Both the position numbers and the translations under genes were made by a program. The notes beneath the pieces were generated by a model. That model saw only the letters and a program-made list of their open reading frames with translations, did no database searches and was not told the origin of the DNA. Source: Actinomycetota bacterium (lineage in GTDB: Bacteria; Actinomycetota; Acidimicrobiia; IMCC26256; VFJJ01). From it: a DNA stretch of 45,933 nt. Shown piece after piece: positions 1 through 45,933 of the stretch. Location: positions 1 to 45,933 of the forward strand of contig VFJJ01000035.1 in assembly GCA_009886115.1 (NCBI GenBank). Reading direction: 5' to 3'. Numbering within the stretch: the stretch's first letter is position 1; the number at the start of each line of letters is the position of its first letter.

Positions 1-10
1 CCCAGCCCCA

Positions 11-55
11 TCTGTGTGCAGAAATCGTCGCCAGGCGACGATTTCTGCACACAGA
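11..55. repeat. Dispersed palindromic element, copy 1 (perfect)
   Basis: A perfect inverted repeat: 22-base arms (11-32 and 34-55) around a single A at 33. The core arm is GTGCAGAAATCGTCGCC. It ends 30 bases before the predicted -10 box of ilvD. Near-identical and degraded copies lie at 42852-42896 and 44267-44302. It can be read as protein on either strand ([11 protein letters not shown]), but it lies upstream of the likely start of ilvD, so I treat it as non-coding. Function unknown: REP-like element, terminator of an upstream gene, or protein binding site. Confidence 0.9.
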
Positions 56-85
56 ACGGCGGGGGTGGCGGATGCGGGTCCCCGA

Positions 86-91
86 TAGGCT
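86..91 (+). promoter_or_regulatory. -10 box (TAGGCT) of a leaderless ilvD transcript
   Basis: TAGGCT fits the actinobacterial TANNNT -10 box and lies 8 bases before the ATG at 100. The same box-to-start spacing recurs before several other genes in this window, which supports leaderless transcription and the choice of start. Confidence 0.5.
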
Positions 92-99
92 CCCGGGCC

Positions 100-1791
100 A
101 TGGCTGATCTTCCCGACCCCACCATGAAGCCCCGCTCGCACGAGGTCACCGACGGGTTCCGCAGAGCGCCGTCGCGTGCCATGTTGCGGGCCGTCGGCAT
201 GACCGACGCCGACTGGGTCAAGCCCCAGGTCGGCGTGGCCTCGTCGTGGAACGAGGTGACGCCGTGCAACATGCCGCTCGACCGGCTGGCCAAGCGGGCC
301 AAGCAGGGCGTGCGTGACGCCGGCGGGTTCCCGCTCGAGTTCACCACCATCGCCGTGTCCGACGGCATCTCGATGGGCCACGAGGGCATGCGGGGCTCGC
401 TGGTGAGCCGCGAGATCATCGTCGACTCGGTCGAGTGCATGATGCACTCCGAGCGCTTCGACGCCATGGTCACCTTCGCCGGCTGCGACAAGAGCCTGCC
501 GGGCATGCTGATGGCAGCGGCGCGCATCAACCTCCCGAGCGTCTTCCTGTACGGGGGGACGATCCTGCCCGGTCAGTTGAACGGTCGGGCGCTCGACATC
601 GTTTCGGTGTTCGAGGCCGTCGGCGCCTGCGCCACCGGGGCGATCACCGAGGAGGAGCTGGGCCAGATCGAGCGCAACGCCTGCCCGTCGGAAGGCTCGT
701 GCGCCGGCATGTTCACCGCCAACACCATGGCCTCGGTGGCCGAAGCCATGGGCATGTCGCTGCCCGGATCGTCGAGCGCACCGGCCCCCGACCGGCGACG
801 CGACGACTTCGCGTACGAGTCGGGCCGAGCCGTGATCCGCTTGCTGGAGTTGGGGATTCGGCCGCGCGACATCATCACGAAGGAGTCGATCGAGAATGCC
901 ATAGCAGTCACTATGGCAGTGGGCGGGTCCACCAACGCGGTGCTGCACCTCCTGGCCATCGCCTGGGAGGCCCGGATCGAGATCGACCTCGACGACTTCA
1001 ACAAGGTCGGCCGCCGGGTGCCGCACATCGCCGACATGAAGCCCCACGGCCGCTATCACATGACCGACCTCGACCGCATCGGCGGCGTGCCCGTGGTCAT
1101 GAAGCACCTGCTCGATGCCGGCCTGCTCCACGGCGACTGCCTCACCGTCACCGGCAAGACGATCGCCGAGAACCTGGCCGAGATCAACCCCCCGGCGCCC
1201 GACGGCCTCGTCGTGCACCCGCTCAGCGACCCCGTCCACAAGGAGGGCGGCATCGCCGTCCTCACCGGATCGTTGGCGCCCAAGGGTTCGGTGGTCAAGA
1301 CCGCCGGTATCGACTTCGAGCACTTCGAGGGCCGGGCCCGGGTGTTCGACGGCGAAGCGGCGGCGATGGACGAGATCCTCGCCGGCAAGATCCAGCCGGG
1401 CGACTTCGTGGTGATCCGCTACGAAGGCCCCAAGGGCGGACCGGGCATGCGTGAGATGCTGGCGGTCACCGGGGCGATGAAAGGCGCGGGTCGAGGCGCC
1501 GATGCCGGTCTCATCACCGACGGGCGCTTCTCGGGAGGAACGCACGGCTTCTGCATCGGCCACGTCGCACCCGAGGCCGTCGACGGCGGCCCCATCGCCT
1601 TCGTGGCCGACGGCGACCGCATCGTCGTCGACGTCGCGTCACGCCGCATCGACCTGCTCGTCGACCCCGCCGAGCTCGAGCGTCGTCGGGCCAACTGGAA
1701 GATCCCCGAGCCCCGCTACACCTCGGGCTTCCTCGCCAAGTACGCCCGCCTCGCCGCCGGCGCCGAACGCGGAGCCATCACCGAAGCCTGA
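100..1791 (+). CDS. ilvD: Dihydroxy-acid dehydratase (IlvD)
   Basis: Converts 2,3-dihydroxy-isovalerate and 2,3-dihydroxy-3-methylvalerate to the 2-keto acids in valine and isoleucine synthesis; cytoplasmic iron-sulfur enzyme. The 563-residue protein matches the actinobacterial IlvD layout. Cys56 (TPCN), Cys129 (GCDKS) and Cys195 or Cys201 (CPSEGSCAG) are the expected cluster ligands. Lys131 sits at the metal site, and Ser478 in [10 protein letters not shown] is the catalytic base of the family. The frame stays open upstream to a GTG at 16 inside a palindrome. I prefer ATG 100 because a -10 box precedes it by 8 bases and because family members start shortly before the (K/R)PRS..VTDG motif; ATG 124 is a less likely alternative. 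It stands apart from ilvBNC, which lies 7 kb downstream. Confidence 0.96.
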
Positions 1792-1840
1792 CCCGGCCCG
1801 TCGGCTGGAAGAGACCCTCCGGGTGCTCCTTCGGGCCGGG
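1792..1840 (+). terminator. Possible hairpin after ilvD
   Basis: CCCGGCCCG directly after the ilvD stop pairs perfectly with CGGGCCGGG at 1832-1840 across a 31-base loop. No T-tract follows, so intrinsic termination is uncertain. Confidence 0.3.
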
Positions 1841-1876
1841 AACACGAACGCCGGGTTCCACCGGTGAGGGAGTCGG

Positions 1877-1882
1877 TATCCT
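1877..1882 (+). promoter_or_regulatory. -10 box (TATCCT), leaderless promoter of the Uma2 gene
   Basis: TATCCT, then 8 bases, then ATG at 1891. No ribosome binding site is visible, consistent with a leaderless transcript. Confidence 0.5.
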
Positions 1883-1890
1883 AAAAGCCC

Positions 1891-2463
1891 ATGGTGCGAG
1901 CCGTGGTCGTCGAGGTCCCCGAGACCTGGGTCTGTGAGCGGCGCTCCTGTGGTGCGGACCGTTGGGACGAGATGTGGGAAGCGGAACTCCACATGGTGCC
2001 GCCGCCGCCCGATGGTCACCAGCGCCTCGTCTTTCGTCTCGGCCTCCGACTCGGCCCTCTTGCCGAGGATGCTCACCTGGTGGCCTCGCACGAGACCGGC
2101 GTGTTCTTGGCCGACCGCGACCTGACGAACTACCGGATCCCCGATCTGGTGTTCACGCGTCCCGATCACCGCTTCGACGCCGGGGTGAGCGGTGGAGCCG
2201 AACTGGCCGTCGAGATCCACTCGCCGGGTGACGAGACCTACGCCAAGCTCGGTTTCTACGGTGCTGCCGGGGTGGCCGAGCTGCTCGTCGTCGACACCGA
2301 CACCAGGGCCATCGAGCTCTACGTGAACCGGGGCGGCCAGATGGTCGCCGTGCAGGCCGCCGACGACGGCTCGTTCCGTCTGCAGTCGCTGGGCGTCACC
2401 GTGCGCCGCACCCACACCGGCGAGCTGCACCTGCGCTGGGCCGACGGCGAAGCGACGATCTGA
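1891..2463 (+). CDS. Uma2 family protein (putative PD-(D/E)xK nuclease fold)
   Basis: A 190-residue protein with the Uma2 (DUF820) pattern: an N-terminal substrate-like segment with PPPPDGHQ (res 37-44), YRIPDLVF with Asp85, LAVEIHSPGDE with Glu108, Lys119, and a GVAELLVVD stretch (res 128-135). In this family the Asp, Glu and Lys form the restriction-endonuclease-like active site. The biological role of Uma2 proteins is poorly known; they are very abundant in cyanobacteria and scattered in actinobacteria, so nuclease activity here is inference. The gene has its own leaderless-type promoter and converges with the dienelactone hydrolase gene across 21 bases. Confidence 0.8.
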   Translation: MVRAVVVEVPETWVCERRSCGADRWDEMWEAELHMVPPPPDGHQRLVFRLGLRLGPLAEDAHLVASHETGVFLADRDLTNYRIPDLVFTRPDHRFDAGVSGGAELAVEIHSPGDETYAKLGFYGAAGVAELLVVDTDTRAIELYVNRGGQMVAVQAADDGSFRLQSLGVTVRRTHTGELHLRWADGEATI

Positions 2464-2484
2464 GCGCGGCCGCGAGGCGGGCTC

Positions 2485-3192
2485 TCAGCCCCCGAGGTGC
2501 TGGCTCAGGAAGGCCAGCGTTCGGCCCCAGGCGAGATCGGCCGCGTGCTGCTGGTACATCGAGGGCGCGTCCCAGTTGCTGAAGGCATGGCCCGCTGCGT
2601 AGCGGTGGAACTCGACCCCGGGACGACCGGCCACGGCGGCCTCGACGGCGGCGATCTGCTCTTCGGGGATGAACGGATCGTCGTTGCCGTAGTGGAACAT
2701 GATCGGACAGGCGATGGCCGTCACGCCGTCGAGCATCTCGTGGATGCCCGAGCCGTAGTACGACACGGCCACGTCGGGATCGGCGTGCACCGCGCACGCG
2801 TAGGTGAGCGTGCCTCCCAGGCAGAACCCGACGGCGCCGACTCGACCTGTGCACTCGGGCATCGACCGGAGGTGACCCAGCGCGGCGGCCACGTCGGCAC
2901 CCGCCGCGACCCGGTCGAACCGCTGCATCATGGCGAAGGCGTCAGCCATGCCCGACTCGTCCTTGCGCTCGAATCGGGGCTCGATGCGCCAGAACATGTC
3001 GGGGACGAGCGCCACGTACCCGGCCTCGGCGAGCCGCTCGGCCAGGCCCCGCATGTTGTCGTTGATGCCGAAGATCTCCTGGAACACGAGCACTCCCGGC
3101 CCCCGCCCCGATGCGGGGACTGCCCGGTAGGCGGCGAAGCTCCCACTGCCGTCCACTGCGGCGACCTGCTCGTAGCCCGTCGTCACTGCCAT
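2485..3192 (-). CDS. Dienelactone hydrolase family protein
   Basis: Alpha/beta hydrolase of the dienelactone hydrolase family, 235 residues, the usual length. Visible catalytic residues are Cys124 in GFCLGG (nucleophile), Asp171 or Asp172 in GNDDPF, His202 in AGHAF, and Glu39 in FQEIFG, which activates the cysteine in the family. Family members hydrolyse dienelactones from chloroaromatic breakdown, but many act on other esters, so the substrate is unknown. The start at ATG 3192 is supported by GGAGG 7 bases upstream. The frame stays open further, but only through a 9-base tandem repeat that would encode a Ser/Thr run and is not credible as protein. The gene lies downstream of, and on the same strand as, the short-chain dehydrogenase. 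Confidence 0.88.
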   Translation of the reverse strand: MAVTTGYEQVAAVDGSGSFAAYRAVPASGRGPGVLVFQEIFGINDNMRGLAERLAEAGYVALVPDMFWRIEPRFERKDESGMADAFAMMQRFDRVAAGADVAAALGHLRSMPECTGRVGAVGFCLGGTLTYACAVHADPDVAVSYYGSGIHEMLDGVTAIACPIMFHYGNDDPFIPEEQIAAVEAAVAGRPGVEFHRYAAGHAFSNWDAPSMYQQHAADLAWGRTLAFLSQHLGG

Positions 3193-3211
3193 CACACGTC
3201 CTCCGGTTCTC

Positions 3212-3292
3212 GGTCTGCTCGGTCTGCCCGGTCTGCCCGGTCTGCTGGTGCTGCTGGTGCTGCTGGTGCTGCTGGTGCTGCTGGTGCTGCTC
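3212..3292. repeat. 9-base tandem repeat (minisatellite), nine units
   Basis: Nine consecutive 9-base units: GGTCTGCTC, GGTCTGCCC twice, GGTCTGCTG, then GTGCTGCTG four times and GTGCTGCTC. It fills most of the gap between the dehydrogenase stop (3320) and the ribosome binding site of the dienelactone hydrolase. The unit is a multiple of three, so the surrounding frames stay open, but no coding role is credible. Copy number probably varies between strains. Confidence 0.9.
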
Positions 3293-3319
3293 GGTCGTGA
3301 GCCACGGCGGCTCGTCGGT

Positions 3320-4114
3320 TCAGACACCCGATCCCGGGATGGGCGCCAGCTGCTCCATGGGTCCGCTGATCCAGCCCCCGTCGATCACGAAGTCGCTGCC
3401 GGTGCAGAAGCTGCTCTCGTCCGACGCCAGGTAGACGGCGAGCAGCGAGACCTCACGGGGCGAGCCGACCCGCCCGAGCGGCACGCGGGCCAAGAGCACC
3501 TTGGGGTCGATGGTCGTGCCGTCGGGCAGGGTCCGGGCTGCTGTCATCGTCGTGTCGATCGCCCCGGGGCAGATCGCGTTGACCCGAATGCCGTCGACCG
3601 CGAGCTCGAGCGCCGCGGTCTTCGTGAGCCCCCGCACGGCGAACTTCGACGAGATGTAGCTGGCGACGTTGGCCATCGCCACCATGCCGTCGATCGAGGC
3701 GATGTTGACGATCGAGCCGCCACCGCGACGGCGCAGGGCTCCGATCGCCGCCTGCATCCCCAGGAACACGCCGAACTGGTTGACCTCGATCACCTTCCGG
3801 TACTCGGCCAGAGGGGTCGTCTCGATGGGCGAGCTCGTGACGATCCCGGCGTTGTTCACCAGGATGTCGAGGCCCCCGAAGCGCTCTTCGGCCAGAGCGA
3901 CCGTCGCCCGCCAGCTCGCCTCGTCGGTGACGTCGAGCGTGGCGGCCACGGCCGCGGAGCCCAACGATTCGGCCAACGACTCGGCTTCGCCGGTGAGGAG
4001 ATCGGCCACGACCACCGACGCGCCCTCCTCGACGAAGACGCGGGCGTGCGACGCGCCCATGCCTCGCGCCGCACCCGAGATCAGTGCCACCTTGGAGCTC
4101 AAGCGTCCGGTCAT
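3320..4114 (-). CDS. Short-chain dehydrogenase/reductase (SDR), NAD-type
   Basis: Classical SDR of 264 residues. Cofactor motif GAARGMG (res 14-20); Asp38 at the end of beta-strand 2 (VVVADL), which favours NAD(H) over NADP(H); NNAG (87-90); catalytic Ser140, Tyr153 and Lys157 (YISSK). The closest recognisable group is the 3-alpha/20-beta-hydroxysteroid dehydrogenase or FabG3-like SDRs common in actinobacteria; the substrate cannot be read from sequence. ATG 4114 is preceded on its strand by TAGTTT at a 7-base distance, so it is probably leaderless. It diverges from the YbaK gene across 35 bases. Confidence 0.9.
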   Translation of the reverse strand: MTGRLSSKVALISGAARGMGASHARVFVEEGASVVVADLLTGEAESLAESLGSAAVAATLDVTDEASWRATVALAEERFGGLDILVNNAGIVTSSPIETTPLAEYRKVIEVNQFGVFLGMQAAIGALRRRGGGSIVNIASIDGMVAMANVASYISSKFAVRGLTKTAALELAVDGIRVNAICPGAIDTTMTAARTLPDGTTIDPKVLLARVPLGRVGSPREVSLLAVYLASDESSFCTGSDFVIDGGWISGPMEQLAPIPGSGV

Positions 4115-4121
4115 GGACCGG

Positions 4122-4127
4122 AAACTA
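4122..4127 (-). promoter_or_regulatory. -10 box (TAGTTT) of a leaderless SDR transcript
   Basis: On the minus strand TAGTTT lies 7 bases before ATG 4114, with no Shine-Dalgarno between. Confidence 0.45.
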
Positions 4128-4149
4128 GCCCAACCAGCGCGCGACGATC

Positions 4150-4638
4150 ATGGGCATGGCCGGCAAGGGAACCCCCGCGACCCGTGTGTTGGACCAGGCC
4201 GCGGTCGAGCACCGGCTGCACAGCTACGTCCACGATCCCGATGCTGCGTATGGGATCGAGGCGGCCGAGGTGCTCGGGCTCGATCCCGAGCGGGTCTTCA
4301 AGACGCTCTTGGCGATGCTCGACGGCCGACCTGCGGTCGCGGTCGTCCCGGTGAGTCGCCAGCTCGACCTCAAGGCGCTGGCAGCAATCCTCGGCGCCAA
4401 GCGGGCCACGATGGCCGCACCGGGCGACGCCGAACGCCTCACGGGATTCGTGCTCGGCGGGATCTCGCCGCTCGGGCACAAGCGCCTGCTCCCCACGGTG
4501 ATCGACGCGTCGGCCCGCATCCACGACGCGATCTTCGTCAGCGCAGGCCGCCGCGGGCTCGAGGTGGAGCTGGCCCCCGACGACCTGGCCCGTCTCACGG
4601 GAGCGACCTTCGCCGCCATCGCCACGACGGGCGGGTGA
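4150..4638 (+). CDS. YbaK/EbsC family aminoacyl-tRNA deacylase
   Basis: A 162-residue YbaK-like editing protein. Bacterial YbaK clears Cys mischarged onto tRNA-Pro, and relatives clear other mischarged tRNAs. Signature features are the GTPATRVLD start (res 7-15), VFKTL with the conserved Lys51, and the GGISPLG loop (103-109). It is cytoplasmic and acts after prolyl-tRNA synthetase. A gap of only 6 bases leads to the Fpg-like gene, which itself overlaps the next gene, so 4150-6332 is probably one transcript. The start could be ATG 4150 or ATG 4156. Confidence 0.9.
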   Translation: MGMAGKGTPATRVLDQAAVEHRLHSYVHDPDAAYGIEAAEVLGLDPERVFKTLLAMLDGRPAVAVVPVSRQLDLKALAAILGAKRATMAAPGDAERLTGFVLGGISPLGHKRLLPTVIDASARIHDAIFVSAGRRGLEVELAPDDLARLTGATFAAIATTGG

Positions 4639-4644
4639 GCGACG

Positions 4645-5466
4645 ATGCCCGAGATGCTCGAGGTCGAGTCGTACCGTCGGCTCGCGCTGCGGTGCCTTCA
4701 GCGGACGATCGCCGAGGTCGACGCCCCCGACCCCTGGTACCTGAAGGACGGGCTGAGCGCCGCCGCGGTCGTCGACGTCCTCCGAGGCCGGCGGTTCGAT
4801 GCCGCTCGGCGCACGGGCAAGCTGCTCATGCTCGACATCCGCGATGGACCGGTGCTGGGCCTGCATTTCGGCATGACCGGCCGTCTCGTGGTCGACGGTG
4901 ACGTCGGTGCGGTCGACGGGCTGCTGTACGGCCCGTCTCGGATCGCCGCGGCCTGGGTTCGCCTCACGGTGCGCTTCGACGATGGCGGCGCCATGGCCAT
5001 GGTCGACGCTCGCCGTCTCGGCGGCATCACGCTCGATCCCGACGAGACCGCGCTGGGCCCCGACGCTGCGGTGGTGACGAGGAAGCAGTTGACGACGATC
5101 CTCGACCGCAGCCGGGCCCCACTCAAGGCTGTCCTCATGGACCAGCGCCGCTTGGCCGGCCTGGGAAACCTCCTCACCGACGAAGCCCTCTGGCGGGCGG
5201 GCCTCCACCCGGGCCGCCCGGCGAACGACCTCGACGCCGCCGAGATCACCAAGCTGCACAAGGCGATACGCGCCACGTTGAGGATCTGTGGACAGCGAGG
5301 CGGCTCGCACACCGGCGATCTCGTGCCCCATCGTCAGCCGGGAGGTGTGTGCCCGAGGACGGGTGTTCCCTTGGAACGTCTCACGATCGGTGGCCGCACG
5401 ACGTGGTTCTCGCCCGCCCGACAGCATCCGTCTCCGAGACGCGGCGCTAGCGTCGAGCCCCTATGA
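4645..5466 (+). CDS. Fpg/Nei family DNA glycosylase, zincless
   Basis: Base-excision-repair glycosylase/AP lyase fold, 273 residues. Pro2-Glu3 at the N-terminus are the catalytic pair (MPEMLEVE), Lys59 matches the conserved Fpg lysine, HFGMTGRL is at 74-81, and the helix-two-turn-helix carries LAGLGNLLTDEAL with Asn175. The C-terminal finger is degraded. Fpg normally has four zinc cysteines, but only Cys236 remains, and the usual final CP.CQ reads FSPARQ. The finger arginine is kept (Arg251). It is therefore a zincless-finger member, like NEIL1 and some plant and actinobacterial Fpg proteins, probably still active. The substrate (oxidised purine or pyrimidine) cannot be assigned. ATGA overlap with the next gene. 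Confidence 0.88.
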   Translation: MPEMLEVESYRRLALRCLQRTIAEVDAPDPWYLKDGLSAAAVVDVLRGRRFDAARRTGKLLMLDIRDGPVLGLHFGMTGRLVVDGDVGAVDGLLYGPSRIAAAWVRLTVRFDDGGAMAMVDARRLGGITLDPDETALGPDAAVVTRKQLTTILDRSRAPLKAVLMDQRRLAGLGNLLTDEALWRAGLHPGRPANDLDAAEITKLHKAIRATLRICGQRGGSHTGDLVPHRQPGGVCPRTGVPLERLTIGGRTTWFSPARQHPSPRRGASVEPL

Positions 5467-6332
5467 CCACTCCCAGGACCAAGGAACTCGTGTGGTTCAC
5501 GGGGCGCGACGGCAACCGGATCGCCGGCGACCGCGTCGGCGACGTGAACGATCCGATCGTCGTGTTGTTGCACGGTGGCGGCCAGACCCGGCACTCGTGG
5601 CACGGCACGGCCGACCGTCTGGCCGAGCACGGCTGGTGCGCGTACTCGCTCGACCTGCGGGGCCACAGTGACAGCGAGTGGTCGCCCGATGCCGATTACA
5701 GCCTGCCCGCCTTCGCCGGCGACATCGCCGCGGTGATCGACGAGCTCGCCCGACCGGTGATGCTCGTCGGGGCGTCGCTCGGGGGGATGACATCGCTCGC
5801 CCTGGGTGGCGACCTCCGCCCGGAAGTCGTGACTGCGCTGGTGCTCGTCGACATCACCCACCGGGCCGAGCCCGAAGGCGCCCAGCGGATCGGCGAGTTC
5901 ATGCGGGGTGCGCCCAACGGGTTCGCCGACCTCGACGAGGCGGCCGACGCGGTGCACGCCTACAACCCGCACCGGCCCCGCCCGAAGGACCCGTCGGGGC
6001 TCGTGAAGAATCTCCGACGCCACGACGACGGGCGTTGGTACTGGCACTGGGATCCTGCCTTCACCAACCCCGAGCGGCGTCGCAGCGAGGCCGACCTGAT
6101 GGCTCCCGACTACGCCGTCACCTGCGCCCGGGCGCTCCGCCAGCCGACGCTGCTGGTTCGGGGCCGGCTCAGCGACATCGTGAGCGACACGACCGTGTCC
6201 GAGTTCAGGGCACTCGTCCCCCACGCGGAGTACATCGACGTGAGCGACGCCGGGCACATGGTTGCCGGTGACCGCAACGACGTCTTCGCTGCTGCGGTGA
6301 TCGAGTTCCTCGACGGCGTCGCCGCAACCTGA
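5463..6332 (+). CDS. Alpha/beta hydrolase
   Basis: Alpha/beta-hydrolase-fold enzyme of 289 residues. Oxyanion region LLHGGGQ (35-41), nucleophile Ser105 in GASLGG, acid probably Asp238 (RLSDIV), and base His265 in DAGHMV. Compact core of the epoxide hydrolase/haloperoxidase/peroxidase-like group; the exact reaction is unknown. It starts inside the last codons of the Fpg-like gene (ATGA overlap), so translation is probably coupled. No signal peptide is seen, so it is probably cytoplasmic. Confidence 0.88.
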   Translation: MTTPRTKELVWFTGRDGNRIAGDRVGDVNDPIVVLLHGGGQTRHSWHGTADRLAEHGWCAYSLDLRGHSDSEWSPDADYSLPAFAGDIAAVIDELARPVMLVGASLGGMTSLALGGDLRPEVVTALVLVDITHRAEPEGAQRIGEFMRGAPNGFADLDEAADAVHAYNPHRPRPKDPSGLVKNLRRHDDGRWYWHWDPAFTNPERRRSEADLMAPDYAVTCARALRQPTLLVRGRLSDIVSDTTVSEFRALVPHAEYIDVSDAGHMVAGDRNDVFAAAVIEFLDGVAAT

Positions 6333-6407
6333 GCGACTCGTGAGCGTTTCCGCCGGCGCCGGACGCCGGCCGCTCGGGCGCGCGACCGGGCGGTGGGTGC
6401 GACGGCC

Positions 6408-6413
6408 TACCCT
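6408..6413 (+). promoter_or_regulatory. -10 box (TACCCT), leaderless promoter
   Basis: TACCCT, 8 bases, then ATG at 6422. A TTG at 6413, in frame, is rejected as start because it overlaps this box. Confidence 0.45.
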
Positions 6414-6421
6414 TGCCCGCC

Positions 6422-8290
6422 ATGGGAACGTGTCACCAGTGCACGAGCGAGCTGACCGCAGGGGCGCGATTCTGCGCGCAGTGCGGCGCACCCACGCAGT
6501 CGGAGATCCCGACGAGCCCGGGTGTGCCAGCGGTGACGGCAGCGTTCCTCGCCAGCGCCGATCACGGGCCACGCCCCGGCGAAGACCCGCCGACCACGCC
6601 GTACCACTTCGGGAGCCAGACGCCGCAGGGTTGGCCGCCTCCGCAGGCGCCCCCGCCGCCTCCGGCGCCGGCCCTGCTCACACCGCCGCCTCCGGCTCCG
6701 CTGCCCCAGGGCCCCCCGCCGCTGTCGAGCTGGCCCCCGGGCCCGCCTCCGCCGGCGTTCGCAGCCGTTCCCGTTCCCGGGTACCCCGCGGCGCCTCCGT
6801 ACGATCCGGCGCCCGACGAGGCGCCTCCGACCGGTCCGTGGTCCCCGACGGCACAGGGAGCTGCGGGTCTCTGGGCTGTGCCGGTCCCCACGATCCCGTC
6901 GTATCCGTCCGGGCCGTGGGCGCCGCCGCCCGCTGGCGGACCCCTCGGGTACGGTCCTCCGCTCGGCGAGTGGCCCCCGCCCGGGCCGGCCGAGCCCTGG
7001 CCGCTCGGCCCCGAGCAGCGCCTCCAGCAGCCACCGGCCCGGCGCAAGCGGCTGTCACGGTGGATGGTGTTCGTGGCCGCGCCACTCGTTCTCGTCGTGG
7101 GGCTCGCCGCGGTCTGGTACTTCGCCGTTCGCGACGGCGGGGCCGATGCCGAGGCCACGATCGATGGCGAGCTCGTCTGGGCAGCCGATCTCACAGGTGA
7201 CGCCCGTGATCCGATCGAGTCGGTGCTCGCGGTCGAGGGTCTGGTGCTGGCCGCCGTCGACCAGGTCATCGACGGGCGTCCTGCCGAGGTGTACGCGCTC
7301 GACGCCGAGCAGGGGGGCGAGCCGCGCTGGAGGTACGAGGGCGCCGGGTCCGAGATGTACCTCGTCGGCGGAGCGAGCGGGACGGTCGTGGTGCTGAGCG
7401 ATGAGATGCTCATCGGGCTCGATGCCGACACGGGCGTCGAGAGCTGGTCGCAGCCTGCGGCGGGGGCCGCCTTCGCGGTCGTGGAGTCCGATCTGGTGCT
7501 CGCCGTCGACGGCGCGACGTTGCGGGCCCGCGAGGTCGTCTCCGGGGCGGAGGTCTGGAGCCGCGAGTCGCCCACTGACGCGTCGAACGTCTTCCTGGAC
7601 GGGGCGGGTGACGGCCTGGTGGTCGTGTCCGACACCGATGGTGCGGTCTCGGGGCTCGAGCTGGCCTCGGGCGACGAGCGTTGGAACGTCACCTTCCCTG
7701 GTCGATCGGTGCTCGCGGCGCTCGATGACGGCCGGGTCTTCCTCGAGATCGCCGATGGGATCAGCGAGGAGCGAGCCGTCCGCATCGATGCTCAGTCGGG
7801 CGACGAGCTCTGGGACGTCGACCTCCCGGGCCCGGCAGCTTTCGTCGACGCCGACGAGGAGATCGTGGTCTACCAGGTGCTGGGCGAGTCCGGTGAGGCT
7901 CCCCGGTCGATCGCGTTCGACGTCGGCACGGGCTTCGAGCGGTGGAGCGAAACGATTCCCGGGCAGGTCGACGCCGCGGCCGTGGCGATCGTCGGCAGTG
8001 TCGTGGTGGTCGACGCTCCGGGCCGGATCTTCGGGCTCGACGCCGAGACCGGCGAGCGCCTCTGGCGGGAATCCGTCGGTGGCCCGGCGCCGGTCTACCT
8101 GGGCGTCTTCGGCGGCACGGTCTCTGCCGCATCGTCGGTCGAGGGCGAGAGCCGGATCGTGGGCATCGACCCCGAGAACGGTGCCAAGGTCCTCGAGTTC
8201 ACCTCGAGCGCCGAGATCAACGGCATCGACAGCGTCGAGGGTCGTCTGTTCGTGGCCTCGTCCGATGGCGCGGTGTACGCCCTGGGCTGA
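6422..8290 (+). CDS. Zinc-ribbon, Pro-rich, single-pass membrane protein with PQQ-like beta-propeller
   Basis: A 622-residue protein in four parts. A zinc ribbon has Cys4, Cys7, Cys18 and Cys21. A long Pro/Gly-rich linker covers about residues 35-205. One membrane helix lies near 216-240 ([21 protein letters not shown]). An outer region then carries at least seven BamB/PQQ-dehydrogenase-like blades, recognisable by GLDA.TG...W (for example near 8035-8070). The quinone-binding residues of true PQQ enzymes are not evident, so this is probably a structural or sensing propeller. With the N-terminus inside and the propeller outside, a role in envelope assembly or signalling is plausible but unproven. 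The last gene before the ilvBNC leader. Confidence 0.8.
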
Positions 8291-8407
8291 GCCCCGACCC
8301 CGGACGCAAGGATCCGGGCACGCCCGGTCCCGCTGGGGTCCGAGCCCTCCGAGCCCGGTCCGTTCCGGATTGCGCGCGTCGGCGCCAGTCATGAACAATG
8401 GCAGACT

Positions 8408-8434
8408 ATGCACATGCTTCTCGTCGTTCCCTAG
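8408..8434 (+). CDS. Branched-chain amino acid leader peptide (MHMLLVVP)
   Basis: A tiny reading frame, ATG 8408 to TAG 8432-8434, encoding MHMLLVVP. It could also start at ATG 8414 (MLLVVP). Leu-Leu-Val-Val is what an attenuator for ilvB operons needs: ribosome stalling at these codons when leucine or valine is short would change the folding of the RNA downstream. It sits 110 bases before ilvB and just before two hairpins (8439-8463 and 8476-8498). Too short for standard gene callers. Confidence 0.72.
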
Positions 8435-8438
8435 GCGC

Positions 8439-8463
8439 CGAACTGCACCGCCTGGTGCGTTCG
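8439..8463 (+). promoter_or_regulatory. Leader hairpin 1 (pause or anti-terminator stem) of the ilvBNC attenuator
   Basis: CGAAC-T-GCACC pairs with GGTGC-GTTCG across a GCCT loop; one bulged T. It begins five bases after the leader-peptide stop codon. Confidence 0.55.
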
Positions 8464-8475
8464 TGCGCATCCCCG

Positions 8476-8498
8476 CCCCTCGCCGATGCGAGGGGTTT
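8476..8498 (+). terminator. Attenuator terminator hairpin upstream of ilvB
   Basis: CCCCTCGC-CGAT-GCGAGGGG: a perfect 8-base-pair, GC-rich stem with a 4-base loop, followed by TTT. It is placed between the leader peptide and the ilvB ribosome binding site, as expected of a transcription attenuator. The T-run is short, as is usual in high-GC actinobacteria. Confidence 0.65.
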
Positions 8499-8543
8499 GT
8501 CGTCTCAGGGGAACACTTCGGAGAACCCACGCGTGGAGGACTG

Positions 8544-10313
8544 ATGAAGCTCACCGGTGCCCAGGCACTCATCAAGAGCCTCGAGATGGAACAGGTCGAG
8601 GTCATGTTCGGCCTTCCGGGCGGGGCGATCCTGCCCGTCTACGACCCGATCCTCGATTCGTCGATCCGTCACGTGCTCGTGCGCCACGAGCAGGGCGCTG
8701 GCCACATGGCCGAGGGCTACGCCCACGCCACCGGCCGCCCCGGCGTGTGCATCGTCACGTCGGGCCCGGGCGCGACCAACATCGTCACGCCGCTGGCCGA
8801 CGCGTACATGGACTCGATCCCCATGGTCGCGATCACCGGCCAGGTCGCCACCCACGCCATCGGTACCGACGCCTTCCAGGAGTGCGACACCACGGGCATC
8901 ACGATGCCCGTCACCAAGCACAACTGGCTCGTGACCGACGTCGACGACATCCCCCGCATCGTCCGCGAGGCATTCCACGTCGCCACGACCGGTCGCCCCG
9001 GGCCCGTCCTCATCGACGTGCCGAAGAACATCAGCAACGCACAGATGGACTGGTACTGGCCCGACGGCGTCGACCTGCCGGGCTACAAGCCCACCGTCAC
9101 CGGCCATCCCCGCATGATCAAGGAAGCGGCGCTGGCCATCATGGCGGCGGAGCGCCCGATCATCTACGCCGGCGGCGGCATCCTCAAGGCGCGCGCCGCC
9201 GAGGCCTTGCGGGAGCTGGCCGAGCTCACCGGCATCCACGTGGTCACGACCCTGATGGCCCGGGGGGCTTTCCCCGACGATCATCCGCTGTGCCTGGGCA
9301 TGCCCGGCATGCACGGCTCGTACACGGCCGTCATGTCGATGCAGCGGTCCGATCTGCTCATCGCCCTGGGATCGCGATTCGACGACCGGGTCACCGGCCA
9401 GGTCTCGAGCTTCGCCCCCGACGCGAAGATCATCCACTGCGACATCGACCCGGCCGAGCTGGGCAAGGTCCGCCGACCCGACGTCCCCATCGTCGGCGAC
9501 TGCCGGCTCGTGATCGAGGCGCTCGTCAAGGCGGTCAAGCACGAGATCGCCAAGCTTCCGGCCGGTTCGCCGGGCCGGGGCGACACGACGGAGTGGGACG
9601 GGCTGCTGAGCGAGTGGCGGGTCAGCTATCCCTTCCGCTACCAGCAAGAGGCCGACGGACCGCTCAAGCCCCAGTTCTGCATCGAGCAACTGCGCGACCG
9701 GTCGCCGTCCGACACGATCGTCGCGGCCGGCGTGGGCCAGCACCAGATGTGGGCGTCGCAGTTCTGGAGGTTCAACCATCCCTACACCTGGATCAACTCC
9801 GGAGGCTTGGGCACCATGGGGTTCGCGGTGCCCGCCGCCATCGGGGCCAAGGTGGGTCGACCCGACAAGATGGTCTGGGCGATCGACGGCGACGGGTGCT
9901 TCCAGATGACCGCCCAGGAGCTCGTGACGGCCTCGGCCGAACGCATCCCCGTGAAGATCGCCATCCTCAACAACGCCTACCTCGGGATGGTGCGCCAGTG
10001 GCAGGAGCTCTTCTACGAGGAGCGCTACAGCGAGGTGTACCTCTCGCCCGACCTCCCCGACTACGTGAAGTGGTCGGAGGCCATGGGGTGCGTGGCCTTC
10101 CGGGTCGACTCGCCCGAGGACGTGGGTCCGACGATCGACAAGGCCAACGAGATCGACGACCGTCCCGTCGTCATCGACTTCCGGGTCGACTACCGCGAGA
10201 AGGTGTATCCCATGGTGCCCGCGGGCGGCTCGAACGACAGCCTGATCCTCGGGCCCTGGGCCGAGATGTCGGCCGACGACCGCAAGGCCGCTGGCGATCC
10301 CAACGCCGTCTGA
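8544..10313 (+). CDS. ilvB: Acetolactate synthase large subunit (acetohydroxyacid synthase)
   Basis: Catalytic subunit of the first common step of Val/Leu/Ile synthesis: condenses two pyruvates to acetolactate, or pyruvate with 2-ketobutyrate to acetohydroxybutyrate, with ThDP, Mg and FAD. 589 residues, usual length. Glu49 in [14 protein letters not shown] is the ThDP-activating glutamate. GDG at 449-451 and NN at 476-477 form the ThDP/Mg motif. The central FAD-binding domain contains [10 protein letters not shown]. Start ATG 8544 follows GGAGGA with only 3-4 bases between, a tight but usable spacing. First gene of ilvB-ilvN-ilvC, probably controlled by the leader at 8408-8498. Confidence 0.97.
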
Positions 10314-10339
10314 TACGGCACGAGACAGGACCCGTCCCG

Positions 10340-11981
<1,642 letters not shown>

Positions 11982-12674
11982 GTGTTCGGGGCGGCTGAAT
12001 CTCCCGTGCGGCCGATCCGGGCGAACGACGTCGCACACGTGACGGGCGGGCGCGTCGTTGGCGTCCTCGGCGCAGGGCTGGCCGGATACCTGATCGGCAC
12101 GTTCCCGTCGGCCGATGTCGCGGCCCGGGTGGCGTCGAGGGGTGAGGTCGACCTGCGCGAGCACGGCTCGGGGAACCCGGGAGGGCTCAACGCGGCCCGG
12201 GTCCTGGGCAAGCGGTGGGGCGCAGCCGTGATGGCCGCCGACATCGCCAAAGGCGCCGCTGCGTCGGGGGTAGGGCGCCGCCTCGGTGGCGACACCGGTT
12301 CGTACCTGGCCGGAACCGCCTCGGTCGCCGGTCATATCTGGCCGGTGTGGAACGGGTTCCGAGGCGGCAAGGGTGTGGCGGCCGCTGCGGGTTCGTGCCT
12401 CATGAACTTCCCGCCGTACTTCCCCGTCGACCTGGCCATCGCCGCGGGTGGGGCCCGAACCTCGGGAAGCTCCGAGCGGGCGATCCAGGTCGCCGCGGTC
12501 ACCTGGACCGCCGCGGCTGTCGTGTGGTGGAGGCGATGCCTGCCCAACGGGTGGGGGCCCCGCCCCACGGTGGCGCTGCCGCTGTCGACGGCTGCAACCT
12601 CGGTCATGGTCGTCGTGAAGTTCAGGGCCGCCCGCCTGGCCGCAGCGAGGGACGGCGTCACGCCTGTGTCGTGA
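11982..12674 (+). CDS. PlsY-like acyl-phosphate glycerol-3-phosphate acyltransferase family protein
   Basis: A multi-pass membrane protein of 230 residues with the three PlsY motifs: GSGNPGGLNAARVLG (motif 1), DIAKGAA (motif 2) and GHIWPVWNGFRGGKGVA (motif 3). PlsY makes lysophosphatidate from acyl-phosphate and glycerol-3-phosphate. Here motif 1 has GGLN where most have GATN, and the region after motif 3 is short and less hydrophobic, so it may be a divergent paralogue. GTG 11982 directly abuts the ilvC stop, suggesting co-transcription with ilvBNC; a GTG shortly downstream could be the true start. The link to branched-chain amino acid synthesis may reflect supply of branched acyl primers, but that is speculation. 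Confidence 0.75.
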   Translation: MFGAAESPVRPIRANDVAHVTGGRVVGVLGAGLAGYLIGTFPSADVAARVASRGEVDLREHGSGNPGGLNAARVLGKRWGAAVMAADIAKGAAASGVGRRLGGDTGSYLAGTASVAGHIWPVWNGFRGGKGVAAAAGSCLMNFPPYFPVDLAIAAGGARTSGSSERAIQVAAVTWTAAAVVWWRRCLPNGWGPRPTVALPLSTAATSVMVVVKFRAARLAAARDGVTPVS

Positions 12675-12682
12675 ATGTGGGA

Positions 12683-12703
12683 ATTGCGGTTAAGTTCCGC
12701 AAT
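12683..12703. promoter_or_regulatory. Inverted repeat before the diguanylate cyclase gene
   Basis: ATTGCGG (12683-12689) and CCGCAAT (12697-12703) are perfect inverted arms separated by TTAAGTT. It lies about 20 bases before the ATG at 12725 in a 50-base gap, and is locally AT-richer than its surroundings. Candidate operator or RNA hairpin; no known regulator matched. Confidence 0.4.
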
Positions 12704-12724
12704 GCCCGATGTCGATGAAGGGGA

Positions 12725-14284
12725 ATGCACCCGGTCGTCTCCCGAGCGCTCTCGCTCATCGAGGATCTGTTCTTCGGTCGTCCGGGGACCGATCCGCGAG
12801 CCAGCGCCGGCCGCCTGGCCGGGACCCTCTACATCGGCGGCGCGCTGGTCGTGGTCTCCACCGTGTGGACCCTGCCCGCCTCGGTCGATCGTCTCGACCT
12901 GACCCTGATCGCCGGTGCAGGACTGCTGATCGGCCTGGTCGTGCGGCTGCTGCCCTGGGAACACTGGCCGGACCGGGCGATCTGGTCCCTCCCCATCGGG
13001 ACCCTCGCCGGTATGGCGACGGCCGCTCGGTTCGAACCCGCGGCCGTGGGTCACTACCTGGCGTTCAACGCGCTCGTGTCGATGTTCGTCGGTCTCACCC
13101 GTAGACCCGGAGCGGCGCTGACGGTCGCACCGCTGGGCTTGGGCACCTACCTGTTCGTCGCCGGATCAGCAGGTCAGCGACACTTGGCGGGCCTGGTGAT
13201 CCAGACCCTGGTCGCCGTGGCGATCGGCGAGATCCTGGCCCTGGCCATCGCTCGCCACTCCCGGACCGGACGGGACATGGCCGCGCTCCTCGACGCTGCG
13301 GTCACGCTGGGAGCCGCGACGACCGAACGGGAGGCGGCCGCTGCCATCACCTCGGTGCTGCGTGATCTCCTCGGAGCCGACGCCGTCACCTTGTGGAGAT
13401 CACCCGAGGGCGCCGATCCGATCGGCGGCCCGTTCGTGCTCGAAGGTGAGTCCCGGGCGGTGATCCACCTCGGCAGGGACCTCACGGACTGGGCCGCTGA
13501 TCCGCCGGAGCAGGGCATTCGGGCAGCCATGGCGACGGGTCGGATGATCCATGTCGGCGACGCGGCGTCGTCGCGCTTCCCGACGGTCACTCTCGATGGA
13601 ACGCCGGCCGCCTCGGTGCTGTACCTGCCGCTGCGCAACGGGCCTGTCATCGCCGGGGCTGTCGTCGCCAGCTGGCGCCAGCGGCACCGTCGTCTCGACG
13701 CGTTCGTCCATCGGGCGCTCGAGCTCCTCGCACCCGAGGCGGGGCGGGCGCTCAGCCGGCTCCGGGTCACGACGAACCTGGCCCGGGCGGCCGAAACCGA
13801 TCCGGTGACGGGCCTGCTCAACCGCCGAGCGTTCGACCGGGCGCTGTCGGGCCTGGCCGCCGGTGACGCGCTGGCGATCATCGACCTCGATCACTTCAAG
13901 GCGGTGAACGACCGCTTCGGGCACGCCGAGGGCGACGTGCTGTTGGCCCGGTTCGGCGAGGCCATCGCCCAGGTCGTGCGGCGGGGCGACCTCGCCATCC
14001 GCTACGGCGGCGAGGAGTTCGCCATCGTGCTGAGCGCCGCTGGTCAGCACGGCGTCGAGCTGGTCATGTCGCGGCTCCAGCGGGAGTGGCGGGCCACGAG
14101 CCCGCTCGCCACCTTCTCGGCCGGCGTGGCCGTTCGTGAGGCCGACGAGGACCCGGCCGGGGTCTTTCTCCGAGCCGACGCTGCGCTCTACGAGGCCAAG
14201 CGCGGGGGACGCGATCGCGTCGAGCATGCCCGGACACTCGTGCTACCCAATGGGGCTCGTGAGGCCACCGATGTTGGGAGATGA
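12725..14284 (+). CDS. Membrane-bound diguanylate cyclase (GAF-GGDEF)
   Basis: Makes the second messenger cyclic di-GMP from two GTP. 519 residues: about six N-terminal membrane helices (res ~30-175), a GAF-like sensor (~185-345), then a GGDEF domain. The active site is GGEEF at 428-432, and D.DHFKAVND.FGHAEGD gives the metal and GTP-binding residues. RRGD at 419-422, five residues before GGEEF, matches the RxxD inhibitory I-site, so product feedback is likely. No EAL or HD-GYP phosphodiesterase domain is present. ATG 12725 is preceded at very close range by AAGGGG. Upstream lies an inverted repeat. The signal sensed is unknown. Confidence 0.92.
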   Translation: MHPVVSRALSLIEDLFFGRPGTDPRASAGRLAGTLYIGGALVVVSTVWTLPASVDRLDLTLIAGAGLLIGLVVRLLPWEHWPDRAIWSLPIGTLAGMATAARFEPAAVGHYLAFNALVSMFVGLTRRPGAALTVAPLGLGTYLFVAGSAGQRHLAGLVIQTLVAVAIGEILALAIARHSRTGRDMAALLDAAVTLGAATTEREAAAAITSVLRDLLGADAVTLWRSPEGADPIGGPFVLEGESRAVIHLGRDLTDWAADPPEQGIRAAMATGRMIHVGDAASSRFPTVTLDGTPAASVLYLPLRNGPVIAGAVVASWRQRHRRLDAFVHRALELLAPEAGRALSRLRVTTNLARAAETDPVTGLLNRRAFDRALSGLAAGDALAIIDLDHFKAVNDRFGHAEGDVLLARFGEAIAQVVRRGDLAIRYGGEEFAIVLSAAGQHGVELVMSRLQREWRATSPLATFSAGVAVREADEDPAGVFLRADAALYEAKRGGRDRVEHARTLVLPNGAREATDVGR

Positions 14285-14420
14285 CCCATTCTCACCCTCA
14301 GGGACGACTTTAGCGACATGGGGGGTTCGCGCACTACGTACCGTGTCGGGGTAGTCTGCACCTAGAGCGGTTGGCACGAGACCAGCACCTTCGGGGGAGG
14401 GTGGGTCCAAAACGGCCGAC

Positions 14421-14427
14421 GGAGGAG
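14421..14427 (+). promoter_or_regulatory. Ribosome binding site (GGAGGAG) fixing GTG 14436
   Basis: GGAGGAG, 8 bases before GTG 14436. This strong site decides the start of the regulator gene. A TAGTCT further upstream (near 14352) may be its -10 box, giving an untranslated leader of about 70 bases. Confidence 0.6.
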
Positions 14428-14435
14428 CACACAAG

Positions 14436-15296
14436 GTGGACCGGAACGATCATGTTGTCGAGTTGGCGCCCAGCGTGGTCGCTGACGAGGTGGCAGAGAC
14501 CAGGATCGACTTTCGCATGGCCGACGTCGCCGTCCGGCTCGGTATCAGCGAGCGGACGTTGGCCCGGTACTTCGGGGGGCGTGACGGTCTCGTCCGGGAG
14601 GTCGCGTCGATCCGTGACGCGGCATACGTTCGGCGACTCGCCGGGGCCACCGGTGGACCGGCCGATGTGCTCGCTACGGCCATGGAGGCCTCGCGATCCG
14701 ACACATCGCACGTCCCGCTGATGCGCCTGGCCGAGCAGGTCGAGGCGGGATCGCCAGCGGCGGTCGATCGGGCGCGACGTGTCGGGTACACCGACGTCTC
14801 CGACACCCTGGCCCGGACCGTCAGCGGTCTCTCCAGCGACCACCTGGCGCTGGGCCTGATCGCCTTGACGGTCTTCCCGCTCGCGTTCCCGCGCTGGTCC
14901 GAGACGATCACCGGGAGCGACCCGCGCAGCGACGAGTTCCGCACCGCCCACGACGGGTTCCTGGTCGAGGCCTGTGCGCGCCTCTCGGGCGCCTCCGGTG
15001 TCTCGGGCGAGGGAGCCGCGCTGACCGCGCTGGCTGTGCCCGCCGCGCTGTCGCCGTCGTCGTCGAGCGGGCTCCAGGTCGACCTCGACGACCGGGACAT
15101 CGACCTGACGAACGTCCACACCACCGCCGAGCTTCCGCTCTCGAGGGCCGCCGCCACCGTCATCGAGCACGCCAAGGGCATCGCTGAGCTCGCCGGTGCA
15201 TCCGAGCTCGCTCCGGCGCACCTGTTCAAGGCGCTGCGAGCGCTGGCGCCGGGCCTCGTCGACCGGTCGATGACCGCGACGGTCGATCTCGACTGA
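14436..15296 (+). CDS. TetR-type regulator with a C-terminal Clp-N-like segment
   Basis: A 286-residue protein. Residues ~27-57 form a TetR-type helix-turn-helix (MADVAVRLGISERTLARYFG, then GRDGLVREV). A helical middle domain (~60-185) would be the ligand/dimer domain. After an acidic, Ser-rich linker (~200-225), residues ~230-275 read LSRAAATVIEHAKGIAELAG...LAPAHLFKAL. This resembles half of a Clp R/N domain (A..v...A...A......g.eHL..AL), which binds adaptors or substrates in ClpA/ClpC. A TetR domain joined to such a segment is unusual. No ligand or target can be named. Convergent with the flavin reductase, 17 bases apart. Confidence 0.72.
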   Translation: MDRNDHVVELAPSVVADEVAETRIDFRMADVAVRLGISERTLARYFGGRDGLVREVASIRDAAYVRRLAGATGGPADVLATAMEASRSDTSHVPLMRLAEQVEAGSPAAVDRARRVGYTDVSDTLARTVSGLSSDHLALGLIALTVFPLAFPRWSETITGSDPRSDEFRTAHDGFLVEACARLSGASGVSGEGAALTALAVPAALSPSSSSGLQVDLDDRDIDLTNVHTTAELPLSRAAATVIEHAKGIAELAGASELAPAHLFKALRALAPGLVDRSMTATVDLD

Positions 15297-15313
15297 AGGG
15301 AACGAAGCCCCGC

Positions 15314-15913
<600 letters not shown>

Positions 15914-16006
15914 GGTGGGAGGCTACGCGGCCGTTCGGCCGCTCGGGTGGGACACCGCTTTGCTTGGGGGCCCCGCGCGGGACTACACCCGCGCCGGCGT
16001 GGTTCC

Positions 16007-16029
16007 CGGTGGGCATGAGGTGCCCACCG
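16007..16029. promoter_or_regulatory. Perfect hairpin in the divergent gap 15914-16073
   Basis: CGGTGGGCA pairs with TGCCCACCG across the loop TGAGG. It lies between the divergent flavin reductase and glycosyltransferase genes, so it is more likely an operator or RNA structure than a terminator. Confidence 0.4.
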
Positions 16030-16073
16030 CATCACCCATGGCCGATCGGTGACCACCCTCGAGCACGGAGCAG

Positions 16074-17687
16074 GTGAAGGAGATCGTCGGCATCATGGTG
16101 GAATCGGACGAGGCTCGATCGTTGGGGCCTGGCGCGCGCCACCTGCTGCTGGTCGCCGGCGCCGTGGCGGTCGTGGTGTCGATGGGATCCATGGTCGCGG
16201 TCGGATCTGCGCTGTGGCTCGACGAGGCCCTCTCGGTCGAGATCGCGCGTCTGCCCCTCGGAGATCTCGAGCAGGCGCTGAGGATCGACGGGGCCCCGCC
16301 GCTGTACTACGTGCTGCTCCACGCCTGGATGTCGATCTTCGGCGACGGCGACACGGCGGTCAGGGGCCTGTCGGCCGTCTTCGCCGTCGGCACCCTGCCC
16401 CTGGCGTGGTACGCCGGCCGCCGCATCGGCGGAGCCTCGGGGGCGGTCGCCGCGGTGCTGGTGTTCGCCACCTCGCCGTACCTCGTTCGATACGGGTCCG
16501 AGACCCGCATGTACTCCGCAGTGATCTTCCTGGTGGTCGCCGGGTACCTCGCCATCGTGCGGGCGTGGGAGCGACCGTCGTCATACGGTCGGCTTGCCCT
16601 GCTCGGCGCGATCTGCGGGCTGCTCGTGCTCACGCAGTACTGGGCGCTCTACCTGTTGCTGGCCACGGGGCTCGTGCTCGTCCGCGCCGCGTGGCGCCCC
16701 CGGGAGCCGGCGCTTCGGCGCACCGCCGTCCGGGTGCTCGCAGCCGCGGTGATCGGCTCCGTCGTCTTCATGGCGCCGTGGCTGCCGACGTTCCTCTACC
16801 AGCGGGCGCACACGGGTACGCCCTGGGGACGCCCGGTCCAGCCCTTCCAGGCGTTCATCGACAGCATCACCGACTTCGGGGGTCCCGGCGGGGTCATCAA
16901 GCCCCAGGACACCACGCTCGGAATCATCCTGCTCCTGCTCGGGGTGGTGGCGTTGTTCGCCGTGGGGATCGACGGCCGACGGCTGGAGGTCGACCTCCGG
17001 ACCCGGCCCGCAGCCCGTCCGCTCGCGTTCGTCGCCACGGCCACGCTGACCATCGGCGTCGTGCTGGGGCGCGTCTCGGGGGTGGCCTTCCAGCCCCGCT
17101 ACGCAGCGGTGATCTTCCCGCTGTTCCTGCTGCTCGTGGTGATGGGGCTCATGCAGCTCCGTGACGAGCCGATCCGAGCCGGGGTGCTCGCTGTCGTCGT
17201 CGCCATGGGGCTCTTCGGCGTGGGCCGCAACCTCGTCGTCGACCGGACCCAGGCCGCCGAGCTCGCCGCGGCGATCAATCGTGACGCCGTCCCCGGCGAC
17301 GTGGTCGTGTACTGCCCCGACCAGCTCGGTCCCGACACGCATCGCCTCATCGACGACGAGCTGATCGCCGGGGGACTCGTCGAGGTCACGTTCCCTGACC
17401 TCGAGCCGCCGACCCGCATCAACTGGGTCAGGTACGCCGAGCGCAACGCCATCGGTGGCGAGGCCGTCGCCGCCGTCGCCCAGCGGGTCGTCGAGCGGGC
17501 CACCCCGACCGGTGCCGTCTGGCTCGTGTGGAACCCGACCTACAAGCACCTCGAGGGTCGCTGCGAGCAACTGATCGACGGGCTCAACGCGCAACGCCCG
17601 GGCCTCGAGCAGCGGATCGTGGGCGCCGACACGGCGCTCTACGAGAACGCATACCTGTACCGCTGGGCTCCGGTGACGGTTCCGTGA
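16074..17687 (+). CDS. GT-C fold glycosyltransferase (ArnT/GT39-like) membrane protein
   Basis: A 537-residue polytopic membrane protein of the GT-C superfamily, which uses polyprenyl-phosphate sugars outside the membrane. The first outer loop carries the acidic WLDEALSVEIAR motif (res ~47-59) typical of GT39/ArnT-like enzymes. APPLYYVLLHAW follows. About 10-11 helices extend to ~390, and a ~150-residue soluble outer domain at the C-terminus ends in YLYRWAPV. Sugar and acceptor are unknown. The start may be GTG 16074 or ATG 16095 (AAGGAG 12 bases upstream). It overlaps the next gene by GTGA, so the two are translationally coupled. First gene of the envelope-glycan region. Confidence 0.85.
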   Translation: MKEIVGIMVESDEARSLGPGARHLLLVAGAVAVVVSMGSMVAVGSALWLDEALSVEIARLPLGDLEQALRIDGAPPLYYVLLHAWMSIFGDGDTAVRGLSAVFAVGTLPLAWYAGRRIGGASGAVAAVLVFATSPYLVRYGSETRMYSAVIFLVVAGYLAIVRAWERPSSYGRLALLGAICGLLVLTQYWALYLLLATGLVLVRAAWRPREPALRRTAVRVLAAAVIGSVVFMAPWLPTFLYQRAHTGTPWGRPVQPFQAFIDSITDFGGPGGVIKPQDTTLGIILLLLGVVALFAVGIDGRRLEVDLRTRPAARPLAFVATATLTIGVVLGRVSGVAFQPRYAAVIFPLFLLLVVMGLMQLRDEPIRAGVLAVVVAMGLFGVGRNLVVDRTQAAELAAAINRDAVPGDVVVYCPDQLGPDTHRLIDDELIAGGLVEVTFPDLEPPTRINWVRYAERNAIGGEAVAAVAQRVVERATPTGAVWLVWNPTYKHLEGRCEQLIDGLNAQRPGLEQRIVGADTALYENAYLYRWAPVTVP

Positions 17688-18928
17688 GCCTCGTCGCCGG
17701 GGTGATCCGACGCGCGAGGGTCCGGGCTCGCGCCCGTGTCGTCGCCTTCGTGCACGAGCGGGCGCCGGAGCTCCCGGGCGCGTCGGCGCCGAGGCGGTCC
17801 TGGAAGTGCGACGCCCGGGCCGTCGTGCCGGCCTGGGTGCTCACCCGGTTGGTCGTGCTCGGATCGCTGGGCTTCTCCCACGTCGTCTACAACCGGTTCG
17901 AGGAACAGAACCCGGGCGTCGGGCTCCGGGCGCCCGTCCAGCTCCGCGACGGGTTGGTCGCCTGGGACGGCACCTGGTATCGCGACATCGCCGACGGGGG
18001 CTACGAGGCCACGAGCAACGTGCGCGAAGGTCTCCGGTTCTTCCCGCTCTGGCCGGTGCTGGGCAAGGTCTTCTCGTACCCGTTCGGTGGCAACACCAAC
18101 GTGTCGCTCGTGGTGCTCGCCAACGTCATCGCCTTCGCCCTCCTCGTCGTGCTCTACCGGTTCGTGGCCCTCGAACGGGGTGTCGAGCTCGCATCGCGCG
18201 CGGTCTGGTTGCTGTCGATCGCACCGCTGGCCTTCGTGCTCGTGCTGGCCTACAGCGAAGCCCTGTCGATGACCTTGACGGTGCTCTCGTTCTGGGCGCT
18301 GCGGACCCGGCGCTGGCGGTGGGCTGCGCTGTTCGGCTTCTTCGTGGGCCTCACGCGTCCCTTCGGGCTGCTGCTGGCGATCCCGGCGTTCGTCGAAGGC
18401 CTGCGCGGCATCGCCACCTCGGGGTGGCGCGACCGGGCCTGGCGTCTGGTCCCGGCGGTGGCTCCGGCCGTGGGGTGCGGCGTCTATCTCTCATGGGTCA
18501 AGGCCGAGCACGATTCCTTCCTCCTGCCGTTTCGCATCCAGTCGAAGGCGTTCGGCCGGGGCTTCGACTACCCATGGGCCCGTTGGTGGCGGGCGTTCCA
18601 CGACGGTGTCACCGGCAACGTCAACGAGATCCTCCACGCCGGCTGGGTCGTGGTGCTCGTGGTGCTGATCGTGGTGCTGGCCCGGCGCTGGCCGGCCTCG
18701 TACACGTGGTTCTGCGTCGCCGTGCTCCTGGTCGCCGTCAGCGCCGACAACATCAACTCAGCCGAGCGCTACTGCCTCTCGGCGTTCCCGTTCATCCTGG
18801 CGGCGGCCGAGTTGACCGTGAATCCTCGACTCGTCCGATGGCGCCTCGACGTGCTCGTCGCTCCGCTGGCCGTCACCGGCCTCACGGTGTACTCGGTGCT
18901 CACCTTCCTCGGCGGATACGTTCCCTAG
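17684..18928 (+). CDS. PIG-V-like mannosyltransferase family membrane protein
   Basis: A 414-residue GT-C protein. WDGTWYRDIADGGY (94-107) followed by FFPLWP (119-124) is the hallmark of the PIG-V/mannosyltransferase family, in which the aspartate pair is catalytic. About nine or ten helices follow, and SADNINSAERYCLSAFPF near the C-terminus matches the family's last motif. Bacterial members probably move mannose from polyprenyl-phosphate-mannose onto lipids or wall polymers. A polyprenol-phosphate mannose synthase is encoded at 37584-38453, which could supply the donor. The basic 50-residue N-terminus is cytoplasmic. GTG 17684 overlaps the upstream stop. Confidence 0.85.
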   Translation: MSLVAGVIRRARVRARARVVAFVHERAPELPGASAPRRSWKCDARAVVPAWVLTRLVVLGSLGFSHVVYNRFEEQNPGVGLRAPVQLRDGLVAWDGTWYRDIADGGYEATSNVREGLRFFPLWPVLGKVFSYPFGGNTNVSLVVLANVIAFALLVVLYRFVALERGVELASRAVWLLSIAPLAFVLVLAYSEALSMTLTVLSFWALRTRRWRWAALFGFFVGLTRPFGLLLAIPAFVEGLRGIATSGWRDRAWRLVPAVAPAVGCGVYLSWVKAEHDSFLLPFRIQSKAFGRGFDYPWARWWRAFHDGVTGNVNEILHAGWVVVLVVLIVVLARRWPASYTWFCVAVLLVAVSADNINSAERYCLSAFPFILAAAELTVNPRLVRWRLDVLVAPLAVTGLTVYSVLTFLGGYVP

Positions 18929-19011
18929 ACGCGGACACCGTCGCCCGAGCGTGCCCGTGCCGGTTGTGGCGGTTGTGGACGGTGATTCGGGGGTCAGCCT
19001 GGGCGTTCGCG

Positions 19012-19017
19012 TAGCCT
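19012..19017 (+). promoter_or_regulatory. -10 box (TAGCCT) upstream of the flavoprotein gene
   Basis: TAGCCT lies 56 bases before ATG 19074. Unlike many promoters here, it implies a leader of about 50 bases; GAGGAA precedes the start as ribosome binding site. Confidence 0.4.
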
Positions 19018-19073
19018 GATCTCGTTCGCCGCCGCTCCGGTCGGACCCTGAGATCACATCCGAGGAACGCTCC

Positions 19074-20531
19074 ATGACGACACCCGCGCCTGCACCCGGC
19101 GACCTCAAGGTCGTCATCATCGGTGCCGGCCCTGCCGGCCTCACCGCTGCCTATCAACTGGGCAAGGCCGGTGTGACCTCGACGATCCTCGAATCCGACG
19201 ACGTCGTCGGCGGCATCAGCCGGACGGTCGTTCGCGACGGCTGGCGCTTCGACATCGGCGGCCACCGGTTCTTCACCAAGGTCCGCCCCGTCGAAGACCT
19301 CTGGTTCGAGATCCTGGGCAAGGACGACTTCCTGCTCCGACCTCGGCTGAGTCGCATCTTCTACAAGGGCAAGATGTTCGACTACCCGCTCCGGGCCAAG
19401 AACGCCCTGTTCGGCCTGGGGCTGCTCGAGGCGTTCCTGTGCGTCATGTCGTACATCTGGGTGCGCATCCGTCCGCCGAAGGACCAGACGAACTTCGAGG
19501 GTTTCGTCGCCTCCCGGTTCGGCTGGCGTCTGTACCGGACCTTCTTCAAGACCTACACCGAGAAGGTCTGGGGCATGAAGGCCACCGAGATCCAGGCCGA
19601 CTGGGGCGCCCAGCGCATCAAGAACCTGTCGCTGTTTCGCGCCGTCTGGGAGTCGCTCAAGCCCCAGAGCTTCCGCCTGCGCAACAAGGACAAGTCCAAG
19701 CAGGTGACGAGCCTCATCGAGGAGTTCAACTACCCGAAGTACGGCCCGGGCATGATGTGGGAACGTTGTCATGAGCTCTGCGAGGCCCAGGGTTCGAAGG
19801 TCTGGTTCAACAGCCGGGTCACCACCGTCCATCATGACGGCGGACGGGTCACCGGTGTCACGGCGCTGGTCGACGGAGTGCCCACCCGCATCGAGGCCAC
19901 CCACGTCATCTCGTCGATGCCCATCAGCCATCTGCTCCAGGGCATGGACCCCCCGGCGCCGGCCGAGGTGGTCTCAGCAGCCGGCGGGCTCGCCTACCGT
20001 GACTTCATGACCGTCGCCCTGGTCGTGCCCGAGGAGTTCGGCTTCCCCGACAACTGGATCTACATCCACGACCCCGCGGTCTCGGTCGGGCGCATCCAGA
20101 ACTTCGGGCAGTGGTCGCCGTACCTCGTCAAGGAAGGCCGCACCTGTCTCGGTCTCGAGTACTTCGTCTTCGAGGGCGACGACATGTGGACCAAGTCCGA
20201 CGCCGACCTCGTCGAGCAGGGCAAGCGGGAGTTGACGAAGCTGGGGCTGGTCGACGGCACCAAGGTCGAGGCCGGCTACGTGGTGCGCATCCCCAAGGCC
20301 TATCCCACCTATGACGGGAGCTACAAGGCCAACATCGAGACCATGCGCGGGTGGCTCGATGCCAACGTCGCCGGCGTGTACCCCACCGGGCGCAACGGCA
20401 TGCACAAGTACAACAACCAGGACCACTCGATGTACACCGCCATGCTCTCGGTCGAGAACATCCTCGGTCAGGGCGACCACGACGTGTGGACGGTCAACGT
20501 CGAGGAGGAGTACCACGAGGAAAAGGCCTGA
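19074..20531 (+). CDS. FAD-dependent oxidoreductase, UDP-galactopyranose-mutase/amine-oxidase-like
   Basis: A 485-residue flavoprotein. The FAD-binding Rossmann motif is GAGPAG (17-22) with Glu40 for the ribose. GGISRT (46-51) and GGHRFFTK (62-69) resemble the UDP-galactopyranose mutase/protoporphyrinogen-oxidase family. The C-terminus has the FAD-contacting stretch YPTGRNGMHKYNNQDHSM. Proteins of this group are often found in glycan clusters as NAD(P)/FAD-dependent oxidoreductases. A role in making a furanose or modified sugar for the arabinan/galactan polymer is plausible, but the canonical mutase active-site residues cannot be confirmed by eye. The gene after it starts 7 bases downstream. 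Confidence 0.82.
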   Translation: MTTPAPAPGDLKVVIIGAGPAGLTAAYQLGKAGVTSTILESDDVVGGISRTVVRDGWRFDIGGHRFFTKVRPVEDLWFEILGKDDFLLRPRLSRIFYKGKMFDYPLRAKNALFGLGLLEAFLCVMSYIWVRIRPPKDQTNFEGFVASRFGWRLYRTFFKTYTEKVWGMKATEIQADWGAQRIKNLSLFRAVWESLKPQSFRLRNKDKSKQVTSLIEEFNYPKYGPGMMWERCHELCEAQGSKVWFNSRVTTVHHDGGRVTGVTALVDGVPTRIEATHVISSMPISHLLQGMDPPAPAEVVSAAGGLAYRDFMTVALVVPEEFGFPDNWIYIHDPAVSVGRIQNFGQWSPYLVKEGRTCLGLEYFVFEGDDMWTKSDADLVEQGKRELTKLGLVDGTKVEAGYVVRIPKAYPTYDGSYKANIETMRGWLDANVAGVYPTGRNGMHKYNNQDHSMYTAMLSVENILGQGDHDVWTVNVEEEYHEEKA

Positions 20532-20538
20532 CCTGTCG

Positions 20539-21474
20539 GTGCCCGCTCGACGCCTCATCGCTGGGTTGGCCGCGGTCGCGCTCTCGGGCGGGCTGGGAGC
20601 CTGTGAGTATCCGGGCTTCGGCGATTCCGAGCCCAAGGCCGCCGACTCCGGGGCCGAAGGGAGCGTCGCCGCCATCCCTGCGCCCGTGGAACACGCGGTG
20701 GAGGCTCTCGAGGGCGAGCCGGCGTCGGTGGTGATCGAGGCCGCACCGATGATCGAGACGGGCGCGGCCCCGCTCGTCCCGGAGCGGGTCATGTTCGTCG
20801 GCGATTCCGTGATGGGTGAGGTCGCGCTCTCGGCCGGCGCTGCCCTCTCGGCCAGCGTCGGAACCACATCGGTGGGGCACCGGCTGCAGGTGGGCGTGCT
20901 CGGTCTCGGCGACGGCTGGCGCGAGCGTTGGGCGAGCGATCTCGCCGGGCTCCGTCCCGACACCGTCGTCGTGATGGTGGGTCCGTGGGATCTCAACGAC
21001 GCCACCCGCCCCGATGGCACGGTGTGGCGTCTGGGCGATCCCGGCTTCCTCGACTGGTACCGTGCCGAGCTGCACGCCTGGGTCGACACGCTCACCGCGT
21101 CCGGCTCGGAGGTGCTCTGGCTCAGCGTCCCGCCCGTTCGTGACGCGGTCCTGGCGGCACAGCTCCAGCCGATCGACGCCGAGTTCCGGTTGCTGGCGGC
21201 CGATCGCCCCGATGTCGAGTACCTCGACACTGCCATCCTGGTGGGCGATCCGTCAGGCGCCTACCTCGAGCGAGATCCGGCGTCGAACGTCGCCCTGCGC
21301 ATGACCGACGGGTTGCACCTGTGCCCGGAAGGGGCGGCCCGGATCGCCGACGCCGTGGTCGCTCACCTGGGCGTGGGACCGATCGACCCGGCCGCGTGGC
21401 GCGACGGGGCCTGGCGCCTCGATGCCGAGCGCTTCGACCCGGCCAACTGCCCCGAGCCCGCGCCAACCATCTGA
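20539..21474 (+). CDS. SGNH hydrolase-family lipoprotein (copy A)
   Basis: A 311-residue exported protein. A short basic start and hydrophobic stretch end in a lipobox with Cys22 (LGAC), so it is membrane-anchored outside. SGNH blocks: FVGDSVM with Ser90, GPWDLND as block III, and DGLHLCPEGA with Asp257 and His260. It shares with three other proteins here a Cys right after the catalytic HL and a tail W...W..D.RF....CP. SGNH enzymes of this type remove or transfer acetyl and other acyl groups on polysaccharides. GTG 20539 follows the flavoprotein stop by 7 bases. The catalytic set is complete, so it is probably active. Confidence 0.85.
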   Translation: MPARRLIAGLAAVALSGGLGACEYPGFGDSEPKAADSGAEGSVAAIPAPVEHAVEALEGEPASVVIEAAPMIETGAAPLVPERVMFVGDSVMGEVALSAGAALSASVGTTSVGHRLQVGVLGLGDGWRERWASDLAGLRPDTVVVMVGPWDLNDATRPDGTVWRLGDPGFLDWYRAELHAWVDTLTASGSEVLWLSVPPVRDAVLAAQLQPIDAEFRLLAADRPDVEYLDTAILVGDPSGAYLERDPASNVALRMTDGLHLCPEGAARIADAVVAHLGVGPIDPAAWRDGAWRLDAERFDPANCPEPAPTI

Positions 21475-21559
21475 GCACCTGTCAGGTGTCGGGTTCAGGG
21501 CCCGTTCAACGCACAGTGCTCGGCCTGGGGGCGGGGGCAGCCCGTACGATCTCGGGTTG

Positions 21560-24280
21560 ATGACGGCGACCGTTCCCGACACTGTGATCGCTCCGGGGCC
21601 GGGAGCGCCGCCGGCCGTCGCTCGACCCCAGTTCTCCTGCCTCGACGGCCTGCGCGCCATCGCGGCGCTCAGCGTGCTCGCCCACCACGTGGGCTTCGAC
21701 ACGGGGGCGACGTTCCGGCACGCTGGCGCGGGCGAGTTCCTCGCCCGTATGGACATCGGCGTCTCGGTCTTCTTCGCGCTCTCGGGATTCCTGCTCTACC
21801 GCCCCATGGTCACAGCGATCGTGGAGGGACGTCCGCTCGTGCCGCTCGGCGAATTCTGGAAGCGCCGGGTGCTGCGGATCTTTCCCGCCTATTGGCTGGC
21901 CCTGTTCGTGATCGTGGTCGCCTTCGGTCGCACGCTCAGCGACATCGGTGACGTCGTGGTGCTCGGGGGGTTGTTGCAGATCTACGACGAGAGCCGCTTC
22001 TTCGGGGGTCTCGTCCAGGCCTGGAGCCTGAGCACCGAGATCAGCTTCTACCTGCTGTTGCCCTTGTACGCCTTGGTGATTCGGCGTCGGCTGGCCGGCC
22101 GCTCAGCCGAGCAGCGGCTCCGGTTCCAACTCGGAGCGATCGTCGTGCTGTACCTCGCGGGCCTGGCCTGGCGGATGCTCCTGCTCGGCGCCGACCCTCC
22201 GGGGATCGCCCGCATCGGCCTCCACTGGCTCCCCGGCCAGATCGACCACTTCGCGATCGGCATGGCGCTGGCGGTGGTGTCGGTGTGGGCCGGCCGTTCC
22301 CCGGCGGTGGCCGAGCGCCTCGAGCGCTCCACTACGCGCCCGTGGATCTGGTGGTCGGGGGCGGCCGCCGCGTTCTGGGCCGTGAGCGTGCCGCTCGACG
22401 TCCCCGGGGGGCTGGCGCAGATCCCGGCCGGGACCGACCTGGTCCGCCAGTTCCTCTACGGACTGGTGGCCTTCTTGCTCTTGGCCCCGGTGATCGTCGA
22501 ACCCGGGGTCCGGGGCGGCTCCGGCGGCTCCGGCGGCTCCGGTGGTCGCTCGGGCATCAGGCGATTCCTCGCGCATCCGGTCATGTGGTGGATGGGCGTG
22601 ATGTCGTACGGGATTTACCTGTGGCACAAGGACCTGATCCCCAAGGTGCAACTGCTGCTCGGGTGGGAGAACTTCCAAGGCAACTGGTTCGTGGTCTTCG
22701 GCATCACGCTGGCGGCCAGCACCGCGATCGCCGCGCTGAGCTACTACCTGCTCGAGCAGCCGCTGATCGCCCGCAAACACGGCCGCGCCGCCCGACCGGC
22801 GACGGTGTGGACGGGCCTCCTGCCCGACGCCGATGCGGACGCCGATGCGGACGCCGACGCGGACGCCGAGGCGGGCGCGGTACCCGGTGCGGTGGCCGTG
22901 CTGCCCGGGCGCAGGCCCCGAGCTGGCGACGGGGCCGAGCATCGCCCCACGTTCTGGCGGCGGGTGATCGTCGTCACGCTCGTCGGGCTGGTGCTGCGGA
23001 TGGCGTACCTGTGGTTCTCTCGTCGGGGCATCTACGACTGCCCGCCCGAGACCCTGCTCGGGTGCGCCGGCGACTCGTACGTGTACCACACGGGCGCCAA
23101 CCTCATCGCCGACGGTCAGGGGTTCGTGTCGCCGCTGGGCCTGCTCGACGGCAACCGCTTCCCCGGCGCCGATCATCCGCCGCTGTACTGGCTGTACCTG
23201 GCGGCGTACTCGTTCGTCGGCCTCGACAGCTACACCTGGCATCAGATGGCCACGGTGCTCGCCGGGGTCGCGGCGATCCCGGTGGCGGCCCTGGTGGGCC
23301 GCGAGCTCGGGGGTGTGCGGGTCGGGCTGGCGGCGGCGATCGCCGTGGCGCTGTACCCGAACATCTGGATCAACGACGCGCTCGTGCTGTCGGAGACCCT
23401 CACGATCCTGCTCGTCCTCGTGGCACTACTGGCCACCTACCGGGTGTGGCGACAGCCGTCGGCCGCGAACGTGGCCCTTCTCGGACTCGCCGGTGCTGCC
23501 GGTGCTCTCACCCGGGCCGAGGTGGTGCTCGTGTACCCGTTCGTCGTGCTGCCGCTGCTGGCTCGGCACCGTGCCCTGGCCACGTGGGGGCGACGGATCG
23601 CCCTGCTGGCTCTGGCGGGCGGCGTCGGCCTCGCCGCCATGGCGCCCTGGCTGATTCGCAACCAGCGCCAGTTCGAGGAGCCGGTGTACCTCTCCACGGG
23701 GCTCGGTGTCACGCTGCGCTACGCCAACTGCGACCAGACGTATTCCGGTCGGCTCATCGGCTATTGGTGGTTCGAGTGCAAGGGCGATGTCGACCTGCAG
23801 GCCCTCGCCGACCAGTCGGTGCTCGACAAGGCCTTGCGCTCGCAGGCCATCGACTACATCGAGGCCCACAAGAATCGGCTCCCGGCCGTGCTCGCGGCCC
23901 GTTTCGGGCGCACGTGGGGCCTCTACAAGGTCAACCAGATCGCCTACCTCGACACGTTCGAGCACCGACCGCTGTGGGCGACGCGCCTGGGCGCGATCAG
24001 CTTGTACCCGGCCATGGCCTTCGCCGCCTTGGGCATGCTCGTGCTGCGCCGCCGCCGAGTTCCCGTGTACCCGTTGCTCGTCCCGCTTGGAATCGTCACC
24101 TTTGCCGTGCTCTTGACCTTCTCCCAGACCCGGTACCGCTCGACGGCGGAGGGGTCCCTGGCGGTGCTCGCTGCCGTCGGCATGCTGCGGACGGTCGAGG
24201 TGGCTCGGGCTCGCCGTCAGCGAGGCCGGGGGTCGGGATCGGTCGCCGACCGGCAGCCTTCGCCGCCGTCCCAGGCGTAG
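21560..24280 (+). CDS. Acyltransferase-3 / GT-C glycosyltransferase fusion
   Basis: A 906-residue membrane protein combining two enzymes. Residues ~25-415 are an acyltransferase-3 (OafA-like) domain: LDGLRAIAALSVLAHH with the conserved His42/His43, DIGVSVFFALSGFL, and late SYGIYLWH and SYYLLEQPL. A charged Asp-Ala linker (423-440) leads to a GT39-like domain from ~464 with RMAYLWFSRRG, GDSYVYHTGANLIADG, ADHPPLYW and FSQTRYRSTAEGS. The second half is clearly paralogous to the stand-alone glycosyltransferase at 25313. Inside the acyltransferase half, a GGSGGSGGSGG loop lies in a cytoplasmic or outer loop. TACGAT lies 9 bases before ATG 21560. The 3' end overlaps the opposite SGNH gene by 64 bases. 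Confidence 0.86.
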   Translation: MTATVPDTVIAPGPGAPPAVARPQFSCLDGLRAIAALSVLAHHVGFDTGATFRHAGAGEFLARMDIGVSVFFALSGFLLYRPMVTAIVEGRPLVPLGEFWKRRVLRIFPAYWLALFVIVVAFGRTLSDIGDVVVLGGLLQIYDESRFFGGLVQAWSLSTEISFYLLLPLYALVIRRRLAGRSAEQRLRFQLGAIVVLYLAGLAWRMLLLGADPPGIARIGLHWLPGQIDHFAIGMALAVVSVWAGRSPAVAERLERSTTRPWIWWSGAAAAFWAVSVPLDVPGGLAQIPAGTDLVRQFLYGLVAFLLLAPVIVEPGVRGGSGGSGGSGGRSGIRRFLAHPVMWWMGVMSYGIYLWHKDLIPKVQLLLGWENFQGNWFVVFGITLAASTAIAALSYYLLEQPLIARKHGRAARPATVWTGLLPDADADADADADADAEAGAVPGAVAVLPGRRPRAGDGAEHRPTFWRRVIVVTLVGLVLRMAYLWFSRRGIYDCPPETLLGCAGDSYVYHTGANLIADGQGFVSPLGLLDGNRFPGADHPPLYWLYLAAYSFVGLDSYTWHQMATVLAGVAAIPVAALVGRELGGVRVGLAAAIAVALYPNIWINDALVLSETLTILLVLVALLATYRVWRQPSAANVALLGLAGAAGALTRAEVVLVYPFVVLPLLARHRALATWGRRIALLALAGGVGLAAMAPWLIRNQRQFEEPVYLSTGLGVTLRYANCDQTYSGRLIGYWWFECKGDVDLQALADQSVLDKALRSQAIDYIEAHKNRLPAVLAARFGRTWGLYKVNQIAYLDTFEHRPLWATRLGAISLYPAMAFAALGMLVLRRRRVPVYPLLVPLGIVTFAVLLTFSQTRYRSTAEGSLAVLAAVGMLRTVEVARARRQRGRGSGSVADRQPSPPSQA
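22513..22551. repeat. 9-base repeat encoding a Gly-Gly-Ser loop
   Basis: Repeated GGCGGCTCC units inside the acyltransferase-3 half, encoding GGSGGSGGSGG. A natural flexible loop between membrane helices, likely to vary in length. Confidence 0.8.
22826..22879. repeat. Tandem tract encoding the Asp-Ala interdomain linker
   Basis: Repeated GACGC(C/G) GATGC(C/G) units encode about eight Asp-Ala pairs exactly at the boundary between the acyltransferase and glycosyltransferase halves. Confidence 0.85.
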
Positions 24281-25203
24281 CGGTCGTCGGCGCGCCAGGC
24301 GCCCTCGGTCCAGGTCGGCTCGGGTTCGAGGCCGAGCTGCTCGGCGATGGGCCGGAGGGCCGCCGCTGCGAAGCGCTCGGCGCCCTCGGCGCAGAGGTGC
24401 TTGCCGTCGGGCTTGCGTAGGCGCACCCCGGGCTCGGCCAGCTCGAGATGGCGCCCGTCGGGCCCGGCGAGCGCCCCAGCGGCGTCGACGTAGGTGACGG
24501 CGTCGTGGCGCTCGGCCAGGGCCGCGAGCTCGGCGTTGAGCGCCGCCACGGCCGCGTCGGAGCCGTGCAGCTCGGGCTGGCCCTGCCAGAGCATGCCCAG
24601 CCACACCACCGAGGCCCCGCGGGCTGTGAGCGCTCCCGCGGCCTGGTCGAGCAGACCGCCGTACCAGTTGCTCCAGATCGGATCGCCCGGTCCCCGCGCG
24701 GTGCCGTCGACCGGCCGGGAAACGACGTCGTGCGGGCCCACGGTGACGATCACCACGTCGGGATCGAGCTCCGCGACGTACTGCGGCCACAGGGTGGTCC
24801 AGTCGCGCCACTCGGGACGGGTGAGCCCGAAGCCCCAGTACGACTCGTCGCGTACGACGACCGGGCCGATGGCTCCGAGCGCCGCCTGCACGGCCGGGCT
24901 GGCGTCCCACATGATCCCGTCGCCGAGCAGCAGCACCCTCAGCGGCTCGGCGGCGGTGGGGGAGGGCAGCGTTGGCGGGGCGGCCGACGGTGGCTCGGTC
25001 GGTGGCACGGTCGGCGGCACGGTCGCCGGCCTCGCCGCAGGCGGGGTGGCTTGGCTACCGGTGGTCGTGGGTTCCGCCGCCCGATTCACCGCGACCGGAC
25101 GAGGCTCGGGTGCGCTTCGGGGCTCGGCGGGTCCACACGCCGCGAGGCCCAGGCCCATGGCGACGAGCGCGGCGACGGAAGCGGCGAACCTGGAGTGGAC
25201 CAC
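24217..25203 (-). CDS. SGNH-family lipoprotein lacking the catalytic serine (copy B)
   Basis: A 328-residue lipoprotein (lipobox LAAC, Cys23) with a Pro/Thr-rich linker (~45-85) and an SGNH fold. Block I reads LLGDGIMWD: Gly96 replaces the nucleophilic Ser (codon GGG at 24916-24918). Block III is VGPHD, and block V DGKHLCAEGA keeps Asp266 and His269. The subfamily tail with W...W..D.RY and a late Cys is present. It may therefore be a pseudoenzyme that binds glycan, or may use another nucleophile. GTG 25203 is preferred over the longer frame because it starts directly before a good lipoprotein signal. Its 3' end overlaps the acyltransferase-glycosyltransferase gene by 64 bases, tail to tail. 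Confidence 0.83.
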   Translation of the reverse strand: MVHSRFAASVAALVAMGLGLAACGPAEPRSAPEPRPVAVNRAAEPTTTGSQATPPAARPATVPPTVPPTEPPSAAPPTLPSPTAAEPLRVLLLGDGIMWDASPAVQAALGAIGPVVVRDESYWGFGLTRPEWRDWTTLWPQYVAELDPDVVIVTVGPHDVVSRPVDGTARGPGDPIWSNWYGGLLDQAAGALTARGASVVWLGMLWQGQPELHGSDAAVAALNAELAALAERHDAVTYVDAAGALAGPDGRHLELAEPGVRLRKPDGKHLCAEGAERFAAAALRPIAEQLGLEPEPTWTEGAWRADDRYAWDGGEGCRSATDPDPRPR

Positions 25204-25298
25204 GCCGCCAAGTATCTCGCGTTGACGCGGGTGCGTTCGATGGCGACGGGCGATGTGCGTGGTTCGCGCGGTCACGGTGGTCGCGGGAGGCTCCCGGC

Positions 25299-25304
25299 TA
25301 TCGT
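25299..25304 (+). promoter_or_regulatory. -10 box (TATCGT), leaderless promoter
   Basis: TATCGT, 8 bases, then GTG 25313. Lies in the 109-base gap between the divergent SGNH copy B and glycosyltransferase genes. Confidence 0.45.
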
Positions 25305-25312
25305 CGCCCGTC

Positions 25313-26755
25313 GTGGCCATCCCGTCCCTCAACGCCGATCGGCGATTCGTCCTCCGCCTGCTGGTGGTCGTCGCCATGGCGTTCGCTCTGCGGATGGCCT
25401 ACTTCTGGTTCTCGCGCAAGGGCGTGTGCGACTTCACGTACCCGCTCGACTACTTCTACAGCCCGGGCTGTCCGGGCGACAGTTCGGTGTACCACCACGG
25501 GGCCAATCTGCTGGCCGACGGGTTGGGCTTCATCGTCCCGACCGACTACTTCGCCAGTGGCGGTACCACGCTCAAGGCCGGAGCCGATCATCCCCCGCTG
25601 TTCACGCTGCTGCTCGCCGCGTTCTCGTGGATCGGGCTCGACTCGTGGTCGTGGCACGCGATCGTGACGGTGCTCATCGGGACTGCCACCGTGGCTGTCA
25701 CCGGTCTCTTCGTGCGCGACATCTTCGGATCACGCGCCGGGCTCATCGCTGCGGCGCTGGTGGGCGTGTACCCGTTCATGTGGTTGAACGACGGGCTGGT
25801 CCTCTCGGAAGGGCTGTCGATCCAACTGGTGGTGTGGGTCACCTGGCTGGCCCACCGGTTCTGGCGGGCACCCGGGTGGCGACCGGCTCTCGGGCTCGGC
25901 GTGGCGTGCGGCGCAGGGATGCTGACCCGGGCCGAGGCCGGGCTTTTCCTGCCCCTGGTGGTGCTCCCGATCATCCTGATGACGCAAGCGTCGTGGCGGC
26001 AGCGCTTCGTGCACGCGTTGACCGTGGGGGTGGCGGCGATCGTGGTTGTCGCGCCCTGGGTCGGTCACAACCTCACCCGGTTCAACCACCCGACCACGCT
26101 GTCGACGGGCTTCGGGATCACCCTGGCCAACACCAACTGCGACGACACGTACTACGGCGGCGGGCTCGGATACTGGTCGTTCCGATGCATCGGCGAGGTG
26201 CCCCGGGGCCCTGCGCTCGATCAGTCCGACGACGAGAAGTTCCTTCGCCAGAAGGGGCGTGACTACATCGCCAGTCACAAGGCGCGTCTGCCCGTCGTGG
26301 TGCTGGCCCGCCAGGGGCGGGTCTGGAACGTCTTTCGTGTGGGCCAGAACGTCACGTTCGACGTCGGCGAGGGTCGGCCGCAGTGGGCGACCGGTCTGGG
26401 TCTGGCCACCTACTACCCGTTCATGGTCCTGGCCGCTGTCGGGGCCGCGGCCGTCCGCCGCCGCCGGATCCCGGTGCTGCCGCTGCTGGCCCCGCTGGCG
26501 ATCGTGGCGATCAGCGCGTCGCTGGCGTTCGGCCAGGCCCGCTACCGCACCACAGCCGAAGCGTCGATCGCCATCTTGGCGGCGTTGGGCGTCGAGTCGC
26601 TCTGGGACCGTCTCCGACGCTGGGGAGCCGATCGGGAGGGCGACCGGGACACCGGCCGGGACACCGGTCGGGGCTCAGCCGGGGTCACAGGCTCCAACGG
26701 GATCGGCGACGTAGATGGGGTCGCCCGTCCAGGGGCCGAGGTCCCAACCGGGTGA
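25313..26755 (+). CDS. GT-C glycosyltransferase (GT39-like), paralogue of the fusion's second half
   Basis: A 480-residue polytopic membrane protein. It shares with the fusion protein ending at 24280 the motifs LRMAYFWFSRKG, GDSSVYHHGANLLADG.GF, GADHPPLF, LTRAEAGL, LSTGFGITLANTNCDDTY and FGQARYRTTAEAS, so the two arose by duplication. GT39-like enzymes take sugar from a polyprenyl-phosphate carrier outside the membrane. Cys pairs in the outer loops (CDF..., SPGCPGDS, TNCDD, FRCIGE) may form disulfides. The start at GTG 25313 is supported by a -10 box; an upstream frame from 25253 is less likely. The last 81 bases overlap the opposite SGNH gene (copy C). Confidence 0.85.
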   Translation: MAIPSLNADRRFVLRLLVVVAMAFALRMAYFWFSRKGVCDFTYPLDYFYSPGCPGDSSVYHHGANLLADGLGFIVPTDYFASGGTTLKAGADHPPLFTLLLAAFSWIGLDSWSWHAIVTVLIGTATVAVTGLFVRDIFGSRAGLIAAALVGVYPFMWLNDGLVLSEGLSIQLVVWVTWLAHRFWRAPGWRPALGLGVACGAGMLTRAEAGLFLPLVVLPIILMTQASWRQRFVHALTVGVAAIVVVAPWVGHNLTRFNHPTTLSTGFGITLANTNCDDTYYGGGLGYWSFRCIGEVPRGPALDQSDDEKFLRQKGRDYIASHKARLPVVVLARQGRVWNVFRVGQNVTFDVGEGRPQWATGLGLATYYPFMVLAAVGAAAVRRRRIPVLPLLAPLAIVAISASLAFGQARYRTTAEASIAILAALGVESLWDRLRRWGADREGDRDTGRDTGRGSAGVTGSNGIGDVDGVARPGAEVPTG

Positions 26756-27739
26756 GGGCGGCGGGAGCGCCCAACCCTGGGCGATCAGGGCCTCGTGCAC
26801 GGAGGTCGCGAGCGCGGCCGCGCCGGGGACGCACAGGTGCGCACCATCCTTCTTCCGGGCCCGTACCAGGGCGCCGGAGGCATCGTCGATGTAGTCGCGG
26901 TAGTTGCCGAGTGCGTCACCGAGCACCGGCTCCGCATCGAGGTACACGACCCTGCCGGGGAACCGGCCGGGGAGCTCGGCCAAGAGTGCGTTGATCCGTT
27001 CACGATCTCGGTGCTTGCGGGCACCGGGCGTCACGGCTGGCGCCCCGATGAACAGCAGCGTCGCGCCCTGGGCGGTGAGCGTGGCCACGGCCTGGTCGAG
27101 AACCTGCCGGTAGAACCCAGCGCCGTTGAGGCGAGCCATGTCCTCGTCCCACCCGCCGAACATCAACACCACGACCTCGGGCTGCTCGGCATCGACGCTC
27201 GGAGGCCACACGCTCCTCCAGTCGTAGGCCCCGGTGAGCCCGAAGCCCCCGAACGGAGCGAGCCCCTCGGTGGCCACCCGGGCCACGGTCGTCGACTCGA
27301 GCGCGGCCGTGATACCCGGTCGGGCGGTGTTCATGACCGAATCGCCGATGATGGCCACGCGCAGGGGGTCGCCGAGCGAGATCGCCCGCCGTGGACCGAT
27401 GCCGGGCTCGGCCGTTGCCGAGCCGGGGGCCGGCGCCGTGATGGGAGGCCCCGTCCCGGTCGTGGTCTGGGTCGTGGTCGGAGGCGTGGTCGGAGGCGTG
27501 GCCGGAGCCGGAGCCGTGGTGGTCGGATCTGCCGTGGTGGTCGGATCTGCCGTCTGGGCCGTGGATGACGGTGTGAACGCGGCGCTGGCGCCGAGGAGTG
27601 CGACGAGGACGGTCGCGGTTGCGGCGACCAACCGGGAGCCGGCTGGTACCGCCGGTGTGCGACGTCCTGGTCGCACCGTGGGCACGCGGGTCAGCCGGCA
27701 TTGCTCCCGAGCCCCAGGTTCACGCGACGCGGTACTCAC
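26675..27739 (-). CDS. SGNH hydrolase-family protein, membrane-anchored (copy C)
   Basis: A 354-residue protein. One N-terminal membrane helix or uncleaved signal (res ~37-56), then a Thr/Pro-rich linker with an ADPTTT duplication (~64-105), then an SGNH domain: IIGDSVM with Ser134, FGGWDEDM as block III, and DGAHLCVPGA with Asp298 and His301. The subfamily features are DWRSVWP (~173-179), the Cys after the catalytic HL, and a tail with W....W and a late Cys. Catalytic residues are complete. It starts at GTG 27739, 30 bases after copy D, and is the last gene of the three-gene unit 31305 to 26675. Its 3' end overlaps the glycosyltransferase gene. Confidence 0.84.
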   Translation of the reverse strand: MSTASREPGAREQCRLTRVPTVRPGRRTPAVPAGSRLVAATATVLVALLGASAAFTPSSTAQTADPTTTADPTTTAPAPATPPTTPPTTTQTTTGTGPPITAPAPGSATAEPGIGPRRAISLGDPLRVAIIGDSVMNTARPGITAALESTTVARVATEGLAPFGGFGLTGAYDWRSVWPPSVDAEQPEVVVLMFGGWDEDMARLNGAGFYRQVLDQAVATLTAQGATLLFIGAPAVTPGARKHRDRERINALLAELPGRFPGRVVYLDAEPVLGDALGNYRDYIDDASGALVRARKKDGAHLCVPGAAALATSVHEALIAQGWALPPPSPGWDLGPWTGDPIYVADPVGACDPG

Positions 27740-27769
27740 GGCCCCATGCTGTCATGCGCCAGGAGAGTG

Positions 27770-28912
27770 TCATGCGTCAGGAGATGGGCACGGCCCGAGC
27801 GCCGCCGGCGCGAACCGGGGATCGAGCGTCCATTCGTCGGTGGACCAGGCCTCGACGGGCTCGGGCAGGTCCCAGTGCTCGCTTAGCGACTGCAGCGTCG
27901 CACGGGCGAATCGCGCGGCGCCGGAGGGACAGAGGTGGACGCCATCGCTCATGCGGACGCGCTCGGTTGCGCCGTCGGGACCGGGGAGATCGAACGCGAA
28001 GCGTCCGTCGACGCCGGTGAGGAACGGCTCCGGGGCCACGTACGAGACGACATCGGCAAACCGCGTCGGGAGCTGGGCGAACACCTCGTTGACGGCGTGG
28101 CGTGCGCGCTCGTCGTCGAGGAACCAGGCATTGGGGGCCGCGCCGACCCAGACGATCTCGGCGCCGCCCGCTCCCAGGATCCGCACGGCGTGCTCGACGA
28201 TGCCCTGGTACCAGTGCTGTCCGTTGGCGTCGACGGCGGCACCGTCGCCGGGCCCGACGTGGACGATCACCACCTCGGGATCGACGCGCTCGATGATCGC
28301 CGGCCACTCGCTGCGCCAGTCGTAGGCGTCGAGTCGGCTGAGACCGAGATCGGTCACGGCCACCTGCTCGACCACGACCACTCCGGTGGCCTCGAGCGCT
28401 GCCGCGATGGCGATCTCGGCGCCGAGCATCACCGAGTCGCCCACGACGAGCACCCGCAGCGGCGCGGCGGCCGAGACCGTCCGGCGAGGAAAGCCCGGCC
28501 CGAACGGATCGGCCAGCGGAGCGGCCGAGCGGGGCCCCGGCGATGGCGGGGCGGACGGCGCCGAGGTCGTCCCTGGCGTCGGTCCCGGCCCGGGCAGCGT
28601 GGTCGGTTGCACCGCATCGATCGCTGGGACCTGTGAGATCTGCACCGCCGCCGGCGGGGTCGCCGCCCGCTGATCCGATGCCGTTGTCGGCAGCGGGGTG
28701 GCTGCACCCGAGGGCGCGGAGAGCGATGATTGGGCCAGCGCCGGTCGAGGCGGTGGGGTCATGCGGAGGGCGGCCCCCGCAACCACCGCAGCGAGGATCG
28801 CCACGCAGACCGTCGGCCCGATCGAGCCGGGGAACGGGCCGGGCCGATCGGGAGCGCGCTCGGGCCCGACGGTGCTGAGAGGACGGTCGACCCGCGAGGG
28901 GTGGCGCTTCAC
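27770..28912 (-). CDS. SGNH hydrolase-family protein, membrane-anchored (copy D)
   Basis: A 380-residue protein with one N-terminal membrane helix (~33-50), a long Pro/Ala/Ser-rich linker (~52-150) and an SGNH domain: VVGDSVM with Ser160, VGPGDG as block III, and DGVHLCPSGA with Asp323 and His326. LSRLDAYDWRSEWP (~191-204) matches the same stretch in copy C. The tail W...EW..DPRF......CP ends the protein. Catalytic residues are complete, so hydrolase or acyl-transfer activity on a wall glycan is likely. GTG 28912 overlaps the stop of the acyltransferase-SGNH gene (GTGA), so translation is coupled. Confidence 0.85.
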   Translation of the reverse strand: MKRHPSRVDRPLSTVGPERAPDRPGPFPGSIGPTVCVAILAAVVAGAALRMTPPPRPALAQSSLSAPSGAATPLPTTASDQRAATPPAAVQISQVPAIDAVQPTTLPGPGPTPGTTSAPSAPPSPGPRSAAPLADPFGPGFPRRTVSAAAPLRVLVVGDSVMLGAEIAIAAALEATGVVVVEQVAVTDLGLSRLDAYDWRSEWPAIIERVDPEVVIVHVGPGDGAAVDANGQHWYQGIVEHAVRILGAGGAEIVWVGAAPNAWFLDDERARHAVNEVFAQLPTRFADVVSYVAPEPFLTGVDGRFAFDLPGPDGATERVRMSDGVHLCPSGAARFARATLQSLSEHWDLPEPVEAWSTDEWTLDPRFAPAALGPCPSPDA

Positions 28913-31305
28913 GACGTGAGGGCCGGGATGATCTGCTCGTCCGTGAGGGTGTCGATGATCCAGCGGGCGACGATGGTCTTGCCCTCGCCGTTACCGTCTT
29001 GCTCGTAGTGCAGCCCGTCGGGACGCAGGCGCACGTCCTCGAACGTGACGCCGCCATCGTCATCCGCGATGGGGAGCGCCACGTTCTTCTTGCAGCCGTC
29101 GTCGAGGTTGTCGGGGTCTTCGCCCGAGCCTTCGCCGGGGCAGACCCACGCGGCCAGGTCCACGAGCACGGCGCCGTCGTCGGCGTGGCGCTCGACGGCC
29201 GCCCGGTAGATGCGGTTCAGGCAGTCGACGCGCTCGTCGACCTCGTCGGCATCGACCCCGTACAGGTCAGATCGGGGCTCGCGCACATAGGCCACCGTCA
29301 TCACGGCGACCGTGGCGCCACCGGCGCCCAGGACCCCGAGGGCATCGTCGACCTCGCCGGCGAACCAGTCGTCGAAGACCGGCTGGCACGGACGCACCCA
29401 TTCACCGTCGAGCTTCCGTTCGGCGATGTCCCAGCCCCCGAACTGGAACACCACGAGCTGGGGCTGGGCCCAGGCGACAGCCGCGGTGTAGCGCTCTTCC
29501 CAGCCGTGGCATCCCGTGTCGGAGCCGGCGCCGAGGATGCGGACGTCGCCGTCGGCGCGTGAGAGCCCGCATCCCGATGCTGCCTGGTTGTCGACCCAGA
29601 GTCCGCCGTGCTCGTCGAGGATCGTCTCGAAGCCGAGGAAGGTGGACACCCCGAGCGAGTCGCCGACGATCGTGATGCGGTACCGCCCATCCGACTCGGG
29701 CGGTCCGGCCAGCAGCGACGGATCGGGACGGGTCGCCCCGGTGGCCCCGGTGGTGTCGGCGGTGTCGGTGGTGTCGGTGGACGGGGCGGTGACCCCCGGC
29801 CCGGTCGCCCCGCTCGAGGGCGTGCCGGTTCCCGTGCCCGGTGTCGGTGCGCCCGGTGTCGGGCCCGTGGGTGTTCCCGGGGCGACGGTGGGCACCGTGG
29901 GGATCGACGGGCCGGCGAGGTTGTCGGCCGTCGCCCCGTCGGTGCTCACGACCAGCGCCGCGATCACCACGGCCACCGCGGCGACGGGGGCGGCGACCGT
30001 CTGCCAGCCGTGGATCCAGCGACCCTTCCGGATGGGCTGCTCCAACAGGTAGTACGACGCCATGGCGATGCCCATCGACACCGCGTAGCGCACGAGCGAG
30101 AGCTGCCAGCCCGACCAGCCCGTGCGGTCGGGGTTGAGCACCACGAACACCGGCCAGTGCCACAGGTACAGCCCGTAGGAGATGAGGCCCAGGTACCGCA
30201 GCGCCGGCGTGGCGAGCACCTTCGAGACCGGACCCTGGACCGGATGGGCGACGGCGGCGATCACGATCGCGGCCAGCACCCCGCACAGGAGCAGGCCACC
30301 CTCGAACAGGCCCGGGGTGGGGTACTCGACCGTGACCCAGGCGAAGACCAGCCCGGCGAGCGCGAGCGCAGCCGCGACCTCGAGGACGGTGCGGCCGGCC
30401 CGGGAGGCCACCGGTCCCCGCCAGGCCACCCAGATCGCCAGGACCGCTCCGATGAGGATCGACGACGCCCGGGTGTCGGAGCCGAGATACACCCGGTTGA
30501 CGTCGGTCACGTCGTGATGGCGCAGCACCATGTAGGCCGCCGAGGCGACCATCCCGACGGTCGTGCACACCGCGAGCACGGCGAAACCGGCTCCGGGCCG
30601 TGCCGGTGCCGGTGCCGACGGGCCGCCGGCGTCGAGATCACCGAGTGCACCGTGGGCACCGTGGGCCCCGTCGCGGCGGGCCTGCACCCGGCGCCGACCG
30701 AGATGCAACAAGACGAACACGAGCAGCGGCCAGACGACGTAGAACTGCTCCTCGACGGCGAGGCTCCACATGTGCTCGAGCGGCGATGGCGTGCCCCCGA
30801 GGGCGTAGCCGCCGCCGCTGAAGATGGCGTTCCAGTTCGCCACGTAGAACAGGGCGTAGAGGCCGTCCTTGCGGATCACCTCGAGCTGGGAGTCGGGCGC
30901 GAACCAGACGGCGAACAGGCCCATCGCGGCCAGCACCACCAGCACCGCGGGCAGGAGCCGGCGGGCCCGGCGCGACCAGAACGTCTTGAGCGAGATGGCG
31001 CCGGTGCCAGTCCACTCGGCGAGGAGCAACGACGTGATGAGAAAGCCCGAGAGGGTGAAGAAGAGGTCGACACCGAGATAACCACCCACGAGCCGACCGT
31101 CGCGATCGCCGTTCCACAGGGGAGCGTCGTGGAAGAAGACGACGGCGGCCACCGCGGCGCCCCTGAGCCCGTCGAGACCGGGCATGTGCTTGAGCCGGGC
31201 GTGGCTCGGGCGCGATGGCGAGTTGGCATCGACGGACGCAGCCGCGGTCGGAGCCCGAGAGGGAACCCGAGGCGCATCGGCGATTCGGCTGGACAGGTCG
31301 ACCAT
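28909..31305 (-). CDS. Acyltransferase-3 / SGNH fusion (OafB-like O-acyltransferase)
   Basis: A 798-residue O-acyltransferase of the OafA/OafB type. Residues ~40-450 are the ten-helix acyltransferase-3 domain (LDGLRGAAVAAVVFFHD, YLGVDLFFTLSGFL, HMWSLAVEEQFY, SYGLYLWHWPVF, SYYLLEQPIR). A Pro/Thr/Gly linker (~470-535) leads to an outer SGNH domain with IVGDSLG (Ser550), FGGWD, and DGLHYEQDG (Asp763, His766). The family moves acyl groups, usually acetyl, from the cytoplasm onto surface polysaccharide or wall. Unlike the four stand-alone SGNH proteins it lacks the HLC cysteine and Trp/Cys tail. ATG 31305 has AGGAG 10 bases upstream. First gene of a three-gene operon. Confidence 0.9.
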   Translation of the reverse strand: MVDLSSRIADAPRVPSRAPTAAASVDANSPSRPSHARLKHMPGLDGLRGAAVAAVVFFHDAPLWNGDRDGRLVGGYLGVDLFFTLSGFLITSLLLAEWTGTGAISLKTFWSRRARRLLPAVLVVLAAMGLFAVWFAPDSQLEVIRKDGLYALFYVANWNAIFSGGGYALGGTPSPLEHMWSLAVEEQFYVVWPLLVFVLLHLGRRRVQARRDGAHGAHGALGDLDAGGPSAPAPARPGAGFAVLAVCTTVGMVASAAYMVLRHHDVTDVNRVYLGSDTRASSILIGAVLAIWVAWRGPVASRAGRTVLEVAAALALAGLVFAWVTVEYPTPGLFEGGLLLCGVLAAIVIAAVAHPVQGPVSKVLATPALRYLGLISYGLYLWHWPVFVVLNPDRTGWSGWQLSLVRYAVSMGIAMASYYLLEQPIRKGRWIHGWQTVAAPVAAVAVVIAALVVSTDGATADNLAGPSIPTVPTVAPGTPTGPTPGAPTPGTGTGTPSSGATGPGVTAPSTDTTDTADTTGATGATRPDPSLLAGPPESDGRYRITIVGDSLGVSTFLGFETILDEHGGLWVDNQAASGCGLSRADGDVRILGAGSDTGCHGWEERYTAAVAWAQPQLVVFQFGGWDIAERKLDGEWVRPCQPVFDDWFAGEVDDALGVLGAGGATVAVMTVAYVREPRSDLYGVDADEVDERVDCLNRIYRAAVERHADDGAVLVDLAAWVCPGEGSGEDPDNLDDGCKKNVALPIADDDGGVTFEDVRLRPDGLHYEQDGNGEGKTIVARWIIDTLTDEQIIPALTS

Positions 31306-31478
31306 CTGGTGGATGCTCCTGGTGGATCACAGGGCCGCTCGGCGTCCGCTCAGGCTACCGGCCGACAGCCGTGCGCCCTGAGGCACTCCGACCCTTCCGG
31401 GGAGGTTGTTCTTGCTTGTCCCGATCATTCTCGGCTCTCGGAGGCTGCGCTACCCTCGGCGGTTCTTGCCCCTCTCGC

Positions 31479-31484
31479 CGGAGG
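31479..31484 (+). promoter_or_regulatory. Ribosome binding site (CGGAGG) fixing TTG 31491
   Basis: CGGAGG, 6 bases before TTG 31491. A TACCCT at 31451-31456 may be the -10 box. Confidence 0.5.
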
Positions 31485-31490
31485 CCGTCG

Positions 31491-32765
31491 TTGGCGCCCT
31501 CGCCCGAGTACCGCCCGTCCACCCGACAGACCCGTGACCCCGAGGCGACGCTCGACCTCGGCTTGGCCTCGGGCGCGCTCGGCGACATCGCCGCCGAGGC
31601 CGGCCTGCGGCGGATCAACATGCTCGCGTGGCGCGATCTCGACGATCCCGAGGCCGGCGGCAGTGAGATCCACGCCGACCACATCGCCCGTCTCTGGTCC
31701 GCCGCCGGTATCGACGTCTCGGTGCGCACCTCGGGCGTCGTCGGGGCTCCGGCGCACGTCGACCGCTCGGGCTATCACGCTCTCCGGGCGGGTGGACGCT
31801 ACGGCGTGTTCCCCCGGGCTGCTGCGGCCGAGGCGCTCGGACGGCACGGCCCTCGCGACGGCCTGGTGGAGATCTGGAACGGCATGCCGTTCTTCTCGCC
31901 GTTGTGGGCCCGGGGGCCGCGGATCGTCTTCTGCCATCACGTGCACGCCGAGATGTGGCGGATGGTGCTGCCGCCGTGGAAGGCCCGCATCGGTGAGTTG
32001 ATCGAGTTCCGCCTCGCTCCTCCGCTGTACCGCGGTACCCGGATCGTGACGCTCTCGTCGTCGTCGCGCGACGAGCTGGTCGGCGACCTGGGCTTCCGTG
32101 AGGAGCTGGTGACCGTGGTGGCGCCGGGGATCGACCCGAAGTTCCGTCCCGGGGGCCGGCGATCGCAGCACCCGTCGGTGGTCGCCGTGGGTCGGCTCGA
32201 GCCCGTCAAGCGGTTCGATCTGCTCGTCGACGCCCTCGCCGAGCTCCGACGGCGTCATCCGGCGTTGCAAGCGACCATCATCGGCGAAGGCAGCGAGCGG
32301 GATGCGCTCGAGGCGCAGATCGCCGCGCTCGGTGCGTCGGAGTGGCTGCGACTTCCCGGACGGGTCGACGACGACACGCTCGTGAGGGCCTACCAAGAGG
32401 CGTGGACCGTGGTGTCGACGTCGAAGCGCGAGGGCTGGGGCATGACCCTCACCGAGGCCGCGGCCTGCGCGACGCCGGCCGTCGCGTCACGCATCGCCGG
32501 TCACGAGGACAGCGTCGAGCACGGGGTGAGCGGGCTGCTGGCGACCGACGACGAGTTCGTGACCCGTCTCGACGCCGTGCTCGGTGAGCCCGAGCTGCGA
32601 GATGCCCTGTCGCGTGGCGCCGAGGCCCGTGCCGCCCGATTCACCTGGCAGGCCACAGCCGAGGGAACCTTGACGGCCCTTGCCCACGAGGCGCACCGGT
32701 ATCGCCACCGGGCCCGGAACGCCCAGCGCCGGCACAGCTTTCGCAGGACGCCACCGTCCGAGTGA
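31491..32765 (+). CDS. GT4 family glycosyltransferase
   Basis: A 424-residue GT-B enzyme of family 4. Retaining GT4 signature EGWGMTLTE with Glu314 and Glu322 (EX7E), and VGRLEPVKRFDLLVDAL (the start of the second Rossmann domain). N-terminal residues 45-60 (AWRDLDDPEAGGSEIH) resemble the GGSE.H motif of mannosyl- and glucosyltransferases acting on lipid or wall precursors. Cytoplasmic, using nucleotide sugars. It starts at TTG because of a strong ribosome binding site, and overlaps the AftD-like gene by GTGA, so the two products are made together. It probably builds part of the carrier-linked sugar that the membrane enzymes use. Confidence 0.88.
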   Translation: MAPSPEYRPSTRQTRDPEATLDLGLASGALGDIAAEAGLRRINMLAWRDLDDPEAGGSEIHADHIARLWSAAGIDVSVRTSGVVGAPAHVDRSGYHALRAGGRYGVFPRAAAAEALGRHGPRDGLVEIWNGMPFFSPLWARGPRIVFCHHVHAEMWRMVLPPWKARIGELIEFRLAPPLYRGTRIVTLSSSSRDELVGDLGFREELVTVVAPGIDPKFRPGGRRSQHPSVVAVGRLEPVKRFDLLVDALAELRRRHPALQATIIGEGSERDALEAQIAALGASEWLRLPGRVDDDTLVRAYQEAWTVVSTSKREGWGMTLTEAAACATPAVASRIAGHEDSVEHGVSGLLATDDEFVTRLDAVLGEPELRDALSRGAEARAARFTWQATAEGTLTALAHEAHRYRHRARNAQRRHSFRRTPPSE

Positions 32766-35700
32766 GCCCGGCTCCGAACCCCCAGGCGCTCGTCGCGCGG
32801 CTGCGACGCCGGCGAGGTCGGTCGAACCGGCCCGTCGCCGATCGGATCCGAGCCCGGCGTCGCCGTCGTGAGCGTTACGGGCCCGTCGCCCTCCTCGCCG
32901 TGGTCGCCTACGTTCCCTTGCTCCTGACAGCGAGGGGCCAGGTCGGCGCCGACACCAAGCAGTACCTGTATCTCGATCCCGGCCGGCTCCTCGAGCGGGC
33001 ACCGTCGCTGTGGGATCCCCACGTGGGCTTCGGCACGGTGACCCACCAGAACATCGGCTATCTCTGGCCGATGGGGCCCTACTACTGGCTCCTCGAGCGG
33101 CTCGGCGCGCCCGACTGGGTGGCCCAGCGCCTCTGGCTGGGATCGCTGTTGCTCTTCGCCGGCGCCGGGGTGCTCTGGCTGGCCCGGATGCTCGGACCGT
33201 TCGGCGAGCGCCGCAACCGGGGGGCCGCGGCCGTGGCCGCGCTCGTCTACATGCTCACGCCGTACACGCTCACCTATGCGGCCCGGATCTCTGCGATCCT
33301 GCTGCCGTACGCCGGACTGCCGTGGATGCTCGGCCTCGTCGTGGCGGCCCTGCGGCGAGAGGCAGCCGTTGTCGAGGAGCGGGCTGCGAAGCGCGACGCG
33401 GAGTCGGCCCAGCTCGAAGCGACGTCGATTGCCGAGGCCGGCTCCACCGGTCATCACCATCTGCCGTCGCTGTGGTCGGCGGTGCGGCACGTGCTCACGC
33501 GTTGGCGGCTCCCTGCCATCTTCGCACTGCTCGTCACCACGGTGGGCTCGGTCAACGCGACCGCCCTCATCTACGTGGGGCTGGCGCCGGCGCTCTGGTT
33601 CCCCTACGCGATCTGGTTCAACCGCGAGGTGCGCCCCCGTCAGGCGATCGGCGTCCTCGTGCGCATCGCGGTGCTCACCACCGTGACGCAGCTCTGGTGG
33701 ATCGCCGGCCTGCGCACCCAGGCTGGCTGGGGGCTCCCGGTCCTCGAGTTCACCGAGACGGTCGAGACTGTCTCGGAGACGGCGGTGAGCTCCGAGGTCG
33801 TCCGCGGCCTCGGCAACTGGTTCTTCTACGGCCACGACCGTCTGGGCGCCTGGATCGAGCCGTCGCTCCGGTACACCCAGGACGTCTGGCTCATCGCGAC
33901 GAGCTTCGCCATACCAGTCCTGGCCTTCGTGGCCGCCGCGTACACGCGTTGGAAGCATCGCCTGTACTTCATGGTGCTGTTCGCCGTGGGCGTGATATGC
34001 GCCGTCGGGACCCATCCCTACGACGATCCATCGCCGCTCGGGCGCGTGTTCAAGGCCGCGGCCGAAGGCTCGACGGCGGGGCTGGCGATGCGCTCCTCGC
34101 CCCGTGCGGCACCACTCGTGGCCCTGGCGCTGGCGTTCATGATCGGCACGGGTCTCGTCGCGCTCGGCCACTGGGCCACCGAGCGGCTGATTGCCGTGCG
34201 TCGCCCCCCGCGCGTGCGATGGCAACGCGTCCCCGTGCTGGCCACGTTGGCCGTCGGACTGTTGGCGGTGGTCAATGCCGCTCCGCTGTGGACGGGCACC
34301 GTGATCGGAGGGAATCTCCAACGTCCCGAGGATCTCCCCGAGTATTGGATCGCCGCGGCGGCAGCCCTCGACGCTGATCGTTCGACCGCCGCTCCGACTG
34401 CCGGCTCGACGGCTGGTTCCGAGCTCGACGGCGCCCTCGGCTCCACCGGCCCGGTCACTCGGGTCCTCGAGCTCCCGGGTTCAGACTTCGCGTCGTACCG
34501 GTGGGGCAACACGGTGGATCCGATCACCCCGGGGCTCATCGAGCGCCCCTGGGCCGCGCGCGAGCTGATCCCGTTCGGCTCCGCGGCGTCCGCCGATCTG
34601 CTCATCGCCCTCGATCGCCGGCTCCAGGAGGGCGTGCTCGACATCGACGCCATTGCGCCGATCGCCCGACTCCTCGGTGTCGGCGACATCGTGCTGCGTT
34701 CCGACCTCCAGTACGAGCGCTACCGCACCCCCCGGCCCCGCCCGACCTGGGACCGGTTCCTCGCGGCCGACGGGCTCCTGGCGCCCGAGTCGTTCGGAGA
34801 TCCGGTCCCGAACCGGGCTTCCAGCAAGCAGCCCATGATCGACGAGACCGAGCTCGCCATCCCGACGGATGCCCCCCATCCGCCTCCGGTGGCGATCTTC
34901 CCGGTCGCCGACAGCCGACCGATCGTCCGGGCGGAGCCCGTCGAGCAGCCGATCATCGTCGCCGGCGATGGCGAGGGCCTCGTCGACGCCGCCGCTGCGG
35001 GCCTGCTCGACGGCGATGCCGTCGTGGTCTACAGCGGCGACGTCACCGGCGATCTCGATCGTCTCCGCACGAGCTTCATGGCCGAGGGTGCCGACCTGGT
35101 CGTGACCGACAGCAACCGGCGTCGAGGTCAGCGGTGGGGGACGATCCGCGAGAACCTCGGCTACACCGAAGAAGCCGGCGAGCAGCCGCTGGTGGTCGAC
35201 CAGAAGGACAACCGCAACGAGGTGTTCCCCGACCGCGGCGACGAGGTCAAGACGGTCGCCGAGTACGACGGTGTCGCCTCGGTGCAGGCGTCGCACTACG
35301 GGAACCCGGTCTCGTACACACCCGAGGAACGCCCGGTCAACGCCTTCGACGGGAACCTCAGCACGCAATGGCGGGTGGGGGCGTTCGACGACGTCGACGG
35401 CGAGCGCATCGTGCTGCGCACCGATGCTCCGGTGGCCGCCGATCGGATCAACCTCGTGCAGCCCTTGTCCCCCTTGGGGAATCGGACCATCGCCCATGCG
35501 ACGGTGCGCTTCTTCGACGATGCCGGACGTGGGGTTGGCGCTCCGGTCGAGGTGGTGCTGGGCGCGTCGTCGCTCGAAGCGGTGGGCCAGGAGGTGCCGT
35601 TCGAGCGGCGCACGTTCTCTCGCATGGAGATCACCGTCGATCGCACCGACCTGGGCGATCTCGACGACTACCGCGGCGTCAGCGGCGTCGGCTTCGCCGA

Positions 35701-37657
35701 GATCCGGCTCTTCGACGGCGATCACCTGCCCGACGCGGACCCGGTCGTTCGTGCCCGCGAGGTCATCCGCCTGCCGGGTGACCTCCTCGCCGCTGTCACC
35801 GCGGCCGGTGGACCCGGAGCTTCCCTCGACCACCGGCTCGTGATCGTGATGTCGCGTCTGCGAGCCAACCCGGCCGAGCTGTTCCGATCCGATCCCGAGC
35901 TTGCGCTCGCCCGCCGGTTCGATCTGCCCGACGGGCGGTCGTTCGCCCTCACCGGCCAGGCCCGGATCTCTGATGCCGTGGCTGACGACGCGCTCGATGC
36001 TCTGCTCGGCCGCCCGGGCCTGGCCGAGGGCGCGCCCGTCGCCCGATCGTCCGACCGTCTGGCCGGCGCGCTGCGAGCCCGGGCCTCGGCGGCCTTCGAC
36101 GGCGACCCGACGACTGCGTGGACCCCCGGCCTCCACGAGCAGGTGGGGCAGTGGATCGAGATCGAGGCGCCGGCGCCCGTCACCTTCGACCGCATCGATC
36201 TCGTGGTCGTGGCCGACGGGCGCCACACGGTGCCGACGCGCATCCGGCTCGAACCCGACGGCGCCGACCCGGTCTCGCTCGAGCTCCCGCCGGTTCCCGA
36301 CGGAGCCGCCGAGAACGCGACGGCTCCGATGACCGTGACGCTGCCGTCGGCGATCACCGCGTCGAAGGTCAGGATCGTGATCGAGGCCACACGCATCGTC
36401 ACCGCGCGCGACGGTGGCGGTCTGGCCCAGCTCCCGGTCTCGCTGGCCGAGGTCGGGATTCCCGGCGTCACCATGGTCGCCGTCGCCGACTCGTTCCCCG
36501 CGGTGTGTCGTGACGATCTGCTCACGATCGATGGCCGTGGTGTCGGGGTGCTCGTCTCGGGCTCGACCGCCGACGCGCTCGACGGCGCGGGCCTCGATGT
36601 CGAGGCGTGCGTGGCCGAGGGCGTCACGCCGGTGATCGAGCTGGCTGCGGGTGAGCACGAGGTGCAGACGGCCGACCGGGCGATCGTGCCCCTCCAGCTC
36701 GACCGGCTCGAGCTGCGCTCCGACATCGGTGGTGCCCTTCCCGGCGCGGCGATGCTCCGGGCGTGGCCATCGCAGTTCGAGCCGGCGCCGGTGGTGGAGA
36801 TCCTCGAGAGCGATGCGACCTCGTTCGAGCTCGAGGTCTCGGGTGCGACCGATCCCTTCTGGCTCGTGCTGGGTCAGAGCCACAACGACGGTTGGGAGGC
36901 CGTGCTCTCCTCGGGTGCCCGCCTGGAAGGACCGCAGCGCTTCGACGGCTTCGCCAACGCATGGCATGTCGTGCCGGCCAGCGAAGGCGGGACCTTCAGG
37001 GTCGCCCTCGAGTGGGAGCCACAGCGCCTGGTCTGGGGCGCGTTGGCGACATCGTCGGTCGGCGCCGCCCTGTGCCTGTTGATCGTGGTCGGGGGCTGGC
37101 AGCGGGGTCGGCGTCGGCTCTGGGCGGCCCCGGAGGTGTCGGAGGCCGCCGACGGGCCCGTGGGCGACACCGATCGGGTGGAGGTTCGCGTCGACGCTGG
37201 GCCGGTGCTGCGCCCCGAGCAGATCACGCCGCCGCGTCCGTCGCGTACGGTGCTGGCTGCTCTCGCCGCTGGCGGCGCCACCGCAGCAGTCGTCGATCCC
37301 GTGTGGGGACTGGCCCTGATGGCGCTCACGGGGTGTGCGCTGCACCTCGGCGTGTGGTGGGCCCGGCTCCCGATACGGGTGCTGCCCTGGCTGATCGTCG
37401 CCGTGAGCGGGGCCTCGGTGGCGGCGCGTCAGCTCCGCAGCGGATTCCCCCTCGAGTTCGCCTGGACCTCGAACTTCGAGGCCCTGCACCAGCCCGTGTT
37501 GTTCGCCATGATGGTGCTCGTGGTCGATGTTGTCATCGAACGGTTCGCGAACCCGGCGGACGGCCGTGCTTCACGGCGACGGGTCAGGCTCGATCGCGGC
37601 GCCGGCGAGCCCATTCCGAGCATTGCCGGAGCCGATCGCGAACCCCCCAGATCGTGA
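32762..37657 (+). CDS. aftD: AftD-like alpha-(1->3)-arabinofuranosyltransferase
   Basis: A 1631-residue membrane protein, similar in size and layout to mycobacterial AftD. The N-terminus is typical: VGADTKQYLYLDPGRLL (62-78), SLWDPHVGFGTVTHQNIGYLWPMGPYYW (82-109). About a dozen helices follow to ~530, then a large outer region with two discoidin (F5/8 C-like) carbohydrate-binding modules (~840-985, with VNAFDGNLSTQW; and ~1105-1205, with AFDGDPTTAW). Final membrane helices lie at ~1420-1590. AftD adds branching arabinofuranose from decaprenyl-phospho-arabinose to arabinogalactan and lipoarabinomannan. Whether this organism makes arabinan is inference. The 3' end overlaps the opposite mannose-synthase gene by 74 bases. 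Confidence 0.88.
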   Translation: MSPAPNPQALVARLRRRRGRSNRPVADRIRARRRRRERYGPVALLAVVAYVPLLLTARGQVGADTKQYLYLDPGRLLERAPSLWDPHVGFGTVTHQNIGYLWPMGPYYWLLERLGAPDWVAQRLWLGSLLLFAGAGVLWLARMLGPFGERRNRGAAAVAALVYMLTPYTLTYAARISAILLPYAGLPWMLGLVVAALRREAAVVEERAAKRDAESAQLEATSIAEAGSTGHHHLPSLWSAVRHVLTRWRLPAIFALLVTTVGSVNATALIYVGLAPALWFPYAIWFNREVRPRQAIGVLVRIAVLTTVTQLWWIAGLRTQAGWGLPVLEFTETVETVSETAVSSEVVRGLGNWFFYGHDRLGAWIEPSLRYTQDVWLIATSFAIPVLAFVAAAYTRWKHRLYFMVLFAVGVICAVGTHPYDDPSPLGRVFKAAAEGSTAGLAMRSSPRAAPLVALALAFMIGTGLVALGHWATERLIAVRRPPRVRWQRVPVLATLAVGLLAVVNAAPLWTGTVIGGNLQRPEDLPEYWIAAAAALDADRSTAAPTAGSTAGSELDGALGSTGPVTRVLELPGSDFASYRWGNTVDPITPGLIERPWAARELIPFGSAASADLLIALDRRLQEGVLDIDAIAPIARLLGVGDIVLRSDLQYERYRTPRPRPTWDRFLAADGLLAPESFGDPVPNRASSKQPMIDETELAIPTDAPHPPPVAIFPVADSRPIVRAEPVEQPIIVAGDGEGLVDAAAAGLLDGDAVVVYSGDVTGDLDRLRTSFMAEGADLVVTDSNRRRGQRWGTIRENLGYTEEAGEQPLVVDQKDNRNEVFPDRGDEVKTVAEYDGVASVQASHYGNPVSYTPEERPVNAFDGNLSTQWRVGAFDDVDGERIVLRTDAPVAADRINLVQPLSPLGNRTIAHATVRFFDDAGRGVGAPVEVVLGASSLEAVGQEVPFERRTFSRMEITVDRTDLGDLDDYRGVSGVGFAEIRLFDGDHLPDADPVVRAREVIRLPGDLLAAVTAAGGPGASLDHRLVIVMSRLRANPAELFRSDPELALARRFDLPDGRSFALTGQARISDAVADDALDALLGRPGLAEGAPVARSSDRLAGALRARASAAFDGDPTTAWTPGLHEQVGQWIEIEAPAPVTFDRIDLVVVADGRHTVPTRIRLEPDGADPVSLELPPVPDGAAENATAPMTVTLPSAITASKVRIVIEATRIVTARDGGGLAQLPVSLAEVGIPGVTMVAVADSFPAVCRDDLLTIDGRGVGVLVSGSTADALDGAGLDVEACVAEGVTPVIELAAGEHEVQTADRAIVPLQLDRLELRSDIGGALPGAAMLRAWPSQFEPAPVVEILESDATSFELEVSGATDPFWLVLGQSHNDGWEAVLSSGARLEGPQRFDGFANAWHVVPASEGGTFRVALEWEPQRLVWGALATSSVGAALCLLIVVGGWQRGRRRLWAAPEVSEAADGPVGDTDRVEVRVDAGPVLRPEQITPPRPSRTVLAALAAGGATAAVVDPVWGLALMALTGCALHLGVWWARLPIRVLPWLIVAVSGASVAARQLRSGFPLEFAWTSNFEALHQPVLFAMMVLVVDVVIERFANPADGRASRRRVRLDRGAGEPIPSIAGADREPPRS

Positions 37658-38453
37658 CCAGGGTGAGCGCTTCGCCCACGATCCTCCACGACATCTTCGA
37701 GTCGCCCCGGGCCCGCTCCCTGAAGGTGATCGGCACCTCGCTCATGGTCGCGCCCAGGCGGTGGAAGCGATACGCCATCTCCACCTGGAACGCGTAGCCC
37801 GACGAGCGCACCCCGGTGAGGTCGAGGGTCCCGAGGATCGAGCCCCGGTACGCCCGGAACCCGGCGGTCGCGTCACGGAGCGGGAACCCGAGCATCACAC
37901 GGGCGTACCAGTTCCCGGCCCGGGAGATGAGCTCCCGGTTGCGTGGCCAGTCGACCACCGAGCCGCCCTCGACCCATCGGGATCCGATCACCAGGTCGGC
38001 ACCGGCATCGATCGCGGCGAAGAGCGACGGCAGGACCAACGGATCGTGTGAGAGGTCGGCGTCCATCTCGACGATCGTCTCGTAGTCGCGCTCCAGACCC
38101 CACCGGAACCCGGCGCAGTAGGCCGCGCCGAGCCCGTTCTTCTCGGTCCGACGCAGCACGTCGATGCCGCCGAGCAACTCGCGCTGCTTGTCGGCCAGGT
38201 CGGCCGTCCCGTCGGGACTGCCGTCGTCGACGACGAGCACGTGGGCGCTCGGGACCGCTGCCCTGATGCGGCCGAGGATCTCCTCGACGTTCAACGCCTC
38301 GTTGTACGTGGGCAGCACCACCAACTGGCGCAAGGGGGCGGGGATCGGGGCCGGGGCCGCGTGGTCGAGGGCGCGCTCGTCCGAGTCGTCGCGGTCAGAT
38401 CCGTGTGACGTGGCGGCACCGTCGGTCGACGCGCCCTCCTGCGGCTGCTTCAT
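37584..38453 (-). CDS. Polyprenol monophosphomannose synthase (DPM1/Ppm1-like GT2)
   Basis: A 289-residue GT2 enzyme making polyprenyl-phosphate-mannose from GDP-mannose, the donor for GT-C mannosyltransferases. Motifs: LPTYNEALNVEEIL (48-60), VVDDGSPDGT (74-83), DAD at 131-133, GSRWVEGG, and the C-terminal FRERARGDSKMS typical of DPM1. No membrane-spanning extension, so it is the catalytic domain only. The acidic N-terminal 35 residues are extra. ATG 38453 has TATGCT 9 bases upstream on its strand. It lies 31 bases after the small unknown gene, on the same strand. Likely donor supplier for the PIG-V-like enzyme at 17684. Confidence 0.9.
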   Translation of the reverse strand: MKQPQEGASTDGAATSHGSDRDDSDERALDHAAPAPIPAPLRQLVVLPTYNEALNVEEILGRIRAAVPSAHVLVVDDGSPDGTADLADKQRELLGGIDVLRRTEKNGLGAAYCAGFRWGLERDYETIVEMDADLSHDPLVLPSLFAAIDAGADLVIGSRWVEGGSVVDWPRNRELISRAGNWYARVMLGFPLRDATAGFRAYRGSILGTLDLTGVRSSGYAFQVEMAYRFHRLGATMSEVPITFRERARGDSKMSWRIVGEALTLVTIWGVRDRLRQCSEWARRRRDRA

Positions 38454-38484
38454 GGAGGCCCGAGCATAGGGGTCGATGCTCCGG

Positions 38485-38949
38485 TCACGGCGAGTCGCCT
38501 CCAACCGGGAAACCGGCAGCGATCGACGCGTCGCGGAGGTCTTCCTTCCACGTCCGGAAGCGAACATGCGCGGTCCCGCTCGGCCCCCGACCCTCGCCCC
38601 GACCGTCGGGATACAGGCGGAACGAGAATCGGAGCGTGAGGTCGTCGGATGCCACCGCGAGATATCGCGCATCCCCCCGCGACGGCGGGCCGGCCCTCCA
38701 CAGCAACCACCGCCCGATGCGGCGCTTGTAGGCCACGAGCGGCTCGGCGATGTCGGCGCCGAGCCGCACGAGCTCGTCGGGCGCCTCGATCCAGGCCGTG
38801 GCCGGGATCGTCCGGTCGCGTTGGGGGGTGTCGGGAAGTTCGCTCGTATGGACGGGCGACGGGTCGAGCGGGCGTACCTGGTCGGGACGGGGTGGCGCGG
38901 GCCGGTTCGCCCCCGGGCGTGCCGGCTGGCGCGGATCGTTGGATGTCAC
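38485..38949 (-). CDS. Hypothetical protein coupled to menE
   Basis: A 154-residue soluble protein I do not recognise. The first ~45 residues are Pro/Arg-rich and probably disordered. The remainder is more globular: IPATAWIEAPDELVRLGADI, then YKRRIGRWLLWRAG, then DLTLRFSFRLYPDG, and HVRFRTWKEDLRD near the end. The arrangement of aromatic and basic residues would fit a small beta-rich or nucleotide/lipid-binding domain, but no motif is decisive. GTG 38949 overlaps the menE stop by GTGA, so it is made with MenE. The mannose synthase gene follows 31 bases later. The reading frame extends upstream, antisense-free evidence for which is lacking. Confidence 0.7.
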   Translation of the reverse strand: MTSNDPRQPARPGANRPAPPRPDQVRPLDPSPVHTSELPDTPQRDRTIPATAWIEAPDELVRLGADIAEPLVAYKRRIGRWLLWRAGPPSRGDARYLAVASDDLTLRFSFRLYPDGRGEGRGPSGTAHVRFRTWKEDLRDASIAAGFPVGGDSP

Positions 38950-40172
38950 GGCATCTCCCCGTCGGGCTCGGTGTGCGGCATTGGGGGAACCGGGGACGAG
39001 CCGCCCGGGCTCAGGAGCCGGCGTAGCACCTTGCCTCCACCGGTTCGAGGGATCGAGGCCACGAGCACGAGCTCGCGTGGGAGCTTGGCGACGGCCAGGC
39101 GTTCTCGTGCGTGGGCCCGCAGCCCCTCCAGGGTCGGCGGGTCGGCGGCATCGACGGGAACGACGTGGGCGACGACCCGTTCGCCCCATTCGGCGTCGGC
39201 CCGTCCGGTGACGCACACGTCCTTGACGCCGGGCGTGTCGGCCAGCACCCGTTCGACCTCGGTGGGGCTGACGTTGACGCCGCCACTCACGACGAGGTCC
39301 TTGAGGCGATCGACCACCTGGAGGCGCCCGGCTGCCGTGAGGCAACCGGCGTCTCCGGTGTGGAGCCAGCCGTCTGCGTCGAGCGCCGCTGCGGTGAGCT
39401 CGGGACGGCTTCGATACCCGCGCATGAGCATCGGCCCTCGCAGCAGGATCTCGTGGTCTAGCGCCGCGCCCTCACGCCATGGGTGGGCGGGGTCGGCCCG
39501 GTCGACCGGCGGTGGCGCCAGCGCGATCTCGACCCCCGGGAGCGGACGCCCGTCGTACACGCAGCCGCCGCAGGTCTCGGTGAGCCCGTAGGTGGTGATC
39601 AGCTCGACTCCGGCAGCTCGTGCCCGCTCGCGTAGGCCGGGGGGAACGGGGCCGCCGCCGAGCAGCACCCGGCGAGCCCGCTCGAGTGGTGCGCCGGCGT
39701 CGAGCAGCCGGATCAGCGTGGTGGGCACGAGGGAGATCAGGTTGGCCCCGGCCGCCAGGCTGGCGCTCACCGCTTCGATGCTGAAGGCGTCATGGACCTC
39801 GACGGGCACGCCCGTGTAGCGCGAGCGGGTGAGGATCGCCAACCCTGCGATGCCATGCACCGGTAGACAGCACAGCCAACGATCGGCGTCGTCGCGGCCG
39901 AGCACGCTGTCGACCGCCCGGCTGGCCGCCTCGAGCGCCGCGTGCGTGATCTCGACCCCCCGTGGTTCACCGGTCGTGCCCGACGTCGCGACGACGAGCG
40001 CGACCCCGTCGGCGACGGGGCCGTCAACGTCGAGCGCTTCGAGCTGACGCGCGACCTCGGCCTGGGGAGCACGCGGGTCGAGCAGCACCACCGCATCGCC
40101 GTTGCGCCAGCAGGCGTCGATCGCCGCGGCAGCTTGGGTCGGTGCGATCGCGAGCGGGACCAGAGACGCCAC
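38946..40172 (-). CDS. menE: AMP-binding acyl-CoA ligase, probable O-succinylbenzoate-CoA ligase (MenE)
   Basis: A 408-residue adenylate-forming ligase, short like actinobacterial MenE. Motifs: ATSGTTGEPRG (phosphate loop, about 62-72), TTYGLTET, GWLHTGDAG, DRLKDLVVSGGVNVSPTEVE, and Lys381 in PRTGGGKVLRR, the C-terminal catalytic lysine. It activates O-succinylbenzoate to its CoA ester in menaquinone synthesis; the assignment rests on length and on the adjacent menA and nearby menH. GTG 40172 is preferred over a longer frame to 40232 because TACCGT lies 8 bases upstream and the longer form would overlap the menA start. Confidence 0.82.
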   Translation of the reverse strand: MASLVPLAIAPTQAAAAIDACWRNGDAVVLLDPRAPQAEVARQLEALDVDGPVADGVALVVATSGTTGEPRGVEITHAALEAASRAVDSVLGRDDADRWLCCLPVHGIAGLAILTRSRYTGVPVEVHDAFSIEAVSASLAAGANLISLVPTTLIRLLDAGAPLERARRVLLGGGPVPPGLRERARAAGVELITTYGLTETCGGCVYDGRPLPGVEIALAPPPVDRADPAHPWREGAALDHEILLRGPMLMRGYRSRPELTAAALDADGWLHTGDAGCLTAAGRLQVVDRLKDLVVSGGVNVSPTEVERVLADTPGVKDVCVTGRADAEWGERVVAHVVPVDAADPPTLEGLRAHARERLAVAKLPRELVLVASIPRTGGGKVLRRLLSPGGSSPVPPMPHTEPDGEMP

Positions 40173-40179
40173 GCGGCGG

Positions 40180-40186
40180 TACGGTA
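40180..40186. promoter_or_regulatory. Overlapping divergent -10 boxes of menE and menA
   Basis: TACGGT (40180-40185, plus strand) precedes menA ATG 40196 by 10 bases, and TACCGT (minus strand, 40186-40181) precedes menE GTG 40172 by 8 bases. The two boxes share five bases, so the promoters should exclude each other. Confidence 0.45.
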
Positions 40187-40195
40187 CTCGGGCCG

Positions 40196-41116
40196 ATGAC
40201 CGCCGCACCCGCCTCCGCCCCGGCTCCGACACCCACGGGACTGCGCCTGTGGATCGCGGGCGCCCGTCCCCGCACCCTCGGCGCGGCGTTCGCCCCGGTG
40301 CTCGTGGGCACCGCGGTCGCCGGCTCCGCTGACGCCGTCGTGTGGTGGCGAGCCGGGGCTGCGCTCGTGGTCGCGCTGGCGCTGCAGGTGGGTGTCAACT
40401 ATGCGAACGACTACTCCGACGGGGTCAGGGGCAGCGACGCCGAGCGCCGAGGACCGTTACGCCTCACGGCATCGGGCCTGGCCCGGCCCGGGCAGGTGAA
40501 GTTGGCCGCCGGGGCCGCGTTCGCCGTGGCGGCCGTCGTGGGGCTGGTCGTGTCGATCGCCGTCGCCTGGTGGCTCGTGGCGGTGGGAGCTGCCTGCATC
40601 GTGGCTGCGGCGCTCTACACGGGCGGGCCGCGTCCCTACGGGTATTCGGGCCTGGGCGAGCTGATGGTCCTGGTGTTCTTCGGGTTCGTGGCCACGGTCG
40701 GATCGTCGTTCGTGCACACCGAGCAGATCACCGCACTGGCGATGGGCGGAGCGACGGTCGTCGGCCTGCTGGCGTGCGCCATCCTGCTCGTGAACAACGT
40801 GCGCGACATCGAGTCCGACCGGCTGGTGGGCAAGCGCACGCTGGCGGTGACGATCGGCTCCCGTTCGGCTCGGCGCCTGTACGCGGCGACCGTCGTTGGC
40901 GCGTTCGTGGCCGTGGCCGTCATCGGGCTCTCCCGGCCGTGGGCGCTGATCGCGCTGACCGCGCTGCCGCTGGCCGTGCGCCCGGTGCGCACGGTGCTCT
41001 CTGGAGTCACCGCCGCCGAACCCGGTGGCGTGGCGCGCCTCGTGGGAGCGCTCGTTGCGACCTCGCGCCTCGAGGTCGTGGTGGGCGTGCTGCTCGCCGC
41101 CGGTCTCTGGATCTGA
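40196..41116 (+). CDS. menA: 1,4-dihydroxy-2-naphthoate polyprenyltransferase (MenA)
   Basis: A 306-residue UbiA-family membrane prenyltransferase that joins the isoprenoid tail to 1,4-dihydroxy-2-naphthoate, giving demethylmenaquinone. WIAGARPRTLGAAFAPVLVGT at the start is typical of MenA. The two metal/diphosphate motifs are NYANDYSDG (68-76) and NNVRDIESD (200-208). Eight or nine membrane helices. Divergent from menE with nearly coincident promoters. Downstream is a 13-base tandem repeat and a palindrome shared with the convergent menH gene. Confidence 0.93.
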   Translation: MTAAPASAPAPTPTGLRLWIAGARPRTLGAAFAPVLVGTAVAGSADAVVWWRAGAALVVALALQVGVNYANDYSDGVRGSDAERRGPLRLTASGLARPGQVKLAAGAAFAVAAVVGLVVSIAVAWWLVAVGAACIVAAALYTGGPRPYGYSGLGELMVLVFFGFVATVGSSFVHTEQITALAMGGATVVGLLACAILLVNNVRDIESDRLVGKRTLAVTIGSRSARRLYAATVVGAFVAVAVIGLSRPWALIALTALPLAVRPVRTVLSGVTAAEPGGVARLVGALVATSRLEVVVGVLLAAGLWI

Positions 41117-41125
41117 GCCTGAGCA

Positions 41126-41172
41126 GTGAGCGGGCAGGGTGAGCGGGCAGGGTGAGCAGGCACGGTGAGCCC
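41126..41172. repeat. 13-base tandem repeat between menA and menH
   Basis: GTGAGCGGGCAGG occurs twice exactly (41126-41138, 41139-41151), then once with changes (41152-41164) and once in part. It fills the start of the gap between the convergent genes. No coding role. Confidence 0.8.
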
Positions 41173-41248
41173 GCTGCTGGTTCCCCGGCTCTGTGCGCAA
41201 GGGGCGGCCGACCCGCGTGCCGTCGTGGGCTGTCGAGGACTGTCGTGG

Positions 41249-41265
41249 GCCGTCACCGTGACGGC
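41249..41265. terminator. Palindrome over the menH stop codon
   Basis: GCCGTCAC and GTGACGGC flank a single C and include the menH stop (41253-41255). Possible bidirectional termination or simply a palindromic codon run; no T-tract. Confidence 0.3.
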
Positions 41266-41996
41266 TGATCGCTCCCGAGACGGTCGACGAATCGGCTCAG
41301 GAGCCGGGCAACGTCGTGCGGTCGTTCGAGGTGCGCGGCGTGGCCGGCGTCGGCGATGCGCACCACTTCGGTCGGGCCGCCGAGACCGGTCGCCATCCGG
41401 TGCGCGAGGTCGACGAACTTCGTGTCGAGCGCCCCGGCGGCGAGCAGCGTCCGACCGGTGAACGCGCTCAGGCGGTCCCAGAGCGGTTCCATGGACCCCG
41501 TCCCGAGGTGGCGCAGCGCGTGCGCCAGGCCCTCGACGGTGTTGCACCGGCGCTCGTCGAGCCCCGCAGCCTCGGGGGCCAGGGTGCGAAAGAGCGGCTG
41601 GGCCAGCCACCGGGCCAGAAAGGCATCGACACCGTCACGCTCGAGGTCGCGGGCCAGCAGCTCGTCGGCCCCCCGCCGGGCCTCCCGTTCGTGGGGATCG
41701 GCCAACCCGGCCGTGGCGCCGATCGTCACGAGCCCGGCAACGAGGTCGGGCCGGTCGAGCGCCACGCGGAGGCACAGGCGCGCTCCCAGCGAGTACCCCA
41801 CATAGACGGCTCGACCGCCCTGCGAAGCCAGCCACGCGGCGGTCTCCACGAAGGTGCTGCGGACGGCCGCGTGCGCGCCGTGGCCGGGCAGGTCGACGGC
41901 CACGAGCTTCATGGCGGTGGGCCCGAGTGCGGCCCGCACCGTGTCCCACGACGCCGCCGTCTGGGTGAAACCGTGCACCAGCACGACCCGGGTCAC
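41253..41996 (-). CDS. menH: Alpha/beta hydrolase, probable SHCHC synthase (MenH)
   Basis: A 247-residue alpha/beta hydrolase with the MenH pattern: VLVHGFTQTAASWD (5-18), GYSLGAR with Ser69 as nucleophile, and DAGHAAHLERP near the end for the catalytic His. MenH removes pyruvate to give 2-succinyl-6-hydroxy-2,4-cyclohexadiene-1-carboxylate in menaquinone synthesis. Paralogous hydrolases share this fold, so the call leans on proximity to menA and menE. GTG 41996 has GGGGTGG about 7 bases upstream. It lies 43 bases after the crotonase gene, probably in one transcript. Confidence 0.8.
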   Translation of the reverse strand: MTRVVLVHGFTQTAASWDTVRAALGPTAMKLVAVDLPGHGAHAAVRSTFVETAAWLASQGGRAVYVGYSLGARLCLRVALDRPDLVAGLVTIGATAGLADPHEREARRGADELLARDLERDGVDAFLARWLAQPLFRTLAPEAAGLDERRCNTVEGLAHALRHLGTGSMEPLWDRLSAFTGRTLLAAGALDTKFVDLAHRMATGLGGPTEVVRIADAGHAAHLERPHDVARLLSRFVDRLGSDQPSR

Positions 41997-42039
41997 GTCG
42001 CGACCACCCCGTCGTCCGTGCGCCGTGACCTCGCCCCGG

Positions 42040-42819
42040 TCATCGGCCCTTCCACACCGGCGTGCGCTTCTCGGCGAAGGCCCGCGCACCCTCGAGTGCA
42101 TCCTCAGAGCGGTTGGCGACGACCGTGAGCTCCCGATTGCGGGCCCAGGCCTGCTCCTCGGTGAGCCAGACGGCATCGACCATGAGCTGCTTGGTGATCG
42201 CCACCGCGAGGGGCGCGTTGGCTGCGATCTCCCGGGCCAGCGCGAGCGCGACAGGGACGACCTCGGCCGCCGGGACGACACGATTCACCAGACCGAGCGC
42301 GTGGGCTCGCTCGGCGCCGATCGAACCCCCGGTGAGGCCGAGCTCGAGCGCCACGGCCAACGGGATCCGGCGGGGGAGCCTGATCACCCCGCCGGCGCCG
42401 GCAACGAGGCCCCGCTTCACCTCGGGGATCCCGAACGACGCGTGCTCGGCGGCGATCACGAGATCGCAGGCCAGCATGATCTCGAGGCCTCCGGCGAAGG
42501 CGGCGCCGTTCACCGCGGCGATGATGGGCTTGGGGTGATGCCGGCCGGTGATGCCTGCGAAGCCGTTGACGGTGAACACGCCCCGGGCGCCGTTGGTCAC
42601 GAACTCCTTGAGGTCCATGCCCGAGCAGAAGGCGCGCTCGCCAGCGCCGGTGATGACGACGGCGCGGACGGTCTCGTCGGTCTCGGCCTCGTCGAGGGCG
42701 GCCTCGAGCCCGCGGGTCACGGCCGTGTTGATGGCGTTGCGGGCGTCGGGCCGGTTGATGGTGACGACGATCACGCCGTCGTGGCGCTCCTGCACGGTCT
42801 CGCCGGACGGATCGGTCAT
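42040..42819 (-). CDS. Enoyl-CoA hydratase/isomerase (crotonase family)
   Basis: A 259-residue crotonase. Both catalytic glutamates of enoyl-CoA hydratase are present: Glu113 (GGLEIMLACD) and Glu133 (FGIPEVKRGL). The oxyanion-hole segments are FCSGMDL (64-70) and NGAAFAGG (104-111). It hydrates trans-2-enoyl-CoA esters. MenB (naphthoate synthase) was considered because menH follows, but MenB is longer and has an SGGDQ-type motif, so I do not call it menB. ATG 42819 has GGGAG 9 bases upstream; the frame continues upstream through the palindrome at 42852-42896, which is not coding. Confidence 0.88.
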   Translation of the reverse strand: MTDPSGETVQERHDGVIVVTINRPDARNAINTAVTRGLEAALDEAETDETVRAVVITGAGERAFCSGMDLKEFVTNGARGVFTVNGFAGITGRHHPKPIIAAVNGAAFAGGLEIMLACDLVIAAEHASFGIPEVKRGLVAGAGGVIRLPRRIPLAVALELGLTGGSIGAERAHALGLVNRVVPAAEVVPVALALAREIAANAPLAVAITKQLMVDAVWLTEEQAWARNRELTVVANRSEDALEGARAFAEKRTPVWKGR

Positions 42820-42851
42820 GGATCGACGCTCCCTTGCTCGTTTGCTCCCGA

Positions 42852-42896
42852 AATTTGTGCAGAAATCGTCGCCAGGCGACGATTTCTGCACACAGA
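42852..42896. repeat. Dispersed palindromic element, copy 2
   Basis: Right arm (42875-42896) is identical to copy 1. The left arm differs at three of its outer four bases, leaving an uninterrupted 18-base-pair stem around A 42874. It lies between the divergent crotonase and transpeptidase genes, 22 bases before the -10 box of the latter, so it cannot be an ordinary terminator for either. Confidence 0.9.
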
Positions 42897-42918
42897 TCGG
42901 CGGGTCTGTCACTCCTGA

Positions 42919-42924
42919 TAGCTT
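42919..42924 (+). promoter_or_regulatory. -10 box (TAGCTT), leaderless promoter
   Basis: TAGCTT, 8 bases, then ATG 42933. Confidence 0.5.
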
Positions 42925-42932
42925 TGGGGCCC

Positions 42933-44252
42933 ATGTTGCGAAAGAGGACTGGGTTGATCGCGCTCAGGCGTCGGGCTGCAGGGATCGTCATGATCGCCGC
43001 CCTGGGACTGGCAGGCACGTTCGGGGCGGGCCGGCTCGATCCCCGCCTCGGTTCCACGACGGCATCGGCCGAGGACGGTTCCGACCGGCTCGTCGCGTTC
43101 GGCGACGCCCGCGACCTCGGGTCCCCCGAGGGCTTCGCTGCGTTGGGGCGCTTCGTCGCCGTCGAGTCCACGCCTTCGGGACGCGGGTACTGGATGGCCG
43201 ACGCTGCCGGTGGCGTGTATGCGTACGGCGATGCGGCGTTCCTCGGCTCGGTGGCCGACCGTCCGCTCACCCGTCCGATCACCGACCTCGTTGCGACGGC
43301 CACGGGTGACGGGTACTGGCTGCTCGCCGAGGACGGTGGGATCTTCGCGTTCGGCGACGCCGACTTCCACGGAGCGATGGTCGGCACACGGCTGAACCGC
43401 CCCATGGTGGCCCTGGCGCCGACGCCCTTGGGCAACGGGTACTGGATGGTCGGCGACGACGGTGGCGTGTTCGCCTTCGGCGACGCCGAGTTCCGTGGTG
43501 CAACCGGGGCCCAGCTGGGCGCAGCACCGATCGTGGGGATCTCGTCGTCGCTGTCGGGCCGGGGCTACTGGATCGTCGCTGCCGACGGTGCCGTGTACGC
43601 GTACGGCGACGCCGAGTATGTCGGTGGCCTCGGCGGCCCTGGCATGCACCAGCCCATCGTCGACTTCGCCGTCACCGACACCGGTCGCGGGTACTGGCTC
43701 GTCACCCGTGAGGGAGGTGTGTTCGGCTTCGGCGACGCCCGCGAGGTTGGCTCCATCGTCGGTTCGGGCGACACCAGGGCCGTCGCCATCGCGGGTACCC
43801 CGAGCGATCGCGGCTACCTGGTCGCCGTGGTGCCGCCGGGCTTCGAACCGGCGCCGAGCATCCCGATCGACTCGGGAGCCGGGCGGCGCATCGTGTACTC
43901 GAACTCCCAGCAACGGGTCTGGCTCGTCGAGGACGACGGTCGGCTCTACGACAGCTGGCTCGTCTCGGGCAAGCAGGGAGTTCCATTGCCCGGGAGCTAC
44001 ACGGTGTTCTCCAAGTCCGAGCTCTCGTGGTCTGGAAGCCTGAAGCTGCCGTACATGACCCGCTTCGCCCACGGACGCACCAAGGCCATCGGGTTCCACG
44101 GGATTCCGTCACGCGGCGACGGGTCGCTCGTGCAGACGGTCGAGGAGCTGGGCCAGTTCCGAAGCGCCGGGTGCGTGCGACAGGAGCTCGAGCAGGCGAA
44201 GAGGCTGTACGAGTGGACCCCGGTCGGAACCCCTGTGATCGTCCTGGCGTGA
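42933..44252 (+). CDS. Exported L,D-transpeptidase with GYW/FGDA repeat region
   Basis: A 439-residue exported protein. A basic N-terminus and hydrophobic segment (14-34) form a signal or anchor. Residues ~55-310 hold about six repeats of ~40 residues with GYW......DGGVFAFGDA, probably a beta-propeller-like binding module. The C-terminal ~110 residues form a YkuD-type L,D-transpeptidase: His389 in GFHGIP and Cys414 in SAGCVR are the catalytic pair. Such enzymes make 3-3 cross-links in peptidoglycan or attach proteins to it. The repeat type is common in Acidimicrobiia exported proteins. It has a leaderless-type promoter, and a palindrome lies just upstream. Confidence 0.88.
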   Translation: MLRKRTGLIALRRRAAGIVMIAALGLAGTFGAGRLDPRLGSTTASAEDGSDRLVAFGDARDLGSPEGFAALGRFVAVESTPSGRGYWMADAAGGVYAYGDAAFLGSVADRPLTRPITDLVATATGDGYWLLAEDGGIFAFGDADFHGAMVGTRLNRPMVALAPTPLGNGYWMVGDDGGVFAFGDAEFRGATGAQLGAAPIVGISSSLSGRGYWIVAADGAVYAYGDAEYVGGLGGPGMHQPIVDFAVTDTGRGYWLVTREGGVFGFGDAREVGSIVGSGDTRAVAIAGTPSDRGYLVAVVPPGFEPAPSIPIDSGAGRRIVYSNSQQRVWLVEDDGRLYDSWLVSGKQGVPLPGSYTVFSKSELSWSGSLKLPYMTRFAHGRTKAIGFHGIPSRGDGSLVQTVEELGQFRSAGCVRQELEQAKRLYEWTPVGTPVIVLA

Positions 44253-44266
44253 CCCCCGCGGTTCTT

Positions 44267-44302
44267 CGCGCAGAATTGTTCGTCTGGTGAGCCTTTCTGC
44301 AC
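44267..44302. repeat. Dispersed palindromic element, copy 3 (degraded)
   Basis: On the minus strand, 26 of 36 bases match copy 1 without gaps, including the first nine (GTGCAGAAA), TTCTGC near the other end, and most of the central TCGCCAGGCGA. Pairing is broken in the middle. It overlaps the GTG start of the next gene. Confidence 0.65.
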
Positions 44303-44757
44303 GCAGAACGAGACGGGTCGCCAGGAGGGTCGTGGTGCTCGGGGTCGCAGGCTTCTCGCTCCTCACGATCGTCCGCGGCTACGACGACCCCCATCGGGTG
44401 TTCGCGTTCCACATGTTCAACGAGTCGAGCGTGTGGGAGGCCGACATCGTGCGCGTCACCGTCGACGGCGGCCGCGTTCCGATCGACGAGCCCTGGCCGG
44501 GGGGCTACCGCTGGGCGACGCTGGTCCCCGAGCGGGGCCTGGCCTACCCGCAGTTCCGCCACCACGCCGACGCCGGGGTCGACTCCACGTTGGCGTACCT
44601 CGACGCAGCACTCGACTGGGTGGCAGCCAACACGCCGGCCGATCCCGAGACCCGCTACCTCGAGGCGATCGTCACCTACGACCGCAACACCCACGGCGAC
44701 CGGATCGTGGTGTTGCGCAGCATCGACAGGGCGGCCGGGGACGCCGAGGCCTTGTGA
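44287..44757 (+). CDS. Small single-pass membrane protein of unknown function
   Basis: A 156-residue protein I do not recognise. A very basic N-terminus (ARRTRRVARR) is followed by one membrane helix (~16-30), so the remaining ~120 residues lie outside. That part contains HRVFAFHMFNESSVWEADIVRV and a second half resembling a small alpha/beta domain (RYLEAIVTYDRNTHGDRIVVLRS). It overlaps the HTTM gene by GTGA, so the two are probably made together and may form a complex. The start GTG 44287 lies inside the degraded palindrome; no convincing ribosome binding site is seen. Confidence 0.7.
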   Translation: MSLSARRTRRVARRVVVLGVAGFSLLTIVRGYDDPHRVFAFHMFNESSVWEADIVRVTVDGGRVPIDEPWPGGYRWATLVPERGLAYPQFRHHADAGVDSTLAYLDAALDWVAANTPADPETRYLEAIVTYDRNTHGDRIVVLRSIDRAAGDAEAL

Positions 44758-45908
44758 GGACATGGCTCCGATCGGCTGACGCGGTGCTCGACGCCGAGGG
44801 CAGCGTGCGCGCGGTGGCGCTGCTCCGTATCGCCGCCGGGCCCCTGCTGTGGTTGCACCTCGAACGCTTCGTGCGCCTGATGGATGCCGACCTCTACTAC
44901 GGCGACCGCTTCCACGAGGCCTATTGGTCGTGGTACCCGGAGGTGGGCAAGACCACCTACTTCTGGCTCCTTCGCCTGGCGGTGCTCGCCGCGGTGTTGG
45001 TGAGCCTGGGCCTGTTCAGCCGGCTCGCAACGGTGTACGCGGCCGGATTCGTGGCCTGGAACCTCTGGCTGTCGACCACGCACTACCACAACAACCGGGC
45101 CTTCTTGCTGATGATCCTCGTGGGGCTCGCCGTGTTGCCTTCGGGACGGGTCCTCTCGCTCGACGCGCTCATTGCCCGCAGAAGGCAGCGGCCACGGGTC
45201 GATCGCGTGCCCTTGTGGCCCTTGTGGTTGCTGCGTTTCGAGCTGGCGTCGGTCTACGGTGCCTCGGGCGTGAGCAAGCTGCTCGACGGTGACTGGTGGG
45301 CCGGGACCGTCACCTGGAACCGGGTCATCAGATCCGGGCCGGAGCTCGCCCGGACCCCGCTGCCCGACTGGTTCATCGACGCCATCGGCAACCGTGGCTT
45401 CCATTCGGTCTTCGCCAAGGTGGTGATCGTCACCGAGGTGTTCATCGCCCTTGGGCTGTGGCTCCGGTCCTCGCGAGCTTTCACGATCTGGATCGCCGTG
45501 TGGTTCCACGTGTTCATCGAGATCTCGGCGCATGTGCAGGTCTTCAGCCTGGCCGGCATCTGTGCCCTGGTGATCTGGGCGACGCCGTCGACTGGTGGCC
45601 GCTCGCTCGTGCTGACCGGCGACGGGCGGGACACACGCGCCTTGGCCTTCGCAGTGCGCCGCCTCGACTGGTTGGCCCGCATCGAGCTCGTGCAGGAGCC
45701 ACGGGACGCGCTGGCCGGGCGCGCCGATGCGGTCGTCCTGACCGAGGTCGACGGGCGCCGGTTCACCGGCTCGGCTGCCGCGTGGCAGACGCTGCGGTAC
45801 CTCCCGGCGACGTTCATGGTGGCGCTGCCGATCTCGTGGGTGCTCGGGCGTCGAGGCCGTGTGGCACACGCCACGTTGACAGTGAGCCCATCTCGACGTA
45901 CAAAGTGA
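44754..45908 (+). CDS. HTTM domain membrane protein (gamma-carboxylase-like)
   Basis: A 384-residue polytopic membrane protein with HTTM features: ALLRIAAGPLLWLHL at the start, TTHYHNNRAFLLMILVGLAVLPSG, and the diagnostic FELASVYGASGVSKLLDGDWWAG. HTTM domains resemble the membrane part of vitamin K-dependent gamma-carboxylase. Vitamin K and menaquinone are related, and menaquinone genes lie just upstream, but quinone-dependent chemistry here is inference. The C-terminal ~90 residues, after the helices, form a thioredoxin-like or DCC-like stretch (VLTGDGRDTRALAFAVRRLD). Its stop codon overlaps the operator at the window edge. Confidence 0.82.
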   Translation: MRTWLRSADAVLDAEGSVRAVALLRIAAGPLLWLHLERFVRLMDADLYYGDRFHEAYWSWYPEVGKTTYFWLLRLAVLAAVLVSLGLFSRLATVYAAGFVAWNLWLSTTHYHNNRAFLLMILVGLAVLPSGRVLSLDALIARRRQRPRVDRVPLWPLWLLRFELASVYGASGVSKLLDGDWWAGTVTWNRVIRSGPELARTPLPDWFIDAIGNRGFHSVFAKVVIVTEVFIALGLWLRSSRAFTIWIAVWFHVFIEISAHVQVFSLAGICALVIWATPSTGGRSLVLTGDGRDTRALAFAVRRLDWLARIELVQEPRDALAGRADAVVLTEVDGRRFTGSAAAWQTLRYLPATFMVALPISWVLGRRGRVAHATLTVSPSRRTK

Positions 45909-45932
45909 ACGGCGTTCACTGAACGTCGTTCA
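45904..45932. promoter_or_regulatory. Double TetR-type operator
   Basis: Two adjacent palindromes: AGTGAACGGCGTTCACT (45904-45920, perfect around G 45912) and TGAACGTCGTTCA (45920-45932, around T 45926). Their centres are 14 bases apart. TGAACG.CGTTCA is a common TetR-family operator shape in actinobacteria. It overlaps the HTTM stop codon and should control a gene beyond the window, possibly the repressor itself. Confidence 0.65.
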
Positions 45933-45933
45933 C

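Follow-up and report, generated by a model that had tools for sequence, protein, structure and literature searches.

A subfamily of PatB-type SGNH domains with a paired cysteine and a C-terminal Trp/Cys tail in an envelope-glycan locus of Acidimicrobiia

Results

SGNH genes of the locus

The window analysed in this work is the whole 45,933-nucleotide stretch of contig VFJJ01000035.1 (assembly GCA_009886115.1) of an Actinomycetota bacterium belonging to the class Acidimicrobiia. It contains four genes for stand-alone SGNH proteins, named here SGNH1 to SGNH4, which, unlike proteins of the OatA/OafA type, are not fused to an AT3 domain, and one gene for an AT3-SGNH fusion (Table 1). Between the stop codon of AT3-SGNH and the GTG start codon of SGNH4 there is an overlap of 4 bases, and SGNH3 lies 30 bases beyond SGNH4. 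The open reading frame listed for SGNH2 spanned 24217-25377; the GTG at 25203, located ahead of the lipobox signal, is the probable start.

Table 1. Features of the SGNH locus (positions refer to the window)
Feature	Position	Strand	Remarks
PMT_2-type GT-C	16074..17687	+	
PIG-V-like GT-C	17528..18928	+	weak Pfam match
FAD-dependent amine-oxidase-family protein	19074..20531	+	recurrent in H-x-C loci
SGNH1, stand-alone DUF459/PatB-type SGNH	20539..21474	+	lipoprotein-like, LGAC lipobox; GDS; H-L-C Cys262; tail Cys304
AT3 domain fused to PMT_2-type GT-C domain	21560..24280	+	same fusion in L177
SGNH2, stand-alone SGNH without catalytic Ser	24217..25203	-	GDG; LAAC lipobox; H-L-C and tail Cys
Gly codon GGG at the catalytic-Ser position of SGNH2	24916..24918	-	
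PMT_2-type GT-C glycosyltransferase	25253..26755	+	paralogue of the C-terminal half of 21560-24280
SGNH3, stand-alone SGNH	26675..27739	-	GDS; H-L-C Cys303; tail Cys351
SGNH4, stand-alone SGNH	27770..28912	-	GTG start; GDS; H-L-C Cys328; tail Cys375
AT3-SGNH fusion	28909..31305	-	SGNH part without H-x-C and without tail
GT4-type glycosyltransferase	31215..32765	+	
AftD-like arabinofuranosyltransferase (GT-C_AftD and CBM)	32762..37657	+	the genome's only copy

In all four stand-alone proteins an N-terminal signal or lipobox is followed by a low-complexity, mostly Pro/Thr-rich linker and then by the SGNH domain. All four matched the Pfam family PF04311 (DUF459/PatB) with E values of 1e-22 to 1e-26 and scores of 80.9-93.7 bits (curated cut-off 27.2), and three of them also matched Lipase_GDSL_2. 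SGNH2, SGNH3 and SGNH4 are 31-38% identical to SGNH1, and the four proteins lie on long, separate branches of the tree, which rules out a recent local expansion. The four genes are old, separate lineages.

The original prediction, made by inspecting the sequence, was that the stand-alone proteins form a distinct SGNH subfamily. The alignment bore out its central observation: an H-L-C motif and a C-terminal tail of the form W...W..D..[YF]....C are present in all four, with D-G-x-H-L-C..GA, the two Trp, the Asp and the near-terminal Cys invariant. Block V (D-x-x-H) is likewise invariant. Apart from the lipobox Cys, the H-L-C Cys and the tail Cys are the sole cysteines of the mature domains. The SGNH domain of the AT3-SGNH fusion, as had been noticed, lacks both features; it reads DGLHYEQDG in the His region and has no tail. 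The motif (G/D)(F/L)GL....DWR..WP, which had also been listed as shared by three of the four, lies in the block II region, and it is not a subfamily marker because ordinary DUF459 proteins show GLSRPDFFDWPARL at the same place.

Extent of the subfamily

A profile built from the stretch between H-x-C and the tail was run on a sample of 395 genomes from the same class. It detected at least 43 domains with the tail, spread over 33 of these genomes, the counts being lower bounds as 16 candidates per genome were scored. The best E value outside the window was 7e-24. When a sample of the phylum was searched, all matches fell again in the same class. Within the window's own genome the combination of H-x-C and tail was confined to SGNH1-4 and was absent from the other DUF459 proteins (on C110 and C130). 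The profile search thus substantiates the proposal of a distinct subfamily, and the domains sharing H-x-C and the W/C tail are a real subfamily rather than a chance resemblance.

Approximately 25 of the 43 domains reside in long frames of 646-1266 amino acids, and the four proteins read end to end (L035, L038, L047, L064) are AT3-SGNH fusions carrying the subfamily domain at their C-terminus. About 17 members, including SGNH1-4, are stand-alone proteins. The contrast seen in the window between stand-alone domains with a tail and a fused domain without one is therefore a local accident, most members elsewhere being AT3-SGNH fusions. A tree constrained to contain the 44 members as a single clade was not rejected (p-AU 0.76, tested on an alignment from which the tail and the Cys column had been removed), and it beat the free quick tree in score. 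A single origin of the members is plausible, although not proven.

One further member, the fusion L035 (JAGWYK010000001.1), comes from a metagenome-assembled genome labelled Acidobacteria, where the gene stands beside AftD and PMT2 genes. It branches inside the members from the window's class, and its placement would reflect either misbinning or horizontal transfer. Tandem SGNH domains within single open reading frames were observed in L142 (G013:C74), L131 (G024:C50) and L251/L252 (G050:C47). Our literature search found no paper joining Acidimicrobiia and SGNH.

The cysteine pair

Exactly two cysteines were present in 42 of the 45 H-x-C domains, in almost all cases the H-x-C Cys and the tail Cys. 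The exceptions were two domains with a third Cys and L150, which belongs to another family. Among the proteins compared we saw no W/C tail without H-x-C, and in ordinary DUF459 proteins lacking H-x-C, cysteines after the His are few and of a different kind. It must be noted that the search supplying many of the members used a profile containing both H-x-C and the tail, hence it was biased toward pairing; a whole-domain profile used within the order found SGNH1-4, L052 and L064, a smaller and less biased set, all with both features. Because the two cysteines are strictly paired and are the only ones in nearly all domains, they are likely to form a structural disulfide, as originally proposed, and this is the most likely explanation of their co-occurrence.

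The H-L-C Cys alone does not mark the subfamily, since the order contains a second SGNH family (L225-L251, e.g. L226, L233, L250) that has H-[FL]-C-P and no tail. In this family the partner seems to be a loop Cys located shortly after H-[FL]-C, just before the next helix (CPVYSSGA). H-x-C by itself is thus not diagnostic, and the tail Cys and loop Cys patterns would both fit a structural disulfide at the H-x-C Cys.

No VKOR or Thioredoxin_4 (DsbA-like) protein was found in the window's own draft genome, which is 95.6% complete, and this counts against the disulfide. The sole DSBA match, overlapping open reading frame 1034-1603 of L224, was rejected as disulfide machinery: neither a signal peptide nor a CxxC was visible in the protein, which seems to be cytoplasmic.

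The active site and SGNH2

SGNH1, SGNH3 and SGNH4 have GDS in block I, and with their retained Ser-Asp-His they can, as far as the sequence tells, form an acyl-enzyme. Block I of SGNH2 reads GDG, which the original inspection had not noticed. Three orthologues of SGNH2 were identified in other genomes of another family; they are 33-45% identical to SGNH2, score far above all other sequences and form a supported clade with it (98/97). GDG is present in 4/4 of these proteins, all of which also have G.HD. A sequencing error as the source of GDG is thereby ruled out, and the substitution is a conserved loss of the nucleophile. SGNH2 and its orthologues are most likely non-catalytic proteins that bind or position a glycan or a partner protein.

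Block III reads GPWD, GPHD, GGWD and GPGD in the window, with Trp, His or Gly in place of the Asn of GxND, and in most subfamily members the position is occupied by Trp. In PatB this Asn is part of the oxyanion hole (PMC12148441). Its absence counts against a transferase, although the argument is softened by OafA and OafB, which likewise lack the GxND Asn (PMC7448272).

Fold and tail

A profile search of the PDB returned PatB/DUF459 at 1e-39 to 1e-40. Two AlphaFold2 models (pLDDT 91.6 and 86.2), made for the domains of SGNH4 and SGNH1, matched PatB with Z scores of 23.3 and 21.5, the next family scoring 17.5 and 15.7, and superimposed on PatB with rmsd values of 1.9 and 2.1 over 193-195 residues.

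The model of the SGNH1 tail is fairly confident, with a mean pLDDT of 90 over residues 221-230 and of 70 over residues 231-239; for the tail of SGNH4 the values are lower (76, then 56). Among the matches listed, the tails of the two models were unaligned to any PDB chain, which is no proof of novelty. In the SGNH4 model a helix (residues 187-205) is followed by 28 residues leading to Cys233. This predicted geometry allows the tail to return to the H-L-C Cys, without demonstrating that it does so. The tail may close over the active site, as originally proposed.

Gene neighbourhood

Among 17 examined loci encoding H-x-C domains, 13 contained AftD, a PMT_2-type GT-C, the FAD protein, GT4 or a second AT3, and glycan genes were absent from the remaining four. 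Of ten control DUF459 loci only one scored, itself only an AT3-SGNH, and glycosyltransferases were found in none (0/10). Gene order is kept in L177, a locus from another family, which has AftD, the AT3-PMT2 fusion, the GDG-type SGNH2, PMT2 and AT3-SGNH(HLC). A single AT3-SGNH(HLC) gene stands there in the place occupied in the window by SGNH3, SGNH4 and the tail-less AT3-SGNH. The SGNH1-4 genes thus sit in a conserved envelope-glycan locus characterized by AftD-like, GT-C, GT4 and AT3 genes.

Two further peculiarities of the locus deserve mention. The in-frame fusion of AT3 to a PMT_2-type GT-C, an unusual joining of acyl carrier and glycosyltransferase, is conserved in a genome of another family (L177:3476-6268). 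There are also convergent 3' overlaps, of 64 bases between AT3-PMT2 and SGNH2 (24217-24280) and of 81 bases between PMT2 and SGNH3 (26675-26755); in L177 the ends of AT3-PMT2 and SGNH2 also meet or overlap.

Discussion

It is instructive to compare SGNH1-4 with the known O-acylation systems. In sequence and fold the best match is PatB (DUF459), the peptidoglycan O-acetyltransferase of Neisseria and Campylobacter, which is, like SGNH1-4, a stand-alone extracytoplasmic SGNH protein. There are clear differences: PatB has the block III Asn where SGNH1-4 have G.WD, GPHD or GPGD, its partner is the MBOAT protein PatA (PMC12148441) whereas the neighbours of SGNH1-4 are AT3 genes, and it lacks the extra Trp/Cys tail. 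The NCBIfam PatB equivalog cut-off is also missed by a wide margin (at most 27 bits vs. 580). AT3-SGNH proteins such as OafA/OafB and OatA have the architecture of most subfamily members, from which SGNH1-4 differ in being unfused. OafA and OafB resemble the subfamily in lacking the GxND Asn and in having disulfides, but the Cys pairs named for them precede block V instead of following it, and their SGNHext is N-terminal (PMC7448272). A third point of reference is SucT, which acts on arabinan. The AT3-SGNH fusion of the window matches the NCBIfam SucT model, but it is not a SucT equivalog because its score of 110.6 bits is below the cut-off of 1275. AlgJ and AlgX of alginate O-acetylation are similar to the window proteins in that more than one SGNH protein serves a pathway, with divided labour (PMC4148444). 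These are circularly permuted SGNH proteins which keep the catalytic triad (PMC9487903), whereas SGNH2 of the window has no nucleophile.

We consider it reasonably probable that SGNH1-4 are extracytoplasmic domains of the PatB/OatA O-acyltransferase kind which, equipped with a disulfide-pinned tail, acylate an arabinan-like surface glycan together with AT3 proteins. In AT3-SGNH proteins AT3 moves the acyl group through the membrane, and the last step, the transfer itself, is believed to fall to the SGNH domain; a protein with AT3 only can also supply a soluble PatB (PMC9558356). Mycobacterial arabinan receives succinyl groups from SucT (PMC10503756). In light of this division of labour and of the activity of SucT, O-acylation of an AftD-dependent arabinan-like glycan seems the most likely function of the system. 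The AT3 domains of the AT3-PMT2 and AT3-SGNH fusions would bring acyl groups out across the membrane, and the SGNH domains, working in trans rather than fused as in most relatives, would move them onto the glycan. SGNH1, SGNH3 and SGNH4 would do so via an acyl-enzyme, the SGNH2 type would serve in binding or positioning the glycan or a partner, and the Trp/Cys tail would be pinned to the Cys two residues past the catalytic His. We infer acyl transfer by SGNH1-4, and an arabinan-like acceptor, from sequence comparisons and gene context; it must be noted that the AftD-like gene is no proof of an arabinan acceptor in this organism.

The role of the tail is the point where another explanation competes best. 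It is a serious possibility that the tail is a segment for surface attachment or for docking to a partner, AT3 or glycan, and is unrelated to any cover over the active site. The tail is present in fused and stand-alone members alike, it contains two conserved Trp residues, which are probably of the sort common in glycan or protein contacts, and it is retained in the GDG clade, which by its sequence has no working active site. Against this, one end of the tail is apparently attached to the H-x-C Cys, close to the catalytic His: if the disulfide exists, part of the tail must be near the rim of the active site.

That SGNH1-4 are instead secreted carbohydrate esterases (de-O-acylases) trimming acyl groups from the glycan appears rather unlikely to us. 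The SGNH fold is mostly hydrolytic, the Lipase_GDSL_2 matches of three of the four proteins point in the same direction, and many esterases appear in the list of fold matches (Z 13-17). However, PatB, the clear top match, is a transferase, and the fusion of most members to an AT3 acyl carrier follows the logic of transfer, not of hydrolysis.

Least probable is that the two cysteines form no disulfide and instead provide, by the catalytic His, a site for a metal or a thiol that relays acyl groups. The H-x-C Cys is indeed only two residues from that His, and the genome yielded no VKOR or Thioredoxin_4 DsbA. A structural disulfide nevertheless fits better with the strict 1:1 occurrence of this Cys together with the distant one of the tail, and with the loop-Cys partner in the second SGNH family. 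The GDG clade, moreover, retains both cysteines without a nucleophile, and in the AT3-SGNH protein OafB mass spectrometry has verified disulfides, although these are located elsewhere (PMC7448272).

Returning to O-acyl transfer, it is tempting to extend the model to an undescribed Acidimicrobiia O-acylation system consisting of an AftD-dependent arabinan-like glycan, AT3 proteins, fused and free SGNH domains with disulfide-bonded tails, and the SGNH2 type as a dedicated glycan-binding or scaffold subunit. We regard this extended model as tentative.

Through this work, what began as a motif seen by eye is now a defined subfamily, and its proposed disulfide can be tested. The conserved loss of the nucleophile in SGNH2 is new and goes beyond the earlier motif observation; it would carry more weight if SGNH2 were proven to be a working subunit. 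With a conserved SGNH protein of this kind it may be possible to tell catalysis in these systems apart from the binding of a glycan or a partner. The subfamily also bears on the question of when a separate SGNH partner replaces a fused one in AT3 systems, as free and fused versions of the same type of domain are found here next to one another. Finally, the locus suggests that Acidimicrobiia, a class whose envelopes have been little studied, possess modified arabinan-like polymers.
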